Positions 1-64,000 of a stretch of 64,000 nucleotides of DNA are shown here, one piece after another. The number at the start of each line of letters is the position of its first letter. The first letter of the stretch is position 1. The notes under the pieces were generated by a model. It saw only the letters and a program-made list of their open reading frames with translations, ran no database searches and was not told the DNA's origin. The stretch is from Eubacterium sp. 14-2. Its GTDB lineage: Bacteria > Bacillota > Clostridia > Lachnospirales > Lachnospiraceae. Position numbers and translations under genes: made by a program. The stretch lies in assembly GCF_000403845.2 (NCBI RefSeq), contig NZ_KE159568.1, positions 1,309,400-1,373,399 of the forward strand, written 5' to 3'.

Positions 1-1346
1 TTGGGCCGGTTGGTATCCACTACCACCACCACGCTCCGGTAATTTACAAGCTCCAGAGCTCTCTCACTTCTCACAAACATATCTGCAGGGTAGCCTTTGT
101 CCTCTCCGAAGCACTCCTTCATGGGACGCAGGGATGAGGTCACGTCATCTAACACAATATGGGCCTTTTTCCCCAGAACCTGTGCCGCACAGTAAATACC
201 GATGGCTGCTCCGAACGCATCCATATCGCTGATACTGTGCCCCATAATAAAGACTTCTTCTCTGCTTTCAAAAATTTCCCGCAGTGCATGGGCCTTTACC
301 CTGGCTTTTACACGGGTCATTTTTTCCACCTGTCTGGATTTGCCGCCAAAATAGGAAATCTTTTCCCCTTCTTTCACCACAACCTGGTCGCCGCCCCGGC
401 CCAGAGCCAGATCTATGGCCATACGGGAATATTCGTACTTCTGGTTGTAGCTGTTGCCGCTGACGCCCACACCGATACTCAGGGTCACCGCCATTTCATT
501 TCCTACCTTAATGGTCTTCACATCCTCCAGAATACTGAATTTGTCTTCTGTTAGTTCTTCCAGATATTTTTGCTTGAATGCCACAAAATATTTATCTTTT
601 TCAATTTTTTTGATGATGCTGTCCCGCTCGGAAAAATATTTGCTGACTTTCCGGTCTACCAGCGCCACCAGAAGGGACCTCTTTACTTCTTCAATACTCT
701 CCAGGGCTTCTTCATAATTATCAATATAAATCAGAGCAGATACAAGCTGCTGTTCCCGATTTTCCTGAATGTGCTGATGGAGCTCTGTCTCATCAAAGAG
801 ATAGAAAGGTATCAGGAACTGACTGGCCTCCTCCACTTCAATCAGGCTATTCCCGTCTTCCGGGGCATCGAAATACATTTTTCCCACGCTTACCCGATAA
901 ATCCGCTCTTTCCATTTTACCTGTATACTGTCGTTATGTTCTTCCCTGTCCAGAAGTTCTCGCGTTATGGACGGGAAAATAGTGGTTATGGACTTGTGGT
1001 AATCCTTGTCCTTTTCTGTGATACGGGAAAATGTTTCATTCATCCACAGAATCTTGCTGTTGTAATCCAGCAGCGCATAGGGAATCTCAAACTCGTCCAG
1101 CAGCCTTTTCTGTACGGTTCCGTACTGGGTGGCAAAGCTGATGACCTCATTGCGAATCATGGATTTGTTCACCATGTAGATTCCAAGTACCACCAGAAAA
1201 TATATCACTGCAAATACGGACACGCAAAAACCTGCTTTCCGGTCAATAAAATACAGCGGTATATTCATCAATACAATTAATATGGTCAATACCAGCGGCC
1301 AGTACATGTAATTTAACTGACCTCCGGGGTGATTTTTTTTCTTCAT
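1..1346 (-). CDS. gdpP: GdpP/YybT-type cyclic-di-AMP phosphodiesterase, 3' part missing at window edge
   Basis: GdpP hydrolyses the second messenger c-di-AMP at the membrane and so affects potassium and osmotic balance, cell-wall stress and beta-lactam tolerance. Reading the minus strand from ATG at 1346 (AGGAAA ribosome site seven bases upstream) gives two N-terminal membrane segments (about residues 14-33 and 40-57), a PAS-like region, a degenerate GGDEF region (the SIGVGVSG stretch) and the start of a DHH phosphoesterase domain. MGHSISDMDAFGAAIGIY carries the metal-binding Asp pair, and VVVDTNRP near the edge matches the DHH-family DTxRP motif. About 448 residues are visible of the roughly 650-680 usual for the family; the DHHA1 part lies outside. 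It is divergent in function from the XrtG operon that ends just upstream, and a terminator separates them. Confidence 0.93.
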   Translation of the reverse strand, partial: MKKKNHPGGQLNYMYWPLVLTILIVLMNIPLYFIDRKAGFCVSVFAVIYFLVVLGIYMVNKSMIRNEVISFATQYGTVQKRLLDEFEIPYALLDYNSKILWMNETFSRITEKDKDYHKSITTIFPSITRELLDREEHNDSIQVKWKERIYRVSVGKMYFDAPEDGNSLIEVEEASQFLIPFYLFDETELHQHIQENREQQLVSALIYIDNYEEALESIEEVKRSLLVALVDRKVSKYFSERDSIIKKIEKDKYFVAFKQKYLEELTEDKFSILEDVKTIKVGNEMAVTLSIGVGVSGNSYNQKYEYSRMAIDLALGRGGDQVVVKEGEKISYFGGKSRQVEKMTRVKARVKAHALREIFESREEVFIMGHSISDMDAFGAAIGIYCAAQVLGKKAHIVLDDVTSSLRPMKECFGEDKGYPADMFVRSERALELVNYRSVVVVVDTNRP

Positions 1347-1556
1347 CTGATTTCCTGCCTTTTATGATTTAAAATAGAGTTTTCTTCCTGTACAGCAGCT
1401 GATGTGCACGGTACAGTATATTTCTATTTACACTCAGGTCTCCTCCTCCCTGGACATTATACCACATCTGCAGGAGTTGTTACAACACTTTTCATTTGCG
1501 GTGGGTCAGGGCAGCTTACGCAGCATGCCGAACCTGCGGCGCTTTGGCAATTTACC

Positions 1557-1585
1557 GAAATAAAAGAGCTGCCCTTTGGCAGCCC
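1557..1585 (-). terminator. Terminator at the end of the XrtG operon
   Basis: On the minus strand a GGCTGCC/GGCAGC stem with a short loop is followed by CTCTTTTATTT, 15-45 bases after the stop of the last operon gene. The rest of 1347-1600 holds no gene that I can support. Confidence 0.7.
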
Positions 1586-1600
1586 TTTCCAATACATTTT

Positions 1601-3751
1601 TTACCGATTAGCCAGATATTCCTGCAGAATATAATAAGACTTCTTCAGCCTTTCCCGATATGTGGGCATTACCCACTCCTCCCAGAAATAAGACTCCTTT
1701 ACTCCGTCAATGGCAAATTTAATATCTGAAATATGTTCATAGGTGATTTCATCATTTGCATAGAGATTCGCAATGCGCATCTTGCTGTTTGGCTTTGAAA
1801 TATTCAGCATCAGCCAGGGAATCCGCACCTCCGTCACGTTCCCTTTTATGCAGAAATCCGCACGGGAGTTGTAATCCGGAGATTTTGGGTCTGCATTTCC
1901 ATGCCGCAGCTTTCCTGTCTCTGTCTGCTCTGTATCTACCAGAGTTCCGTCTGTTAAAAGCACCGGACGGTTCAGCATAAGGTTAATGGGCACAAAGCGG
2001 TTGGTATCCGGCGCAGCATAGCCTTCCTGCACTTTAAGCACCTCGCTGGAAGCATATAAACCGGTGGTATACAGCCAGTAGTTCACATCATAATAAGGAT
2101 CTACCTGAAGGCGGCTTTCCTCCTCCCCTTTAATATCAAGGGCAAAATCCGCTCCATCGTATTCTCCATTTCCCTGATTGTCAATGGTATCCATGGTAAT
2201 ACGAATATTATCATTATTGCCCCGGATCATCAGATAAACATATGCTTCGTCGCTTCTCACAAACAGTTCCGTGCCTCCGCTTTCCAGAAGAGGCCGCTCG
2301 CTGGCCCATTCTCCGTCATCCCCGTCTACGGTGCAGACAGGCGCCTGCCCCGGATCAAAGGAAAGAAGACCGAAAAACTGTTCGCTGGTCTGAACGTCAC
2401 ACCAGTAAGGCCTTGCCTCTCCATCCGTATAATCCATGGTATTCCAGGTTCTCTTAAACCACTCGTCCTGCCAGATAAACACACAGGCCCCGGCACATCC
2501 CGTATCTGTAATATCTTTCAGCATGGACACAATGGCATTGCCCTGTTCCACCTCTGTCAGACCTCCCTGATTAAAACCTGCATCACGGGCCAGATGAGTG
2601 ATTCCGCGGGAAGCCGGCACACCAAACTCGGAAATCACCACCGGCATGGTATGATATGTATTCAGATCAGTGAGATAATGCTTATACGGGTTCTGAGGTT
2701 CGTCCGCCAGAAGCTCCGGCGCATACCGCATCATTTCCGGATAATAGGGATATACGTGATAAGAAGTAAACAGTCCTGCCTTAAATTCCGGTTTTGCTTT
2801 AATATGCTCAGCATCCACCGGAACCGCATCCTCCATTTCCGGATTCGGCTCACCCGGATGAGAAAGAGGGTCCGTGGTCACCCAGTTTGCAAAGGCTGTG
2901 GGATGCTGCATTTTATAATTCTCTGTTTCATAAGCGATGCAGGCTTCCATTCCTGACGCCAGAAATACTTCAAAGGGCGTGGCTGCTTCCGTATAGAGGT
3001 ATGTTCCGTCAAAAACATTTTTATCCGGATGATTTTCATTTGTATCAATAACAAAATCCGGCTGCCACTCAATCCCCAGAATCCATCCGCACAAATACTG
3101 TGACACATCTGCTGTATAAGTACCGCTGGCATTTCCCGGAACCGGGTCAATTACTGCATTTCCATGCACCACGTCCACAATGGTTCTGCACATTTCCACC
3201 CAGTCCCTGGCAATTTTCTCATTTTCCCCGTATGCATCACAGATATTGCTGATGTCCTCTTCGTTATTGTACACTCCCTGCATAAAGTAAAGAGGTTTCT
3301 CTGCCCCAGCATTGTATTCTGCCAGAGCCTCATAGAATTCCGGCATGAGAATCGTATAGACACGAATCATATCTGCATGCATCTCACTGATTTGCCGGAA
3401 CCATCTCTTATAATCGTCTTTTGTAATGGCAAATTCCCCTGGAAATGCTCCCGGCTTTCCTGCTCCCACGTTTACACCCACCGGAAAAATATCCTGCCAG
3501 GTACCGTCCGCACCGTATATCTGAAATTTTTTCTCATTTGTCTGAAACAGATAGCTTATGCCCTCTTCCGTATACACAGGCAGCACCGGGGTATCCGCTT
3601 TCCGGGTTTCTGCTTCCGGCGTCTGATTTTCTTCCTGCAAAGGCTCTGTCTCAACAGGCTCCTGCTGTCTGTCCAACGTACACCCGGAGCACACTCCTGC
3701 TGCCATCGCAGCAATCAGAGCCGCAGACAGCCAGTTTTTAAATTTTTTCAT
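1601..3751 (-). CDS. Glycoside-hydrolase-like lipoprotein of the XrtG operon
   Basis: The start is placed at 3751 (MKKFKNWLSAALIAAMAAG...), not at an earlier in-frame ATG, because this gives a lipoprotein signal with the lipobox VCSGC and a GAAAGGA ribosome site. The protein has 716 residues. The first half looks like a TIM-barrel glycosidase of the GH2/GH5 kind: GILGIEW-type strand (possible acid/base Glu), SYHVYPYYPEM, VISEFGVPAS (possible nucleophile Glu) and FIWQDEWFKRTW. The second half contains VDGDDGEW followed by beta-rich sequence ending in a membrane-free C terminus, and resembles the IDG...DW modules of the operon's surface protein. Polysaccharide synthesis operons often carry such an extracytoplasmic hydrolase for trimming or release, and I infer that role here. 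The substrate is unknown. It is the last gene of the operon, 43 bases after the PTPS-like gene. Confidence 0.7.
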   Translation of the reverse strand: MKKFKNWLSAALIAAMAAGVCSGCTLDRQQEPVETEPLQEENQTPEAETRKADTPVLPVYTEEGISYLFQTNEKKFQIYGADGTWQDIFPVGVNVGAGKPGAFPGEFAITKDDYKRWFRQISEMHADMIRVYTILMPEFYEALAEYNAGAEKPLYFMQGVYNNEEDISNICDAYGENEKIARDWVEMCRTIVDVVHGNAVIDPVPGNASGTYTADVSQYLCGWILGIEWQPDFVIDTNENHPDKNVFDGTYLYTEAATPFEVFLASGMEACIAYETENYKMQHPTAFANWVTTDPLSHPGEPNPEMEDAVPVDAEHIKAKPEFKAGLFTSYHVYPYYPEMMRYAPELLADEPQNPYKHYLTDLNTYHTMPVVISEFGVPASRGITHLARDAGFNQGGLTEVEQGNAIVSMLKDITDTGCAGACVFIWQDEWFKRTWNTMDYTDGEARPYWCDVQTSEQFFGLLSFDPGQAPVCTVDGDDGEWASERPLLESGGTELFVRSDEAYVYLMIRGNNDNIRITMDTIDNQGNGEYDGADFALDIKGEEESRLQVDPYYDVNYWLYTTGLYASSEVLKVQEGYAAPDTNRFVPINLMLNRPVLLTDGTLVDTEQTETGKLRHGNADPKSPDYNSRADFCIKGNVTEVRIPWLMLNISKPNSKMRIANLYANDEITYEHISDIKFAIDGVKESYFWEEWVMPTYRERLKKSYYILQEYLANR

Positions 3752-3794
3752 TTTCCAATCTGTCCTTTCACCATATCGCTGTTTCGGTACAGAA

Positions 3795-4277
3795 TTACCA
3801 CTTTCTGCTGTTTTCACCCATAATCCGGTCCACCACATATTCCACCACCCCGGAAATCTGCTGATTCTGCATTTTTCCTATCTGATCAATAAATTCCGGT
3901 TCATTTCGATGACTGACAATATAACTTCGGGTAGGCGTCTCGCTGCCCTCCAGGGAAACCAGTTCGCCTCCATGCTCCCGCAGCAGGGCCTGCAGATCAT
4001 CATTAAAGTGATCCGTCACATTTTCAATAGTGGGGACAATAATATCAAAAGGTTCAATGGTATTTAAAATCTGATTCTGATACTTTTCCAGATACTGTTC
4101 AATCAGATTTTCAAAGGTGCGGAACTCCACAAATTCATCGCCGGCAACCACAATGGTAATCACAAATTCCCAGGTATGAGGATGCGTCTGCCCCTGTTTC
4201 CCGTTGATAATAATGTAATGGTTCATATTCAGATAAGATTTTAAACGATATTCCCGGTATAACCTTTCTTTCCTCAC
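3795..4277 (-). CDS. 6-pyruvoyl-tetrahydropterin-synthase-related protein (exosortase G-associated)
   Basis: A 160-residue protein of the PTPS/QueD fold family. It starts with GTG at 4277, which overlaps the stop of the upstream gene (GTGA). The three zinc-ligand histidines of PTPS enzymes appear to be kept: H20 in LNMNHY, and H32 and H34 in THPHTW. The catalytic cysteine that normally precedes the HxH motif is absent (GKQGQTHPH), so a classic pterin or queuosine-precursor reaction is unlikely. A 6-pyruvoyl-tetrahydropterin-synthase-related domain is a known companion of XrtG in Gram-positive bacteria. Its function is not known. No folate or queuosine gene is nearby. A second, shorter paralogue opens the same operon at 12041-12394. 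Confidence 0.8.
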   Translation of the reverse strand: MRKERLYREYRLKSYLNMNHYIIINGKQGQTHPHTWEFVITIVVAGDEFVEFRTFENLIEQYLEKYQNQILNTIEPFDIIVPTIENVTDHFNDDLQALLREHGGELVSLEGSETPTRSYIVSHRNEPEFIDQIGKMQNQQISGVVEYVVDRIMGENSRKW

Positions 4278-5332
4278 GCACCAGTCACCGCCTTCCAGAA
4301 TGTATCAAACTGTGATTTATAACTGTTCATATTGTCTTCGCAATAATGCTCTGCCAGGCCATGTACATCCCAGTTTTCCAGAGACTCTATAATCCTGCTG
4401 CTGACGCTTTTCTCATACTGGACAAAAATCAGCAGCACCTGATTCTCACCCATGGAAAAACGCAGCACATTATTGTCCAGCACAATCTGCATATGTTCAA
4501 AAAATTCATCTCTGGCTTCCCTGGACTCTGTCTCAAACGCTGCAAAATGCAGAGGATAAGCGCCTTTTTTATCCAGAGTTTCCAGAAATTCATCCAGCAC
4601 GCTGCTTTTAAATACATGCTTGCTGGCGCTGAAGGCATATTCCCGCTTCAGCTGTTCATCCAGAAGTTCAATCTGCTGATTCTGCCAGACCACCCGTTCC
4701 TCCTGCCGGTCAATGTAGAGGCTCTGTCTGGTAATTCTCTTTGACATAATCATACTCAGGATAATCAGAAGAGCCAGCACGATAGACAGAATGATAATAA
4801 TGGCATTTCTGCACTCCAGTAAAACATTATCCTCCAGAATTACCCGGTCATAAGTCAGCAGGCAGATCCGGTACTGTTCTCCCTGCCATTCAAAAATCAT
4901 ACCTGACGCAATAAAACGATCATTGTCCAGATAAATAATCCGGTGTCCCACCTGATTAACGCCCAGACTGTTCATAAATGCAGAAGCAGTCTCCGTGGCA
5001 TAGTAAGTACCGTCATGAAAGCCCTTGTAACGATTTGTTTCCGTAGCGCTCTTTACAAAGAGAATGGAATCCCCCTTGCTCAGTGTCCAGTATCTGCTGG
5101 CTGTGGAATCCAGAGAACTGATAATATCTGTAATGTCCTCATCCGTTCCCTCATTATCCAGACGATTAATCTGCTCCAGAATAATCTTCACATATCCGTC
5201 CTGTTCCCCGCCGTAAATCTCCAGAAATCTGGTCTCATAATTATTAAGCTGATAAACAATAAACACATCCGCCGCCATGGCAAAAAACACCACAATCACC
5301 GTCAGAATGAAAAAATTAAATTTATGTTTCAT
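4274..5332 (-). CDS. Membrane signalling-type protein with extracytoplasmic sensor, XrtG operon
   Basis: 352 residues with a membrane segment at about 7-27, an outside domain of about 145 residues, and a second membrane segment at about 176-195 (AIIIILSIVLALLIILSMIM). A short coiled stretch (RQEERVVWQNQQIELLDEQLKREY) leads to a cytoplasmic domain of about 130 residues. This layout is that of a bacterial transmembrane sensor. The cytoplasmic part, with FSMGENQVLLIFV, is reminiscent of a GGDEF-type fold whose signature loop has been lost; that is an inference of low certainty. If right, it would sense or relay rather than make c-di-GMP, as receptor proteins of other exopolysaccharide systems do. 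It lies 13 bases after the glycosyltransferase gene and overlaps the next gene by four bases. Confidence 0.6.
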   Translation of the reverse strand: MKHKFNFFILTVIVVFFAMAADVFIVYQLNNYETRFLEIYGGEQDGYVKIILEQINRLDNEGTDEDITDIISSLDSTASRYWTLSKGDSILFVKSATETNRYKGFHDGTYYATETASAFMNSLGVNQVGHRIIYLDNDRFIASGMIFEWQGEQYRICLLTYDRVILEDNVLLECRNAIIIILSIVLALLIILSMIMSKRITRQSLYIDRQEERVVWQNQQIELLDEQLKREYAFSASKHVFKSSVLDEFLETLDKKGAYPLHFAAFETESREARDEFFEHMQIVLDNNVLRFSMGENQVLLIFVQYEKSVSSRIIESLENWDVHGLAEHYCEDNMNSYKSQFDTFWKAVTGA

Positions 5333-5345
5333 AAGCTCCGCTCAC

Positions 5346-6710
5346 CTACTCATAATTTACTGCTTTCCGCATTTTCTGTAATAAATTCAGGGGTTTCCGG
5401 GCCTCTGTCTTTAATTCTTCCTCAAAATCCTTCCGCTCATCCGTCAGGGTCCGTGTTTTCCATGCACTGTCCGTATTGATGCTGTTAATCACACCTGCAA
5501 AGCGGATGAAGAAGATAATGAAATTGAAAAATGGAAGAAGCGGCACCACATACCAGTGCTTTCGATAATATTTCTTCAGATTGTCAAATTCTTTCAGGAA
5601 TCCCACGGTGGAAAAATAATATAAATATCCGCTGATAATATAAAGCAGGAAAATAATTCCTGTGGAAACCAGAATTACTGTCGGTGAATAATTCATGCAC
5701 ATCAGGCAAATCAGCGCCAGATACCAGATCAGTCTGGGAAAGGCAAAAGTATGGTCATACATCAGTGTACGGACCATTACATTGGTAAACATTTTGTGGA
5801 CTCTGAGATCTTTTTCCAGAAACTGATGGGATACCTCAAGGCTTCCCCTCTGCCACCGCTGCCGCTGGGTATAAAGTTTATTTACCCCTTCAATTGGATC
5901 CACACAGAATATGGCATTCTCACAGATATGCACCTTTATATGCTGCAGATAACGCATCTGAAACGTAATATTGGTATCCTCACAGATGGTATCCGTATTG
6001 TAAAGCTGGGATTTCAGCACAGCTGATTTCCGGAAAGCAGAAAAAGCGCCGGACAGGGTGTAAATAGAATTTGTCTCAGAGGCGTAATTCCGTCCCGCCA
6101 GAAATGCCTGGGCATACTCCATAAATTCCATTTTCCGCAGCAGCCGGGAAAAAATCCCCCTGTATTCCTCAATCATCTCCGGCATGGTAAGAATGGCTCC
6201 CGTCATACAGTCCACATCGGGGCTGGCCTCAAACTTGCGTACCATGTTGGTAATGGCATGAGGCTCAAACTGCCCGTCACTGTCCACATGGATAATATAT
6301 TTTCCATCGGCGTTAAACAGGGCCAGATTCAGAGCGCGGGACTTTCCCTGTCTGGCATTCAGCCACTGCATCAGCAAATCCGGATACAGCTCCTGACATT
6401 TGGTATACACCTGAAAGGAATTGTCTTTTCCCTGGTTATTGACCAGAAAAATCCGCATTTTATCATTGGGATAATCACTCTCGCTGATGGATCTGATACA
6501 TTCCTCCAGGGAATCCTGGGAATTATATACCGGAATAATCAGCGTGATTTCCGGCCAGATTACCGGATCCTCATAATGTCTGGGAAACAGTGTTTTCTTA
6601 ATCAGAATCAGAAAACTTCCCAGTGAAGGAATAATTTCCATCACCAGCGGAATGATAATCCAGGCCGCCCAGAATAAAATTGAATTCAAAAAATTATTTA
6701 TCACTGTCAT
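5346..6710 (-). CDS. Processive family 2 glycosyltransferase (exosortase G-associated)
   Basis: A membrane glycosyltransferase of GT2, 454 residues from ATG 6710, preceded by GTGGGAAG; an earlier in-frame ATG has no ribosome site. Two N-terminal hydrophobic segments are followed by the catalytic domain: LIIPVYNSQDSLEECI, IHVDSDGQ (metal and nucleotide-sugar binding), TLSGAFSAFRKSA, CEDTNITF (catalytic Asp) and QRQRWQRG. The last is the QxxRW motif of processive synthases such as those for cellulose, hyaluronan and poly-N-acetylglucosamine. Several membrane segments follow. It therefore probably polymerises a sugar chain across the membrane. It overlaps the xrtG stop by 17 bases, which implies translational coupling. 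XrtG-associated GT2 proteins are a recognised family; the sugar is not known. Confidence 0.88.
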   Translation of the reverse strand: MTVINNFLNSILFWAAWIIIPLVMEIIPSLGSFLILIKKTLFPRHYEDPVIWPEITLIIPVYNSQDSLEECIRSISESDYPNDKMRIFLVNNQGKDNSFQVYTKCQELYPDLLMQWLNARQGKSRALNLALFNADGKYIIHVDSDGQFEPHAITNMVRKFEASPDVDCMTGAILTMPEMIEEYRGIFSRLLRKMEFMEYAQAFLAGRNYASETNSIYTLSGAFSAFRKSAVLKSQLYNTDTICEDTNITFQMRYLQHIKVHICENAIFCVDPIEGVNKLYTQRQRWQRGSLEVSHQFLEKDLRVHKMFTNVMVRTLMYDHTFAFPRLIWYLALICLMCMNYSPTVILVSTGIIFLLYIISGYLYYFSTVGFLKEFDNLKKYYRKHWYVVPLLPFFNFIIFFIRFAGVINSINTDSAWKTRTLTDERKDFEEELKTEARKPLNLLQKMRKAVNYE

Positions 6711-7293
6711 AACTGAAACTTCCCACTTTCTGCTTGATAATCTGCGGTTTCGTGAACACATAAAAATACAGCATCACCGATAATCCGTAGAATACAAACC
6801 TTCCCACAAAGGTATGGGCGATATAGTACATATCAATTCCGCCAAAATAAATAATCAGGCAGATTACAGTAATACGCAGAGCATTCGCCAGTACCATCCC
6901 AATCACGCCCAGCACCCCGACATAAATCCGTTCATAAACAGTATAGACCTGATAAAACATCAGCAGTGACAGGTAAGCGATAATCTCAATGATTCCGGAG
7001 CACTCGAAATCTATTTTCAGTGAAATGGCGCCTGCGGAAGATTCCACAAAAATAACACCGTATTTATAATGGGCGCTGTAAACCCCGGCAATTTTTCCCG
7101 GAATACTGGCCAGCAGGGCCACAATCCGGGCCAGAGGCTGAGTCAGCACCGGCTGTAAAAAGATCAGCATCAGAATAAAGGCTCCCGCACTTCCAAAAAG
7201 AAAGTGCCAGAAATTCAGTTTGCTTTTTTTCAGTATGTGTAAAATAAACAGCCAGATTATCAGACCGGTCAGTCCCACCGCATATTTTATCAT
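6694..7293 (-). CDS. xrtG: Exosortase family protein XrtG
   Basis: A 199-residue polytopic membrane protein with the exosortase/archaeosortase catalytic triad in order and spacing: Cys98 in DFECSGIIE, Arg140 in NALRIT and His160 in IAHTFVGR, each near a membrane face. Exosortases are membrane transpeptidase-like enzymes that recognise C-terminal sorting tails (a short motif, a membrane segment and basic residues) and cleave or transfer the target. The Gram-positive type is XrtG. Its probable substrate is the surface protein encoded two genes upstream (9772-12003), whose tail has that three-part form. The ATG follows the TAA of the preceding gene without a gap, and the next gene overlaps its 3' end. 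Confidence 0.92.
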   Translation of the reverse strand: MIKYAVGLTGLIIWLFILHILKKSKLNFWHFLFGSAGAFILMLIFLQPVLTQPLARIVALLASIPGKIAGVYSAHYKYGVIFVESSAGAISLKIDFECSGIIEIIAYLSLLMFYQVYTVYERIYVGVLGVIGMVLANALRITVICLIIYFGGIDMYYIAHTFVGRFVFYGLSVMLYFYVFTKPQIIKQKVGSFSYDSDK

Positions 7294-9753
7294 TTATCCC
7301 ACTTCCTTCTCCGGCTGTTCTGTCTGCAGCCGGCGTTTGTGTACTGTATAAATCAGAATAAAAAGAGCTGCTGTCACTGTAACAGCAATCCCCCGGTTCA
7401 GATAAGGATATTTCAGTGAAATCACCGTAGTCCCCGACTTTACATAAGTCAGATGGTTTTTCGAATAAATATCCTGATCTGAGGTAAAACTGTCATGATA
7501 TGCCAGCCCGGTGTTCACATCATCTCTGTCTGCAGTAACGGTAATGCGGTCCGACCCATACTGAACCGTATAAGGTACAATTTCCCGCTCCGGCAGCTCG
7601 TCCGAACTCAAATCCATGGCATGGCTTAACAGTCTTCCTACGCCTTCATCCTCTGTCAGCCCATAATAATAAGTAAGATTCAGGCCAATCATTACAATAT
7701 TTTCATTTTTTACGGTTCCGTAAAAGGGCAGCTCCCACCCTTCATCCTTTACAGTTCCCCATACTTCATCCAGGCCGTCCAGATACACCGTGCTCCACTC
7801 CCGGTATCCATTGGGAAATAAGTCCGTTTCCAGTACCCCCTCTATGGTATCCAGATCCGGATAGCCCTGAGAAAAGGAAACACTGTTGCAGATGGCGCCC
7901 AGAAAACTCTGGTTCTGGCTGCCTCTGTCATCCGGGATTCCGTCCGCGGCTATGACAATATGCACTCCTGCCTCACTTAAATCCGTAATCAGTTTTTCCG
8001 CCGAAGCCTTATCGTCATAAGTAAAACCCGCCAGATAAATCAGCTCATAATCTTTCAATTCTTCAAAGGTAAATTCATTCAGATTAACCCGTTCCGTCTC
8101 TTCCATCACCGGAAACTGTCTGACAATGGAAGGAGCCGCACTGCCGATACCGATGGCTCTGTATTTCGTTATGGTGCCCCAGTTTCCTTCTGCATTCAGC
8201 TTATACAGACGGTAACTGTCGTTATGGGCCGCCATCTGATAGCCCACCCGTTCTGCCGCATGATCCATTTTCTGGAAAGGTGCTTTTGACGTATCTCCTA
8301 TAATATCCAGCTGAACAATCACGGTATCGTTTCCCATTTCCAGGCATCGGTCGAACAGGTAGAGATAATTTCCCTCCTCCAGAGCACGATCAATCTGCTT
8401 TATATTGGTTATGGTGGCCGCAGATTCGTCTGCCGCCCCATACATCCCTGCCACCGGTTCTCCATATCCGGTTACCAGAAATGTGCTCATGGCTCCCAGG
8501 CTGCTTTCGTCCACCAGAGCCAGACGCTGCTCTGTGATTTCCTTTGCCTCTCCCACCAGTGTCTTATCTGACTGATCAGCCAGAATTATTTCCGGCAGCA
8601 GCCCGTTCTGACTGCCCAGAATCAAAGGCAGAGAAGGCAGTGCATCCAGAATCAGCAGTACTGAAAAAAATACAATCCAGCCCTTTTTCAGAGTATCCCA
8701 GACCAGAAAACTGAACAGCACCATACACAATGCCATGGACACCAGCCGCAGCATCAGCAGAACATGTCCTCCCGGCACCCTTACAAAAAGCAGATACAGA
8801 GTCTCAGACGTACAGATTAATATAATAATACCCGTCCAGAAACCAGGCATAGATTTCTTCTTACTTAAAAAGCCTCCAAAAACTGCCAGCAGTAAAACTG
8901 CCAGCCCGAAATACACGTCCACGCACCCTCTCTGAAAACGCGCCGCAGGATTAATGGACAGAAACATGCTCTGGAAAAATTCCTCCATAACCTCCAGGCT
9001 GCTCTCAGAAGCCACTCCTCCTGTTCTGGAGGGAATCAGCCATACGCCGGTGAGAAGAATTCCAAGTGCAAGTGCTATAAATATTTCAACACCTCTGTGC
9101 CAGTCATGACGAATCATTCCGTCAATTACAAAATAAATCAGAAATGCTGCCAGAAGGATTCCTCCATACTGAACATGGCACAGAGAAATAAACGCAAATA
9201 TCAATGACAGTTTTGGCAGGGTATACCAGTGCCTCCACTGGAGATAATCATAAACCCAATATAGCAAAAGGGGCAGAACTGCAATACAGACAGAATGGGG
9301 CAGGTTACCCTCATAAAATAATCCAATCAGATTGTTGGGCATAAAAAACCACAATGCCCCTAAAAATGCTCCAAAATAAGGTCTTTTTACCTTAAAACCA
9401 ACATAAAGCCATGAAACTGCGCCCAGAACGCAGATAAACATGACAAAAACAGGATATCCTCCTATGGGACTGCCGCCGAAAAATTCGCAGGCTGCCAGAA
9501 GATATACCGGGATGGGCGCCAGATAGCGCATCAGCTCCACACCATTATACCAGAGGGGATCAAACAGAGGCCAGAAATTCCCCTCACGAACAGCCTGGTA
9601 CAATACATCTCCCTTGTAGAGATAACTCAGGGTATCCATCCCACTGGGAGAGATACCGCTGTTTTGAACTATATTTGCCACACCATATGCCAGTAACGCA
9701 TAAAGAATGGGCATTAATACAATCAGATAATATGACTTTCTACTGTCTTTCAA
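7294..9753 (-). CDS. Large polytopic membrane protein of the PTPS-related membrane family, XrtG operon
   Basis: 819 residues. About the first 370 hold roughly ten membrane segments, with a first outside loop GMDTLSYLYKGDVLYQAV that contains the Asp-rich start typical of GT-C type lipid-linked sugar transferases. A soluble domain of about 400 residues follows, including ELIYLAGFTYDDKASAEKLI and VHIVIAADGIPDD, a Rossmann-like stretch. A last membrane segment near the C terminus (IAVTVTAALFILIYTVHKRR) is followed by a basic tail. It matches my memory of the Pfam membrane family named for a PTPS-related domain. I infer a glycosyl transfer or export role beside the GT2 enzyme. It starts 18 bases after the surface protein gene and abuts xrtG. 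Confidence 0.68.
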   Translation of the reverse strand: MKDSRKSYYLIVLMPILYALLAYGVANIVQNSGISPSGMDTLSYLYKGDVLYQAVREGNFWPLFDPLWYNGVELMRYLAPIPVYLLAACEFFGGSPIGGYPVFVMFICVLGAVSWLYVGFKVKRPYFGAFLGALWFFMPNNLIGLFYEGNLPHSVCIAVLPLLLYWVYDYLQWRHWYTLPKLSLIFAFISLCHVQYGGILLAAFLIYFVIDGMIRHDWHRGVEIFIALALGILLTGVWLIPSRTGGVASESSLEVMEEFFQSMFLSINPAARFQRGCVDVYFGLAVLLLAVFGGFLSKKKSMPGFWTGIIILICTSETLYLLFVRVPGGHVLLMLRLVSMALCMVLFSFLVWDTLKKGWIVFFSVLLILDALPSLPLILGSQNGLLPEIILADQSDKTLVGEAKEITEQRLALVDESSLGAMSTFLVTGYGEPVAGMYGAADESAATITNIKQIDRALEEGNYLYLFDRCLEMGNDTVIVQLDIIGDTSKAPFQKMDHAAERVGYQMAAHNDSYRLYKLNAEGNWGTITKYRAIGIGSAAPSIVRQFPVMEETERVNLNEFTFEELKDYELIYLAGFTYDDKASAEKLITDLSEAGVHIVIAADGIPDDRGSQNQSFLGAICNSVSFSQGYPDLDTIEGVLETDLFPNGYREWSTVYLDGLDEVWGTVKDEGWELPFYGTVKNENIVMIGLNLTYYYGLTEDEGVGRLLSHAMDLSSDELPEREIVPYTVQYGSDRITVTADRDDVNTGLAYHDSFTSDQDIYSKNHLTYVKSGTTVISLKYPYLNRGIAVTVTAALFILIYTVHKRRLQTEQPEKEVG

Positions 9754-9771
9754 TGCCCATTCCTCCCATAT

Positions 9772-12003
9772 TTATGCAGCTGCGGGCTGCAATTCATTTT
9801 TTTTTCTTTTTTTATACCAGAGTACTATTCCTACTGTGGAGATACAGAGAATTACACCTGCAATCGGTCCGGTAGAAGTACCTGCGGTAAAAATCCACTG
9901 CTGTCCGATTCTTCCAAACTGTGCTGAAATTTCCTTTAAATCTGTTTCGTCAACACCCAGCTTCTGAGCAACCATGGGCAGATCCAGATAAAACTCCATT
10001 TCATCCTTTCCATCTTTTCCCACTGTCATAATCATTTTTCCATACATCAGATCCATCTCGTGAAGGTTGTTGATATTGGCTGAAGTATGCCATGCATCTC
10101 TGGAAGCAATATGGAATTCATATGTACCTTCCGGAAGACCCATCAGCTGAGGATTCCAGTTAATATTTCCGCCTCCGTCCACTGTCACGCACATGGGATA
10201 AAATGCCATCTTCTGATCATAGCTTCCATTCTGTAAATCGCTGCGGCTCTGGTTAAATGCTATGGTAACAGCCGCCGTAAATTCTCCGCCTGCCTCTTCC
10301 AGATGCTGAGGCATGGTTGTCACTACATGACCGTATAATTTTCCATCGCTGGAATAAAGAGCGCCTTTTGCGTCAATCTGATCTTCCTGAGATCCTGCAG
10401 TAGCATACTCAATGGTGCTGTGTCCGTAATCTTCCCAGTCTTCATAATTACCATCATAATTAATTCCGTCAAAAAGATTTTCCAGATTATTTCCGCTGTC
10501 TTCCTGTAAGTTCATAATTCCACTGATGAACGGTTCACCCAGGTAAAGGCCGAAGGAAAGGCTTTCTTCATATTTCGGAAGCTGATCTTTCGGAATAGCC
10601 AGTTCCCATTCATCTCCCACATAAGATACCTGTGCACCGTTGACGCCATTGACTGCCGGCGCAGTTGTCAGCTGAATATCCGTTTCATAACCCAAATCCG
10701 AGGTAATAGCAAATTTACCATTGGAATGGGTACCTGCGCCGGAAGCATTGCTGCCCTTACCGTCTTTAATATAAATGTAAAACCAGTCACCATCATAAAC
10801 TGCTGCAACCTGAGACAGACATTCCTTATGAGCATCATTGGGACAGGAAACCTCTGTCTTTGCCACCGCTGCCCAGTCAGAATAACTGCCATCAATGGTT
10901 ATTCCTCCATAAACTGCCGGAACATCCACCACCACAGAATTACCGTCTACCTGTTCAATATCGCCGGCAGCCACAGAAGTTCCGCCAAACGTAAGGGTAA
11001 ATTCCGGACTCTGGAAATAACTGAGCGGTACTGCAAATTCCACTACATAAGGTCCGGGGTTATTTCCATGAGCACTGTTTTTCACTGCAACATCTGCAGC
11101 CACATTCCCCCAGTAAGCATTTTTCACCAATGTTTCGCCGTTGCCTGCCGTTACGGAAAGAGCGCTGTTCTCACCTGTGGAACCATCCGGATATTCAAAC
11201 TGGAAAACGTTGCCGCTGCCGGCAAATCCATAATCCCATTCCGTTGATGCTGTTCCGGTATAGCTGAAGTAAAGGGTATTTCCATCAGGAGAATATGCAA
11301 CCTTCCAGGAATCCACACCGGATGCACCGGAGGAACGTGAAGTTACTTCTGCCCAGTCAGATAAATCTCCGTCAATCTCAATCCTGCCGCCTACCGTAGT
11401 CAGGCTGTGGGCTGCAACAGCTTCCAGATCTTCCTGGGGTTCATCCTTTTCTTCCGGGGTAACTTTTTTATCATCCTTATCTTTTACATCATCTTTTTTA
11501 TCATCATCCTGATTTTCTCCGGGCTGTTCCTGACCCTCTTCCGGCTGTCCTTCCGCAGGATTCTGTTCGGAATCCGTACTGTCTGCCGGCGGTGTCTGCT
11601 CATTTCCCTGTCCGCCTGTGGTTCCGTCGGAATCCGTACTGCCCGCCGGCGGTGTCTGCTCATTTCCCTGTCCGCCTGTGGCTCCATTGGAATCCGTACT
11701 GTCTGCCGGCGGTGTCTGCTCATTTCCCTGTCCGCCTGTGGTTCCATCAGAATCCGTACTGTCTGCCGGCGGCGTCTGGTCATTTACCTTTCCATCTGCC
11801 GCCCCGGTATCTCCGTTTTCTGTTCCTGTATTTTCCGTTCCGGTTTTACTGTCCGTCTCATTATTGGCGGTTCCGCTTACTTCTTCTTTCTGCTGAGGTA
11901 CCGTACCGCTCACTTCCGCTGCCGAAACCGGCATTCCTGATAAGAGAAGTGACAAAGACATCAGACCTGCCACCGTACCTCTGAAAATCCTTCTGGCTTT
12001 CAT
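9772..12003 (-). CDS. Surface protein with repeat-rich linker, IDG-DW modules and Firmicu-CTERM-like sorting tail
   Basis: The start is at ATG 12003 after GGGAGG; an earlier in-frame ATG lies inside the preceding gene. The protein has 743 residues. A signal peptide (MKARRIFRGTVAGLMSLSLLLSG...VSA) leads to a low-complexity Pro/Thr/Ser/Gly region with a 20-residue tandem repeat, then an acidic and Lys-rich linker (DDDKKDDVKDKDDKK). Three modules each open with an IDG-like motif and DW: RIEIDGDLSDW, GITIDGSYSDW and INYDGNYEDW. They resemble the carbohydrate-binding CBM9/DOMON-like beta-sandwich group. The C terminus reads TSTGPIAG, a hydrophobic stretch VILCISTVGIVLW, then YKKRKK. This fits an exosortase target, and I assign it to the Firmicu-CTERM class. 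No LPxTG motif is present, so it is not a sortase A substrate. It is the likely substrate of XrtG in the same operon. Confidence 0.82.
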   Translation of the reverse strand: MKARRIFRGTVAGLMSLSLLLSGMPVSAAEVSGTVPQQKEEVSGTANNETDSKTGTENTGTENGDTGAADGKVNDQTPPADSTDSDGTTGGQGNEQTPPADSTDSNGATGGQGNEQTPPAGSTDSDGTTGGQGNEQTPPADSTDSEQNPAEGQPEEGQEQPGENQDDDKKDDVKDKDDKKVTPEEKDEPQEDLEAVAAHSLTTVGGRIEIDGDLSDWAEVTSRSSGASGVDSWKVAYSPDGNTLYFSYTGTASTEWDYGFAGSGNVFQFEYPDGSTGENSALSVTAGNGETLVKNAYWGNVAADVAVKNSAHGNNPGPYVVEFAVPLSYFQSPEFTLTFGGTSVAAGDIEQVDGNSVVVDVPAVYGGITIDGSYSDWAAVAKTEVSCPNDAHKECLSQVAAVYDGDWFYIYIKDGKGSNASGAGTHSNGKFAITSDLGYETDIQLTTAPAVNGVNGAQVSYVGDEWELAIPKDQLPKYEESLSFGLYLGEPFISGIMNLQEDSGNNLENLFDGINYDGNYEDWEDYGHSTIEYATAGSQEDQIDAKGALYSSDGKLYGHVVTTMPQHLEEAGGEFTAAVTIAFNQSRSDLQNGSYDQKMAFYPMCVTVDGGGNINWNPQLMGLPEGTYEFHIASRDAWHTSANINNLHEMDLMYGKMIMTVGKDGKDEMEFYLDLPMVAQKLGVDETDLKEISAQFGRIGQQWIFTAGTSTGPIAGVILCISTVGIVLWYKKRKKNELQPAAA
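11571..11798 (-). repeat. 60-bp in-frame tandem repeat in the XrtG surface protein
   Basis: Three near-identical 60-bp units and a partial fourth, each coding for about NEQTPPADSTDSDGTTGGQG. The units differ by a few bases (Ser/Asp, Thr/Ala and Asp/Gly swaps). The repeat length keeps the frame, so copy number can change without breaking the gene. Confidence 0.95.
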
Positions 12004-12040
12004 AAAAAATCCTCCCTTGCAAATGATCATTGACTCCGTG

Positions 12041-12394
12041 TTAAAATGTTTCTTCAACTATCGCATAAATGCGCAGAGGCGTTTCGCTGATTTCAAAACG
12101 GGCAAATTTCCAATGCTGCTCTTCCAATGCGTGTTTCACTTTTCCATAAAACACCTCGCCTAAATGCTCAATGCTGGTATCTCCTTCAAATTCCGGATAT
12201 TCGTTTAAATATTTGTACTGATAAGGCCCAAACACCTCTTCCAGAATGGAGTTCATACTGGCAAACTCCAGAAAGTCTTCCTCCATCTGCCTTGCAACAA
12301 TCTCAATCTCAATCAGATGCTGATGTTTGTGCTCTATCTTCCCGTCAAAACTATGCTGCATACATAAACGATACTTTAAACGATGGTATTTCAT
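12041..12394 (-). CDS. Short 6-pyruvoyl-tetrahydropterin-synthase-like protein, first gene of the XrtG operon
   Basis: 117 residues. It shares the layout of the longer protein at 3795-4277: KYHRLKYRLCMQHSFDG supplies His14, and EHKHQHLIEI supplies His24 and His26 in the HxH position of PTPS/QueD zinc sites. The reactive cysteine usually found just before HxH is missing here too. A conserved-looking C-terminal Glu (ISETPLRIYAIVEE) corresponds to the glutamate that holds the pterin in the family. It is the first gene after the promoter at 12451-12480 and ends 37 bases before the surface protein gene. Two diverged Cys-less PTPS-like proteins in one operon suggests a binding or structural role, perhaps as a pair. 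That is inference. Confidence 0.75.
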   Translation of the reverse strand: MKYHRLKYRLCMQHSFDGKIEHKHQHLIEIEIVARQMEEDFLEFASMNSILEEVFGPYQYKYLNEYPEFEGDTSIEHLGEVFYGKVKHALEEQHWKFARFEISETPLRIYAIVEETF

Positions 12395-12450
12395 CCGATT
12401 CTACCTGCCCATACTCGTAGTTCTGCCTTCTGTCATATGTTCTGGACTAT

Positions 12451-12480
12451 ATTATATCATACGCAAGCAAAATTTTTCAA
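12451..12480 (-). promoter_or_regulatory. Promoter of the XrtG operon
   Basis: On the minus strand TTGAAA (12475-12480) and TATAAT (12451-12456) are separated by 18 bases. Transcription would start about 50 bases before the first gene. No other good promoter is seen within the following 10.7 kb, and the gene gaps are short, so the eight genes are likely one transcript. Confidence 0.7.
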
Positions 12481-12580
12481 TCCCAATATGACTCAAATCT
12501 TTCCTGTTTTTTCAATATTAGTCAGACATTTCCTGCCTTTTGTAAAAAAAGAATGCGTATAACGCCACAGGATTTTCCTG

Positions 12581-12615
12581 TAAAATAAAAAACCAGCCAT
12601 CCCACGATGACTGGT
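12581..12615 (-). terminator. Terminator of the rpsF-ssb-rpsR operon
   Basis: Minus-strand hairpin ACCAGTCAT/ATGGCTGGT (one G-T pair) with loop CGTGGG, followed by TTTTTTATTTT. Confidence 0.9.
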
Positions 12616-12662
12616 CATTTCCGCAAATCCTGTATTCAGACAAAATTCCGATTTTCCGAAAC

Positions 12663-12926
12663 TTAATCTGTAACATAAGGCATTAAGGAGATATGCCTTG
12701 CTCTCTTGATGGCAACGGTAAGGGCTCTCTGATGCTTTGCACAGTTGCCGGTAATTCTTCTGGGAAGGATTTTTCCTCTCTCAGAAATATATCTCTTTAA
12801 CTTGTTGGTATCTTTATAATCAATCACGTTATCTTTTCCACAGAACACGCAAACTTTCTTTCTTCTGCGCATTCCGCCTCTCCGCTTCATGGGAGCATCG
12901 CCTCTGTCTGTTTTATTATAAGCCAT
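12663..12926 (-). CDS. rpsR: 30S ribosomal protein S18
   Basis: 87 residues from ATG 12926 ([10 protein letters not shown]). This start sits eight bases after AGGAGG, while the ATG six bases earlier is too close. S18 binds the 30S platform with S6. It is the zinc-binding form: CVFCGK near residue 24 and a later NCAKHQR supply C-x2-C and C-x2-H ligands, and the core [18 protein letters not shown] is unmistakable. It is the last gene of the rpsF-ssb-rpsR operon, 17 bases after ssb, and has its own terminator. Confidence 0.97.
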
Positions 12927-12943
12927 TTTCATTACCTCCTGTT

Positions 12944-13387
12944 CTAATTAAATGGCAGCTCTTCATCTATCCCGTCAGGAATATTCATAAAACCATCTCC
13001 CACAGCCGCACTGGGGGCGGGTCTTGCGGCCGGCTGATATCCGCCTGCCTGTCCTTCGGACGCAGCTTTGCTCTCTGCAAATTCCTGCTCCTCCACCACC
13101 ACATCTGTGGTATATACTTTCTGTCCGTCCTGATTGGTATAGCTTCCGGTCTGAATCCTTCCGGTTATGGCAATTTTGGTTCCCTTATGAAAATATTTTT
13201 CTGCAAATTCGCCGCTTCTGCCAAAGGCAACACAATTGATAAAATCTGCGGTCTGCTGGTCATTATCACGCTTAAATCTTCTGTCTACAGCCAGTGTATA
13301 TCTTGCAACTGCCGTTGCCTGCTCACCCTGTGAGTAACGGACTTCCGGATCTCTGGTCAGTCTGCCCATCAGTATCACTTTATTCAT
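12944..13387 (-). CDS. ssb: Single-stranded DNA-binding protein
   Basis: 147 residues. The OB-fold domain begins [20 protein letters not shown] and includes [21 protein letters not shown], followed by a Gly/Ala/Pro-rich flexible part and the acidic C-terminal tip [10 protein letters not shown], which recruits repair and replication partners. It lies between rpsF and rpsR, the usual order in Firmicutes, and is co-transcribed with them. It is the housekeeping chromosomal ssb. Confidence 0.97.
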
Positions 13388-13404
13388 CTGATCTCCTCTT
13401 TGTA

Positions 13405-13695
13405 TTACGCTTCATCCTGTCTAACGCATAAGAAACGAAGTACATTGTCCAGAATACGCACACGTTTTTCGATCTCTGCCGGACAATCTGCGTTTGCATC
13501 GAACTGAATAAAGTAGTAGAAACCTTCTCTCATTTTCTGAATTTCGTAAGCTAATCTTTTCTTACCCCATTCATCCACGTTGGTTATCGTACCGCCGAAT
13601 CTGGTAATGTATTCTTTTGCTTTCTCTACCACTGCGGCTCTCTCTTCATCTTCGATTTTTGCATTAACAACAAGCGCTAATTCGTATTTGTTCAT
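13405..13695 (-). CDS. rpsF: 30S ribosomal protein S6
   Basis: 96 residues, the usual length, from ATG 13695 (MNKYELALVVNAKIEDEERA). GGAGGT lies nine bases upstream; an ATG two codons earlier is only three bases from it. VDEWGKKRLAYEIQKMREGFYYFIQFDA is the S6 core. S6 pairs with S18 on the small subunit. It is the first gene of the operon. Its leader holds a likely S6:S18 feedback element. Confidence 0.96.
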   Translation of the reverse strand: MNKYELALVVNAKIEDEERAAVVEKAKEYITRFGGTITNVDEWGKKRLAYEIQKMREGFYYFIQFDANADCPAEIEKRVRILDNVLRFLCVRQDEA

Positions 13696-13704
13696 GCTCA
13701 TCGT

Positions 13705-13745
13705 ACCTCCTTTTGGTCTCCGGCCCTCAGTCTGCGCTGAGAGCA
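13705..13745 (-). promoter_or_regulatory. Candidate S6:S18 autoregulatory leader of rpsF
   Basis: Just before the rpsF ribosome site the minus strand has a CTCAG/CTGAG hairpin followed by GGGCCGGAGACC, which contains CCG. A known leader motif in many bacteria has a stem with a bulged CCG box bound by the S6-S18 complex. The position and the CCG fit, but I have not folded it. Confidence 0.4.
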
Positions 13746-13773
13746 AGGATAAACTGTTATATCACGAATTAAT

Positions 13774-13802
13774 ATCATAACACAACCAAACTTAATTTTC
13801 AA
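13774..13802 (-). promoter_or_regulatory. Promoter of rpsF-ssb-rpsR
   Basis: TTGAAA (13797-13802), 17 bases, TATGAT (13774-13779) on the minus strand. The -35 box overlaps the stop of the upstream hydrolase gene. The predicted leader is about 70 bases. Confidence 0.75.
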
Positions 13803-14832
13803 GAACTTTGTCCAAAAATCTTTCGATTGTTCCATAATATGTATCCGGGTCCTTATCCTGTGTCTGTCCGTGTCCCGCATCCTCCACAATCAGCAGCTCT
13901 TTCGGGCATTCTGCCCCTTCATATAAATCTTCTGCCATCTGAACGGATATCATGGCATCGGAACTTCCATGAATAAACAAAATGGCTATTCGGCTTTTCC
14001 GAACTGCTTCCAGAGCAGAAGCGTCTTTCAGATTGTAGCCGCCCCGCAGCCAAAGCATCAGACAGGCCGAATCCACCAGAGGAAATGGCGGCAGGCCGAA
14101 CCATTCTCTGATTTTCTCCCCGAACATACTGTAAGCATCTGTATAGGAAGAATCAGAAACCACAGCCCGGACATGTCTGGGCAGATCTTTTTCTCCTGCC
14201 ATCATCAGAGCAGCCGCTGCTCCCATGGACTGGCCGTGAAGTATAATCTGTGCCTGACTGTCCTGGGCAATTATATGCTCCAGCCAGAGCATACAGTCAA
14301 AATGGTCTGTCCAGCCCATACCGATAAAGTCTCCCTGGCTTTCCCCCTGACACCGCAAATCCGGCACCACCACATGATAGCCCTGTTGGTGATACCAGAA
14401 GGCAAAGGGATACATTTCTTCTTTCCAGCCCGTATAGCCGTGAAGCAGAAGTACCCAGTTATGGCTCTCCTGTCCGGTCCTTTCCGGCGAATGAGACTTT
14501 TCCTCTGCCGGAAATTCTTCCGCAATCAGCCTGTAACCATCTTCTGTTTCCACAGAAATTTTTCTGTGCTCTGCTGTCTGAAGCCATGCTCTGGTGTCTG
14601 CCAGCGCTGCCTGACGGTTTCCCTGAATGTCCGACGTCTGTACCTGAGCCGCGTAACTTTCTTCCGTAATCCGTTCAAAGGCTTCCAGTTTTTCCATAAA
14701 AGAGGGAACCAGAGCGGCGCTCACCAGAAAATTAACCATAAGGATATAAAGGAACAGCAGCAGGATTATGATAAGGCCTGCCGCTATGACAGTTTTTTTC
14801 CTGTTTTTCTTTTCTTTCGCAAATTTTCTCAT
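13792..14832 (-). CDS. Membrane-anchored alpha/beta hydrolase
   Basis: 346 residues from ATG 14832; a TTG ten codons earlier is possible but has no ribosome site. A basic N terminus and one membrane segment (about 15-40) anchor the protein. The alpha/beta hydrolase domain faces outside: LLLHGYTGWKEE (oxyanion region), nucleophile Ser in HGQSMGAAAA, Asp in IHGSSDAMI and His in EDAGHGQ complete the triad. Proteins of this form (YqkD/YfhR/BAAT-like) act as esterases or peptidase-like enzymes; the substrate is not predictable. The next minus gene upstream is DUF951. The stop codon lies within the rpsF promoter. Confidence 0.82.
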   Translation of the reverse strand: MRKFAKEKKNRKKTVIAAGLIIILLLFLYILMVNFLVSAALVPSFMEKLEAFERITEESYAAQVQTSDIQGNRQAALADTRAWLQTAEHRKISVETEDGYRLIAEEFPAEEKSHSPERTGQESHNWVLLLHGYTGWKEEMYPFAFWYHQQGYHVVVPDLRCQGESQGDFIGMGWTDHFDCMLWLEHIIAQDSQAQIILHGQSMGAAAALMMAGEKDLPRHVRAVVSDSSYTDAYSMFGEKIREWFGLPPFPLVDSACLMLWLRGGYNLKDASALEAVRKSRIAILFIHGSSDAMISVQMAEDLYEGAECPKELLIVEDAGHGQTQDKDPDTYYGTIERFLDKVLEN

Positions 14833-14916
14833 GTTTTTCCGTTCCAGATTATGTGTTTTCAATACATATTATACGGTATCTTACCGCAATTTACATCCGG
14901 AAAAAAATACCTGTTT

Positions 14917-15111
14917 CTATTCGTCTGACTGTTTCCGGATTCCTCTGGTATTCTTCTCCACCAGTTTTCTGGCCATCATCACCTGATGGCCGCAGCCCAG
15001 GCATTTCAGACGAAAATCTGCTCCGATCCGCAGAACCTCCCATTCCTGGCTGCCGCAGGGGTGCTGCTTTTTCAGACGGACGATATCTCCCACTTCAAAT
15101 GGTACTGGCAT
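14917..15111 (-). CDS. DUF951 family small protein
   Basis: 64 residues. It has the family's GDIVRLKKQHPCGSQEWEVLR and ADFRLKCLGCGHQVMMARK. Three cysteines (one in HPCGS, two in CLGC) suggest a small metal-binding or nucleic-acid-linked fold. The family is common and of unknown function in Firmicutes, often near parB, ychF or rpsF, so its position here is typical. It begins 18 bases after the sirtuin stop and is probably co-transcribed with it. Confidence 0.9.
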   Translation of the reverse strand: MPVPFEVGDIVRLKKQHPCGSQEWEVLRIGADFRLKCLGCGHQVMMARKLVEKNTRGIRKQSDE

Positions 15112-15129
15112 ACGATTTCCTCCTGATTC

Positions 15130-15870
15130 TCAGACTGTAATTTTTCCAAACAGTTCGCCAATGCTCTCCTGCAAAACAAGATCTGCCATACTGTCTCTGG
15201 GGGTGGGGGTTTTGTTCACCAGCACCAGTTTATTTCCCTGATAGTAATCCACCAGTCCTGCTGCAGGATATACGGCCAGAGAAGTCCCGCCGATTATCAG
15301 CATATCAGCCTGGCTGATATAGTAAACTGCCTCCTGTATGGTCTGATTGTCCAGCCCTTCTTCGTACAGCACCACATCCGGCTTGATTTCCCCGCCGCAC
15401 TCCTGGCAATGGGGCACGCCCTGGCTGTTCAGCATGTATGCCGCATCATAGAGATGATGGCAGGATTCACAGTAATTGCGATGTACGCTTCCGTGGAGCT
15501 CCAACACTTTTCTGCTCCCGGCAAGCTGATGAAGACCGTCAATGTTCTGGGTAATCACAGCTTTCACCTTACCTGCCGCCTCCAGCTCAGCCAGCTTTTT
15601 ATGAGCCATATTCGGCTCTGCATTCAGGCACAGCATTTTATCCCGGTAAAACCGATAAAATTCCTCCGGATTCTGCCGGTAAAAAGTATGGCTTAATATG
15701 GTTTCCGGAGGATAGTCATACTGCTGGTTGTAAAGTCCGTCCACACTGCGGAAATCCGGAATTCCGCTCTCTGTGGAAACGCCTGCGCCGCCGAAAAATA
15801 CAATGTTGTCTGACCGGGCTGTCATATCCAGAAATTTTGCTGTTTTTTCTTCTCTGTCCTGATTTGCCAT
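15130..15870 (-). CDS. cobB: NAD-dependent protein deacylase (sirtuin)
   Basis: 246 residues with all sirtuin marks. GAGVSTESGIPDFRS and TQNIDGLH bind NAD, and LHGSVHRNYC contains the catalytic His. The zinc cysteines are in CESC and CQEC, and IIGGTSLAVYPAAGL and LVNKTPTP form the far Rossmann face. It removes acetyl or longer acyl groups from lysines using NAD. It starts at ATG 15870 after an AGGAGG-like site. It lies upstream of the DUF951 gene and converges with nothing; the neighbouring ABC operon ends 120 bases upstream. Confidence 0.95.
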   Translation of the reverse strand: MANQDREEKTAKFLDMTARSDNIVFFGGAGVSTESGIPDFRSVDGLYNQQYDYPPETILSHTFYRQNPEEFYRFYRDKMLCLNAEPNMAHKKLAELEAAGKVKAVITQNIDGLHQLAGSRKVLELHGSVHRNYCESCHHLYDAAYMLNSQGVPHCQECGGEIKPDVVLYEEGLDNQTIQEAVYYISQADMLIIGGTSLAVYPAAGLVDYYQGNKLVLVNKTPTPRDSMADLVLQESIGELFGKITV

Positions 15871-15993
15871 GCTGGTTCCTCCTTTTTCCTGTCCTTTTTC
15901 CTGTCTGCAATGTATTTATTGTACCACATCCTCTTTCCCATTAAAACCGTTTTACCCAGAGTAACTGAATTTATCTGTCAGTTTTTTTCCTCT

Positions 15994-17229
15994 CTAATTC
16001 CTCCGCAGAGCCTCAATGGGGCTCAGCTTTGCCGCTTTTCTGGCAGGGTAAATGCCAAAGAATACACCGATTCCGCAGGAAAACAGCGTTGCTCCCAGAA
16101 TGGTACTGACCTTCAGGCCGGGATGGATAACACTGCCCATGGAGGAGCTCATCAGAGCGCAGGCTCCCACAGCGCCAAGAAGTCCCAGAAGAATGCCGAT
16201 TATGCCGCCCGTAATCGTAAGAATTGCCGCCTCCGCCAGAAACTGCATCAGAATGGAAGATGTTTTTGCGCCAAGGGATTTGCGGATTCCGATTTCTCTG
16301 GTGCGCTCCGTTACAGACACCAGCATAATATTCATAACGCCGATTCCCCCTACAATCAGAGAGATGGCTGCCACACAGGAAATAAATGCGGTTACAATCC
16401 CAAGGACTCCGTTTAATTCTGCTATCATATCCTGAAAACTCTCAATCTGGTAATAATCCTCTCCGGCACACTGATGCCTGGTTTCCAGCAGATGAATGAT
16501 ATCTTTTGCCACTTTTTCTCCGCTGGCTTCTTCTCCTGCAAACACGGTGGCGGAATAAAAGGAATCACTCTTCCAGCCGAAATTTTCAAATGATGTGTAG
16601 GGCACATCCAGAGACACAGGCATCCCCTCATAAGTATAACTGACAAATCCGCTGTTTTCTTTCTGCTGCATTACGCCCACAATACGGTAACTGCCTGTTA
16701 TTCCGTTGACTGTCAGCTCAATGTCCATGCCCACCACATCGTCAGATCCAAAAAGACGTTTCGCATCGCTGTCTGTAATAGCACAGACCCGGCTGCCTTC
16801 TTCCACATCCGACTCCGTAAAATAGGCGCCTCGCTTTATATTATAGTTCACAGATTTCTGCAGGGCTTCGGATCCACCCTTTAACTGTACGGTAAATTCC
16901 CCTTTTCCGGTTATGGTGGTTCCCAGCGCACTGTCATAGGGGGTTACTCCTTCTACCCCCTCTGTCTGTTCCTGAATGGCTTTTAAATCCTCCGGCGTAA
17001 TCCATTCTTCTGCCTCCTCTGCGTCCCCGCTGCAGTATACGCTGATCTGACCAGAGCCAAGGGCAGCCACCTCAGAATTCATGGCGTTGGCAGCTCCGTC
17101 TCCCACAGCCATGACCATAATGACTGAGGCAATCCCGATAATAATGCCCAGCATGGTCAGAAAAGAACGTCCTTTGTTGGCAGTAATATTTTTAAATGCC
17201 ATTTTAATATATTCCATCATATTTCCCAT
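15994..17229 (-). CDS. MacB/FtsX-type ABC transporter permease
   Basis: 411 residues. It has an N-terminal membrane segment (RSFLTMLGIIIGIASVIMVMAVGDG), a large extracytoplasmic MacB-type domain (about 50-270), and three C-terminal segments with the FtsX signature ERTREIGIRKSLGA. Proteins of this class work as mechanotransmission exporters for peptides, lipoproteins or antibiotics, using an ATPase and an adaptor. It is the third gene of the ATPase-adaptor-permease operon, 19 bases after the adaptor gene, with GAGGT before ATG 17229. No transported peptide gene is visible nearby. Confidence 0.92.
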   Translation of the reverse strand: MGNMMEYIKMAFKNITANKGRSFLTMLGIIIGIASVIMVMAVGDGAANAMNSEVAALGSGQISVYCSGDAEEAEEWITPEDLKAIQEQTEGVEGVTPYDSALGTTITGKGEFTVQLKGGSEALQKSVNYNIKRGAYFTESDVEEGSRVCAITDSDAKRLFGSDDVVGMDIELTVNGITGSYRIVGVMQQKENSGFVSYTYEGMPVSLDVPYTSFENFGWKSDSFYSATVFAGEEASGEKVAKDIIHLLETRHQCAGEDYYQIESFQDMIAELNGVLGIVTAFISCVAAISLIVGGIGVMNIMLVSVTERTREIGIRKSLGAKTSSILMQFLAEAAILTITGGIIGILLGLLGAVGACALMSSSMGSVIHPGLKVSTILGATLFSCGIGVFFGIYPARKAAKLSPIEALRRN

Positions 17230-17248
17230 AATGATACCTCAAAACTTT

Positions 17249-18943
17249 CTATTTCTCCCCTGCGGGAGCTTCCTGTTCTTCCTGGACATCTCCGCCTGCT
17301 TTTTCTTTCAGAAGAACCTGTTCGCCCTCCTCATGATTTCCCGGATCTGTAATCACCTGCTCTCCTTCTTCCAGTCCCTCTGTAATCTCCGCACATTCAT
17401 TTGAAGTCACTCCGGTGGTTATCTTTCGTTTCATCAGAATACCATCCTCACACACCCAGCAGAACGTTCCGTCTTTTCCGATATTCACCGCTTCTGTTGG
17501 AAGAATAACCACCTCTTTTGCTTCTGCCGCCAGAATTTTCACTTTGGCATCCACACCCAGAAATATATTTTCATCCGGGTTATCCAGATGTATCGTGGCC
17601 TGGATTCCGGCGGAAGCCACAGCCGCCTGATTGGCGCCGGCAGTCCCCATTTCGGCAATCCGGCTGATCCGGCTGACTGTCCCCTGATACGTCTGGCCCG
17701 CAAGGGTAATTTCTGCCTTCTGCCCCTCTTTTACTTTGTCGTACACGTTTTTGGACAGAGTCACTTCCACATTTACATTATCTATACTCTGCAGGGTAAA
17801 CAATTCCATACCCTGAGAAACCGTGGCTCCCTCCACTACCTGTTTATTTGAAATCACACCGTTAAATTCCGCTGAAATCCCCTGCCGGCCTTCCAGAATC
17901 AGCTCTTCTAATGACTTGCTCTCAAGCTCTGCCAGATTGTTGTTGGCCTGCATCTGCGCCCTTGCCTCACCGCTTAAAGTTCCTCCGTCCATTTCTGCCA
18001 TGGATTTCCGGCTTTCCAGTTCTGTCTCCAGCGAAGCCAGTTCTGCCTGAGCTGCTTCCAGCTTCTGCTGCAGTTCTCCCTTTGCAGAAACTTCTGCTCC
18101 GGAATCTGTCAGAGCGGACTGCAGCGCCTCAATCTGGTCATTCAGATTGCTGACTGACTCCTGGCTGGTTTCATAAGCTCCCTTTGTCTGAGCCAGCTTC
18201 TCATTGGCTGAATTGAGAGTTTCCCGTGCGGCTTCCAGCTCCTGAGGATTTCCTGCTGCGGCTGCCGCTTCAAAATTTACCTGTGCAGTCTGCTGCTCCA
18301 TCTGAGCTTTTTCATATTCTGTTTCTGACTTTTCCAGCGCCTTTTGGGCTTTCTTTAATTCTTTTTGCAGTGATTTCAGCCGGGCCTCCAGTTCTTCCCT
18401 CTTCTGTTCCTGCTCTTCCATCTGAGACCGGGCTTCTCCAGCAATTTCAGCCTGCAGATTCTCCAGTTCCTGCTTTTTTGCATTTACCTGGGCCTGCAGA
18501 GCATCAGCCTGAGCCCTGGCCTGAGCCTGTTTTATCGCTGCTTCATTGGATTTGTTCACAGAATCCTGATACCCAAGCTGGTTTGCCCTTACCGTGAGTT
18601 CTGCTTTCTGGTTCTGGGCTTCCAGATCTCCCACATCAAAGGTCACCAGTTTCCGGCCTTCTTTTACCAGGTCTCCCGTCTGAAATTCTGCTGTTTCCAC
18701 CTGGGCATTCACCGGGGAAAAAATGGTTTTCTGTTCTCCGCTGACCACTGTTCCATTGGTTTCCACGGTTTCTGACACATCTCCCCGTTCTACAGTTACA
18801 GCCTCCACCTTCATGGCTTCTGCCGCCGCTTCCTTTGTGCGTCCCGCATTATTTATTACCATCACCCCGAAAAGCACCCCTCCGATTACAACGGGAATCA
18901 CAATTTTCCACACTTTTTTATTTTTCATCACTTTATTTTTCAT
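17249..18943 (-). CDS. HlyD-family membrane-fusion/adaptor protein of the MacB-type exporter
   Basis: 564 residues from ATG 18943 after AGGAGG, an 11-base overlap with the ATPase gene. One N-terminal membrane segment (VWKIVIPVVIGGVLFGVMVI) is followed by a lipoyl-like half (VETNGTVVSGEQKTIFSPVNAQV). A long coiled coil rich in Glu, Gln and Ala spans about 110-330, much longer than in Gram-negative MacA. The second lipoyl/beta-barrel part (GVISNKQVVEGATVSQGMELFTL) comes next. The C-terminal domain ends in a Glu-rich tail. In Gram-positive bacteria such adaptors link the permease to the cell-wall side. Its partners are the genes on both sides. Confidence 0.9.
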   Translation of the reverse strand: MKNKVMKNKKVWKIVIPVVIGGVLFGVMVINNAGRTKEAAAEAMKVEAVTVERGDVSETVETNGTVVSGEQKTIFSPVNAQVETAEFQTGDLVKEGRKLVTFDVGDLEAQNQKAELTVRANQLGYQDSVNKSNEAAIKQAQARAQADALQAQVNAKKQELENLQAEIAGEARSQMEEQEQKREELEARLKSLQKELKKAQKALEKSETEYEKAQMEQQTAQVNFEAAAAAGNPQELEAARETLNSANEKLAQTKGAYETSQESVSNLNDQIEALQSALTDSGAEVSAKGELQQKLEAAQAELASLETELESRKSMAEMDGGTLSGEARAQMQANNNLAELESKSLEELILEGRQGISAEFNGVISNKQVVEGATVSQGMELFTLQSIDNVNVEVTLSKNVYDKVKEGQKAEITLAGQTYQGTVSRISRIAEMGTAGANQAAVASAGIQATIHLDNPDENIFLGVDAKVKILAAEAKEVVILPTEAVNIGKDGTFCWVCEDGILMKRKITTGVTSNECAEITEGLEEGEQVITDPGNHEEGEQVLLKEKAGGDVQEEQEAPAGEK

Positions 18944-19646
18944 TGTCTCCTCCTGTCCGCTCCTCATTCCAATAATCTTCCACTATTCTGCCATCCAGAA
19001 TCCGTACCACCCGTTTTGCCTGCTCCGCAATTTCGTTGTCATGGGTAATGAGAATCACGCTTCTTCCCGCTCCATGCAGCCCTTTTAAAATTTCCATAAT
19101 CTCCTGTGTGGATGCAGAATCCAGATTTCCCGTGGGCTCATCGGCCAGTATCACCGGAGGCTCCGCTGCAATGGCCCTTGCAATGGCTACTCTCTGCTGC
19201 TGTCCTCCTGACATTTCTGCGGGCCTGTGGGTCATGCGTTTTTCCAGTCCCACCTTTACCAGAGCTTCCTTTGCAAGCCTGCGGCGTTCGCTTTTCCCGA
19301 TTCCCCGGTAAATCAGGGGAAGTTCCACATTTTCCAGGGCATTCAGATTTGCAATCAGGTTAAATCCCTGAAAAATAAATCCTATCTCCTGATTACGGAT
19401 TTCTGACAGCTGATTATCCTTCAGAGCAGATACATCCCGGCCATTCAGATAACAGGAACCGGAAGTGGGAACATCCAGACACCCCAGCATGTTCATAAGT
19501 GTGGATTTTCCGGAACCGGAATGACCGATAATGGCCACAAATTCGCCTTTGCTGATTTCCAGATTCACATGATCCAGAGCCCGGACTTCATTCTCACCAG
19601 GATTGTAAACTTTGCACATGTCCTGAATTTTGATTAAACTTTCCAA
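18933..19646 (-). CDS. MacB/LolD-type ABC transporter ATPase
   Basis: 237 residues. Walker A is GHSGSGKST, the Q-loop region is IFQGFNL, the signature is MSGGQQQRVAIARA, Walker B is PPVILADEPTGNLDS and the switch is ILITHD. It powers the exporter formed with the downstream adaptor and permease. It is the first gene of the operon. The promoter and direct-repeat operator lie at 19706-19757. No two-component system is in the window, so the regulator is encoded elsewhere. Confidence 0.95.
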   Translation of the reverse strand: MESLIKIQDMCKVYNPGENEVRALDHVNLEISKGEFVAIIGHSGSGKSTLMNMLGCLDVPTSGSCYLNGRDVSALKDNQLSEIRNQEIGFIFQGFNLIANLNALENVELPLIYRGIGKSERRRLAKEALVKVGLEKRMTHRPAEMSGGQQQRVAIARAIAAEPPVILADEPTGNLDSASTQEIMEILKGLHGAGRSVILITHDNEIAEQAKRVVRILDGRIVEDYWNEERTGGDNEK

Positions 19647-19705
19647 CCTGCTTCCTCCTTTTTCTTTTTCTGTATAAAAATGTAATACGGATGTTTTAAA
19701 TTCAT

Positions 19706-19757
19706 TTTATACTATATTACTGAAAAGAAACTTAAGGTTTTCTTACAATTACCTTAC
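19706..19757 (-). promoter_or_regulatory. Promoter with triple 11-bp-spaced direct repeats, likely OmpR-type operator
   Basis: On the plus strand CTTAA (19731), CTTAC (19742) and CTTAC (19753) recur at exactly 11-bp steps. Read on the minus strand they abut a poor -35 (TTAAGT, 19730-19735), with TATAAA 18 bases on (19706-19711). This is the arrangement of a response-regulator-activated promoter. Confidence 0.6.
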
Positions 19758-19797
19758 TTGCACTGTATTTTTGCGTCTGATATTCCTTACATATAAA

Positions 19798-19824
19798 ACC
19801 AAAGGTGCTTTTGACACCCTGATC
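19798..19824. repeat. Half copy of the dispersed repeat found after mgtE
   Basis: These 27 bases match the reverse complement of 39854-39880 at 26 positions (core GGTGCTTTTGACACCCT). Only one arm is present here. The rest of 19647-19959 holds the promoter described above and the start region of the dipeptidase gene, and no other gene. Confidence 0.85.
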
Positions 19825-19959
19825 ATATAAACGAATTATTTTCAGGAATTTCTTCAAAATTTTTCCATTAATGTAGTATAATATCTGTAAACACTCAGGC
19901 TTCAGACCGGAATGACGGAACCGAACGGTTTATAGATTGATAAAAGGAGACGATTGCCC

Positions 19960-20934
19960 ATGAAAATAACAGATATGCACTGTGACACCATTTCCCGCAT
20001 ATATCAGGAACGCAGACAGGGAAAACATCCGGTTCTGCGCAGCAATTCTTTTCAGACAGATCTGGAAAAAATGAAACAGGCCGGATACCTGCTTCAGAAT
20101 TTCGCCATGTTTCTGGACATCGGGCAGACCTCCGTTCCTTATCAGAACTGTAAGGAACAAATCCGTCTGTTTCTGGAGGAAATGGAAAAAAATCAGGATA
20201 TCATCAGAATGGTCACAAATTACAATGATATTATGGAAAATCAGAAACAGGGAAAAATGTCAGCGTTGATGACTCTGGAGGAAGGGGAGGCCTGTGAAGG
20301 AAGTCTTGATAAACTCCGGGAATTTTACCGGCTTGGCGTGCGGATGATGACTTTTACCTGGAATTATCCCAACAGCCTGGGTTTTCCCGGCGAACCTGCC
20401 GCCAGCCATCTTTCCCAGTCTCAGGGCCTGACGCCCAGAGGCATGGAATTTCTGGAGGAAATGGAACGTCTTGGCATAATTCCTGATGTGTCCCATCTTT
20501 CAGACGCCGGAATCCGGGACGTATGCCGTCTTGCCCGAAAACCTTTCTGTGCCAGCCACTCCAATGCCCGTTCCCTCTGCCGGCGGGGACGGAACCTGCC
20601 GGATGAATTTATCCGGGCCATCGCAGAAAAGGGAGGCGTAATCGGCGCCAATTACTACGGGCCTTTCCTTTCCAACACACCTAATGTTCTGGGGTGCTAT
20701 TACGGCTATGTCAGGGATATTGCGGCACATATCCGGCATATCACAGATGTGGGAGGCATAAACTGTATGGGGCTTGGTTCTGATTTCGACGGAATTGACA
20801 ACAATCTGGAAATGAAAAACTGCACTTATCTGGGACTTCTGGAACAGGAGCTGAAAAAATGCGGATTCCATGAGAGTGAAATTGACAGGATTTTTTATCA
20901 GAATGTACTGGCCTTTTATAAAGAAGTGTTATAA
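19960..20934 (+). CDS. Membrane dipeptidase family M19 metallopeptidase
   Basis: 324 residues. ATG 19960 lies ten bases after AAGGAGA; a TTG two codons earlier is too near. The family's zinc site begins with His-x-Asp (DMHCDT). Other M19 features are LMTLEEGEAC (metal-bridging Glu), DVSHLSDAGI, ASHSNARSLC and GLGSDFDGI. There is no signal peptide, so the enzyme acts in the cytoplasm on dipeptides, including those with a D-residue. The NlpC/P60 gene follows by 24 bases in the same direction. Together they could degrade peptidoglycan peptides taken up during wall turnover, as the ykf operon does in Bacillus. That pathway link is inference. Confidence 0.93.
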   Translation: MKITDMHCDTISRIYQERRQGKHPVLRSNSFQTDLEKMKQAGYLLQNFAMFLDIGQTSVPYQNCKEQIRLFLEEMEKNQDIIRMVTNYNDIMENQKQGKMSALMTLEEGEACEGSLDKLREFYRLGVRMMTFTWNYPNSLGFPGEPAASHLSQSQGLTPRGMEFLEEMERLGIIPDVSHLSDAGIRDVCRLARKPFCASHSNARSLCRRGRNLPDEFIRAIAEKGGVIGANYYGPFLSNTPNVLGCYYGYVRDIAAHIRHITDVGGINCMGLGSDFDGIDNNLEMKNCTYLGLLEQELKKCGFHESEIDRIFYQNVLAFYKEVL

Positions 20935-20958
20935 TTTTATCAAATACAGGAGGGTTAT

Positions 20959-21807
20959 ATGTACACAGCCATTGTCACCGCTCCATCTGCTTTTCTTTTC
21001 AGCTATCCTGCTGGCGGAAGTATCACCGATGAACTTTTGTCCGGATGGCTGGTAACGGTACGGGAACAACGGGGAGATTTTCTGAAAATCACCACACAGT
21101 ACGGATACACCGGATGGCTGAAGTCCTGGGCTGTCCGGCAGATTTCCCCGAAAGAATCTTCTGTCTGGGATATACAAAATCAGAATACCTGCAAAACCCT
21201 TCTTCTCTGCCGGGGTACCACAGATATTCTGAAAGAACCAAAGGTGCAGGCTTCTGTTCTGTGTACTCTGTTTATGGGAAGCTCTCTGCTGTCCCTGGGA
21301 GCCCCCGAAGGGGGCTGGCGGCCCGTAAAAACAGCTGCAGGAATCTGCGGGTATCTTCCTTTCTGTTCCCTGCAGCCCTGTCCTGTTCCCGTTCCTGTCT
21401 GCTGCCTTTCCGCCTCTGAACAGCAAAAACTCCGCGCTGCCGTTATCCGTTATGCCTGCTCCTATCTTGGAACCCAGTACCGCTGGGGCGGAAAAACCCA
21501 TGAAGGCCTTGACTGTTCCGGTCTTACCTTTATGAGTTACTATATGTGCGGAATTCTCATTTACCGGGACGCCGCCATTGTGGAAGGCTATCCCGTTCAT
21601 GAAATTCCCCTGTCTCAGATACAGCCTGGGGACCTTCTCTATTTTCCCGGCCACATAGCCCTCTATACAGGAAATGATAAATACATCCATTCCACCGGCA
21701 ATCCCGCCAGCTTTGGCTGCGTAATCAACAGCCTGAACCCTGAGGATAAAAATTACCGGGAAGACCTGGCATGCAGCCTGACTGCTGCGGGAAGCGTGTT
21801 TCCATGA
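20959..21807 (+). CDS. SH3 plus NlpC/P60 cysteine peptidase, YkfC-like
   Basis: 282 residues with no signal peptide. Two SH3-like modules (about 1-60 and 70-140, with GYTGWLKSWAV and GGWRPVKTAAGICGYL) precede an NlpC/P60 domain. The nucleophile Cys is in HEGLDCSGLTF, and the His is in FPGHIALYTG, followed by a polar third residue (HSTGN). This layout and the lack of a secretion signal match YkfC, a gamma-D-glutamyl-L-diamino-acid endopeptidase that acts on muropeptides in the cytoplasm. It would cut the peptide before the M19 dipeptidase acts. It ends four bases before the convergent cysK stop, with no terminator between them. Confidence 0.88.
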   Translation: MYTAIVTAPSAFLFSYPAGGSITDELLSGWLVTVREQRGDFLKITTQYGYTGWLKSWAVRQISPKESSVWDIQNQNTCKTLLLCRGTTDILKEPKVQASVLCTLFMGSSLLSLGAPEGGWRPVKTAAGICGYLPFCSLQPCPVPVPVCCLSASEQQKLRAAVIRYACSYLGTQYRWGGKTHEGLDCSGLTFMSYYMCGILIYRDAAIVEGYPVHEIPLSQIQPGDLLYFPGHIALYTGNDKYIHSTGNPASFGCVINSLNPEDKNYREDLACSLTAAGSVFP

Positions 21808-21811
21808 TGTT

Positions 21812-22738
21812 TTATCTGAACAGAGGAGTGGAAAAATACCGCTCTGCCGTATCCGGCAGAATGGTCACTACTGTTTTGCCTTTTCCGAGTTTTTCGGCCA
21901 GCTTTAAGGCAGCTGCCACATTGGTTCCGCTGGAAATACCGCACATAATACCTTCTTCTGCGGCCAGACGCCTGGAAGTGGAAAGGGCTTCTTCATCGGT
22001 TATAATGCAGACCTCATCATAAATTTCCTGGTTGAGAATCTCCGGAATCAGACCGTCCCCGATTCCCATCTGCAGGTGGGTACCGATGGAGCCGCCGGAG
22101 AGAATGGCCGCATGTTCCGGCTCTACCGCCCAGATTTCCATATCCGGATTCTTCTCTTTGATGGTTTCTCCTACTCCGGTAATGGTACCGCCGGTGCCGA
22201 TGCCGGAACAGAATCCATGGATGGGGCCGTCTGTCTGCTCCAGAATCTCAATTCCGGTCCGGGAACGGTGCACTGCCGGATTGGCGGGATTTTCAAACTG
22301 CTGAGGTACAAACACCCGTGGATTTTCTCTGGCCATGGTGAGAGCTTTCTGGAGGCACTCTTCGATACATGCGCCAATATTCCCGGCGTCATGAATCAGA
22401 ATCACCTCTGCTCCGTAATGTTCCACCAGCTTACGTCTTTCTTCACTGACAGAATCCGGCATAATAATTTTTGTCTCATATCCCCGTACTGCTCCTACCA
22501 GCGCCAGGCCAATGCCCTGATTGCCGCTGGTGGGCTCCACAATAATGGTATCTTCTTTAATCAGGCCTTTTTCTTCCGCATCCTTTATCATATTGTAAGC
22601 GGTTCTTGTCTTGATGGAACCTCCCACATTCAGCCCTTCAAATTTCACCAGCACCTGAGCGCTTTCCGGCTCTGTCATGTGGTTCAGACGAATTAAAGGC
22701 GTATTGCCCATTGCTTCCAGTATATTATCATAAATCAT
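21812..22738 (-). CDS. cysK: Cysteine synthase A (O-acetylserine sulfhydrylase)
   Basis: 308 residues, the normal length. It joins O-acetylserine and sulfide using PLP. The PLP lysine lies in NVGGSIKTR, where most homologues have GSVKDR. The substrate loop is PTSGNQGIG, and the phosphate-binding loop GFCSGIGTGGTITG is typical. The active-site edge carries EEGIMCGISSGTN. It is monocistronic. No T-box or S-box was seen in 22739-22889. Confidence 0.94.
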   Translation of the reverse strand: MIYDNILEAMGNTPLIRLNHMTEPESAQVLVKFEGLNVGGSIKTRTAYNMIKDAEEKGLIKEDTIIVEPTSGNQGIGLALVGAVRGYETKIIMPDSVSEERRKLVEHYGAEVILIHDAGNIGACIEECLQKALTMARENPRVFVPQQFENPANPAVHRSRTGIEILEQTDGPIHGFCSGIGTGGTITGVGETIKEKNPDMEIWAVEPEHAAILSGGSIGTHLQMGIGDGLIPEILNQEIYDEVCIITDEEALSTSRRLAAEEGIMCGISSGTNVAAALKLAEKLGKGKTVVTILPDTAERYFSTPLFR

Positions 22739-22889
22739 AATCTCAGATCCTTTCTGTACTCCTGCAACAAAATATCTTTCAAATTATAATATGTATTCTC
22801 TGGAAATACAACAACCATTCCGTTGATTTTTAATATTATTTCCCTTATACTTATCACAGTTAAACCAGACAGGAAAGGCTGTGACACCC

Positions 22890-23627
22890 ATGAACGATAA
22901 ATTTATCCGAAGTCTTAAGATTGACTGGAACAAAACGGATCCTGATTCCTGGCTGCAGAACATTCCGGCTCTGCGGCAGATTCACACGCTGGAATTCCGG
23001 AAAAACATCACCATTTTCGCAGGAGAAAACGGGACCGGCAAATCCACCCTTCTGGAGGCCATTGCCACAGCTTACGGATTCAATCCGGAAGGGGGAACTT
23101 TAAACTATCGGTTCAGCACCTTTGACGATGTTTCTGAATTAAATCAGAGCATCCTCCTGATGAAAGGATTCCGACGGGCTTCCTTCGGCTGTTTTTTCCG
23201 TGCGGAAAGTTTTTTTAATGTGGCAGCCAAAGCGGAAGATTACCGGGGTTTCACTCCAAAAGAAATTTATTATGCCCGGTATGGCGGAAAATCCCTTCAC
23301 GAACAGTCCCATGGCGAGAGTTTCCTGGCATATTTCCAGTCTTTTCAGGAAGCAGGACTCTACCTGATGGATGAACCGGAAGCCGCCTTGTCGCCTCAAT
23401 GCCAGCTCAGCCTGTTTCTGCAAATCAGTAAAATGGCGGAAGCCGGTTCTCAGTTTATCATGGCCTCCCACTCCCCCATACTTCTGGGCATACCTAAAGC
23501 AGACATCCTTTCTTTTGATGAGGGGGAAGTAAAACGCTGCAGTTATGAAGATACAGAAAGCTACCAGGTGATGGAAATGTTTATCAACCACAGAGATACA
23601 CTGGTAAAACGTCTGCTGGATGAATAG
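22890..23627 (+). CDS. AAA/ABC-type ATPase of the single-domain SMC-like group
   Basis: 245 residues from ATG 22890, 11 bases after AGGAAAGG; the GTG three codons earlier is too near. Walker A is GENGTGKS (45-52), the signature-like region is LHEQSHGESFLAYF, Walker B is GLYLMDEPEAALSP, and the His switch is IMASHSPILLG. It has no membrane part and no coiled coil, and matches a common family of small predicted ATPases (related to YbbN/OLD-like proteins) of unknown function. It stands alone, with a hairpin terminator 11 bases after the stop. Confidence 0.85.
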   Translation: MNDKFIRSLKIDWNKTDPDSWLQNIPALRQIHTLEFRKNITIFAGENGTGKSTLLEAIATAYGFNPEGGTLNYRFSTFDDVSELNQSILLMKGFRRASFGCFFRAESFFNVAAKAEDYRGFTPKEIYYARYGGKSLHEQSHGESFLAYFQSFQEAGLYLMDEPEAALSPQCQLSLFLQISKMAEAGSQFIMASHSPILLGIPKADILSFDEGEVKRCSYEDTESYQVMEMFINHRDTLVKRLLDE

Positions 23628-23637
23628 AACAAAATGA

Positions 23638-23668
23638 ACTTTCACGCTAAAGCATGAAAGTGTTTTCC
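23638..23668 (+). terminator. Terminator of the ATPase gene
   Basis: Stem ACTTTCA/TGAAAGT extended by an inner GC pair, then GTTTTCC. Confidence 0.65.
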
Positions 23669-23673
23669 TGCAG

Positions 23674-23719
23674 AATAAAAAAGCCTCTGAAGCAATTCTC
23701 TCCACTGCTTCAAAGGCAT
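23674..23719 (-). terminator. Terminator after tRNA-fMet
   Basis: Minus-strand 12-bp stem GCCTTTGAAGCA/TGCTTCAGAGGC (one mismatch) followed by TTTTTTATT, a few bases after the tRNA 3' end. Confidence 0.85.
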
Positions 23720-23730
23720 CCTTTTTAAAA

Positions 23731-23804
<74 letters not shown>

Positions 23805-23892
23805 TCAACACTTTTCATATTATACCCCATAATATGGTAAATGTCAAATTTTTTCCGATACTTTTTTCCTAAATATCTGTTCTTATCAAATA

Positions 23893-25134
23893 TTACCGGA
23901 CCTGATGATTCCGAAAACTGCGGAAAATCCACCAGGACAGCAGCCCCATCAGACACAGATATACCGCCGGCACCCACTGAAAAAAGTAAAAATAATGATT
24001 CCCCACAGAAATAAGCTGATGAGCCGCCACGCTTCCTGGAAATACCATGGAAGAAGGCATACTATTTATAATCATAAACAACAGACGATGTCCATTTACC
24101 GCATAAATCAGAACCACAGGTACAAAGATAAAAGCAAAACTTACAATAATCACACCAAAGGGAGATTTCATATTTACGGAGCAGAACAGGACAAACATGG
24201 AGGTCATGCAGGTGGAAATCACACAACAGCCTGTGATAATTCCCAGAAATTCCAGCAGGTTTACCGGAAGGCTCAGATAACATCCCGTAAGACTCACCTG
24301 TATGGGAAGATTCCAGTCTCCGAGCCCGTATATTGCCTGAATTTCCAGTAACAGGATACCGCTTAAAATTACAGACGAAAAAAACGCAAAGGAAATTCCG
24401 GTCAGGAGCTTTGCATAAATCAGCTTATTTTTTCCATAGCGGGAAGACAGTACCAGTCCGTCCATATGAGACGTATATTCTCCCGCAAACATGGGGGCCA
24501 GGATAACAGCTGCCGCAAAAGCCAGTAAAATAAAGTCTGAGGCCAGTATCTGGAAATAACTGTCATATCCCAGCATATTTCCATAAGCGTAGGGTGTTTT
24601 TATCTGCTCATTCTGTTTCATGTGAAATGCCTGTTCTCCCTCAGAGAGCTTCTGGTCTTTGCCTGTATATTCCATCATGATTTTACGGATTCTGTAAAAA
24701 TCTTCTGCCGTCATTTTTTCCTGGTCAATTTTGCCCACCTGCATTTCCATCATATTCAGCAGCATGTAAAAATTATCATAGGGAGCATAATTTTCATAAT
24801 ACCTCATCCAGTATTCTGCCCTGTTTCCCTTTGCCTGTTCACTGTAAAGCAGCTCCTCCTGGGGCTGCAGCAGGGATTTTGATATTTCTTTCTCTTTGCG
24901 GAAAAACTCTTCGTTCAGCTCTCTGATTTCCAGGTGCTCCAGAGCTTCCCGCTGTGTTCTGATCCTCTGGTAATGACTGGCTGTTTTTTCTCCATCTACA
25001 TAGTAACCCCCGATGATACCGCCAAAACCGGAAATCACCGCCCACACAAAAACCAGTATCAGAGCAATCCAGGTGGAGTGTTTCCGGAAAATTTTCTGAT
25101 ATTCATATCCTGTCAGATACATGATTTCTCTCAT
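23893..25134 (-). CDS. ABC-2 type transporter permease
   Basis: 413 residues. One membrane segment lies near the N terminus (STWIALILVFVWAVISGFGGIIGGYY), then an extracytoplasmic part of about 150 residues, and five or six segments in the second half. This is the ABC-2 layout of exporters with a long outside loop. GGAGG precedes ATG 25134. It overlaps the ATPase gene by four bases (ATGA), so the two are translationally coupled. It is the last gene of the sigma-factor operon. The exported molecule is not evident; antimicrobial peptide resistance or lantibiotic immunity are the common jobs. Confidence 0.88.
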   Translation of the reverse strand: MREIMYLTGYEYQKIFRKHSTWIALILVFVWAVISGFGGIIGGYYVDGEKTASHYQRIRTQREALEHLEIRELNEEFFRKEKEISKSLLQPQEELLYSEQAKGNRAEYWMRYYENYAPYDNFYMLLNMMEMQVGKIDQEKMTAEDFYRIRKIMMEYTGKDQKLSEGEQAFHMKQNEQIKTPYAYGNMLGYDSYFQILASDFILLAFAAAVILAPMFAGEYTSHMDGLVLSSRYGKNKLIYAKLLTGISFAFFSSVILSGILLLEIQAIYGLGDWNLPIQVSLTGCYLSLPVNLLEFLGIITGCCVISTCMTSMFVLFCSVNMKSPFGVIIVSFAFIFVPVVLIYAVNGHRLLFMIINSMPSSMVFPGSVAAHQLISVGNHYFYFFQWVPAVYLCLMGLLSWWIFRSFRNHQVR

Positions 25135-26009
25135 AATGTTCCTCCTTCCTGTCCTTTTTCACTGAAATAATAAAGGTACAGGTCTTCCAGTGTAGCTTCC
25201 GCCAACCGGGCCGATTCCGCCGGTTTCTTCCCGCATACCAGGCGCAGCAGGATTCCTTCTTTCTCCCGGCGCATATTCAGAACCGGATATTTCCCGGTCA
25301 GATTTTCCGCCTCCTGACTCTCCAGGGTACATTCCCAGACCTTTCCCTGAATCACCTGAATAATTTCTTCCAGGTTTCCCTGATGAATGACAGCGCCGTC
25401 TTTCATCACCAGAATTACATCTGCAATATGCTCCACATCCGATACGATATGGGTGGAGAGGAGTACAATCCTGTCATTTCCAAGTTCTGAAATCAGGTTC
25501 CGGAATTTTACACGCTCTTTGGGGTCCAGCCCGGCGGTGGGCTCATCCAGCACCAGTACCTCCGGGTCATTCAGAAGGGACTGAGCAATGCCAAGACGCT
25601 GCTTCATGCCTCCGGAAAAAGTTTTGACTTTTTTTCGGGCCACAGGAGTCAGATCTGTCAGATTCAGCAGCTCCCGCACCTTTTCTCTGGCCTGCCTTTT
25701 TGGAATGCCTTTCAGCGCCGCAAGATACATCAGAAAATCCATGGCGGAAAACTCAGGATAATATCCGAATTCCTGAGGCAGATACCCCAGAACGTTGCGG
25801 AAGGCTTCCTCTCCCGCCCTTTTTCCGTCATAGAAAATCTCGCCGCTGTCCGGTTTCAGAACGCCGCACATCATACGCATCAGGGTGGTTTTTCCTGCAC
25901 CGTTTGCTCCCAGAAGTCCGTATACCCCCTTTTTCAGGGTAAAAGAAACACGGTCCACCGCAATTTTATTTTTATACTGTTTTGTCACCCGGTCAAATAC
26001 AAGTTCCAT
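25131..26009 (-). CDS. ABC transporter ATPase (ABC-2 exporter)
   Basis: 292 residues from ATG 26009; the earlier in-frame ATG forms part of the GGAGGA ribosome site. Walker A is GANGAGKTT, the signature is FSGGMKQRLGIAQ, Walker B is LVLDEPTAGLDP and the switch is LSTHIV. A C-terminal extension of about 75 residues is common in the CcmA/YhaQ-like exporters. It works with the permease that overlaps its stop. It begins 14 bases after the membrane protein gene. Confidence 0.94.
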   Translation of the reverse strand: MELVFDRVTKQYKNKIAVDRVSFTLKKGVYGLLGANGAGKTTLMRMMCGVLKPDSGEIFYDGKRAGEEAFRNVLGYLPQEFGYYPEFSAMDFLMYLAALKGIPKRQAREKVRELLNLTDLTPVARKKVKTFSGGMKQRLGIAQSLLNDPEVLVLDEPTAGLDPKERVKFRNLISELGNDRIVLLSTHIVSDVEHIADVILVMKDGAVIHQGNLEEIIQVIQGKVWECTLESQEAENLTGKYPVLNMRREKEGILLRLVCGKKPAESARLAEATLEDLYLYYFSEKGQEGGTL

Positions 26010-26023
26010 TTCTTCCTCCATTT

Positions 26024-26761
26024 CTAAACAGAATACAGGTTCTGCTTCCAGACTTCTGTTTCATGCCGGATCTGATAAATCTGCCTGATTAAAAATATCA
26101 CTGCCGCAGACAACACAATGGGCCAGAGATAAAATTTTTCGCTGTCAAAATAAATTTCTCTGCAAAGAAGCATAAATCCGCACAGAAAACACCCGCAGCT
26201 GCAGCAATACCACATGCTTTCCCGGCCTCTCACATACTTTTCAATCTGAAGAGCCAGCACACAGGTACAGGTCCAGGGTACCAGCAAATACACTGCTCCC
26301 CGAAGCAGACTGCTATTTTCCTGCCGTACAAGAAACAAAAGCCCTGGAATTATCATCAGGAGATTTCCTCCTCCCAGGGCGCCCATCCGAATCAGAAGAA
26401 TTCCGGGCAGATTATATCTGGCAGCCATTTCCAGTTCCGCCATTCCATAAGTACCGGAGCGAAAGGTTTCCGTTACCGCCAGTACAGCCAGAAGAGGCAT
26501 AACCCCGGACAGAAACCAGAGCTTTTCCTGGCTGTTCCCCTGCAGAAGATACTCTCCTGCCCAGGAGGTCGCAATTACCAGCAGCAGTGACAGGAGCCAG
26601 ACTGATTTACGGATATAGCCAATCTGTACCGCCAGGATTTCCACAGGACTGGTTCCGGGAAAAGGTAATCCTTTCAGAAATTCTTCTTTTTTCTCAGGAG
26701 CCGGCGCCGGATATACCCCTTTCAGCTCTCTCTTTAACTGAGACATTGAATACTTTGACAT
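26024..26761 (-). CDS. Membrane protein between ECF sigma and ABC exporter, possible anti-sigma partner
   Basis: 245 residues, not recognised. A soluble N terminus of about 50 residues (LKRELKGVYPAPAPEKKEEFLKGL) precedes six or so membrane segments in three pairs. Its ATG follows the stop of the sigma factor by one base. Genes directly after ECF sigma genes often encode membrane anti-sigma factors with a short cytoplasmic N-terminal domain. The N-terminal soluble part would suit that role, but I see no zinc-binding anti-sigma motif. It could equally be a transporter accessory. Confidence 0.55.
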   Translation of the reverse strand: MSKYSMSQLKRELKGVYPAPAPEKKEEFLKGLPFPGTSPVEILAVQIGYIRKSVWLLSLLLVIATSWAGEYLLQGNSQEKLWFLSGVMPLLAVLAVTETFRSGTYGMAELEMAARYNLPGILLIRMGALGGGNLLMIIPGLLFLVRQENSSLLRGAVYLLVPWTCTCVLALQIEKYVRGRESMWYCCSCGCFLCGFMLLCREIYFDSEKFYLWPIVLSAAVIFLIRQIYQIRHETEVWKQNLYSV

Positions 26762-26762
26762 G

Positions 26763-27245
26763 CTATCCCTCCTCCAGCATTTTTTTTAATCGCCCCAGAG
26801 CTTCTTTTTCCATCCGATATTCACTGCTTCTGGATAAACCTGTGATTTTGCAGATTTCTTTTACAGAAAGCTGGTTCACATAGCGAAGCAGAATCACTTC
26901 CTGCTGTTTTGGCGAAAGTTTTTCCACAGCCATCTGCAAATGAAGGGCTGTCTCCACATGCTCCATGGGATTTTCCGAACATTTTTCCGTCAGCTGCCGG
27001 TGTCCGTTCCGGAAAAAATCTCCCTCTGCCCCTGCTTTCTGCGGCTTTCGGTAGAAATCCGCACACAGATTCCGGGCAATGGTATAGAGATAAGCCAGTT
27101 CCTTTCCCCGATGCACATAAGAAGTCTGAGCAAAATACCGCAGAAAAGTTTCCTGTGTCAGATCTTCTGCCAGACAGGCATTTTTCACTTTAAAGTAACA
27201 ATAACGGTATATTTTATCGTACTGTTCACTGAGATTTACAGACAC
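26763..27245 (-). CDS. ECF-type RNA polymerase sigma factor
   Basis: 160 residues starting at GTG 27245, six bases after AGGAGGG; an ATG six codons earlier overlaps that site and lacks its own. Region 2 (YDKIYRYCYFKVKNACLAEDLTQETFLRYF) binds core polymerase and the -10 element. Region 4 (LSPKQQEVILLRYVNQLSVKEICKITGLS) has the helix-turn-helix for the -35 element. It is the first gene of an operon with a membrane protein and an ABC-2 exporter, so it probably turns on that exporter under envelope stress or antibiotic. AACGTT lies just before the gene and might be part of an autoregulated promoter. Confidence 0.9.
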   Translation of the reverse strand: MSVNLSEQYDKIYRYCYFKVKNACLAEDLTQETFLRYFAQTSYVHRGKELAYLYTIARNLCADFYRKPQKAGAEGDFFRNGHRQLTEKCSENPMEHVETALHLQMAVEKLSPKQQEVILLRYVNQLSVKEICKITGLSRSSEYRMEKEALGRLKKMLEEG

Positions 27246-27300
27246 CGAAAACCCTCCTTTCATAATGATTAACGTTTTCCACAGGTGAAATGTGCCAGAA

Positions 27301-27330
27301 AAAAAAGAGTTCTGTTCTGAACTCTTTTTC
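27301..27330. terminator. Terminator after the FMN-binding lipoprotein gene
   Basis: Symmetric hairpin AGAGTTC/GAACTCT with runs of A and T on the two sides, so it can work in both directions. It separates the MCP/FMN-binding pair from the sigma operon. Confidence 0.85.
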
Positions 27331-27369
27331 TCCCGAATTTATAAAGCTGCCAACCTTTCACCCGTTTCC

Positions 27370-27834
27370 TCATTCCTCTTCTTTTTCCACCGGAATTACC
27401 GCAATTTCCGTATCCCCTGTTTCAGCGTGTTCCAGCACTGCTGCGGCCAGCTTCCGGAAATTCCCCCCGGAAGAAGAAGCACCTGCAACAGTATCAATCT
27501 CATCTGCACTCTGCTTCTCCAGCAGCTGAGCCCCATAAACTCGTGTATACCGATTAGGATAAGTACCCTGATCAGCATTCATATTCCGCATATAAGCAAT
27601 ATCCCAGGATTTGATAAAGCCCGCAGGATTTTTCGCATTATATTCCACACTGACAATTTTGTTATTCATCACGCAGATCGTGACAAACTCCTTCCATCCG
27701 AAACTATATTCTTCCATAGTTGCAGTATAATATCCGTCCTGCCACCGGGAAGACGATTTTCTGCCGCATCCCGAACAGAAGAACGCCAGCGTCAGAATAA
27801 GGCAAATCACAATATAAAATTTCTTTTTCCTCAT
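27370..27834 (-). CDS. FMN-binding domain lipoprotein
   Basis: 154 residues. A lipoprotein signal with lipobox FCSGC is followed by one FMN_bind domain: DGYYTATMEEYSFGWKEFVTICVMNNKIVSVEYNAK and, at the end, DTVAGASSSGGNF. In this family the flavin is joined to a Thr or Ser in an S-G-A-T/S motif. Here the motif reads AGAS, so a Ser would have to take the flavin or it is not flavinylated. Such lipoproteins serve extracellular electron transfer. It starts one base after the MCP stop and so is co-expressed with it, an unusual pairing. Confidence 0.82.
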   Translation of the reverse strand: MRKKKFYIVICLILTLAFFCSGCGRKSSSRWQDGYYTATMEEYSFGWKEFVTICVMNNKIVSVEYNAKNPAGFIKSWDIAYMRNMNADQGTYPNRYTRVYGAQLLEKQSADEIDTVAGASSSGGNFRKLAAAVLEHAETGDTEIAVIPVEKEEE

Positions 27835-27835
27835 G

Positions 27836-29794
27836 TTATCTGTCCCTCCTTAACCGAAACTGTCCGGAAATATACTGCAGTTTCTCTGCCTGTTTGTGGA
27901 GTTTCTGGCTGGCAGTGGTGCTTTCATAACTTGCATTCAGATTTTTCTGAGCCACATCATTAATCTGAGCAATCTGCTCTGCCATATTTTCCAGGGATTC
28001 TTTCTGAATCTTCACAGATTTCTCAAGCTGTCTGGTGATTTCCGACATCTGACCGGACACATCTCCGATATTCTCAAAAGATTCTGCCACCTGATTTGCA
28101 TAAGCGACACCATTTTTAATGGCTTCCAGAGAGCCTGTGATAATTTCAGAAGCATGTTGTGCCGATTCCGTACTCTGAGCCGCCAGCATACGCACTTCCT
28201 GGGCAACCACAGCAAAGCCTTTTCCTGCCTCTCCTGCACGGCTGGCTTCCACAGAAGCATTCAACGCCAGCATATTGGTCTGAGAAGCTATATTTTCCAG
28301 AATTCTGTTCACCTTGGTGATTTCAATGGAATTGGCGTTAATATCCTCCATGGCCTGTAACAGATTCTTCATATTCTTATCGCCGGCGTCCATGCTGGCT
28401 ATGGCTTTTTCCATCAGTTCTCCCGCACGTCTGGTATTATTGTCCACCTCATAAATATTTTCTTCAATGGCTCTGGTTTCCTCTGTAAGCACCATCAGGG
28501 AATTGGACTGTTCACTGGAACCCGTATGTACCTGAATCGCACTTTCTGACACAATACCTGCTGTCTCCAGAACCTCTCCGGAGGAATCCTGCACGGAAGT
28601 CAGCATCTGATTCAGGGAAACAATAATCCGGTTCAGGGATTCTTTCATAACCACAAAATCACCGTTAAAATCACCTTCCGCCGACACGTCAAAATTCCCC
28701 TCGGAAATACTGGAAAGAATTTCGGACAGTTCGGAAATATACCCGTTGATACTGGTAATGGTATTATTTAAAGATGCAGAAAGCACCTGAGTTTCATCCT
28801 TTGTCCGAATAACGTCCGCAGGCGTTTTCAAATCTCCGTTTGCCAGAAGCTCAATCCGGCCTGTAACACTTTTCAGAGATTTGCGGATAAGAGATGAAAA
28901 ACGTATCGTAAAAATCCCGGCCAGAACCAGAAGCCCCAGAGTAATGCAGATTCCCATGAAAATACTGTCATTGGCAGGCCCCATAAAATCATTTCTTGGA
29001 ACAATAATAGTGAGAAACCAGCTGGTTCCATTAATGGGAACATAGCTGATGAGCTTCGTATCTCTGGGATCTTCCAGTACAAGAACACCTGTTTCTCCTG
29101 AAACTGCTTTTTCCTCCATATCACGGGAGCCCACATACGCTTCCATATCTGTTTTACTTTTCACCAGTTCTGTATTCCGATGGCCCATAATCAGGCCCTC
29201 TGCATTTACAATCAGGGCCTCTCCGTTGGCGCTGATATTGATACTGTTCAGCACGTCCTTTAAAATATCATAACTGTAACTTCCCACAAGATAATACAGG
29301 AATTCTCCTTCACTGTCGGTAATGGGCAGACCTACCGCAAGCTCCAGACTGTCATCCTCTGAAAAAACATCATCTACCACCAGATTCTGAGTTTCCTCCA
29401 TAAGGGCAAACATCTTCCGCCCCTGTATGGATTCCGGACATGCTTCTTCTCCCAGGTACAGATTTCCTTCCCTGTCATAAAGACCCAGCCATACAAATTC
29501 TATTCCGGACTGTGCCTTATCAAGAACCTGCATTTTCTGTTCCTGTGTGCTGCCTGGCGAAATCATCACCTCATTATCTCCAATCATAAAAATTCGGTCC
29601 GCCAGCATGTGCATGCTTCCTTCCACGCTCTGAGACGCAGTCTTTACAATAGAGGGAAGCGCATTGGACAACACGCTGTCTGTCAGAGACTTCATGGAAC
29701 GGGTCATCAATACAATAAATACTGCCGCCAGGAAAACCATCATAATAATCGTGTTAAACAGAATTTTTCCACTGATGCTTCTCTTTGCTTTCAC
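27836..29794 (-). CDS. Methyl-accepting chemotaxis protein with extracytoplasmic Cache-type sensor
   Basis: 652 residues. The first membrane segment (TIIMMVFLAAVFIVLMT, about 14-30) is followed by a sensor domain of about 250 residues of the dCache type (GLYDREGNLYLGE; DSEGEFLYYLVGSYSYDILKDVL). A second segment (IFMGICITLGLLVLAGIF, about 275-295), a HAMP domain and a long signalling hairpin follow, with the conserved tip VNRILENIASQTNMLALNASVEASRAGEAGKGFAVVAQEVR shortened in some positions. It relays ligand binding to CheA. No che or flagellar gene is in the window. It is divergent from the decarboxylase gene at 29946. Confidence 0.94.
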   Translation of the reverse strand: MKAKRSISGKILFNTIIMMVFLAAVFIVLMTRSMKSLTDSVLSNALPSIVKTASQSVEGSMHMLADRIFMIGDNEVMISPGSTQEQKMQVLDKAQSGIEFVWLGLYDREGNLYLGEEACPESIQGRKMFALMEETQNLVVDDVFSEDDSLELAVGLPITDSEGEFLYYLVGSYSYDILKDVLNSINISANGEALIVNAEGLIMGHRNTELVKSKTDMEAYVGSRDMEEKAVSGETGVLVLEDPRDTKLISYVPINGTSWFLTIIVPRNDFMGPANDSIFMGICITLGLLVLAGIFTIRFSSLIRKSLKSVTGRIELLANGDLKTPADVIRTKDETQVLSASLNNTITSINGYISELSEILSSISEGNFDVSAEGDFNGDFVVMKESLNRIIVSLNQMLTSVQDSSGEVLETAGIVSESAIQVHTGSSEQSNSLMVLTEETRAIEENIYEVDNNTRRAGELMEKAIASMDAGDKNMKNLLQAMEDINANSIEITKVNRILENIASQTNMLALNASVEASRAGEAGKGFAVVAQEVRMLAAQSTESAQHASEIITGSLEAIKNGVAYANQVAESFENIGDVSGQMSEITRQLEKSVKIQKESLENMAEQIAQINDVAQKNLNASYESTTASQKLHKQAEKLQYISGQFRLRRDR

Positions 29795-29945
29795 CTTAGT
29801 TCCTCCTGTTTCCGTTCTTAATTTTTCTAACTATTTTACTACATTATCTTCCATATTTCAATTCCGCATTTTTCCATTCCCCCTATAGCCATTTCCGGAT
29901 TTTTCCGGTATACTGATATACAGAACCCTTTGAAAGGAGAACTTT

Positions 29946-31403
29946 ATGCCTGATCTGTTTTACACCATGCAGAAATCATGTTTTCTGGACCAGAAACTTC
30001 AGTCTTACACAGAAAGCGACTGTTATCCCTTCCATATGCCGGGCCATAAACGCGGGAATCTGGAACTTCCCAACCCTTATTCCATTGACATAACGGAAAT
30101 TGAAGGATTTGACAATCTTCACCACCCGGAAGGTATTCTGCAGGACGCCCAATCACGGGCGGCAGAAGCCTTTGGGGCCAACGAGACCTTTTATCTGATA
30201 AACGGAAGCACCAGCGGTATTTTAAGCGCCATCAGTGCTGCCCTTCCTCGGAAGGGCACCCTTCTGATGTCCCGAAACAGTCATAAATCCGCTTATCACG
30301 CCGCCTATCTGATGGAGTTAGAGACCATTTACCTGCTGCCGATGGCTGCAAAATTCGGTATTTCCGGTTCCATTCCCCCGGTTTTTGTGGAACAGGCTCT
30401 CAATGATTTTCCTCAGATAAACGGTGTGTTTATTACCTCCCCCACTTATGACGGCATTGTATCTGACATTCAGGCCATTGCAGACCTTGTGCACGCCCGG
30501 AATCTGCCTCTGATTGTGGATGAAGCCCATGGGGCTCATTTTAGCTTTTCCGACAGATTTCCCAGGCCTGCGCTCAAATGCGGTGCAGATATCGTAATAC
30601 AGAGCCTGCACAAAACTCTCCCCTGCCTGACACAGACAGCTCTGCTCCATGTGAATTCCAGCCGGGTGGATACAGGACTGCTGAAACGTTTTCTGAATAT
30701 TTATCAGACCAGTTCCCCCTCCTATCTGCTGATGGCCTCCATGGAACAGTGTACCCGCTTTATGCAGGAAGAGGGGGCCGAACGGATGGAGCAATTTACA
30801 GAACTGCTGGATCAGTTTTATAAAAACGCAGAAAATCTCCGCCGCCTTAAGGTTTTTCACAGAGATTCCTGCTCCGATGAAACCTGTTTTGACCATGATT
30901 TTTCCAAAATTCTGATTTCCACAGGGAACACCGGGCTGACCGGAATACAGTTATACCATATGCTACTGCAGAATTATCATCTGCAGATGGAAATGTCCTC
31001 CGGCCATTATGTGACAGCCCTGACCTCCCTTATGGACCGGCCCCAGGGATTCCAGCGCCTGATTTCAGCGCTGGAAGAAACTGACCGCAAAACACGTCCT
31101 TCCGAACCTGTCCGGCCAGACAGGCTTCTGACTGCGGAAATGATTTACCAGATTCCAAAACCTGGTATGTCCATTTCTGCGGCCATTGACCAGAACAGCG
31201 ATATCCTGCCGCTGAAAGCCTCCACCGGCCATACCAGCCAGGAATATATTTATCTGTATCCCCCCGGAATCCCTCTGGTGGCTCCCGGAGAAATTCTCAC
31301 CGGAAAGCTCCTTTCCACCATTTCCCAGTGCCGGAAACAGGGACTTTCCATTACCGGACCAACAGATATGAAAAATGAAAACATACGGGTGGTGAAACTG
31401 TAG
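29946..31403 (+). CDS. Orn/Lys/Arg decarboxylase family PLP enzyme
   Basis: 485 residues, a short-form member without the N-terminal wing domain. PFHMPGHKRG, EAFGANETFYLINGSTSGI, IVDEAHGAHFSF and the PLP lysine in QSLHKTLPCLTQT are characteristic, and the C-terminal part (YLYPPGIPLVAPGE) is present. It decarboxylates a basic amino acid, in this family most often arginine (agmatine) or lysine (cadaverine), so it makes polyamines. The conserved Firmicute order decarboxylase, gmk-like kinase, yaaR, holB, ricT starts here. It has AAGGAGA before ATG 29946. Confidence 0.92.
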   Translation: MPDLFYTMQKSCFLDQKLQSYTESDCYPFHMPGHKRGNLELPNPYSIDITEIEGFDNLHHPEGILQDAQSRAAEAFGANETFYLINGSTSGILSAISAALPRKGTLLMSRNSHKSAYHAAYLMELETIYLLPMAAKFGISGSIPPVFVEQALNDFPQINGVFITSPTYDGIVSDIQAIADLVHARNLPLIVDEAHGAHFSFSDRFPRPALKCGADIVIQSLHKTLPCLTQTALLHVNSSRVDTGLLKRFLNIYQTSSPSYLLMASMEQCTRFMQEEGAERMEQFTELLDQFYKNAENLRRLKVFHRDSCSDETCFDHDFSKILISTGNTGLTGIQLYHMLLQNYHLQMEMSSGHYVTALTSLMDRPQGFQRLISALEETDRKTRPSEPVRPDRLLTAEMIYQIPKPGMSISAAIDQNSDILPLKASTGHTSQEYIYLYPPGIPLVAPGEILTGKLLSTISQCRKQGLSITGPTDMKNENIRVVKL

Positions 31404-31524
31404 CAGAAGCCATTCTGCTGTTCTGCCCCTGCAGGCGCTGATTTCTTTTGCATTTTTCAACGGAATATACTATACTGTATCTGCAGCACAAATTTATCTC
31501 AGTAATCAAAATCAGAGGACAGCC

Positions 31525-32130
31525 ATGGGAAAAATATTTTGCTTAATGGGAAAAAGCTCATGCGGGAAAGATACTTTGTACAAACGGATTCTGTCAGACC
31601 CCTCTCTCCCTCTGCATACCCTTGTGCCTTACACCACAAGGCCCATGCGGGACGGAGAGACAGAAGGCGTGGAATATTATTTTCGGACAGAATCACAGCA
31701 GCAGGAACTGGAACGCCAGGGAAAAATCATTGAACTTCGCTCCTATGAAACCGTGCACGGTATCTGGAAATATTTTACGGTAAACGACCACCAGATTCAT
31801 CTGGAACGCCATAACTATCTGCTGATCGGCACACTGGAATCTTTCAAAAAACTCCGGTCATATTTCGGCCCGGATACTCTGGTTCCCATTTATATTGAAC
31901 TGGAAGACGGAGAACGCCTTCAACGGGCCCTGAACCGGGAACGTCTCCAGACAGTGCCCGGATACACAGAACTGTGCCGCCGGTTTCTGGCTGATGAAAA
32001 AGACTTTTCCCAGGAAAATCTGCAGAAAGCCGGAATCACTCTTTCCTTTTCCAATCACGATCTGGAAATCTGTACAGAAAACATCATTTCCTTTATAAAG
32101 GCAAATATGGATAAAGTTACTTCATCCTGA
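31525..32130 (+). CDS. gmk: Guanylate kinase family protein
   Basis: 201 residues. The P-loop is GKSSCGKDT, where most guanylate kinases have GPSGSGKST, and the GMP-binding region is PYTTRPMRDGETEGVEYYF. These sit in the right order, with a lid-like segment (ERLQRALNREREL-type). It phosphorylates GMP to GDP. The P-loop with Cys and Asp marks a separate branch that sits beside decarboxylase and holB in Clostridia, and a second, canonical gmk may exist elsewhere. So its in vivo substrate is less sure than its fold. Confidence 0.85.
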   Translation: MGKIFCLMGKSSCGKDTLYKRILSDPSLPLHTLVPYTTRPMRDGETEGVEYYFRTESQQQELERQGKIIELRSYETVHGIWKYFTVNDHQIHLERHNYLLIGTLESFKKLRSYFGPDTLVPIYIELEDGERLQRALNRERLQTVPGYTELCRRFLADEKDFSQENLQKAGITLSFSNHDLEICTENIISFIKANMDKVTSS

Positions 32131-32217
32131 GCCCCAAAAGAAATATTTTTCACTTTACAACTACAGAGAAAAAACCGATAATATATTATAATACAACACA
32201 GAAAGGCAGGTGATTCC

Positions 32218-32658
32218 ATGGCACTCAAAGTAGATTCTGTCACTGCTGTTCAGCCGGCAGAACCTTCGCAGCCGGTGGAAAAAGGCGACGGCAGCTTTAA
32301 ATTTACCCTGGCAAGCCAGGTGGAGGAAGCAGAACTGCAGGAAAAACTGAACGGTCTCATGAGTGATATTACCGCTCAGGGAGAAAAGCTCTCCGAACAC
32401 ATGGATATCCGGGATATGAAAAAATACAGGGAACTGGTCAAAGATTTCCTGAATGAAGTGGTAAACCGTTCCCACAAATTTTCCAGAGAAAACTTTCTGG
32501 ACCGCCGGGGCAGACACCGGGTTTACGGAATTGTCAAGCTGGTGGACAAAAATCTGGATGACCTTGCCAGCGAACTGGTAAAAGACGAAAAAGACCATCT
32601 TGCCATTTTAAGCAAAGTGGGAGAAATCCGCGGTCTGCTTCTGGACATTTCCACCTGA
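32218..32658 (+). CDS. yaaR: YaaR family protein (DUF327)
   Basis: 146 residues, all helix-forming after a short variable N terminus. [25 protein letters not shown] and [20 protein letters not shown] are the family marks. Its function is unknown. In Bacillus the gene precedes holB and yaaT, and the order is the same here. TATAAT at about 32181 and AGGCAGG upstream show it is transcribed from its own start or in addition to read-through. Confidence 0.92.
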
Positions 32659-32733
32659 CGAAAACCCACAGAAGAAGAACAGAGCATATACATTTTGATA
32701 CACATTAACCTTCAACCGAAATGAGGAATTTTT

Positions 32734-33723
32734 ATGGCAGGCTTTTCAAGTATCATCGGACATGAACAGATTATAGAACATTTGCAGAATGTAATTTCCA
32801 AAGACAAAGTTTCCCATGCCTGGATTTTCCATGGACCGGACAAATCCGGGAAAATGGCTCTGGCGAAAAGTTTTGCCATGGCTCTGCAATGTGAAAAACA
32901 CACCGGGGAAGGATGCATGGAATGTCATTCCTGCAAACAGGCTCTTTCCGGCAGCCAGCCGGATATTATTTATCTGCAGCACGAAAAGCCCAATACCATT
33001 TCCGTAGACGATATCCGCAGGCAGATTAACAGCGATATTTCCGTAAAGCCTTATGCTTCTCCCTATAAAATATACATTGTGGATGAAGCGGAAAAAATGA
33101 ATCTGCAGGCCCAGAATGCTCTGCTGAAAACCATCGAAGAGCCCCCTGCTTACGGTATCATCCTGCTTCTGACCACCAATACGGCCTCTTTTCTACCCAC
33201 CATTCAGTCACGCTGTATTACTCTGAATCTGAAAGTGGTTCCGGATAGGAAAATCCGTGCCTTTCTTATGGAAAAGTACGAACTGCCGGATTACAAAGCC
33301 GACATCTGCACCGCTTTTGCCCAGGGGAATGTGGGGAAGGCCATTCAGCTTGCAGAATCAGAAGATTTTAACGAGATAAAAAATGCCGCCCTCCAGCTTT
33401 TAAAACGGGTGCGGGAAATAGACCTGTACGAAATGATGGAAGCGGTAAAACATATCGGCAATTACAAACTGGAAATCAACGATTATTTCGATATTATGAC
33501 CATATGGTATCGGGATGTTCTTTTCTATAAAGCTACTTCAGACGCCAATCATCTGATCTTTAAGGATGAAGTTTATGACATAAAAAAACAGGCAAGCAAA
33601 AGTTCCTATGAAGGAATTGAACTCATTATCAAAGCGTTGGATAAGGCAAAAATCCGCCTGAACGCCAATGTCAGTTTTGAACTGGTAATGGAATTGCTGC
33701 TATTGACCATAAAGGAGAATTAA
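32734..33723 (+). CDS. holB: DNA polymerase III delta-prime subunit
   Basis: 329 residues. An AAA+ clamp-loader subunit with GPDKSGKMALAKSFA in the P-loop position, zinc-binding cysteines (CEKHTGEGCMECHSCKQA), IYIVDEAEKMNLQAQNALLKTIEEPP (Walker B and SRC-adjacent helix) and FLPTIQSRC (arginine finger SRC). It loads the sliding clamp with DnaX and HolA. It is followed by ricT after two bases, so they are coupled. Confidence 0.95.
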   Translation: MAGFSSIIGHEQIIEHLQNVISKDKVSHAWIFHGPDKSGKMALAKSFAMALQCEKHTGEGCMECHSCKQALSGSQPDIIYLQHEKPNTISVDDIRRQINSDISVKPYASPYKIYIVDEAEKMNLQAQNALLKTIEEPPAYGIILLLTTNTASFLPTIQSRCITLNLKVVPDRKIRAFLMEKYELPDYKADICTAFAQGNVGKAIQLAESEDFNEIKNAALQLLKRVREIDLYEMMEAVKHIGNYKLEINDYFDIMTIWYRDVLFYKATSDANHLIFKDEVYDIKKQASKSSYEGIELIIKALDKAKIRLNANVSFELVMELLLLTIKEN

Positions 33724-33725
33724 AT

Positions 33726-34634
33726 ATGATAAAAGTAGTTGGAGTCAGATTCCGCACAGCCGGAAAAATATATTATTTTGACCCCAAAAATTATACCATA
33801 GCCGAAGGCGACCATGTCATCGTAGAGACAGCCAGAGGCGTGGAATTCGGCACGGTAATGATTCCTCCCAGGGAGCTGGAACCGGACAGGGTAGTTCAGC
33901 CCTTAAAGCCCGTAATCCGGGTGGCCACCGCCGAGGATGAAAAAATTGAAGCAAAAAACCGGCAGAAGGAAAAGGATGCATTTAAAATCTGCCTGGAAAA
34001 AATACAGAAACACAAAATGGAAATGAAACTGGTAGACGCAGAGTACACCTTTGACAATAACAAACTGCTGTTCTATTTTACTGCCGACGGAAGAATTGAT
34101 TTCCGGGAACTGGTCAAGGACCTGGCTTCTGTATTCCGTACCCGCATTGAGCTCCGCCAGATCGGGGTCCGGGATGAAACCAAGATTTTAGGCGGAATCG
34201 GCATCTGCGGCAGGCCCCTCTGCTGCAATACCTTTCTCTCGGAATTTGCGCCGGTATCCATTAAAATGGCCAAGGAACAGAATCTTTCCCTGAATCCTTC
34301 CAAAATATCCGGAGTCTGCGGCAGGCTTATGTGCTGCCTGAAAAATGAAGAGGAAACTTACGAATACCTTAACAGCCGTCTTCCCAATGTGGGTGATTAT
34401 GTTACCACCGACGACAAATTAAAGGGAGAGGTTCACAGTGTCAGCGTCCTGCGCCAGACTGTCAAAGTAATTGTGGAAACCGAAGATGAAAAGGAAATCC
34501 GGGAATACAAAGTGGAACAGCTTCGCTTCAGGCCGAAACGCAGAAAAGAACATCTGAAACTTTCCGCTGAAGAGTTAAAGGAGCTTTCCGCACTGGAGGA
34601 TAAAGGCAAATCCAAAATTGACGACACCCATTAA
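33726..34634 (+). CDS. ricT: PSP1-domain protein RicT (YaaT)
   Basis: 302 residues. The PSP1 core has VVGVRFRTAGKIYYFDP, AEGDHVIVETARGVEFGTV and the two cysteine motifs CGRPLCCNTFL and CGRLMCCLKNE, which in Bacillus RicAFT bind iron-sulfur clusters. RicT works with RicA and RicF to help RNase Y mature transcripts, and affects sporulation, competence and biofilm. A charged C-terminal extension ends at about 302. The start is two bases after the holB stop. Confidence 0.95.
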   Translation: MIKVVGVRFRTAGKIYYFDPKNYTIAEGDHVIVETARGVEFGTVMIPPRELEPDRVVQPLKPVIRVATAEDEKIEAKNRQKEKDAFKICLEKIQKHKMEMKLVDAEYTFDNNKLLFYFTADGRIDFRELVKDLASVFRTRIELRQIGVRDETKILGGIGICGRPLCCNTFLSEFAPVSIKMAKEQNLSLNPSKISGVCGRLMCCLKNEEETYEYLNSRLPNVGDYVTTDDKLKGEVHSVSVLRQTVKVIVETEDEKEIREYKVEQLRFRPKRRKEHLKLSAEELKELSALEDKGKSKIDDTH

Positions 34635-34672
34635 TCTGCAGCACTGCTGGAACATAATCTGTGGAGAACACT

Positions 34673-35410
34673 ATGTCTGTAACATTACTGGAACATGAAC
34701 GGTTGGACGAGCTGCACCGAAACGGATATTTTATTATCCAGAATCCCCGGAAGTTCTGCTTCGGCATGGACGCGGTACTCCTGTCCGGTTTTGCCAGAGT
34801 CAGGCCCAGGGAAAGCGTTCTGGATCTGGGCACCGGAACGGGCATCATCCCTATCCTGTTAGAGGCCAAAACCCAGGGGGAACATTTTACCGGACTGGAA
34901 ATTCAGCCGGAAAGTGCGGATATGGCCAGGCGCAGCGTAGAATACAACCATCTGGAAGATAAAATCACCATAGAAACCGGCAATATCAAAGATGCTTCAA
35001 AACAGTTTGGAGCATCTTCTTTTCATGTGATAACCACCAATCCCCCCTATATGACAGATCACCATGGCCTGACCAATCCCAACGAGGCCAAAGCCATTGC
35101 CCGTCACGAACTTCTCTGCAATCTGGAGGACGTGATCCGGGAAAGCGCCTGCATTTTAAAGCCCCAGGGACGTTTCTACATGGTGCACCGCCCTTTTCGC
35201 CTGACAGAAATCATGGTGCTGATGCACCAATACGGACTGGAGCCAAAACGGATGCAGATGGTACATCCCTTTGTGGATAAAGAGCCCAACATGGTACTTA
35301 TCGAAGGGCTGCGGGGCGGAAAGCCCAGGATTACAGTGGAAAAACCTTTAATCGTCTACCGGGAACCTGGTGTATACACCGACGAAATCTATGATATTTA
35401 CGGCTATTAG
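34673..35410 (+). CDS. tRNA1(Val) adenine-37 N6-methyltransferase-like protein (YabB)
   Basis: 245 residues from ATG 34673, seven bases after GGAG; a GTG four codons upstream overlaps that site. SAM is bound by VLDLGTGTGIIPILL, and the amino-methyltransferase motif is TNPPYMT. This is the NPPY class that methylates adenine or other exocyclic amines. Homologues are named TrmN6/YfiC/YabB. The neighbours ricT and rsmI are the same as in Bacillus. Confidence 0.9.
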   Translation: MSVTLLEHERLDELHRNGYFIIQNPRKFCFGMDAVLLSGFARVRPRESVLDLGTGTGIIPILLEAKTQGEHFTGLEIQPESADMARRSVEYNHLEDKITIETGNIKDASKQFGASSFHVITTNPPYMTDHHGLTNPNEAKAIARHELLCNLEDVIRESACILKPQGRFYMVHRPFRLTEIMVLMHQYGLEPKRMQMVHPFVDKEPNMVLIEGLRGGKPRITVEKPLIVYREPGVYTDEIYDIYGY

Positions 35411-35423
35411 AAAGGAACTCACC

Positions 35424-36281
35424 ATGCAGGGCAAATTATATCTATGCGCAACTCCCATTGGAAATCTGGAGGACATTACCATAAGGGTTTTAAGAACATT
35501 ACGGGAAGTGGACCTGATTGCAGCGGAAGACACCCGCAATTCCATAAAGCTCCTGAACCACTTCCACATAAAAACCCCCATGACCAGCTATCATGAATAC
35601 AATAAAACAGAAAAAGCATATCAGCTTGTGGAAAAAATGCGGCAGGGACAGAATATCGCTCTGATTACCGATGCGGGAACTCCGGCCATCTCTGATCCAG
35701 GAGAAGATCTGGTGCGTATCTGTCATGAATCCGGTATTTCCGTTACCTCTCTGCCGGGGCCGGCCGCCTGTATTACAGCCCTTACTGTGTCCGGCCTTTC
35801 CACCAGACGCTTTGCCTTTGAAGCCTTTCTGCCCAGAGAGAAAAAAGAACGGGCCGCCATCCTGGATTCCCTCCGGCAGGAAACCCGCACCATTATCCTT
35901 TATGAAGCGCCCCATCATCTGGTGAAAACACTGGAAGAGCTGTACGAAACGCTGGGAGACCGGGCTGTTACCCTCTGCAGGGAGCTTACCAAGAAATACG
36001 AAACCATTTTTTCCACCACCATTTCCGGAGCAGTTTCTTATTACAGAGAACAGGAACCCCGGGGGGAATTTGTCCTGGTTATTCAGGGAAAAAATCAGCA
36101 GCAGATTCTCAGAGAACAGCAGTTAAGCTGGGAATCCATCCCTCTTGAAGAACACATGCAGAAGTATGAAAGCCAGGGTATCTCCCGAAAAGAAGCCATG
36201 AAGATGGTGGCAAAAGACCGGGGTATTTCCAAACGTGATGTGTATGGAATGCTGTTAGAACAAAAGAATACCGAAAAATAA
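35424..36281 (+). CDS. rsmI: 16S rRNA (cytidine-1402-2'-O)-methyltransferase
   Basis: 285 residues from ATG 35424 with GAAAGGA upstream; the reading frame is open further 5' but overlaps the preceding gene. YLCATPIGNLEDITIRVLRTLREVDLIAAEDTR is the family N terminus, then ALITDAGTPAISDPGEDLV (SAM site) and LPGPAACITALTVSGL. It methylates the ribose of C1402 in the 30S decoding centre. A small C-terminal HTH-like tail (GISRKEAMKMVAKDRGISKRDVY) is typical. A strong promoter starts seven bases after its stop. Confidence 0.96.
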   Translation: MQGKLYLCATPIGNLEDITIRVLRTLREVDLIAAEDTRNSIKLLNHFHIKTPMTSYHEYNKTEKAYQLVEKMRQGQNIALITDAGTPAISDPGEDLVRICHESGISVTSLPGPAACITALTVSGLSTRRFAFEAFLPREKKERAAILDSLRQETRTIILYEAPHHLVKTLEELYETLGDRAVTLCRELTKKYETIFSTTISGAVSYYREQEPRGEFVLVIQGKNQQQILREQQLSWESIPLEEHMQKYESQGISRKEAMKMVAKDRGISKRDVYGMLLEQKNTEK

Positions 36282-36287
36282 AAAAAC

Positions 36288-36316
36288 TTGACAAAATTTG
36301 AAATTTGTAGCATAAT
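36288..36316 (+). promoter_or_regulatory. Strong promoter with no downstream gene on its strand
   Basis: TTGACA (36288-36293), 17 bases, CATAAT (36311-36316). Transcription would begin near 36323. The next plus-strand gene is 2.1 kb away, beyond a convergent gene. Confidence 0.6.
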
Positions 36317-36322
36317 TATTAT

Positions 36323-36456
36323 AGTTTATAAATTCTTTATTCTTTTTATTTTTAGTTAAGATAATTGAAAAAGATTTTTATTAACGGAGTGGGAAAGAGA
36401 GTGGGATATTGCAGACAGTCCTTTGCAGGTCAGTTTGCAACATCCCGTTTTATTTT
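36323..36456 (+). ncRNA. Candidate small RNA between rsmI and a DUF885 gene
   Basis: From the promoter at 36288 to a terminator-like hairpin (GGGATATTGCA at 36403-36413 with TGCAACATCCC at 36436-36446, then GTTTTATTTT) lies about 130 bases. The first 60 are A/T-rich and the rest is purine-rich (GGAGTGGGAAAGAGAGTGGG). A possible 24-codon GTG reading frame inside has no clear ribosome site. I match it to no known RNA family. Confidence 0.4.
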
Positions 36457-36528
36457 GTTCCAGTTATTCTTCTGACAGACAGAAGCCATATCATCTGCAT
36501 GGCCCGCAGGTTATACCTTCCGAAAGTT

Positions 36529-38298
36529 TTATGCATTCCAGTATACCGTCAGATATTTTTTCAAAATCTCAAAAGGTGCTGTTCCCATTTTCATCAGAGC
36601 GCTGTGAAATTTATAATCACTGTAATTTTCTCCATACTGCTTCATGGCATACTCTTTCAGATTCAGAAATTCCAGATAGCCAATATAATATTTCAGATAG
36701 TGAGCCGGTTCCTCCACAATCAGCTGATAGATTTCCTGAATCACATTTTTATTCGTAATCTGGTATCCTGCAAAAAAGTCAATGGTATCCCGCAGAGTCC
36801 ATCCGTCATAGTGAATTCCCAAATCCGCACTGGCATAAAGACTCAGCAGCGCGGACTGATTTTTCTGAAGAAATGCCGCCACCTCCGGAGAAACATCTGC
36901 GTAATAATAAAACTGCATTTCCACATAGGTGGCCCATCCTTCCGCATAACCGCTGCTCCCGAACAGGCTGCGGACCGGCTCCAGACCGCAGCTTCTCTCC
37001 ATCACATTCTGATAGAGATGGCCCGGAAATCCCTCATGGGCAAGGGTGGTATAGAGCTGCATTTTTTCATCACCCTTTGATTTATTGATATAAATACAGT
37101 TTTGAGAAATATCATCAATAGGAGGCGTCAGGTAAAAAGCCGGCGCTGTATATTCCTCCAGAGATGGATGCACCTCCTTTATGGTGAAAGAAACCTGGGG
37201 AGGAGCCGGAAAATCCTGCTGCATTTTACTCTGTAAATCTTTCAGGATCAGTTCCGGATCTTCCGTGGGAAGCTGATAACTGGTACATTTTTTTCCGATA
37301 TCCGGATACTTTACGGATATCTGCGCCAGTGCTTCCAGGTCCTGTTTTCTTTGAGCCTTTGTCTGAGCCTGCATTTCCTGTACGGACATATCTGACCCTG
37401 TGGTATCTTTTACCAGATATTCATAAAACTCCTTTCCCCCATCCAGGCCGCACAAACCGCCGGTATTTTTGCCGGAACCTTTTAATTTCAGCAAATCTTC
37501 TGCCAGTTTTTCATAGGCGGGTATCAGCTCTCCCGTCACAATCTGACGATTTTCAGCTTTATAAGTTTCCGCCTGCTCCGGCGTCAGAAATTCTGCCTCA
37601 TCCACCCGGTCGTCAAAAGTAGAAAGAAGATAATTGTTTTCCGGTTCCTGAATAAAATTCCTGCACTGGCTTACAATATCTTCCACCGCAAAATCTGCCA
37701 TAAACAGTCCCTGTGCGGCTTTTCTGCGCTCCACTTCCATAATCTGCAAAAACAGATCCGGGGTAGCAGACATCAGTTCCAGATAGTCCTGCACATCTTT
37801 TTCGTCGTAAAAAGTATATTCTGCCAGCAGTACCGGAAGCTGAGACTGAAATCCGGTAGAAGGTTTTAAAATTTCCCGATACAGACTGAATTTTCCTGCC
37901 GGAAGTTCATCCTCAATATAATCCATCATAATATCGTATGTCATCTGCTGGGAAACGGACAAATCCTTTTTCCGGAATTTTTTGAGATTTTTCTTCCAGT
38001 TTTCCAGCACAGCCCCTGTTTCTTCCCGGTCATCCGCAGAAACACTGCCGTATGTAACTTTATAGTCGGAAATACCATAATTTTCCGGGTGGGCCAGATT
38101 GTAATGCATATTCAGGGTACTTGCTGTCATTTCCGACTGAAAAATCTGTTCCAGATATGCCGAAAAATCCTCTCTGGTTCCCTGTGCTCCCTGGCATCCT
38201 GTCTGCAGACACAGGAACACAGCAGACAGCAGAAAAAGAAGTATTCTTTTTCCGGTTTTCGTAACAGCAGACTTTTTTCTGAAAAAATTTTTTTCCAT
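36529..38298 (-). CDS. DUF885 family lipoprotein, predicted zinc peptidase
   Basis: 589 residues. A lipoprotein signal ends in LQTGC. DUF885 has the metal motif HEGFPGH (in TLAHEGFPGHLYQNVME), with a downstream Glu in GYAEGWATYVEMQ as the probable third ligand. This gives a gluzincin-like peptidase predicted to act at the outer face of the membrane. Related proteins exist widely in Clostridia, and their substrate is not known. It stands alone between convergent rsmI and divergent mgtE. No minus-strand terminator is clear. Confidence 0.88.
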   Translation of the reverse strand: MEKNFFRKKSAVTKTGKRILLFLLSAVFLCLQTGCQGAQGTREDFSAYLEQIFQSEMTASTLNMHYNLAHPENYGISDYKVTYGSVSADDREETGAVLENWKKNLKKFRKKDLSVSQQMTYDIMMDYIEDELPAGKFSLYREILKPSTGFQSQLPVLLAEYTFYDEKDVQDYLELMSATPDLFLQIMEVERRKAAQGLFMADFAVEDIVSQCRNFIQEPENNYLLSTFDDRVDEAEFLTPEQAETYKAENRQIVTGELIPAYEKLAEDLLKLKGSGKNTGGLCGLDGGKEFYEYLVKDTTGSDMSVQEMQAQTKAQRKQDLEALAQISVKYPDIGKKCTSYQLPTEDPELILKDLQSKMQQDFPAPPQVSFTIKEVHPSLEEYTAPAFYLTPPIDDISQNCIYINKSKGDEKMQLYTTLAHEGFPGHLYQNVMERSCGLEPVRSLFGSSGYAEGWATYVEMQFYYYADVSPEVAAFLQKNQSALLSLYASADLGIHYDGWTLRDTIDFFAGYQITNKNVIQEIYQLIVEEPAHYLKYYIGYLEFLNLKEYAMKQYGENYSDYKFHSALMKMGTAPFEILKKYLTVYWNA

Positions 38299-38455
38299 AG
38301 AAAAACACGCTTTCTGCGGTATATTCTTTTCATCTTATGTGGACATTTCCCCGGTTATGCAAATAACTGCCTGGTAATCGCTAAAAGAGTATGTTATAAT
38401 ATGCGAAAAGCGAAGCATACTACAGAAAATCACACAGAGCAAAGGAGGGATTTTT

Positions 38456-39853
38456 ATGGGAACTACGGATAACATCAACCTGGAAAAGCTGGATTTTGTG
38501 GAAATGGAAACAGAAGAAATCCACAGCCTGGCGGAACGGCTGCTGGAAGAACGAAAGTATTCCCTGCTGCGGCAGATGCTGGATAATCTGAATTCTGCCG
38601 ATATTGCCCTTTTGTTCGACGAAATGGACAAAAAGGAAATTCCTCTGCTCTACCGTCTGCTCCCCAAAGAGGAGGCTGCAGACAGTTTTTCCTATATGAG
38701 CCGGGAAATGCAGAAAACGCTGATTAACACCCTGACAGACCGGGAACTGCGGGCTGTTATGGACGATATTTTTCTGGATGACACCGTAGACATGATCGAA
38801 GAAATGCCTGCAAACGTGGTGGCCAGAATCCTGCGCAACACCGATGAAGAAACCAGGAAAATGATTAATCAGGTGCTCAACTACCCAAAAGACAGCGCCG
38901 GCAGCCTGATGACCATTGAGTATGTAAATATCAAAAAAGAAATGACCGTGGGAGCTGCCATCAGCCGGATTCGCCACACAGCTGTAAACAAAGAAACCAT
39001 TTATACCTGCTACGTTACGGAACACCGCAGATTAATCGGTATGGTTTCCGTAAAAGATCTGCTGATGGCAGAAGATTCCATGCAGATTGAGGACATTATG
39101 GAAACAAACGTCATTTCTGTGGACACCCACGAAGATAAAGAGGACGTAGCCAAAATATTCAACAAATATGATTTTCTGGCCATCCCTGTGGTAGATAAAG
39201 AAGAACGTCTGGTGGGCATCGTCACCTTTGACGATGCCATGGATGTTATGCAGGAAGAAAATACCGAGGATATTACCAAAATGGCAGCTATGACTCCTAC
39301 GGAAGACAGTTATTTCAACACCTCTGCTTTTTCCCATGCCAGGAGCCGTATTGCCTGGCTGCTGGTGCTGATGCTGTCTGCCACCGTAAGCGGTTCTATT
39401 ATCACCCATTATCAGGAATCCTTCAAACTTTATCCACTGCTTGTCTCTTTCATCCCCATGCTTACCGGAACAGGGGGAAACTGCGGCTCTCAGAGTTCTA
39501 CTCTGATGATCCGCGGACTGGCGCTGGATGAGATTAAATTCAAAGATATTGCAAAAGTTATCTTCAAGGAATTCCGGATTGCCATTCTGGTAAGTACCGT
39601 TCTGGCAGTGGTAAACGGACTGCGGATTTACATTCAGTATGGAGATCTGGAAATGGCTTTTGTCATTGCTTTTGCACTGATCGCCATTGTTATTTTGTCA
39701 AAATTCATTGGCTGTTCCCTGCCTCTGATTGCAGAACATATCCATCTGGACCCTGCGCTGATGGCGGCGCCTCTGATTTCCACCATTGTGGATATCTGCT
39801 CTATCCTGATTTATTTTAAAATTGCAACGATTGTACTGCACATTTCCGTATAA
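38456..39853 (+). CDS. mgtE: Magnesium transporter MgtE
   Basis: 465 residues. The N-terminal MgtE domain (about 1-130) is followed by two CBS domains (VGAAISRIRHTAVNKETIYTCYV and TNVISVDTHEDKEDVAKIFNKYDFLAIPVVDKEERLVGIVTFDD), which close the channel when Mg2+ binds. Five membrane helices follow, with FIPMLTGTGGNCGSQSSTLMIRGLAL lining the pore. It is a Mg2+-selective channel. Translation starts at ATG 38456 after AAAGGAGGG. TATAAT lies at 38395-38400. No M-box riboswitch fits in the 157-base leader. Confidence 0.96.
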   Translation: MGTTDNINLEKLDFVEMETEEIHSLAERLLEERKYSLLRQMLDNLNSADIALLFDEMDKKEIPLLYRLLPKEEAADSFSYMSREMQKTLINTLTDRELRAVMDDIFLDDTVDMIEEMPANVVARILRNTDEETRKMINQVLNYPKDSAGSLMTIEYVNIKKEMTVGAAISRIRHTAVNKETIYTCYVTEHRRLIGMVSVKDLLMAEDSMQIEDIMETNVISVDTHEDKEDVAKIFNKYDFLAIPVVDKEERLVGIVTFDDAMDVMQEENTEDITKMAAMTPTEDSYFNTSAFSHARSRIAWLLVLMLSATVSGSIITHYQESFKLYPLLVSFIPMLTGTGGNCGSQSSTLMIRGLALDEIKFKDIAKVIFKEFRIAILVSTVLAVVNGLRIYIQYGDLEMAFVIAFALIAIVILSKFIGCSLPLIAEHIHLDPALMAAPLISTIVDICSILIYFKIATIVLHISV

Positions 39854-39907
39854 GATTAGGGTGTCAAAAGCACCTTTGGTGCGGCGCACCCTTTTGACAC
39901 CCTAATC
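39854..39907. repeat. Perfect 17-bp inverted repeat, dispersed element
   Basis: GATTAGGGTGTCAAAAG (39854-39870) is the exact reverse complement of 39891-39907. Between them, GCACC, GGTGC and GCACC alternate and can fold in two ways. The left arm and centre recur at 19798-19824. No U-run follows, so it is not a simple terminator, although it is placed one base after the mgtE stop. Confidence 0.9.
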
Positions 39908-39999
39908 CGTATAATGATATAAATCCATTACAGGAAATCATATTACATGAAATTTTCCTGTAATGGATTTATTTTCAGGATGGCATCTTGAAAATTTTT

Positions 40000-40440
40000 T
40001 TACTTCCCATATCCCCGGAAAAACCCGCTCAAATTCTTAAGCGCCTGCACCAGAACTTCAATCTGCTCCTCTTTCATACCCTTTAAAGTTGCCTGAACCA
40101 TCTCCTCATGAAATTTTTTATGATGATCAAATGCCTTTTCACCTTTCCTGGAAAGTGAAATCAGAACAACCCGGCGATCCTCCTCGCTGCGCACCCGGCT
40201 GACATATCCCTTTTTCACCAGATTATTGATGGCAATGGTCAGCGTACCCACCGTTACCGACAGAGCTCTGGCCACTGTGGACATACTTTTTGCTTCACCT
40301 TTGCCAATGGCCTCTATCACATGCATGTCGTTATTGGAGATATCCCTGTATTCCTCTGTGATAATTGCTTTTTCCTCTATATCCATGATTTCATTAAAAA
40401 GTTTTACCAGAACTTCATTGATTGTATTATAGTTATCCAC
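40000..40440 (-). CDS. MarR family transcriptional regulator
   Basis: 146 residues starting at GTG 40440, six bases after AGGAGG; the open frame extends upstream but lacks such a site. The winged helix has MHVIEAIGKGEAKSMSTVARALSVTVGTLTIAINNLVKKGYVSRVRSEEDRRVVLISLS with the usual DRR wing. The sequence around VDNYNTINEVLVKLFNEIM resembles fatty-acid-linked FabT-type MarR proteins of Firmicutes, though no fab gene is near. It is transcribed alone, downstream of the toxin gene. Confidence 0.88.
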   Translation of the reverse strand: MDNYNTINEVLVKLFNEIMDIEEKAIITEEYRDISNNDMHVIEAIGKGEAKSMSTVARALSVTVGTLTIAINNLVKKGYVSRVRSEEDRRVVLISLSRKGEKAFDHHKKFHEEMVQATLKGMKEEQIEVLVQALKNLSGFFRGYGK

Positions 40441-40544
40441 AGGATACCTCCTTTGAACTGATTTATTCCGTATAAACAGGCCTCTCCCCGGTGTATAAAT
40501 TATAAGAACCTGCAGCTTTTTAAGACTGGGAATCAGATGTTTTC

Positions 40545-40832
40545 CTATTGATAATGTGTCCACATACGAATTATTTTTATAAGCCCCTGGTACTGTAAAC
40601 CATCAACTGTTATTGGCCCCTTGTATACCTGATATACCAGGCGGTGTTGTATATTGATACGTCTGGAATATAATCCATCCAGATTTCCAACCAGCTTTTC
40701 ATATCGAGGCGGCTTCTGATATGGATTCTCTCTGATAATATCCACCAGTTTTCTGGCCTTTTCCGAAAGACCGGAAATTTTTAATTTTTCCAGATCTTTC
40801 AATGCCTGCTTCTCAAAAACAATCTTATACAT
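40545..40832 (-). CDS. yoeB: YoeB/Txe family toxin
   Basis: 95 residues of the RelE/YoeB mRNA interferase fold. KIVFEKQALKDLEKLKISGL, the basic RRINIQHRLVYQVY and the end IIRMWTHYQ carry the family's active-site Arg, Glu-side and terminal His-Tyr. The family cleaves mRNA in the ribosomal A site. The ATG follows the antitoxin TAA without a gap. Confidence 0.9.
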   Translation of the reverse strand: MYKIVFEKQALKDLEKLKISGLSEKARKLVDIIRENPYQKPPRYEKLVGNLDGLYSRRINIQHRLVYQVYKGPITVDGLQYQGLIKIIRMWTHYQ

Positions 40833-41081
40833 TTACCATTCTACCATATCTTCTGAAATGCATTCTTCCACAGGCGTTTTTGCTCCATTCACAATGGATT
40901 CCGCCATACCTTCTACAGAATTCAGATACAACGTCTCCTGTATTGCATTCCAGTCGTCCTCTGATAACAGAACTGCATTTCCTTTTTTTCCAACAATTAA
41001 CGCAGGTTCACTGTAAAGGTTCACGTTCTCTACCAGATTATAAAGATCCTTTCTTGCTGTTGTAATATTTATTGTTGACAT
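40833..41081 (-). CDS. yefM: YefM/Phd family antitoxin
   Basis: 82 residues. The N-terminal Phd/YefM DNA-binding half (ITTARKDLYNLVENVNLYSEPALIVGKKGNAVLLSEDDW) precedes a toxin-binding tail (TPVEECISEDMVEW). It neutralises YoeB and represses its own promoter. GGAGA lies before ATG 41081. The promoter with a palindromic operator is about 160 bases upstream. Confidence 0.9.
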   Translation of the reverse strand: MSTINITTARKDLYNLVENVNLYSEPALIVGKKGNAVLLSEDDWNAIQETLYLNSVEGMAESIVNGAKTPVEECISEDMVEW

Positions 41082-41238
41082 TATAAAATCTCCTTTTCTG
41101 ATTTTTGCAGTGTAATCTTTTATATTGTTCCTTTGTATATTAATTATCTCTCGTTCATTTTCGTATAAGTAATGTCTTTATTTTATCATATAAATTGTAT
41201 ACTTTATCTGTAATGACGAGATTTTACATGTCACATTT

Positions 41239-41267
41239 ATTATAACGTACGTTTATGCGTACGTCAA
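41239..41267 (-). promoter_or_regulatory. yefM-yoeB promoter with operator in the spacer
   Basis: On the minus strand TTGACG (41262-41267), 17 bases, TATAAT (41239-41244). The spacer and flanks contain a palindrome, ACGTACGCATAAACGTACGT (41245-41264), with two GTAC cores. YefM-type antitoxins bind pairs of palindromes with a GTAC centre, so autorepression at this site is likely. The leader to yefM is about 150 bases. Confidence 0.65.
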
Positions 41268-41366
41268 TAGAAACTCCGGCCATTTCATATATTTTCCCAG
41301 GACCAGCACATTTTTCTTTTCCATGCATAAGATATAAACAACTGTATTTTCTGGAGAACTGATACT

Positions 41367-42029
41367 ATGCTGAATTATTTATGGGGCTTTATGATTATCA
41401 TTGGCATTCTCTATGCCGCATTCACCGGAAATCTCCCGGACGTCACCAATGCCGCACTGGATTCTTCCAAAGAGGCCGTGGCTCTCTGCATCACCATGCT
41501 GGGTGTAATGTCCCTGTGGGTAGGCCTGATGCGAATTGCAGAAAGCTGCGGCATTATCTCCGGCGCCACCCGTATGCTGAATCCGCTGCTTCGCTTTATG
41601 TTTCCGAGAATTCCAAAGGGCCACAAAGCAAATGAGTACATATCCACAAATATTATTGCCAATGTGTTCGGACTTGGCTGGGCCGCCACTCCTGCGGGAC
41701 TGAAAGCCATGGAAGAAATGGGGGAACTGAACCATCACAGCAAAATTGCCAGTAAAGACATGTGCACCTTTCTGATCCTGAACGTTTCTTCCTTTCAGTT
41801 AATTCCCGTCAACATGATTGCCTACCGCAGCCAGTACGGTTCCACTAACCCTGCGGCTATCCTGGGGCCTGCCATAATCGCCACCTGTTTTTCCACTCTG
41901 GCCGGTATAGTGTTTGCAAAATTCATGTATCTGCTGCCGGAAAAACGGCCTTCTGCATATAACAGCAGTCCGCCCCGCCGGGAACAAATTGTTCCCCACA
42001 AAAAGAAAAAAGGAGGAATCTTCCATTGA
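41367..42029 (+). CDS. spmA: Spore maturation protein A
   Basis: 220 residues, a membrane protein of the nucleoside-recognition (Gate) family: MLNYLWGFMIIIGILYAAFTGN, LGVMSLWVGLMRIAESCGI and FGLGWAATPAGLKAMEEM. SpmA and SpmB are needed for spore-core dehydration and heat resistance. The gene overlaps the TTG start of spmB by four bases. It supports a spore-forming lineage. Confidence 0.93.
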   Translation: MLNYLWGFMIIIGILYAAFTGNLPDVTNAALDSSKEAVALCITMLGVMSLWVGLMRIAESCGIISGATRMLNPLLRFMFPRIPKGHKANEYISTNIIANVFGLGWAATPAGLKAMEEMGELNHHSKIASKDMCTFLILNVSSFQLIPVNMIAYRSQYGSTNPAAILGPAIIATCFSTLAGIVFAKFMYLLPEKRPSAYNSSPPRREQIVPHKKKKGGIFH

Positions 42030-42550
42030 AAATTCTCCTTTTTCTGTCAGACGCCATGATTCCACTTCTTATTTTTCTGATTGTGGGATACGGCATTTTA
42101 AACCATCACCATGTATATGATGATTTTATCAAAGGTGCAAAAGACGGATTCCAGACTGTTATCGGCATTATGCCCACCCTGATTGGCCTGATGGTGGGCG
42201 TTGGGATTCTGCGGGCCTCAGGGTTCCTGGATCTGCTGTCCGCAGGTCTTGGATTCCTCACAGAGCCTCTGCATTTTCCTGCAGCCCTTGTTCCCGTCTC
42301 CGTGGTAAAAATGTTTTCTTCCTCTGCCGCTACCGGACTGGTTATTGATATTTTTAAAGAATACGGACCGGATTCCTACTATGGAACCATAACCTCAATT
42401 ATGATGAGCTGTACCGAAACGATTTTCTATACCATGAGCGTATACTTTATGACAGCCAAAGTGCAGAAAACTCGTTATACTCTGGCAGGAGCGCTGTTTG
42501 CCACCTTAATCGGCACCATTGCCAGCGTAATTCTCGCACAGATTATGTAG
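42026..42550 (+). CDS. spmB: Spore maturation protein B
   Basis: 174 residues beginning with TTG 42026, nine bases after AGGAGG; the first ATG is 30 bases on and lacks a ribosome site. It has the same Gate-type fold as SpmA: IPLLIFLIVGYGILNHHHVYDDFIKGAKDGFQT and FSSSAATGLVIDIFKEYGPDSY. It works as a pair with SpmA in the forespore membrane. It ends 32 bases before the convergent symporter stop, and no terminator was seen. Confidence 0.93.
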   Translation: MKILLFLSDAMIPLLIFLIVGYGILNHHHVYDDFIKGAKDGFQTVIGIMPTLIGLMVGVGILRASGFLDLLSAGLGFLTEPLHFPAALVPVSVVKMFSSSAATGLVIDIFKEYGPDSYYGTITSIMMSCTETIFYTMSVYFMTAKVQKTRYTLAGALFATLIGTIASVILAQIM

Positions 42551-42582
42551 ACTCTTTCTGTTCCTGTACGGATTATGGAAAA

Positions 42583-43989
42583 CTACCCCCATTTATCCAC
42601 CTTTTTCAGATACTGTCTGGTCTCTGCCGCCACCACGCCGTTCAGGGCAATAATGGCAATCAGATTGGGAACAGCCATCAGTCCGTTAAAAATGTCTGCG
42701 ATGGTCCACACCGCGGAAACGGTCATAAATGGTCCGATAAACACACAGAGTATGTAAACCCAGCGATAAGTTTTCACTGCCTGCCGGCTTCCGCCCGTAA
42801 GGTACTCCAGGCACTTTTCGCTGTAATAGTTCCATCCCAGAATGGTGGTAAATGCAAAGCATACCAGACATACCATCAGGATAAAAGAGGAAACTGCCGG
42901 TGCAAAAGGCAGCCCTGTCTGAAAGGCCTTTGTGGTGACATCCACTCCGTCCAGTCCGATATTCCATGTATCAGTGATCACAATGGTCAGCCCCGTCATG
43001 GTACAGATAATTACGGTGTCTATAACGGTGCCCAGCATGGAAACCAGCCCCTGAGCCGCCGGCTCCTCTGTCTGTACCGCGGCGGCGGCAATGGGAGCGC
43101 TTCCCAGCCCGGCCTCATTGGAAAAAATTCCTCTGGCAACACCTTTCTGCATGGCTGTCATCATGGCGCCCAGTGCGCCGCCGGCAGCGGCCTTCATTCC
43201 AAAAGCACTCTGTACAATGGTCACAAAAGCTGCCGGAATTTCACTGGCATGAAAGACAAGTATCAGCAAAGCTGCTGTAATATAAGTAGCTGCCATCAAA
43301 GGCACCAGTACCTGTGCCACACCGGAAATCCTTTGGATCCCGCCAATTACCACCAGAGCCACACAAACTGTCAGAACCACTCCTGCAATCACCACAGTCC
43401 AGGAATATTCTCTTCCGAACAGTGATACCGTCCACTGGTTATTGGGGTCAAAAAAGCTGTTTACGGCTCCGGTAATTCCATTAATCTGGGTAAAAGTTCC
43501 AATTCCCAGAAGTCCGGCGCCCACACCAAAAAAAGCAAACACCTTTCCCAGCCATTTCCAGTTTTTTCCCATGCCGCGTTCAATATAGTAAAAGGGACCT
43601 CCTACCACATGTCCGTCTTCTGCAGTTACACGGTACTTAATGGCCAGCATACATTCTGCATATTTGGTAACCGTACCAAGAACAGCCGCTACTACCATCC
43701 AAAATAATGCTCCCGGCCCGCCTGCCACCAGCGCTGTGGCAACTCCCACAATATTTCCCGTTCCAATGGTGGCAGATAAAGCTGTACACAGGGCTCCAAA
43801 ACCGGATACCTCTCCTTCCTGTCCCGATGATTCATCGGAAACCAGGTTGCGTATTGCAAGAGGAAGGCGGCGGATCTGAAGGCCTTTAAGCCGAACCGTC
43901 AGAAAAATTCCCACCACCAGAATCAACACAATCAGGGGAATTCCCCACACCAAATCATCTACTGTTTTTAACACTGACTCTACTGACAT
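42583..43989 (-). CDS. Alanine/glycine:cation symporter (AGCS family)
   Basis: 468 residues with about eleven membrane segments. Family motifs include GFGALCTALSATIGTGNIVGVATAL, GGPGALFWMVVAAVLGTVTKYAE, FSNEAGLGSAPIAAAAV and TTILGWNYYSEKC. It imports alanine or glycine with Na+ or H+. It has a terminator-free end against spmB. ATG 43989 follows GGGGAGG-like sequence. It is probably transcribed alone or with the gene upstream, 12 bases away. Confidence 0.93.
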   Translation of the reverse strand: MSVESVLKTVDDLVWGIPLIVLILVVGIFLTVRLKGLQIRRLPLAIRNLVSDESSGQEGEVSGFGALCTALSATIGTGNIVGVATALVAGGPGALFWMVVAAVLGTVTKYAECMLAIKYRVTAEDGHVVGGPFYYIERGMGKNWKWLGKVFAFFGVGAGLLGIGTFTQINGITGAVNSFFDPNNQWTVSLFGREYSWTVVIAGVVLTVCVALVVIGGIQRISGVAQVLVPLMAATYITAALLILVFHASEIPAAFVTIVQSAFGMKAAAGGALGAMMTAMQKGVARGIFSNEAGLGSAPIAAAAVQTEEPAAQGLVSMLGTVIDTVIICTMTGLTIVITDTWNIGLDGVDVTTKAFQTGLPFAPAVSSFILMVCLVCFAFTTILGWNYYSEKCLEYLTGGSRQAVKTYRWVYILCVFIGPFMTVSAVWTIADIFNGLMAVPNLIAIIALNGVVAAETRQYLKKVDKWG

Positions 43990-44001
43990 AAATCCTCCCC
44001 T

Positions 44002-45114
44002 TTAATCCAAATATCTGCCAAACTGCGGGATCCAGTCCCCGATAAAAATTTCATCTCTCAGAACCATTTCCAGAACAGGTGTGAAAAATTTCACCAGAAG
44101 CTGTATCACCTGATTCCACTGAGGGGAGTTTATCCCTTCCCGTCTGCTCTGGATTTCCCATCTTTTCTGCATGTACCCATAATCTTCATATTCGTTGATG
44201 ATATCCAGACGGGTCTTCAGCGAGGGTATGGGACATTCCAGCAGAAGCTGTCCAAAAGTCTGAGACACCTTTTTTCCTATGATAACTTCCCTTATGAGAA
44301 TATCATAAATTTCCCTGTACCAGGACAAATTACCGATTAACTCCAGGTTATCCATAATTTCATAAAAACTTCTGGATATATATTCTTCCAGTGTAAACAT
44401 GTAATAGGTAACTTCCTGCCCTTTCTGCAATACCCCCTGGAATACCTTTTCCTGAAACTGGCTGACTTTTCCTCTATAGGGAATAATTTCAATTTCAAAG
44501 GGAATATGAAAAGGCCTTTTTCTTATTTTCAGATGAATCCGGGGATTTTTTTCCCCTTCTTCCCAGCGTTCTTCCTGCTTTCTGCAGAGAACCACATGAA
44601 GTTCTTCCTGCTGTTCATGATCCGGACTGTTTTCTTCTTCCTGAGCCATTTCAGAATCCGGCTCCGGTAATTCTTCTTCCGGTTCCTCAAATCTGTTTTC
44701 GGACTCCGGTAATTCTTCTTCCGGCTCCCCAAATCCATTTTCCGGCTCCTCAAATCCATTTTCCGGCTCCAAAAATTCTTCCTCCGGTTTCTGCAGATTC
44801 TCCTGGAATTCCAAAAAGGTTTCTGATTCCGCTGCACTTTCTGCCGGCCGGTTCTCCTCAGTTTCCAGAGTAAACAGACTCTCCAGTATTTCCACTATAT
44901 CTGCAACTTCTTCCTCCGGAGAAAAAAATTCCAGATGATTCACCAGAATCTTCTGATACCAGTCTTCTTTCAGATAAATATCATTTCTGAGAAGCAATTT
45001 TTCTCCCAGTAAAGCATTTGCAATCTTCTGTATTATTATTTCCGCTCCGTGTCCCGCAGCCAGATTCATCTCCGGTACCTGATAAACTCTGCTTCCTTCG
45101 TCCATTTTTTCCAT
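44002..45114 (-). CDS. Hypothetical acidic-repeat protein
   Basis: 370 residues, not recognised. It has no signal peptide or membrane segment. The N-terminal 95 residues are helical and acidic. A spacer of Glu/Pro repeats (FEEPENGF, FGEPEEELPESENRFEEPEEELPEPDSE) occupies about 120-165. The remaining 190 residues have mixed structure, including LKIRKRPFHIPFEIEIIPYRGKV. It lies 12 bases upstream of the symporter gene and on the same strand, so may share its transcript. The start could also be the ATG three codons later; neither has a strong ribosome site. Cytoplasmic, function unknown. Confidence 0.65.
   Translation of the reverse strand: MEKMDEGSRVYQVPEMNLAAGHGAEIIIQKIANALLGEKLLLRNDIYLKEDWYQKILVNHLEFFSPEEEVADIVEILESLFTLETEENRPAESAAESETFLEFQENLQKPEEEFLEPENGFEEPENGFGEPEEELPESENRFEEPEEELPEPDSEMAQEEENSPDHEQQEELHVVLCRKQEERWEEGEKNPRIHLKIRKRPFHIPFEIEIIPYRGKVSQFQEKVFQGVLQKGQEVTYYMFTLEEYISRSFYEIMDNLELIGNLSWYREIYDILIREVIIGKKVSQTFGQLLLECPIPSLKTRLDIINEYEDYGYMQKRWEIQSRREGINSPQWNQVIQLLVKFFTPVLEMVLRDEIFIGDWIPQFGRYLD
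44640..44775 (-). repeat. Degenerate 21-36-bp tandem repeats coding for EPENGFEEPE
   Basis: CCGGCTCCTCAAATCCATTT and close variants recur at least three times in tandem. They code for the Glu-Pro spacer of the protein at 44002-45114 and could expand or contract. Confidence 0.8.
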
Positions 45115-45188
45115 CCTGTTTCTGTTCTTATCTGGTGATAAACGTATGTTTTTATTATATTCTTATCCAGTTTCCCTGTCAATTATGA

Positions 45189-45224
45189 ATAAAAAAGAAT
45201 CTCCATTAATGAGATTCTTTTTCC
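45189..45224. terminator. Terminator of the LRR surface protein gene
   Basis: Hairpin AGAATCTC/GAGATTCT flanked by A and T runs on both sides, so active in either direction. On the minus strand it is 36 bases after the LRR gene stop. Confidence 0.85.
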
Positions 45225-45259
45225 TCACAGTCTGAAATCTGTTCTTAACAGCTACCTTA

Positions 45260-46858
45260 TTATATTTTCGCGCTTTTTCTGTCACTCCATTTTCCGTACA
45301 GTTTCTGTGATTTTCCGTTTACTTTAACTGTCTTATAAGACCGTACTCTTACATAATATTTTCTGCCCTCTTTCAGCTTTGAAATGGTTTTGGACGTAAT
45401 ATTTTTATTTTTGACAGAAATACTTTCCGTAACTTTTTTATCTTTGAATTTACTGTCTGTACTGTACTGGATTTCATAACCTGTCGCTCTCTTATCCTTC
45501 TTCCAGGTAACTTTTAATTTCTTCCCGTTCTGAACATTCAGAGGTTTTATGCTTTCCTTCGCTGGCTTTACTTTAACTGTAATCTTTACGCTTTTTGCAC
45601 TGTAATTTTCTGTTTCTTTTGCTTTTACTGTAATGATGGCAATTCCCGTTCCTCTGACAGCAACTTTTCCTTTGCTGTCAACTGTTACAACCTTTTTATC
45701 GGAGCTTTTATAAGTAAGACTTCCATCTCCTCTTTTCACTTTTACATTCAGCTTAAAATCTTTGTCTCCATAGGTTTTATCATAACTTTTTCTGTAATCC
45801 AGTGTCTGGTATTTTTTATCCTTTTCTTTGATTGTAAAGGTTTCCTCTGCAGTACCCGTATATTTTCCTTTTCCGGTAACGATCACTCTGGCTGTCCCCG
45901 GATTGATATTATTACGATATTCCAGCATATAGTCTGTTTTTTCTTTTAAGGTTTCACTTCCATCCTTTATGGTAACTTCAGGCGTTTTTTCTTTCCCGTC
46001 AAAGATATAGGAGTCGGGATTAACTGTAATTTTACAGCCGGAAATATTTTTTACATTGCCAAAGGGAATTTTATTTTTTTCTGCCCAGGATTCTATATAG
46101 GAGCCCTTTTTCCCATAAACAGTCAGTTTGCTGCAGTTTTTAAATACATCATTTCCCATTTCGGTTACTGTTTCCGGAATGAATACAGACGTAAGATTCG
46201 TACACATCTGGAATGCGATGTTTCCAATGGTTCTGACTCCCTTTGGAATGGTAATACTTTTCAGACTGGTACAGGAACTAAAGGCCTTGCTTCCAATTAC
46301 TGTAACAGTTTCTGCAATCTCCACATCCTCCAGCGAGCTGCAACCGTTAAATACGGCAGATCCCAGTTCCTTTACTCCTTTTGCCATGGTAACCCGTTTT
46401 AAAGATTTACACGCCATAAATGCACTGTCTGTTACTTTTTTCAGACTTCCCGGAATGGCAACACTTTTGATACCTGAAGCATAAAAAACGAAACTCCCGA
46501 TACTTTCCACTCCTTCTGACAGTACCACATCAGTAAGAGTTTCACAACCATAAAATGCGGAATTTCCAATACTTTTTACCGTTCCTGGAATTACAACACT
46601 TTTCAGATTTTCGCATTCAGAAAATGCAAGATCTCCGATACTGGTCACCGTCCCTGGAATTTCCACATGTTCCGCTTTTCCGGTATATTTTTTCAATACT
46701 CCATTTTCTATTTCAAATCCATCTGTATTTGCCGCCCTTTCCTGATTTTCCCATTCTGCAGGCTTCTGGCCCACAGCAGACACTGCCGGCGCCGGAATCA
46801 GTAACACGGTACTCATAAGCAAAATTAACATAAATTTCCATAATTTTTTATATTTCAT
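45260..46858 (-). CDS. BspA-type leucine-rich repeat surface protein with Ig-like and Fn3-like domains
   Basis: 532 residues from ATG 46858 (six bases after GGTGG). A signal peptide (ILLMSTVLLIPAPAVSA) leads to about nine LRR_5 repeats of 23 residues (VEIPGTVTSIGDLAFSECENLKSVVIPGTV type, residues about 45-255). An MBG-like domain (KITVNPDSYIFDGKEKTPEV), a Big_2-like domain (KTYGDKDFKLNVKVKRGDGSLTYKSSDKKVVTVD) and a C-terminal Fn3-like domain (KLKVTWKKDKRATGYEIQYSTD) follow. It has no LPxTG and no XrtG tail, so is secreted or bound non-covalently. Adhesion to host or mucus is the usual idea for the family. Confidence 0.88.
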   Translation of the reverse strand: MKYKKLWKFMLILLMSTVLLIPAPAVSAVGQKPAEWENQERAANTDGFEIENGVLKKYTGKAEHVEIPGTVTSIGDLAFSECENLKSVVIPGTVKSIGNSAFYGCETLTDVVLSEGVESIGSFVFYASGIKSVAIPGSLKKVTDSAFMACKSLKRVTMAKGVKELGSAVFNGCSSLEDVEIAETVTVIGSKAFSSCTSLKSITIPKGVRTIGNIAFQMCTNLTSVFIPETVTEMGNDVFKNCSKLTVYGKKGSYIESWAEKNKIPFGNVKNISGCKITVNPDSYIFDGKEKTPEVTIKDGSETLKEKTDYMLEYRNNINPGTARVIVTGKGKYTGTAEETFTIKEKDKKYQTLDYRKSYDKTYGDKDFKLNVKVKRGDGSLTYKSSDKKVVTVDSKGKVAVRGTGIAIITVKAKETENYSAKSVKITVKVKPAKESIKPLNVQNGKKLKVTWKKDKRATGYEIQYSTDSKFKDKKVTESISVKNKNITSKTISKLKEGRKYYVRVRSYKTVKVNGKSQKLYGKWSDRKSAKI

Positions 46859-46889
46859 TGTCATCCACCATCACATTTATTCCTGAAAG

Positions 46890-48260
46890 TTACTTCCGAT
46901 GTTTCCTTTTTCTGAATTTTATCTCCTTAAAACTCATTTTCTGCTGTCTTCTGCACTCCAGCTTATACTTAATCAGATAGTAATTATCCACAAAATGGTA
47001 AATTCCAAATCCGATTCCTGCAAGAAGTATCACTGCGAGAACTCCGACAATAATATACTTTACATTAATTTTAAGTACTTTTTTTTCTTTTCCGGTCTTT
47101 TCTGTTTCCGGCTCTTTCTGCTTCCGGAAGGTAAATTCTGATACTTTTGCGCCGGTAATTTCAATTTCCGTGCCTCCCACCACACGGCCTGCATAGGTAT
47201 AACGGATATTGCCGATTACCTCTTTGGAATCTTTCACTTCTTCTACCTCAGGTACCGCATCCGTAAAGGCCGCCGCCTTTGGAAGTACGATACAGCCTTC
47301 CTCGTTCAGTCCTACAAAGGATTCCTCATTTTCAAATATCTTATTTTCCCTGATTTCACTGTCATAACTATTTTCATGTTCCGCCACATTCCACAGCTGG
47401 AAATTTTCAAAACAATAGTCAAACAAAGTTCTGGTGTCCAGATAATGATTGGGAGCCTGCTCTCTGGTCACCACACAAATCAGCGTCATACCGTCTTTTT
47501 CCGCATATGTGGCAAGGGTACTTCCCGCCACGCTGGTATATCCCGTTTTTCCTCCGATACAGTACTCGTACAGATGGCTGCTGTCTCCCTGATAATTGGT
47601 AAGCATTTTGTGATGATTCACCAGATACGTCTCTTCCTCATGCTTGTTGGTGGGAGGAATGGTATGCCGTTTTGTACTGACAATCATACGGAAAATATCA
47701 TTTTTCAGAGCCTCTTTTGAAATAGTCGCTATGTCATAAGCGCTGGTCAGATGTTCTTCATCCGGCAGTCCATGGGGATTGTTGAAATGGGTATCGTTAC
47801 ATCCCATCTCTTTTGCCCTGGTATTCATCATATTGATAAAATCTTCGTAATCTTTTCCCACATGCTCCGCAATGGCATATCCGCACTCATTGGCCGATGC
47901 CAGCATCAGACCATACAGACACTCTTCCATGCTCATAACTTCATCCACATCTCTGGAAATTCCGGAACCTTCTGTTTTATAAACAGCATTTTTGGAAAAT
48001 ACAACCTCTTCATCCAGATTGCTGTTTTCCACCGCCAGCAGAGCCGTCATTATTTTTGTAATACTTGCAGGATAGGACTGCTCATGGGAATTTTTTTCAT
48101 ATAAGACAGTTCCTGTGGATGCCTCCATTACAATAGCTGATTCACCTTCGATCTGAGGCCCCTCCGGCCAGTATTCTTCTGCCTGAACCGGTAACAGATT
48201 TATCTGCAGGAGACTCACAATCCCAAGAGCCAGACCTGTCCATTTTCTTCTTCTTTTCAT
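46890..48260 (-). CDS. D-alanyl-D-alanine carboxypeptidase (PBP5/DacF-type)
   Basis: 456 residues. Signal peptide 1-27. Peptidase S11 motifs are SITK (Ser66 and Lys69), SAN in LMLASANECGYA and KTG in GGKTGYT. A beta-rich C-terminal domain follows, then a membrane segment (VKYIIVGVLAVILLAGIGFGIYHFV, about 405-430) and a strongly basic cytoplasmic tail. Most PBP5 proteins end in an amphipathic helix, so a true transmembrane anchor with a 27-residue tail is a variation. It trims the terminal D-Ala of peptidoglycan pentapeptide. It is divergent from trmB. Confidence 0.94.
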   Translation of the reverse strand: MKRRRKWTGLALGIVSLLQINLLPVQAEEYWPEGPQIEGESAIVMEASTGTVLYEKNSHEQSYPASITKIMTALLAVENSNLDEEVVFSKNAVYKTEGSGISRDVDEVMSMEECLYGLMLASANECGYAIAEHVGKDYEDFINMMNTRAKEMGCNDTHFNNPHGLPDEEHLTSAYDIATISKEALKNDIFRMIVSTKRHTIPPTNKHEEETYLVNHHKMLTNYQGDSSHLYEYCIGGKTGYTSVAGSTLATYAEKDGMTLICVVTREQAPNHYLDTRTLFDYCFENFQLWNVAEHENSYDSEIRENKIFENEESFVGLNEEGCIVLPKAAAFTDAVPEVEEVKDSKEVIGNIRYTYAGRVVGGTEIEITGAKVSEFTFRKQKEPETEKTGKEKKVLKINVKYIIVGVLAVILLAGIGFGIYHFVDNYYLIKYKLECRRQQKMSFKEIKFRKRKHRK

Positions 48261-48399
48261 GAAATTTTCTCCTTAAGTACCGTTTTTCTTCTACAGGGAT
48301 TTCTAAAATATCTCATTTATTTTACAATTTTATTACAATTCCAGTATAGTATACCATATTGCAGAGTACAGTTCAATTCCGGAAATGGAAAAGTGGCAG

Positions 48400-48427
48400 T
48401 TGTAAATTCATAAAAATATGATATGAT
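48400..48427 (+). promoter_or_regulatory. Promoter of trmB
   Basis: TTGTAA (48400-48405), 16 bases, TATGAT (48422-48427). It is 32 bases before ATG 48459. Confidence 0.5.
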
Positions 48428-48458
48428 ATATTCATTATGACTATTTTCGGAGGTATTT

Positions 48459-49097
48459 ATGAGATTGCGAAATATACCCGGCTCCAGGGAAGCCATTGCG
48501 AAAAACCGCTGGTGTATCCGGGAATCGGAACAGCTCAGAGGAAACTGGCACCAGATTTTCGGAAACAGCCATCCCATTCATGTTGAAATCGGCATGGGAA
48601 AAGGCAGATTTCTTATGACGCTGGCCAGAGAAAATCCACAGATCAATTATATTGGAATTGAGAAATACTCCAGCGTTCTGCTGCGGGCACTTCAGAAAAT
48701 GGAAGAAGAACCTCTGGAAAATATCCGCTTTATCCGTATGGATGCGGAAACAATTACCGATATTTTCCAGTCGGGAGAAACGGAACGGATTTATCTGAAT
48801 TTTTCCGACCCATGGCCCAAAGACCGCCATGCCAAACGCCGGCTGACCTCCCGCCAGTTTTTTTCCCGTTACAACCTGATTCTGGAAAAAGAAGGCCGCG
48901 TGGAATTTAAGACGGACAATCAGGATTTATTTGATTTCTCTCTGGAGGAAGTAAAAGAAGCCGGCTGGAAACTGGATGGCTGTACCAGAGATCTGCACCG
49001 GGATGAAATCATGAACAGGGGAAATATTATGACCGAATATGAAGAACGTTTTTCCGCCATGGGTAATCCCATCTGCAAACTGATTGCATCCAGGTAA
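48459..49097 (+). CDS. trmB: tRNA (guanine-46-N7)-methyltransferase
   Basis: 212 residues. HVEIGMGKGRFL is the SAM loop, NYIGIEKYSSVLLRAL the second strand, and NFSDPWPKDRHAKRRLT the catalytic motif with the conserved Asp. It makes m7G46 in tRNA variable loops. CGGAGG lies before ATG 48459. The next gene starts 38 bases later. Confidence 0.96.
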   Translation: MRLRNIPGSREAIAKNRWCIRESEQLRGNWHQIFGNSHPIHVEIGMGKGRFLMTLARENPQINYIGIEKYSSVLLRALQKMEEEPLENIRFIRMDAETITDIFQSGETERIYLNFSDPWPKDRHAKRRLTSRQFFSRYNLILEKEGRVEFKTDNQDLFDFSLEEVKEAGWKLDGCTRDLHRDEIMNRGNIMTEYEERFSAMGNPICKLIASR

Positions 49098-49135
49098 AAA
49101 AAGGCGTATACTGTATATACAGAAGGGAGGAAATG

Positions 49136-49357
49136 ATGAAAAGTTCAAAATTAATTGCACCGGTTCTTATTACTGTTATCCTGGTGATGATTCTGATGAC
49201 TTACTTTTTCCTGTGTACTTTTATGCCCGTCCCCGGTATTATAAAAGTCTTAATCCTTCTGGCATTGCTGGCTCTCATGGGAGTTTCAGTTTATAACTTA
49301 GTGGAAAGAATACAGGAAATAAGGAGTGGTGAAGAAGATGATCTTGGTAAATACTGA
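49136..49357 (+). CDS. Small hypothetical membrane protein
   Basis: 73 residues. Two membrane segments (LIAPVLITVILVMILMTYFFLCTF and VLILLALLALMGVSVYNLV) precede a charged tail (ERIQEIRSGEEDDLGKY). The start is the second of two adjacent ATGs, five bases after GGGAGG. Its 3' end overlaps the YbjQ gene by 20 bases, so the two are coupled. Function not known; membrane partner of YbjQ-type proteins is a possibility. Confidence 0.8.
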   Translation: MKSSKLIAPVLITVILVMILMTYFFLCTFMPVPGIIKVLILLALLALMGVSVYNLVERIQEIRSGEEDDLGKY

Positions 49358-49652
49358 TTATATTTCGGGAAAAGAACTTGAAATGCTTGGCCTGGTAAAG
49401 GGAAGCACCATCCAGTCCAAAAATATCGGAAGAGATATCAGCCAGAGTTTTAAAACTCTCGTAGGCGGTGAATTAAAAGCCTACAATGATATGATGAACG
49501 ATGCAAGAGCCCTCGCCACCAAACGTATGGTGGAAGAAGCAGAGGCACTCGGCGCTGACGCTATTGTAAATATCCGTTACGCTTCTTCTGCAATTATGCA
49601 GGGAGCTGCCGAAGTAATCGCCTATGGCACTGCAGTAAAATTTACTGATTAG
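49338..49652 (+). CDS. YbjQ family (UPF0145) heavy-metal-binding domain protein
   Basis: 104 residues from ATG 49338 (MILVNTDYISGKELEMLG). KGSTIQSKNIGRDI, GGELKAYNDMMNDARALATKRMVEEAEALGADAIVNIRY and EVIAYGTAVKF are family marks. The fold forms a pentamer-like ring in known structures, with unclear function. No cysteines are present, so the metal label is only by name. It is followed by a strong terminator. Confidence 0.92.
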   Translation: MILVNTDYISGKELEMLGLVKGSTIQSKNIGRDISQSFKTLVGGELKAYNDMMNDARALATKRMVEEAEALGADAIVNIRYASSAIMQGAAEVIAYGTAVKFTD

Positions 49653-49685
49653 AACAAAGCGGACAGGTCCGCTAAGGGAACAAAA

Positions 49686-49724
49686 TGTGCAATCTCCTGG
49701 TTTTAAGGGGATTGCACATTTTTG
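49686..49724 (+). terminator. Terminator of the trmB-ybjQ operon
   Basis: Stem TGTGCAATCTCC/GGGGATTGCACA followed by TTTTTG. Confidence 0.9.
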
Positions 49725-49768
49725 CCTGGCCGGCCAGACACTCCGGCCCATTATTCCGTTGATAATTC

Positions 49769-50821
49769 TTATATAAATACAATCTCCTGGTTTTTGCTGT
49801 CTGCCCGGACTTTTGCCCCATAAGGCAGTATGGCTCTGGGCAGGGCATGTCCGAAATTCACATTATACAATACAGAAATACTGCGTCTTTCAAACATTTC
49901 ACGGTAAATCTCTTTATATTCTTCATAATACTGTTCATCCTGAGGTTTCCCGAAGATTATTCCGTTTATCACTTCAAAAGCTCCGGTTTCTTCCACCGCT
50001 TTTAATTCCCTGTACAGAAGTTCCGGTTCCGGCTTTTCCTCACAGGTTTCCAGAAACATAATCTTTCCTTTCCATTCTGCCTGCTCCGGAAAAATACGGT
50101 ATTTCCGGCATATCTCACCTTCATCGGGATATCTGGAAGATTTCAGCATATCATAGATGCTCTCCAGACATCCTCCCAGCAGTGCCCCTTCAAAATACGG
50201 TCTTCCGCAAAGCAGTTCATACCCATGGATTTCTTTATGAGTAATACGGTCTGTTCCAATGGCTGCTCTGGAAAAATCCTTTCGTTCTTCATACCATAAT
50301 TCACTGGGTTTTACCCACTGAAAACCACGTAAACAGCTCATAAATCCTTCTCTGGTGTAAGGAAGCATTTCCTGAGCCAGCTCGGCAATGTCACAGATGA
50401 AAGACTGTCCGTAAAAAGTCTGCAGTCCTAAACGGTGGAACATCAAATGGTTTACCGTTGTATCAGAAAATCCCAGAAACAGTTTCGGCGTCTCTTTCAC
50501 AGCCCGGACAAATGCTTTATCCTCCATCAGATACGGCAGTAACCGGTATGTATCGTCTCCGCCGATTGCAGTGATAATCCCCTGAATAGAATCATCCAGA
50601 AAGGCAAGTTTCAAATCCTCTGCCCGCAGCTTTGGATTCTCTTTCAGAGCTTCAATTCCTTTCAGGGAATTTGGCATAAATACAGGCCTTAACCCAAATT
50701 TCTTCAGCCTTTCTGTGCCGATTTCAATACTGTGGCTGCAGAATTCCTCTCCCAGCATTCCACTGGAAAGGCTTACAATTGCCACGGAATCTCCCGGTTT
50801 TAATAATTCAGGTGTTATCAT
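49769..50821 (-). CDS. S66 family LD-carboxypeptidase (MccF-like)
   Basis: 350 residues. LLKPGDSVAIVSLSS begins the fold. IITAIGGDDTYRLLPYL holds the oxyanion region, FLGFSDTTVNHLM the Ser nucleophile, and VNFGHALPRAILPYGAKV the His end of the triad; the Glu is in IMFLETCEE. The family cuts L,D-peptide bonds of muropeptides or, in the MccF branch, hydrolyses microcin C-type adenylates. This length and the GGDDTYR motif favour the MccF branch, giving possible immunity to nucleotide-peptide toxins. It is alone on the transcript. Confidence 0.88.
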   Translation of the reverse strand: MITPELLKPGDSVAIVSLSSGMLGEEFCSHSIEIGTERLKKFGLRPVFMPNSLKGIEALKENPKLRAEDLKLAFLDDSIQGIITAIGGDDTYRLLPYLMEDKAFVRAVKETPKLFLGFSDTTVNHLMFHRLGLQTFYGQSFICDIAELAQEMLPYTREGFMSCLRGFQWVKPSELWYEERKDFSRAAIGTDRITHKEIHGYELLCGRPYFEGALLGGCLESIYDMLKSSRYPDEGEICRKYRIFPEQAEWKGKIMFLETCEEKPEPELLYRELKAVEETGAFEVINGIIFGKPQDEQYYEEYKEIYREMFERRSISVLYNVNFGHALPRAILPYGAKVRADSKNQEIVFI

Positions 50822-50891
50822 GGGTTAGCTCCTTATATTTTCTGCGATAGTATTCCAGGTTTTGTCTGTTTCTGACATTCTTCTATCCACT

Positions 50892-52118
50892 TTATTCCTT
50901 CTTTTCCACCGGCCGTTCCACAATTCCTTTCATTACTTTCACCACAGCTTCCATTCCTTCCACTGTCACATGTTCTTTCGGCCCGTGAAAAGCATAACCT
51001 CCGGTTCCAAGATTCGGACAGGGAAGTCCCATGAAGCTCAGTCTTCCGCCATCTGTACCGCCCCGGATTGGAAGGGAAACCGGCTCCATTCCGGCTGCTG
51101 CAATGGATTCCTTTGCTTTTTCCACCACAAAGAAATTCTTCTTAAGGACTTCCAGCATATTCCGGTAACTTTCCTTCAGGCTCAGAGAAACCGTTCCTGC
51201 ACCGTATTTTTCATTCATTTTTGCTTCTATATCACGGAGAACCTGCTGACGTTTTTCAAACAGTTCCCCATCATGATCCCGAACAATATACTCCAGGTGA
51301 GCCTCATTTACATCTCCCCTCATATCTTCCAGATGGTAAAATCCTTCCCGGCCTTCCGTATGTTCCGGCGTTTCCTGCCCCGGCAGCATTCCCTGTATCT
51401 CACAGGCAATGGCAGCTGCATTTACCATAATATTTTTAGCAGAACCCGGATGAACGTTCACACCTTTTACTGTAAAATGAGCGGAAGATGCATTAAAATT
51501 CTCATATGCCACTTCTCCTTCGTAATCTCCGTCTACCGTATAGGCATAATCTGCCTTAAAATAATCCAGATCAAAGAGGTCAGCTCCGGCCCCCACCTCT
51601 TCATCCGGAGTAAAACCAATCCAGATATCTCCATGAGGGATGTTTTCCTCCATGATTTCTTCTGCCAATGTGATAATCGCTGCAATTCCGGCTTTATCAT
51701 CTGCCCCCAGAAGAGTTGTACCGTCTGTGGTAATCAATGTCCTTCCCTTTAATGAGGAAAGATGGGGAAAATCACTGACTCTGATTACATCTCCGGTTCC
51801 CGGCAAAACCACATCTTTCCCGTCGTAACCGGGAATAATCTGAGGTTTGATCTCCTTTCCGGAAAAAGAAGGTGCGGTATCCATATGGGCAATAAATCCC
51901 ATGGCTTTCATATTTTCAAATCCTTCCGTTGCCGGAAGCAGGCCGTACACATAACAATGCTCATCTCTTATTACCTTCTCAAGGCCAAGATCTTTCAATT
52001 CTGCTGCCAGTTCATCTGCCAGCAGAAACTGCCTGTCGGTACTGGGAATCACATCTTTTCCATCTTCCGACGTGGTCCAGAAAGACACATATTTTAAAAA
52101 TCTGTCTTTTATATTCAT
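50892..52118 (-). CDS. pepT: Peptidase T (tripeptide aminopeptidase)
   Basis: 408 residues, the typical length, from ATG 52118, five bases after GGAGG. The two-zinc M20B site is FIAHMDTAPSFSG, LGADDKAGIAAI and FTPDEEVGAG, with HPGSAKNIMVNAA in the lid and PIRGGTDGGRLSFMGLPCPNLGTGG at the end. It releases the N-terminal residue from tripeptides. A HAD gene lies 32 bases downstream on the minus strand, toward which no clear terminator is present on this side. Confidence 0.96.
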   Translation of the reverse strand: MNIKDRFLKYVSFWTTSEDGKDVIPSTDRQFLLADELAAELKDLGLEKVIRDEHCYVYGLLPATEGFENMKAMGFIAHMDTAPSFSGKEIKPQIIPGYDGKDVVLPGTGDVIRVSDFPHLSSLKGRTLITTDGTTLLGADDKAGIAAIITLAEEIMEENIPHGDIWIGFTPDEEVGAGADLFDLDYFKADYAYTVDGDYEGEVAYENFNASSAHFTVKGVNVHPGSAKNIMVNAAAIACEIQGMLPGQETPEHTEGREGFYHLEDMRGDVNEAHLEYIVRDHDGELFEKRQQVLRDIEAKMNEKYGAGTVSLSLKESYRNMLEVLKKNFFVVEKAKESIAAAGMEPVSLPIRGGTDGGRLSFMGLPCPNLGTGGYAFHGPKEHVTVEGMEAVVKVMKGIVERPVEKKE

Positions 52119-52150
52119 CATTTCCTCCAATCTGATTTCACATCTGAATA

Positions 52151-52798
52151 TTACGGAATAACAAACTGGCAGATATCTTCCGGGCGTTCTGCGAAATAAG
52201 CGGCCCCGGCCTGTTCCAGTTCTTCTCTGGTTCCATAACCATAGAGCACCCCTATGGTATCAATTCCAAACCTGGCTGCTCCCAGAACATCATGCTTCCG
52301 GTCCCCCACCATAACTGTCTGTGAATGTTCCGAAATTCCGCAGGATTTCAGTGCATAATCAATCACTTCTTCTTTCCTGGTTCTGGTTCCATCCATATTT
52401 GCACCGGCCACAAAAGAAAAATACCGGCTCAGATGGAAATGTTCCAGAATCTGATTTGCAAATAGTTCCGGTTTTGCGGTGGCAACTACCAGATTCTTAC
52501 CGGAATTTTTCAGTTTTTTCAGAGTTTCTTCCATCCCTTCATAAACTTTATTTTCAAAAATTCCGGTTTTACTGTAATGTTCACGGTAATAACTGACTGC
52601 TTCCCTGGCTTTTTCTTCTGAAAAATCATAAAAACTCTCAAAGGATTCCTGCAGGGGCGGCCCGATAAACTTATATAATTCTCTTCTGTCCGAGACTTCA
52701 ATTCCGTACTTTTTCAATGCATACATTACAGAATTGGTAATTCCCACACCTGGATCTGTTAAAGTACCGTCCAAATCAAACAACACTGTCTGATACAT
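52151..52798 (-). CDS. HAD-family hydrolase (phosphoglycolate phosphatase-like)
   Basis: 215 residues from ATG 52798 after GGGAGG. HAD motifs: LFDLDGTLTDPG (nucleophile Asp), VVATAKPE (Thr), TRKEEV Lys and MVGDRKHDVLGA (acidic loop). Helical cap residues between 18 and 85 mark type C1. This is the Gph/YfnB-like group, active on small phosphate esters. It is located between pepT (32 bases downstream) and an uncharacterised membrane protein (20 bases upstream), all in the same direction, so they form a probable operon. Confidence 0.9.
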   Translation of the reverse strand: MYQTVLFDLDGTLTDPGVGITNSVMYALKKYGIEVSDRRELYKFIGPPLQESFESFYDFSEEKAREAVSYYREHYSKTGIFENKVYEGMEETLKKLKNSGKNLVVATAKPELFANQILEHFHLSRYFSFVAGANMDGTRTRKEEVIDYALKSCGISEHSQTVMVGDRKHDVLGAARFGIDTIGVLYGYGTREELEQAGAAYFAERPEDICQFVIP

Positions 52799-52817
52799 TG
52801 TTTTCCTCCCTGTTTTA

Positions 52818-54455
52818 TCATTTGATTTCTGTAACCTTTGCAGGATTATCACCTTCCAGATAAGTAATCTGAATGGTATCTCCTTCTTTATATTTTATAA
52901 TATCAAGCAAATCCGTATTAGACAAATCTATATCGAATATTTCCTCTTTTCTTTCCAGAGCCATATAAATATGAGTGGTTCCTTCTATATTTACCGGCAT
53001 AAGATTTGCAATCTTCCCGGACATGGTTTTTCCTTCCGTACCGGCCCCTGCAGTAATTCCGTTTGTTTTCAGTAACTGACTGTAGGCTTTTTCACATTCT
53101 CTGATAGAATCTCCCGTAGCCACCCACTGATATTTCTGAATATTTACCATGGCATACATTTTTACCAGTCCTGCATCATCTTTTAATGCCATAAAATAGG
53201 TAGGCTCACCGGAAATATTCAAAAGCAGCGGAAATGTGGCCTGATAGCCGAGATTCTGTACCTGTCCCTGTGCGGAGGACATGGCTGATTTTTCAGTTGC
53301 GCCCTCAATTTTATAAAAACGTGTTTCCATGGTACGCTGATTCATCAGCACAAATCCCACGTTGGACTGATCTCCGCTGACACTGGTTACACCGGAATAT
53401 ACCCATACATCATCTTCCAGTGCAATATAGTTGTATCCGTCCGTCGTTTTCAGACAGTCCTTCTGTCCCAGTACACTGTTGAAAAATCCATGTTTCAGAG
53501 TCCCGTTATAGTCATAAAGCTCCATCAGAAGCTCTGCCTGAAATACTTTGTCCACCCACTGAGGAACATCCTCAATTTTATAATCGGTACACTCTCCGGT
53601 AATGGCATTACAGAGAACCACATTTCCAATGGTCTCTCCTCCAAAAAGTCCGATATTGAATTTTTTCACAGGACAAATCCAGAAAGGCGTTCCTTCATCA
53701 TCAATTTCAAAGAAAATCTGTTCTCCGAAAATATAAGTCGGATAACGGAACCGCAGGTGACGGTAAATATTTCGGTTAAAATATTCTGATTTGGAATATT
53801 TAATTCCTTCACTTAATTTCACACATTCCGTATCCTGGGTTGCCATATCAATTTTAATATAAGCCGGAATTCCTTCTTTCTGATTGGTAAACCATTTCAC
53901 CGGGCTGGCGTAAACCATAGGCGATACCCGAACAGGTTTGTTATTTACGTTAATCTGGCTGTAATCATTGGCCACCTCAAACTGAGATACCATGTCCACC
54001 ATACTTCCCATTTTCCGGTCTCCCAGGAGAGCTGCGGAATCCTTATCCAGAATTGGAATTGTATTGTAATCCACCTGACTGATATCTTCCGCGAAATCCC
54101 GTTCTTCCACTGTCATCAGTTTCTGATATTTCCTGGCATTGATAATCGGAGAGGAAAGAAAAGCTCCCACAGCCAGAATGATCAGAAGCACACCTGTGAT
54201 AAGAAAACCAATTTTTGCTATTCCGGTAGACTTAATATCTACCAGAACAATTCCCTTTCCAATTTTCACTTTATTGTTATCTTTCCATGCTTTTTTTGCA
54301 GAAAGCAGCAGTGTTATCACTACGGTTCCTATAATAATAAACCACCAGGTTCCCACAGAATGGATATTAATTGCCGGAATTGTAATATAGTAATACAGAA
54401 AAGCTGCCAATAACAGAACAACTGCAATCAGTACATTTTTTGTTGCTTTTTTCAT
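52818..54455 (-). CDS. Uncharacterised membrane protein with a large extracytoplasmic domain
   Basis: 545 residues, not recognised. Three membrane segments lie near residues 7-27, 34-51 and 81-103, and the remaining 440 residues are beta-rich and soluble. They contain KVKIGKGIVLVDIKS (between the segments), IPAYIKIDMATQDTECVKLSEGIKYSKSEYFNRNIYRHLRFRYP and TYFMALKDDAGLVKMYAMVNIQKYQWVATGDS. I see no catalytic motif. It heads the HAD-pepT set with a ribosome site and ATG 54455. Confidence 0.7.
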   Translation of the reverse strand: MKKATKNVLIAVVLLLAAFLYYYITIPAINIHSVGTWWFIIIGTVVITLLLSAKKAWKDNNKVKIGKGIVLVDIKSTGIAKIGFLITGVLLIILAVGAFLSSPIINARKYQKLMTVEERDFAEDISQVDYNTIPILDKDSAALLGDRKMGSMVDMVSQFEVANDYSQINVNNKPVRVSPMVYASPVKWFTNQKEGIPAYIKIDMATQDTECVKLSEGIKYSKSEYFNRNIYRHLRFRYPTYIFGEQIFFEIDDEGTPFWICPVKKFNIGLFGGETIGNVVLCNAITGECTDYKIEDVPQWVDKVFQAELLMELYDYNGTLKHGFFNSVLGQKDCLKTTDGYNYIALEDDVWVYSGVTSVSGDQSNVGFVLMNQRTMETRFYKIEGATEKSAMSSAQGQVQNLGYQATFPLLLNISGEPTYFMALKDDAGLVKMYAMVNIQKYQWVATGDSIRECEKAYSQLLKTNGITAGAGTEGKTMSGKIANLMPVNIEGTTHIYMALERKEEIFDIDLSNTDLLDIIKYKEGDTIQITYLEGDNPAKVTEIK

Positions 54456-54676
54456 AGATTATTCTCCTTATATTATACTGGAGCAATTCAGTATCCCATA
54501 CTGCAGACCTGTGACTCATTCACAGAATTTTGAACTGCTCATTGTATTATTTGATTAGTACAATTCTACTCTTTTCCTGTTCCTGTGTCAAGATATATTC
54601 CTTCAGACTCTGAGATTCACGGTAAATACCTGTAACCAAATCATTATGAAATATTAAAAAATAATTAAAAAAGTTC

Positions 54677-54705
54677 TTGCATTTCTAAAATTTTTATTAT
54701 ATAAT
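54677..54705 (+). promoter_or_regulatory. Promoter of tRNA-Lys
   Basis: TTGCAT (54677-54682), 17 bases, TATAAT (54700-54705) in an A/T-rich stretch. The rest of 54456-54731 shows no gene. Confidence 0.75.
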
Positions 54706-54731
54706 ATATTTCGTGTTAAAGATGTAGATAT

Positions 54732-54804
54732 GCGCTTCTAGCTCAGTTGGAAGAGCACCTGACTCTTAATCAGGGTGTCCAGGGTTCGAGCCCCTGGAGG
54801 CGCA
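54732..54804 (+). tRNA. tRNA-Lys (anticodon CTT)
   Basis: 73 bases. The acceptor GCGCTTC/GAGGCGC, anticodon stem-loop CTGA-CTCTTAA-TCAG and T arm CAGGG-TTCGAGC-CCCTG fold cleanly. CCA is not encoded. Confidence 0.97.
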
Positions 54805-54810
54805 CTGAAA

Positions 54811-54855
54811 GCACTGTTTTTGATGACTGTGAGCATCGGGGACGGTGTTTTTTTT
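54811..54855 (+). terminator. Terminator after tRNA-Lys
   Basis: Outer stem CACTGT/ACGGTG, inner stem GATG/CATC, then eight T. Confidence 0.75.
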
Positions 54856-54888
54856 GTGGCTTTTTGATTAATTAAAGTGTAAACAAAG

Positions 54889-55025
54889 TATCATGTCTGT
54901 CGACATGATACTGCCCGGAGCAAAGCGGAGTGGCATAGGTCACCATACCATATCGCAAAGCGATTATGGTATAATAAGTTTAACGCGAAATCCGGCGCGA
55001 AGTGGTCGCGAATTCGTCGCGGATA
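54889..55025. repeat. Hairpin-rich intergenic stretch left of the IS110 element
   Basis: GTATCATGTC/GACATGATAC is a perfect 10-bp hairpin. ATACCATATCGC and GCGATTATGGTAT form a second one (one bulge), and a third, imperfect one lies around CCGGCGCGAA/TTCGTCGCGG. Coding potential is nil. IS110 elements often choose REP-like hairpins as targets. Confidence 0.7.
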
Positions 55026-55137
55026 TATAAATAGTATGCCTGATTGGAGCTTTACAATTCTACTACAATGTATTTATGGTTAATACCCCTTACAGCCAGT
55101 AAGGAATTATCCATCTTGTTGCTTAAGCTGTTATAAT

Positions 55138-55344
55138 GATGGAGCAATCGGTATATCGGCTTCCAATCTTGGACTTCGCGTCCGTTTGATAGACTGATAA
55201 CCAGCTCCTCATTCGCAGCGTTCGTTTTATGCAGGTTGAACTGCCTACCGGTACGTTCGTGTCACGCCACAGTAGATGGAATAGGCAATGAGTAAAACTG
55301 GTATTTATCCATTGCATTATCAAATTTTAAGGGGTGGCAAGTTT
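55138..55344 (+). ncRNA. Expected bridge-RNA region of the IS110 element
   Basis: The about 200 bases between TATAAT (55132-55137) and the transposase ATG (55345) do not encode protein. In IS110-family elements (IS621 and relatives) the non-coding left end makes a structured bridge RNA with two loops, which pair with target and donor DNA. Position and length fit. I see complementary-looking segments but have not folded it. Confidence 0.45.
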
Positions 55345-56551
55345 ATGAACGCAGTAGGTATTGATGTTTCCAAAGGTAAAAGCATGGTGGCTATCCTTCG
55401 CCCATATGGCGAGATTGTTTCAAAGCCATTTGAAGTCAGGCACACAGCCAGTGGTATCTATTCTCTAATTGAGCACATCAAATCCATTGACGGAGAATCC
55501 CGTATTGTCATGGAGCACACGGGACGTTACTATGAACCTCTCATCCATGAACTTTCTAAATCCGGGCTTTTTGTCAGTGCCGTAAATCCCAAACTTATCA
55601 AAGACTTCAGCGACAATTCCCTTCGCAAGGTTAAATCTGATAAGGCAGATGCGGTAAAAATCGCCCGCTATACTCTTGACAGCTGGACGGAATTGAAACA
55701 GTATGGCCTTATGGACGAAATACATAATCAATTAAAGACCATGAACCGCCAGTTTGATTTTTCTTTTAAAACACAAAACCGCCATGAAAAACAACCTCAT
55801 CAGCATCCTTGATCAGACGTATCCGGGTGCAAACACCTATTTTGACAGTCCCGCCCGCGAAGACGGAAGCCAAAAATGGGTGGATTTCGCAGCTACTTTC
55901 TGGCATGTAGATTGTGTTCGCAAAATTTCTCTAAAAGTCTTTGTAGACCACTATCAGAAGTGGTGCAAAAGAAAGAAGTACAACTTCAGCCAGTCGAAGG
56001 CCGAAGAAATCTATGGAAAAGCAAAGGAGCTTGTTTCTGTACTTCCTAAGGATGATTTAACAAAGCTTATCATCAAACAGGCGATTGACCAGTTAAATAC
56101 CGCCTCCCAGACTGTTGAGCAGCTTCGAACCATGATGAATGAAGCCGCTTCCAAGCTGCCGGAATATCCTGTAGTAATGGCTATGAAAGGGGTTGGTAAG
56201 TCCCTTGGTCCACAGCTCATGGCTGAGATTGGGGATGTTTCCCGCTTTACCCATAAAGGAGCCATCACAGCTTTTGCAGGCGTTGATCCTGGAGTCAATG
56301 AATCCGGTTCTTATGAACAAAAAAGTGTTCATGCCTCTAAGAGAGGCTCGGGCGCACTCCGAAAGACCCTGTTTCAGGTCATGGATGCTCTTATCAAGAC
56401 AAAACCACAGGATGACCCAGTCTACCTGTTTATGGATAAAAAACGGGCACAAGGAAAACCTTACTACGTCTATATGGCCGCTGGCGCAAACAAGTTCCTG
56501 CGCATCTACTATGGCAGAGTGAAAGAATACCTTTCAACTCTTTCAGAATAA
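55345..56551 (+). pseudogene. IS110 family transposase, interrupted by one +1 frameshift
   Basis: The first part starts at ATG 55345 (MNAVGIDVSKGKSM) after GGGGTGG and carries the RuvC-like DEDD residues: Asp in GIDVSK, Glu in VMEHTGRYY and Asp in KSDKADAVKIAR. Its frame ends early at 55812. The second part continues from about 55763 in another frame: LKHKTAMKNNLISILDQTYPG, then MKGVGKSLGPQLMAEIGDVSRF, AITAFAGVDPGVNESG and the Tnp20 Ser nucleophile in HASKRGSGALRK. Homologues read ...F-L-L-K-H-K-T-A-M-K-N-N-L... without a break, so one extra T in the run of five at about 55757-55763 explains the shift. About 400 residues in all, the normal size. A mutation or a sequencing error would look the same. 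Confidence 0.88.
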
Positions 56552-56574
56552 CCAGCTATACTTACCCTTATTTT

Positions 56575-56600
56575 AGACCAGCGAATATCGGTGGTCTTAT
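56575..56600 (+). terminator. Hairpin after the transposase
   Basis: AGACCAGCG/CGGTGGTCT (one mismatch) followed by TATTTC, 24 bases after the stop. Weak U-run. Confidence 0.45.
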
Positions 56601-56775
56601 TTCAATATTCAAAATCTCGCGTAAAACTTTTTGCCTAAAATCATCAATTTACTATTGACTTTTTATTTGCAGGCTATCAATATTAATATAAAAAAGAATG
56701 TGTTATACGCATTCTCCGCGCGCGAGCGGGTTGCGTAGCAATAAACATCATCTCCGCAAGCTGCGCATAATCATC

Positions 56776-56820
56776 TGTACTTGTATAGGAAATCTGGAGG
56801 AATCTTCCTATACAAGCACA
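56776..56820. repeat. 16-bp inverted repeat in the region between IS110 and the histidine kinase
   Basis: TGTACTTGTATAGGAA (56776-56791) pairs with TTCCTATACAAGCACA (56805-56820) at 15 of 16 positions, with a 13-base loop. The stretch 56630-57037 otherwise holds a second small hairpin (AGAATGTG/CGCATTCT near 56696), the terminator at 56872, and no gene that I can support. Confidence 0.8.
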
Positions 56821-56871
56821 AAAGCAGGGAAATCTATGCAACATTGTCAAGTGATGAATTTAATTTTGCAC

Positions 56872-56906
56872 ACAAAAAAGCAGGGACTCTCTCGAATCTC
56901 TGCTTC
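56872..56906 (-). terminator. Terminator of the hybrid histidine kinase transcript
   Basis: Minus-strand hairpin around AGCAGAGATTCGAGAGAG...CTGCT followed by TTTTTTG. It shares the TTCGAGAGA loop with the one at 58618-58653. Confidence 0.6.
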
Positions 56907-57037
56907 CCTAACTGATGTTTTCAATTTCATGGTACAACGTCTTTTACCTTATCTATAACTATTTCAGATTAACGATATAATTACTATGTTTAAATTTTAA
57001 TAAACACTTTACTGTCAAGCATGCTCGTGATTTCTTT

Positions 57038-58276
57038 TCAAGATAGACATCTATTTAAAGTCCGAATCACTTCTTCCAAATTAATAGGCTTTGATAAATG
57101 AGCATTCATACCAGCTTCTTCCGTTCTTTTAATATCCTCTTCAAAAGTATCCGCTGTCATAGCTATAATTGGAATTGTTGGTGCATCATTTTTCGGCAAT
57201 GTACGAATTTTCTTCGCAGCGGATAAACCATCCATGACTGGCATCCGCACATCCATTATAATGGCATCATATGTTCCATCCGCACAATTATTGAAAATAT
57301 TGACTGCTACTTGCCCATTTTCTGCTGTCACTACATCCATTCCCACATCATCTAACACGCTTTTCGTAATTTCCATATTCAGCGGCTGGTCTTCCACCAA
57401 TAAAACCTTTTTTCCTTTCAGGCAAATTTCCTGTTTGTGCCTCTCTTCTTTTTTCTTCTGTATTTCCAAAAAATCAGGCATCACTCCGACATCAAATGCA
57501 ATTTCCACCCTGAATTTACTTCCGACACCCTGCTCGCTTTCGACATAAATGTTCCCGTTCATCAAATCCACCAGTTTCTTTGTGATAGCCATACCAAGAC
57601 CGCTACCCTTAAACCCACTGTAATTTCTGCTGTTTTCCTGTGAAAATGATTCCCATATCCGTTCCAAAAACTCTGGTTTCATACCGATTCCATTATCTTC
57701 AATTTCAAAACAATATACTGCCTTTCCACTATCGGCAGAAATTTCCCTCACATGAAAAAATATTTCTCCTCCATCTGGTGTAAATTTTGCAGCATTGCTC
57801 AGTATATTGATGAGTATCCGACGTAAATGCAGTTCATCTCCCAACAGCACAGGATGGCGGAACATTCCAAAACTTTTAACAAATTCCACATTCTTTTCTA
57901 TCAGCAGACTGTCAACAATGTCTGCACAATTATTTATTAAACTGCGTATATCCATAGGTTCATAACTGATGATCATTTTGCCACTTTCAATTCGGTTTAT
58001 ATCTAAAACATCATTCAGCAGCGACAACAAATACTGGGAAGAACTGTCTATTTTATTCAGGCAGTCAAGCACCCTGTCCTTATCGTCAAAATGCCTGATA
58101 GCAATATTTGTCATACCATCAATTCCATTGATTGGTGTTCGTATATCATGGGATATATGGGATAAAAAAACACTTTTCATCTGATTAGCTTCCTTTTCCC
58201 GCAAAACAGACCTTTTTAATTCCTGATTTTCTTTCCTTAAGTCAGCAATCTTTCGTTTCAATTTTTTTCGCTTCAT
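57038..58276 (-). CDS. Hybrid histidine kinase without visible sensor domain
   Basis: 412 residues from ATG 58276 after GGAGGA. A short coiled N terminus of about 35 residues (LKRKIADLRKENQELKRSVLREKEAN) replaces any sensor or membrane part. HisKA follows (SHISHDIRTPINGIDG; phospho-His), then HATPase (ADIVDSLLIEKNVEF, NILSNAAKFTPDGGEIFF, FKGSGLGMAITKKLVD) and a receiver domain: VLLVEDQPLNMEI, phospho-Asp in DAIIMDVRMPVMDG, Thr and Lys in MTAD and HLSKPI. Such soluble hybrid kinases usually continue a larger N-terminal sensor. The gene is markedly more A/T-rich than its surroundings, as if acquired. A strong ribosome site shows that this start is used. Confidence 0.82.
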   Translation of the reverse strand: MKRKKLKRKIADLRKENQELKRSVLREKEANQMKSVFLSHISHDIRTPINGIDGMTNIAIRHFDDKDRVLDCLNKIDSSSQYLLSLLNDVLDINRIESGKMIISYEPMDIRSLINNCADIVDSLLIEKNVEFVKSFGMFRHPVLLGDELHLRRILINILSNAAKFTPDGGEIFFHVREISADSGKAVYCFEIEDNGIGMKPEFLERIWESFSQENSRNYSGFKGSGLGMAITKKLVDLMNGNIYVESEQGVGSKFRVEIAFDVGVMPDFLEIQKKKEERHKQEICLKGKKVLLVEDQPLNMEITKSVLDDVGMDVVTAENGQVAVNIFNNCADGTYDAIIMDVRMPVMDGLSAAKKIRTLPKNDAPTIPIIAMTADTFEEDIKRTEEAGMNAHLSKPINLEEVIRTLNRCLS

Positions 58277-58420
58277 GTTCATTCCTCCAAAAATATTTAT
58301 CTTCCTGACAATAGAGTAACGATCTAATATCTACTTTATGTCACTCCATCTTTCATAACTGCCGTCATACAATTCCTTTAACTGTTCTATAGAAATTTTG
58401 CTTTCATACTTCATTATTTA

Positions 58421-58615
58421 TTGTAGACTTACCAATGTAAAATCTGCTATCCCATATATGTTAAATCTATGTAAATTTCCTCATTTCTGTATATTTTTGA
58501 ACCAACTTATATGCCAGCATAACATCATTTTTGCAGACCAGATTCAAAACAGTTGGATAATTCTATCCTCCTTTGTCGCACCTTTTTCATACGATTACCA
58601 ATAATAAGTCTACAA
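58421..58615. repeat. 11-bp inverted repeat pair 195 bp apart in the gap between kinase and recombinase genes
   Basis: TTGTAGACTTA (58421-58431) and TAAGTCTACAA (58605-58615) are exact reverse complements. They flank noncoding A/T-rich DNA between 58277 and 58691. I see no gene in it. Confidence 0.6.
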
Positions 58616-58617
58616 AA

Positions 58618-58653
58618 ATGAAAAAACAGAGATTCTCTCGAACCTCCGCTTTC
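58618..58653 (-). terminator. Terminator of the serine recombinase transcript
   Basis: Minus-strand GCGGAGGTTCGAGAGAATCT...CTGTTTTTTC hairpin with U-run, 40 bases after the recombinase stop. It shares the TTCGAGAGA loop with the hairpin at 56872-56906. Confidence 0.55.
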
Positions 58654-58691
58654 CAAATTGTTTTTTAGTTATATAGTAAATATCCTATTAT

Positions 58692-60338
58692 TTACAGTTC
58701 CCCGATAAAGTTATATGCAATCCGCACTTCCTGTGTCCTTACCCCGTCAATCTTCTCCGGCTTGCCTATCAGTATGCGGTTAATCAGCCTGTTTAACACC
58801 GTTTCGTCAAGTTCCGTAATGGCGGCATACCGCTTTATTTCCTCCACGAACGTCCGCACATCACCCTCCGAATGTTCTTCCTTACTGATAAGCGCCGCTA
58901 TCTCCTGCATACGGTTCTGGTTGTTTTCCTGCTCTTTCTCCATTGCGTCCGTCAGCTTCAGGAAACGCTTTTCCGTAAGTATCCCCTTTGCCTTGTCCGC
59001 ATAAAGGCTGATAAAAGTATCATCTATCTCCTGATTGCGCCCTGCAAGGCTCTCATATTCCCTTTTAAGGCTGTCAGTGTCGGCAAGGTACTGTTTTTCC
59101 ATCCTTCGGCTTAAACGCCCGTAAAACGCTTCCCTGTCCTTTAACGCCATTGCCGCAACTTCCTGTATGTCGGCAAGCACAAGATTGTATAAATCCCTCG
59201 CTTCGATTTTATGGCTTGTGCAGGCATTTTTACCCAAACGGTTATATGTCTGGCAGATATAGTATGCCTTGTCTATCGGCTCACGTTCTTTCCCCGTCCT
59301 GCGGTCTTTGTCCGTCCTCCCGATTTTTTCATAACGTACCTGCATGGACTTCCCACAGGTAGCACAGTAGACAATGCCATGAAAAATATTATAATATGGG
59401 CAGTTATTACCCTTCATAATCGGCAGTCTGCGGTCTATGGGCTGCTGTACCTTTTCCCACTCCGCTTTGGGGATAATGGCTTCGTGGCAGTCCTCTATGA
59501 CTTCCCTCTGCTCCCTCGGAATGATATTGTAGGTATTGGAGCGTATGCCCTTCTGGTGCGTCTTGCAGACAACATGTGCGCCCTTGTAAAATGGATTTCT
59601 CAAAATGGTTGATATGCGTGAGCCACTCCAAGCGTAATAATTCACATCACAGTCCGTTCCCGTCTGCATTCTTGTAATCGGTATTCGTTCCTCCATCAAA
59701 ACCTTGCATATTTTCATGTTCCCAAACCCGTCAAGCGCAAGGTCATATATCCGCCTGATAATCGACGCAGTTTCCGGATCAATGATAAGGTGTCCGTTAT
59801 CGTCCGGATCACGCATCAGACCAAGCGGCGGCTGCCCTCCGCAGAATTTCCCCTGCCTTGAGCGTGTCATGCGCCCCGCAAGCACCTTTTTTGAAATATC
59901 CCGGCTGTACATATCGTTCAGGATATTCTTAAACGGCGCAATATCCATTTCCTGCTTGTTCACGCTGTCATAATTGTCCGTAATGGCTATGTAACGTACA
60001 TTGTGTTTTGGAAAGAACACTTCCATGTAGCTGCCGGACTCAATATAGTTGCGCCCAAGCCTTGAAAGGTCTTTGGTAATCACGCAGCTTATCTTTCCTG
60101 CTTCAATATCACTTATCATACGCCGGAATGCTGGACGGTTGAAGTTCCGCCCTGTGAAACCATCGTCCACATAATACTCGCAGTTGAACATGCCGTTCTT
60201 TTCTGCATAATCTTTCAGCAGTAATTTTTGATTGCTGATACTCATGCTCTCGTTGTCTTTGCCGTCTTCAAGGGATAAGCGGCAGTAAAGGGCAGTAAGT
60301 AATGGACCGGTAATCTTAGAATTGTTTTTCCTGTTCAT
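58692..60338 (-). CDS. Large serine recombinase (TndX/TnpX-like)
   Basis: 548 residues. The resolvase domain has catalytic Ser22 in YCRLSLEDG, DDGFTGRNFNRPAF, and KDLSRLGRNYIESG with its arginines. The recombinase domain (FCGGQPPLGLMRD; IYDLALDGFGNMKICKVLMEERIPI) and a zinc ribbon (CATCGK... CQTYNRLGKNACTSH) follow, then a coiled coil and a C-terminal DUF4368-like stretch. It cuts and joins the element's att sites with a two-base overlap, without needing DNA homology. GGAGAG lies before ATG 60338. It is downstream of the mobilization genes, as in Tn5397 and Tn4451. Confidence 0.95.
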   Translation of the reverse strand: MNRKNNSKITGPLLTALYCRLSLEDGKDNESMSISNQKLLLKDYAEKNGMFNCEYYVDDGFTGRNFNRPAFRRMISDIEAGKISCVITKDLSRLGRNYIESGSYMEVFFPKHNVRYIAITDNYDSVNKQEMDIAPFKNILNDMYSRDISKKVLAGRMTRSRQGKFCGGQPPLGLMRDPDDNGHLIIDPETASIIRRIYDLALDGFGNMKICKVLMEERIPITRMQTGTDCDVNYYAWSGSRISTILRNPFYKGAHVVCKTHQKGIRSNTYNIIPREQREVIEDCHEAIIPKAEWEKVQQPIDRRLPIMKGNNCPYYNIFHGIVYCATCGKSMQVRYEKIGRTDKDRRTGKEREPIDKAYYICQTYNRLGKNACTSHKIEARDLYNLVLADIQEVAAMALKDREAFYGRLSRRMEKQYLADTDSLKREYESLAGRNQEIDDTFISLYADKAKGILTEKRFLKLTDAMEKEQENNQNRMQEIAALISKEEHSEGDVRTFVEEIKRYAAITELDETVLNRLINRILIGKPEKIDGVRTQEVRIAYNFIGEL

Positions 60339-60400
60339 AGGTTCTCTCCTTTATGAACAGGGACACGATACCATTATATTACCATGCCCCCGTTTTAATT

Positions 60401-60604
60401 TCAACATATTTTTCCAGGACTTGCCTGCCCCTTATTCAAAAAATGCGCCGCATTCCTTGAAATGTGTTCCTCCGTCTTTTTCTCTATAAGATGTTCAAAG
60501 GCTTCCTGCATGGTCTGCGTGCCGCCAAACTCCCTCGTCACAACAAACCTTGTCTGCGCCTTTTTCCCTTTTTTGTCCGTTTTCATTTCCCTGTCCATAA
60601 TCAT
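60401..60604 (-). CDS. TnpW-like small transposon protein
   Basis: 67 residues. The ATG overlaps the stop of the DnaC-like gene (ATGA), with GAGGGGG before it. TRFVVTREFGGTQTMQEAFEHLIEKK resembles TnpW of Tn4451-type elements. Such a protein is encoded just upstream of the serine recombinase in many of these elements. Its role is not known. Confidence 0.7.
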   Translation of the reverse strand: MIMDREMKTDKKGKKAQTRFVVTREFGGTQTMQEAFEHLIEKKTEEHISRNAAHFLNKGQASPGKIC

Positions 60605-61470
60605 AAATCTGCCCCCTCAGCCTGCACCGTCTTATTCTCCATCATCAGTTCTTTAAGGCGTTCCTTTTTCTGCTGTGCCGCTGCCCTGCGGAAATCATCT
60701 CCCATAAAGCGGACAGGCGTACACATCTCAAGCAGCCTGCCATAAATGCGTGCGTGGGGAACGTCCTCCGGGTTTTTTAGCTGCTCCGGCGTGAGGTTCG
60801 TCGTTGCAATTAACGGTTTTTTGCTGATATACCTGCTGTCAATCACGTTGTATACCTGTTCCAGCCCGTATTCCGTACCCCTCTCCATGCCGAAATCATC
60901 AAGGATAAGCAGGGGATAGGAGCAGAGCCTTACAATGTACTCATTTCTGTTTTCCGAGCCATAAAAAAGGTTGTTGAGTATCGTTGCAAAGTTCGTCATA
61001 CAGACAGGTATTTCCCTCTCCATAAGGGCATTTGCGATACAGCCTGCAAAATAACTTTTCCCCGATCCGACATTCCCCCACAAGACCAGCCCGTGGTTCT
61101 CCGCTTTCATCTGCTCCCACAGCTCCACATAAGAGTGTGCTTTTTCCATCTGCGGGCATTTCCCGTTGTCGTTTTGAAAAGTCCAGTTCCGCATCGCCGG
61201 ATTGGAAAAACCTTCCCGTTTCAGACGCTCCACTTCGGCATTGTGCTTTTCGTCCGCATCCCTCTTTTCCAGCTTTTCACGCTCTGCCCTGCGGCAGTCG
61301 CATTCAGACGGGTGCCGGTCACGACCAAACAGAGCCTTGCCTTTAGGAAAATATGCTTCTTTAGGCTTGTGGCATTTCCCACAGTGCAGCAGCCCGTCCT
61401 CCCCCATGTAATCCTCTGGCTCCGGCGTGGTGTCCATCATCTGTAAAATTGTGTCGGTCAAACCGTTCAT
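60601..61470 (-). CDS. DnaC/IstB-like ATPase of the mobile element
   Basis: 289 residues. An N-terminal zinc-finger-like region (LHCGKCHKPKEAYF...SECDCRRAEREK) precedes the AAA+ core: Walker A GNVGSGKSYF, Walker B LLILDDFGMERG and the sensor I region PLIATTNLTPEQL. It is a helicase-loader type protein that supports replication of the element's circular form. It overlaps the replisome organizer by four bases and the TnpW-like gene by four bases, so all three genes form one operon. Confidence 0.92.
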   Translation of the reverse strand: MNGLTDTILQMMDTTPEPEDYMGEDGLLHCGKCHKPKEAYFPKGKALFGRDRHPSECDCRRAEREKLEKRDADEKHNAEVERLKREGFSNPAMRNWTFQNDNGKCPQMEKAHSYVELWEQMKAENHGLVLWGNVGSGKSYFAGCIANALMEREIPVCMTNFATILNNLFYGSENRNEYIVRLCSYPLLILDDFGMERGTEYGLEQVYNVIDSRYISKKPLIATTNLTPEQLKNPEDVPHARIYGRLLEMCTPVRFMGDDFRRAAAQQKKERLKELMMENKTVQAEGADL

Positions 61471-62245
61471 AAGCTGTCCTCCTCACTGTATGAATAATCG
61501 GGCATTCCCTTTTTCAGTGCATTTCCTGTGGTTGCTGCCTTTTCAGTGTCCTCCTGCGCCCATTTATAAATCGTGGCGGCATGGTTATGGTACTGTTTCC
61601 CGCTTGAAGCAATATGTACGGATAAGCGGTCAATGTAATATTCCCATTTGCCGGGCAGTTCTGTTTTCAAAGCATCAAGTTCCGCATCAGAGAGGAAAAT
61701 ATTATGGAATCTCCCATAAGCGGCGGGGGCGGGCGTGTCTTTCTCTCCCTCTCCCTCTTTCTCTATCTCTTTATCTCTCTCTATCTCTAACTCTCTCTCT
61801 ACGCGGCAAATCTGTTTCAGGTTGTTGCAGCCTGTTTCATTTGTGTTGCATTGCAACACTTTCTGTCCAAGCGCAAGCTGTTTTTTCCGTTCCCTGCACT
61901 CCCTTGAACGTATGGTTGACGCTGTTTCCGAGCCGATGATTGTCGTCACTTCTGTGAGCTGGTACTCGTCATCATCACCAATCTCTATCAGCCCGTGCCG
62001 CTGTAAAAATGCAGCGTCAGCTTCACCTTTTCTGCGTCCTCGTCAAGCGCAAGGGCAATCTCTGAAGCGAAGTTGTCCTCCACACCCTCAAAGTAAAGTT
62101 TCCCCTCGTCCTTTAACGACAGCAGCATCATTTTCAGATAGATAATTGTGTGCGTATCACCGCCCGCTATGGAGCGCAGCTTCTTGATGCGCTTGTCTGA
62201 AAACCAGTCCGCTTTCAGTTTCAGCCAGTAATATCTCTTTGCCAT
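61467..62245 (-). pseudogene. Replisome organizer (phage/ICE DnaD-like), split by one frameshift
   Basis: The N-terminal part from ATG 62245 (AAGGAGGT before it) reads MAKRYYWLKLKADWFSDKRIKKLRSIAGG..., typical of phage-replisome-organizer N-terminal domains. It stops at 61988 after ALALDEDAEKVKLTLHFYSGTG. In the -1 frame, the expected continuation LQRHGLIEIGDDDEYQLTEV runs straight into the second part, TTIIGSETASTIRSRE..., up to MPDYSYSEEDSL. The break falls in a run of five T on the minus strand (about 62003-62008); six T would restore the frame. Between residues about 130 and 160 lies a charged low-complexity linker (ELEIERDKEIEKEGEGEKD). It would recruit the DnaC-like loader next to it. 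Mutation, sequencing error and frameshifting are all possible. Confidence 0.8.
61741..61803 (-). repeat. CT/GA-rich microsatellite in the replisome organizer linker
   Basis: CTCTCCCTCTCCCTCTTTCT and similar units over 60 bases code for the Glu/Arg/Lys linker. Confidence 0.85.
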
Positions 62246-62265
62246 AAATACCTCCTTAAACGCAC

Positions 62266-62308
62266 AAAAAGGACAGCCCAGACTTTTCCCATAAGTCTGT
62301 GACTGCCC
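62266..62308 (-). terminator. Terminator before the replisome organizer gene
   Basis: Minus-strand stems GGGCAG/CTGTCC and CAGACTT/AAGTCTG with loop, followed by TTTTTG. It ends the HTH gene transcript. Confidence 0.7.
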
Positions 62309-62434
62309 TTGCGCTGTGTTAATGAAAAATAATTCAAAATCCCTTGAAAACTTTCTGCAAACAATCGGGAAAGATTGCAGAAATATATATTGGATTATGT
62401 ATTCAGTTTTTAGTGTCAGCGTTCAAATGCCGCC

Positions 62435-62764
62435 TTAAATTTTCAGCTTGTCCGCACCATATTTGCGAATGATACGGAAAAGAATTTCTTTCTCTTTCCC
62501 CTCTGCTTTATCATATAAGCCGCATAAGGTTTTCTGTTCCGTCAGCGTGAGGGTATTGGTATAAGGCTTGTAATTTTCCGTGATGAAAACCCCGCCGCCC
62601 TCGCCCGGCTTTGTGTAGACAGGGTAATCAAAAGACAGTGCGATAACGTCATTCATTATCGTGCGCCTTGAAACATCCAGTTCCCATGCAAGCTCCCTCA
62701 TTGTCGTATGCCCCCTGGCGGATAAAATGCTGATGATTTCCATTCTCCGGTGTGCAGTGTCCAT
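62435..62764 (-). CDS. Small HTH (DeoR/HTH_11-like) regulator, first paralogue
   Basis: 109 residues. An N-terminal winged helix (HRRMEIISILSARGHTTMRELAWELDVSRRTIMNDVIALSF) is followed by a Gly-rich turn (GEGGGVFI) and a helical C-terminal half (LTEQKTLCGLYDKAEGKEKEILFRIIRKYG). It lacks a ligand-binding WYL domain. It lies 20 bases after its relative at 62785-63123. The two probably control the element's own genes. Their target is unknown. Confidence 0.78.
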   Translation of the reverse strand: MDTAHRRMEIISILSARGHTTMRELAWELDVSRRTIMNDVIALSFDYPVYTKPGEGGGVFITENYKPYTNTLTLTEQKTLCGLYDKAEGKEKEILFRIIRKYGADKLKI

Positions 62765-62784
62765 GCCGCACCTCCCGTCATTTT

Positions 62785-63123
62785 CTATGTAAAACTTCCG
62801 CAGTACGGTCCAAATTCATGTATGATTGACAGGACAATCTTCCTGTCATCTGAACCACAGGTCACAGCAACTTTTTCCAAACATTCCAACTGTTCCTGCG
62901 TGAGCGAGTTCTGGTGCTGCGACACACCGCCCGCAAGGTAATAACCGCCGTCATATCCCTGCCGTGTAACCACGGGCAGTTCTTCGCCGATGATGTCAAA
63001 ATCCCTGCGGATTGCTTTCCTGCCGACATGGTATATCTTCATTAATTCCGTTGTAGTCAGCTTTTTCCCCGACAGCAGCATATACTCAATCTCACGCCGC
63101 CGCTGGAATGTATTGTCCTTCAT
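62785..63123 (-). CDS. Small HTH (DeoR/HTH_11-like) regulator, second paralogue
   Basis: 112 residues with the same plan as the gene below it: RREIEYMLLSGKKLTTTELMKIYHVGRKAIRRDFDIIG, GYDGGYYL turn, then LTQEQLECLEKVAV...KIVLSIIHEFG. The shared parts include TLTE/SLTQ and the I-(I/H)-x-(K/E)-(Y/F)-G end. It arose by duplication or both came together with the element. ATG 63123 follows GGAGGT-like bases. It is divergent from mobC, with the inverted-repeat region between. Confidence 0.78.
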   Translation of the reverse strand: MKDNTFQRRREIEYMLLSGKKLTTTELMKIYHVGRKAIRRDFDIIGEELPVVTRQGYDGGYYLAGGVSQHQNSLTQEQLECLEKVAVTCGSDDRKIVLSIIHEFGPYCGSFT

Positions 63124-63235
63124 GTTTCACCTCCTCCCTCTGTTTAATTCCCTGTGGTTATTATAAAAAAAGTAATATTCCCTCTATGGCTACATTCTTC
63201 AAAAAAGTTTGATTATTTTTTCAAAAATGGTAAAA

Positions 63236-63402
63236 GTTATACCGACTTTTTTTGAACAAATCCCGTATTTATCAGCGTTGCCGAAAAAGTCGGTATAACG
63301 TCATAGCAAGCACTGCCTGTGTTCCCTCACAGACTGATTTTTTCCAATTTTCCAAATGACGGAAACTTGGAAAAAATGCTTGTAGGGGGAAGTTTCCCCC
63401 TA
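63236..63402. promoter_or_regulatory. Probable oriT region with three inverted repeats
   Basis: The 424-base gap between the HTH gene and mobC holds three strong inverted repeats: GTTATACCGACTTTTT at 63236-63251 with 63284-63299 (perfect, 16 bp); 63337-63353 with 63361-63377 (16 of 17); and TAGGGGGAA at 63383-63391 with 63394-63402 (perfect, then GCCCCCTC). Relaxase nick regions lie in such repeats beside mob genes. The exact nick site cannot be told. Confidence 0.65.
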
Positions 63403-63547
63403 GCCCCCTCTGCGCTCAAAAATCCATGAAATGCCCTGCTGGAATTTCTCATTTTTTCACTCATTTTTCTGCACAAATATCCCCCATAACGGGATAGAAG
63501 ATTGTGTAAAATACTTTCATCAATCCATTACAGAAAGGACACTAAAA

Positions 63548-63889
63548 ATGGCAAACAGAGAACGCAAAAACGAGTTAAAAATCTATCTGAGTGACGATGA
63601 GCAGTATATCCTTGAGCAGAAAGTAAAAGCCTCCGGCATGAAAAGCAAATCCGCTTTCCTGCGCCGCCAGATTTTGTATGGTTTTGTTTATGACATTGAC
63701 TATTCCGAACTTCGGGAATACAATGCCGCACTCGGAAAAATCGGCGGCAATCTGAACCAGATAGCAAAGCGCATGAACGCCACAGGAAACATCTATGCCG
63801 CTGATGTAAAAGAGGTAAAGGAACTGATGAAAAAAGTGTGGGATACACAAAAAGCCATGCTCTCAAAACAGCCATACATGAAACAGTAA
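63548..63889 (+). CDS. mobC: Plasmid-type mobilization relaxosome protein MobC
   Basis: 113 residues from ATG 63548 with AGAAAGGA upstream; the frame is open further 5' but has no start site. A ribbon-helix-helix N terminus (RKNELKIYLSDDEQYILEQKVKASGMKSKSAFLRRQIL) and the MobC motif LGKIGGNLNQIAKRMNATG are clear. It binds oriT and helps the relaxase, whose gene should follow after 63889. After the stop the window shows no start of a long gene on the plus strand; the remaining 110 bases are probably the start region of the relaxase. Confidence 0.92.
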   Translation: MANRERKNELKIYLSDDEQYILEQKVKASGMKSKSAFLRRQILYGFVYDIDYSELREYNAALGKIGGNLNQIAKRMNATGNIYAADVKEVKELMKKVWDTQKAMLSKQPYMKQ

Positions 63890-64000
63890 ACCGTATCAAA
63901 ATTTCTGCCACAAAACGGAACAGCAGCAGTCAAAGCGAAACTGCAATAACATCTAAAATCAGACAAATTTCACACCAACAAAAAAGGTGTACCGCAGGTA

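Follow-up and report, generated by a model that had tools for sequence, protein, structure and literature searches.

Exosortases are widespread, and to our knowledge those of bacteria have been little tested. A set consisting of XrtG, Firmicu-CTERM, TIGR03111 and TIGR03112 is reportedly the subject of a 2012 publication by Haft and colleagues, and the same four NCBIfam families are found, all above their curated cut-offs, in the 64,000 nucleotides of Eubacterium sp. 14-2 analysed here (the window). As far as we found, the families of the island are already catalogued, as computed families; the additions made here concern the sensor, the barrel of the lipoprotein, the fusions, and a fused variant with Asn98. 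The PEP-CTERM/EpsH system (PMC1569441, excerpted text) resembles the island in that an exosortase occurs with exopolysaccharide genes and that the targets carry a tripartite C-terminal tail, but its median is 8 targets per genome, whereas XrtG has essentially one. Archaeosortase A, as the excerpt of PMC9263693 describes it, is a membrane enzyme in which Cys and Arg are essential. It processes tails of tripartite build, after which a lipid is attached; its third residue is reported as Arg253, whereas in XrtG both His160 and Arg165 are invariant, and its target is an archaeal S-layer protein, whereas that of XrtG is a Firmicu-CTERM protein. In case of the Listeria Pss system (pssA-E; PMC4125290, excerpted text), one operon encodes a GT2 close to IcaA together with a GGDEF protein of degenerate type, as in the island. 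There, however, PssE, described as an I-site receptor, binds c-di-GMP, whereas the island's sensor has no I-site; PssD is called a BcsB ortholog, whereas none of the island's 8 proteins matches BcsB; and the excerpt names no exosortase, in contrast to the island with its XrtG. Transcripts of the XrtG system are raised in L. plantarum (PMC12854382, excerpt), and one GT2 is listed in PMC8951740 (excerpt). An earlier, sequence-only reading of this DNA had stated that exosortase G has no worked-out function, and this holds within the open-access literature searched, which contained nothing that links exosortases of Firmicutes to exopolysaccharide in Lachnospiraceae, nothing on an asparagine exosortase, and neither the fused Asn98 variant nor the present island architecture.

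The island comprises 8 minus-strand ORFs between rpsR and gdpP in the ORF listing of the window. The features are, in operon direction:

12451..12480, minus strand: promoter-like site, TTGAAA-18-TATAAT with extended -10 (11/12; consensus match only)
12041..12394, minus strand: g1, PTPS-like TIGR03112 protein, of the type that other genomes carry as a fusion with the GT-C protein
9772..12057, minus strand: g2, Firmicu-CTERM target with signal peptide, repetitive Thr/Ser/Pro-containing linker and 3 DGxxxDW motifs (residues 229, 389, 535)
9772..9885, minus strand: tripartite tail of g2, consisting of AGTSTG motif, membrane helix and KKRKK
7294..9753, minus strand: g3, PF10131 membrane protein of the GT-C glycosyltransferase clan
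6694..7293, minus strand: g4, XrtG, with Cys98, Arg140, His160 and Arg165 (NCBIfam and alignment)
5346..6761, minus strand: g5, TIGR03111 GT2 of the processive type
4274..5332, minus strand: g6, membrane sensor, predicted as membrane helix, outside domain, membrane helix, coiled coil and degenerate GGDEF-like domain
3795..4277, minus strand: g7, PTPS-like TIGR03112 protein of the type fused to the sensor in other genomes
1601..3838, minus strand: g8, lipoprotein (Cys53) with a predicted GH-A-like barrel, Glu257 and Glu404
about 1557..1590, minus strand: intrinsic terminator (folding of 61 nt)

The promoter-like site at 12480-12451 has the best score of 31 such sites in positions 1-15000; shuffled sequence yields 25.4 sites on average. 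The terminator folds with -24.3 kcal/mol (z -5.3 for 61 nt; 0/200 shuffles as good); a pattern scan missed it, probably owing to a U run that pairs within the stem. From spacing and consensus sites we infer co-transcription of the 8 genes, and the true starts of the GT2 (near 6710), g2 (near 12003) and g8 (near 3751) likely lie downstream of the longest-ORF starts. The sequence-only reading had described eight packed minus-strand genes with one promoter and one terminator, and the ORFs, a promoter-like site and a strong terminator were all recovered; its view that XrtG, a GT2, their own target and a hydrolase-like lipoprotein share one operon also stands, and this content is conserved in relatives. 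A riboswitch in the leader was rejected, as positions 1-15000 contain no Rfam match at gathering score.

A model search of the kind proposed with that reading placed XrtG (TIGR03110, 176.4 bits, cut-off 102.75), the GT2 (TIGR03111, 617.9 bits, cut-off 363.95), the target with its tail (TIGR04145, 120.2 bits, cut-off 50) and both TIGR03112 proteins (73.6 and 125.3 bits, cut-off 69.35) above the NCBIfam curated cut-offs; g3 matches PF10131 with 399.1 bits (cut-off 26.4), and g6 and g8 reach no family's cut-off. Cys98, Arg140 and His160 of XrtG are kept in 16/16 sequences, window included, and Arg165 is invariant in the alignment as well. The exosortase triad, on which the earlier assignment had been made to depend, is thus conserved as Cys-Arg-His, and the alignment with exosortases was not refuted; a sequence search reached no XrtG structure. 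A TIGR04145 protein adjoins XrtG or sits one gene away in all 21 XrtG genomes (20 above cut-off), so that there is essentially one XrtG target per genome. One of these genomes has one further partial TIGR04145 match elsewhere. Families, gene order, conservation, fusions and residue losses are established at the level of sequence, and on this basis the 8-gene island of this gut bacterium is probably a synthase-dependent surface-polysaccharide machine, in which a dedicated exosortase would process one subunit that stays at the machine.

In such a machine, the GT2 would polymerise a glycan from nucleotide sugars and pass it out, and the GT-C protein would modify it outside from lipid-linked sugar. 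The sensor would read an outside signal and, together with the PTPS-like domains, which may bind zinc and are probably catalytically dead, regulate the synthase from the cytosolic side. The target with its DGxxxDW domains would be exported, whereupon Cys98 of XrtG may attack at or near AGTSTG and remove the membrane tail, passing the new C-terminus to an acceptor, possibly a lipid or a glycan. The target domains, remaining next to the machine at the membrane, would then keep hold of the polymer or guide it, and the lipoprotein would trim it. Glycan binding by the DGxxxDW domains is a guess, because sequence searches gave them no convincing Pfam match and no match to a solved structure.

It is also possible, though we lean against it, that XrtG serves the synthase chiefly as a structural subunit in the membrane, with the target as permanent partner, as BcsB is to BcsA, and that proteolysis is secondary. 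Among 114 distinct XrtG loci, 9 from 8 genomes have the target domain fused to XrtG and Asn in place of Cys98, and where the contig reaches that side, they retain GT-C (7/7) and GT2 (7/7), which speaks for such a role. The same domain also ends the GT-C protein in L124 and L128. The nine loci form one monophyletic group, and fusion with Cys98 loss is one evolutionary event; two of them, which lie in one draft genome and are 95.7% identical over 5351 bases, may be one locus assembled twice. Against a mainly structural XrtG stand the 104 unfused loci, all with Cys98, and the motif G[TAV]S[TSA] in 70/76 target tails, by which processing appears to be selected there. The Asn98 enzymes retain Arg140 (9/9) and His160 (8/8 non-truncated), which argues against a wholly dead site. 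The remaining locus, L101, is fused to the target domain yet keeps its Cys. In the unfused L172, L174 and L175, of the same family as most fused loci, no DGxxxDW target was seen, and two of these contigs end nearby. The sequence-only reading had suggested a glycan attached to, or displayed with, the surface protein; display fits, whereas attachment may occur but seems not to be required, as there is a clade in which the surface domain has become part of XrtG and Cys98 has been replaced, while GT-C and GT2 persist. With its small size, its essentially single target in each genome and the natural control provided by fused cysteine-less relatives, the XrtG system allows a direct test of whether an exosortase sorts, anchors or builds.

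Protein glycosylation, in which GT2 and GT-C would put a glycan on the linker or the new C-terminus of the target and XrtG would anchor the glycoprotein, appears rather unlikely. It would agree with the repetitive Thr/Ser/Pro-containing linker of the window's target and with the membership of PF10131 in the GT-C clan, where it is related to the protein glycosyltransferases STT3, PMT and TMTC (PMC7801869, excerpted text). Several targets, however, have 209-245 aa only and thus no room for such a linker, and what comes closest to the GT2 is processive: the second-best model for g5 is PgaC/IcaA (123.7 bits, below the equivalog cut-off of 422.3). The QxxRW motif of the GT2 is invariant as QRQRW in 15/15. 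A hydrolase and a phosphoglycerol transferase would also be better suited to a free polymer. The latter, a C-terminal domain related to phosphoglycerol transferase I / LtaS, is found on the GT2 in 13 of the 80 best of 332 loci (2 of the 13 were scanned, and the other 11 are 43-76% identical to one of those), whereas the island's 8 proteins have none. A fourteenth locus, L062, is cut and starts the same domain. For the GT-C protein, a catalytic role is assumed for the acidic residue of the first outside loop (D40 in the window; acidic 23/25, Ala 2/25).

The putative hydrolase is g8, which has no sequence match to PDB or Pfam. Its predicted model finds GH157 in Foldseek (7e-12), and also GH2, GH5-like and mannanase entries, the structural matches of both g6 and g8 being modest with TM 0.2-0.4 normalised to the query. 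E257 and E404, which we take to be the catalytic pair by analogy with the GH-A clan, are invariant in 19/19, and the C-terminal part weakly resembles the target's repeats. The earlier guesses of a glycosidase-like g8 and a sensor-like g6 both gained support from predicted structures. In case of g6, 24 of 25 Foldseek matches at E<=1e-3 are to GGDEF-containing entries, with a modest target-normalised TM of ~0.5 to single GGDEF domains. A role of g6 as cyclase or as I-site c-di-GMP receptor was rejected, as GG[DE]EF occurs in 0/54 rows and R284 with D287 in 0/54 (the window has VLDN at 284-287); the genome has 14 PF00990 matches, g6 not among them.

That the TIGR03112 proteins are genuinely catalytic by way of a different residue and supply the island with a pterin-like cofactor or a sugar precursor is quite unlikely. 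Of 137 aligned rows, 135-136 have the presumed zinc histidines (H20, H32 and H34 in g7, with equivalents in g1) and 122 have Glu110, which speaks for an enzyme, but there is no Cys in the loop before HxH in 137/137 rows, no dominant residue takes its place, and Glu110 is replaced in 14 rows. In addition, their occurrence in fusions, with a membrane transferase or with a sensor, is in keeping with a regulatory or docking role. The sequence-only reading had called both proteins Cys-less, which does not apply to g1 with its Cys11, but the catalytic cysteine is indeed absent from g1 and g7. For this reason, queuosine or biopterin enzymes were rejected; the QueD scores are 24.7 and 25.1 bits (cut-off 89.25, not reached), and the genome has no PF01242 match besides these two proteins. 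TIGR03112 exceeds its cut-off in 10/291 genomes of the class, 9 of which have XrtG, and XrtG occurs in 0/14 genomes with only sub-cut-off matches. The tenth genome, without XrtG, is an 82% complete draft. Returning to the polysaccharide machine, a more far-reaching version, which we regard as doubtful, is that XrtG would install one glycan-handling subunit into the synthase and stay in the machine, with no cargo shipped away, that after fusion the cysteine became dispensable and was lost while Arg and His were kept, and that dead PTPS-like domains on the GT-C enzyme and a degenerate GGDEF sensor would constitute a novel receptor class for guanine or pterin ligands that gates polysaccharide synthesis. 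The XrtG system would also link a catalytically dead pterin-enzyme fold to the control of surface polymer in gut bacteria.

A chance neighbourhood of unrelated surface genes is hardly conceivable, as the gene content is kept in all 60 long loci among the best 80 of 332, the core is retained in distant families, and several fusions join its members. These 60 loci, drawn from L033-L112 after exclusion of 19 incomplete loci and one without XrtG, all contain target, XrtG, GT2, sensor, PTPS-like and GT-C proteins, including the surface protein whose presence in homologous operons had been set as a test; the upstream g1-type gene is missing in 27/60 and g8 in 40/60. As the 80 are the closest of 332, this conservation is seen mostly near home, and in distant loci the sensor was not detected by the models used. 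Left out were the weak XrtG matches L017 (21.4 bits) and L123/L132 (23.6 bits), L107, whose short contig lacks XrtG, L001-L016 and L113-L122, which are covered again by L018-L032, the window and L124-L134, and six of L018-L032 that are duplicates of loci in L033-L112. The idea of a recently moved island was rejected, since 15 (14 distinct) of 106 fetched loci share rpsR, gdpP or both with the window at high identity. In the remaining fetched loci no match to these flanks was found; among the near relatives that share them, the island is at a fixed place.

In each of 21 genomes with exosortase G (XrtG), a protein matching the Firmicu-CTERM target model TIGR04145 (over cut-off in 20 of them) is encoded beside XrtG or separated from it by one gene. 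All other TIGR04145 matches in these genomes are same-frame repeats, with the sole exception of a partial match in genome G066, which lies inside a 1750-aa frame on a contig other than XrtG's (G066:C83:9311-9802). The PTPS-like family TIGR03112 is tied to XrtG as the target is, with XrtG present in nine of the ten class genomes that have TIGR03112 over cut-off. Within loci L033-L112, a sample that is biased to close relatives because the best 80 of 332 GT2-profile relatives in named genomes were taken, 75 of the 76 detected targets contain the DGxxxDW pattern, compared with one of 963 other ORFs of at least 200 aa; that ORF sits immediately upstream of XrtG in L111 and probably represents a target that escaped detection. 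Likewise, the tail motif G[TAV]S[TSA] is found within the last 75 residues of 70/76 targets and of 18/986 other ORFs. In the window's target, near-identical Thr/Ser/Pro-containing repeats in the linker (11484-11783) result in long spurious ORFs in other frames.

One clade provides a natural experiment on this pair. Here, XrtG has 398-400 aa and lacks the target's own tail, an outside DGxxxDW domain is continuous with the first membrane helix of the enzyme, and Cys98 is replaced by Asn in all nine loci. Arg140 is kept in 9/9 and His160 in 8/8, one copy being truncated. Among 114 distinct loci (115 minus L166, which is L099 again; the window's XrtG, with Cys98 and a separate target, stands outside this count), 104 unfused enzymes have Cys, the nine fused ones have Asn, and a single fused enzyme (L101) has Cys. 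This natural variant, new with respect to the open-access papers searched, points to an action of Cys98 on the target and to a final location of the target near XrtG; the Asn98 enzymes, which retain Arg and His, may have a residual or Asn-based activity. The fused Asn98 group is monophyletic (local support 0.97 in a subsampled tree), beside unfused Cys relatives, and its nine loci, from eight genomes, therefore represent one event that has long been kept. The GT-C membrane protein (PF10131) and the GT2 enzyme are each present in 7/7 loci where the contig extends that far.

Two of the nine loci, L187 and L188 (containing L177 and L180), come from one draft genome (G936) and share 95.7% identity over 5351 bases, so that a single locus may have been assembled in duplicate; in their GT-C proteins, no PTPS domain was found by the profile model. 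L101, also from one draft genome, holds target, intact tail motif and XrtG in a single ORF (L101:8194-10065), a fusion that may stem from a natural deletion or from misassembly. No DGxxxDW target was found in three unfused loci, L172, L174 and L175, which belong to the same family as most of the fused ones. In L124:10285-14175 and L128:2013-5915, the C-terminal part of the GT-C protein holds a signal-peptide-like stretch, a DGxxxDW domain and a tripartite tail, an arrangement resembling a polyprotein.

XrtG was detected in 16 of 250 family genomes, the window's genome counted, and phylum-wide in 13 of 398, nine of them over cut-off. Sixty of the 80 sampled loci extend more than 3000 bases before and more than 6500 bases after XrtG, and all 60 contain target, XrtG, GT2, sensor, PTPS-like and GT-C genes; 33 have an additional upstream PTPS-like gene and 20 a hydrolase like the window's lipoprotein. 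Distant families have a smaller set, GT-C, XrtG and GT2, plus the target domain in most; the sensor was not detected in these loci by the profile models applied, and such a hydrolase lies near two of them (L125, L127). In the window, the island comprises eight overlapping or short-gapped minus-strand genes at 1601-12394, six of which are named over cut-off by NCBIfam and Pfam, with these signals:

12480-12451, minus strand: promoter-like site, 11/12 to consensus, with extended -10
about 1557-1590: strong terminator

Genes for ribosomal protein S18, SSB and S6 flank the island upstream. Directly downstream, a GdpP-like gene (3-1346, minus strand) with GdpP GGDEF and DHH domains exits the window edge, and it adjoins the island in near relatives too. 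The host genome comprises four contigs (3.99 Mb), and the named relatives nearest to its GT2 carry the label Lachnospiraceae or Eubacterium.

The families of the island are already known, but the machine as a whole is not worked out. Open-access full texts on exosortase G/XrtG and the family names gave only one functional mention: XrtG-system transcripts are raised in interferon-inducing L. plantarum (PMC12854382). PMC8951740 lists one GT2. The nearest worked-out operons found, Listeria Pss and L. acidophilus gts, each combine a GT2 with a degenerate c-di-GMP protein (PMC4125290, PMC6123363); their likeness to the island is one of gene content.

In 137 aligned rows of PTPS-like relatives (the L093 domain is split over two), the three histidines are retained in 135-136 rows and Glu110 in 122, and in every row the loop preceding HxH lacks cysteine. 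The host genome has no PF01242 match besides the window's two. A domain of the type encoded by the first island gene is fused N-terminally to the GT-C protein in L021, L022, L023, L027 and L030, with two histidines lost in the L022 copy; 12 of the 15 GT-C ORFs from distant families have a fusion of this type as well. L018, L021 and L104 have the other type fused to the sensor, where it seems to replace the degenerate GGDEF domain. These PTPS domains, apparently dead, are new, as is their fusion to transferase and sensor; we infer a regulatory or docking role, and our guess, by analogy with the fold's known chemistry, is that the retained pocket might bind a guanine- or pterin-type ligand.

Also new is the sensor's predicted degenerate GGDEF-like domain. 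In the AlphaFold model (pLDDT 82, pTM 0.52), an outside domain lies between two long helices, each taken to contain one membrane span, followed by a coiled coil and a C-terminal alpha/beta domain. Of the 25 Foldseek matches at E<=1e-3, 24 are to entries that contain GGDEF, judged by their titles or known content; TM values are low over the whole length (0.2-0.4) and about 0.5 when normalised to single GGDEF domains. Neither the GG[DE]EF motif nor the I-site pair R284 and D287 occurs in any of 54 aligned sensor rows, among which L104 is misaligned owing to the PTPS domain in GGDEF's place.

The hydrolase-like lipoprotein has a lipobox cysteine (C53) kept in at least 90% of 19 sequences, and its predicted barrel is closest to GH157 (Foldseek, 7e-12), then to GH2 and mannanase structures, at a TM normalised to the query of about 0.3. 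Another new feature is a fusion of GT2 to a phosphoglycerol transferase I/LtaS-like domain in 13 of the best 80 loci (e.g. L108:10004-12880; L062 has a cut copy). None of these 13 is among the 23 loci of the sample with a hydrolase of this type, a lack of overlap that may reflect ancestry alone. In L131:9584-11032, XrtG continues into GT2 in a 482-aa ORF, which may be a frame error.
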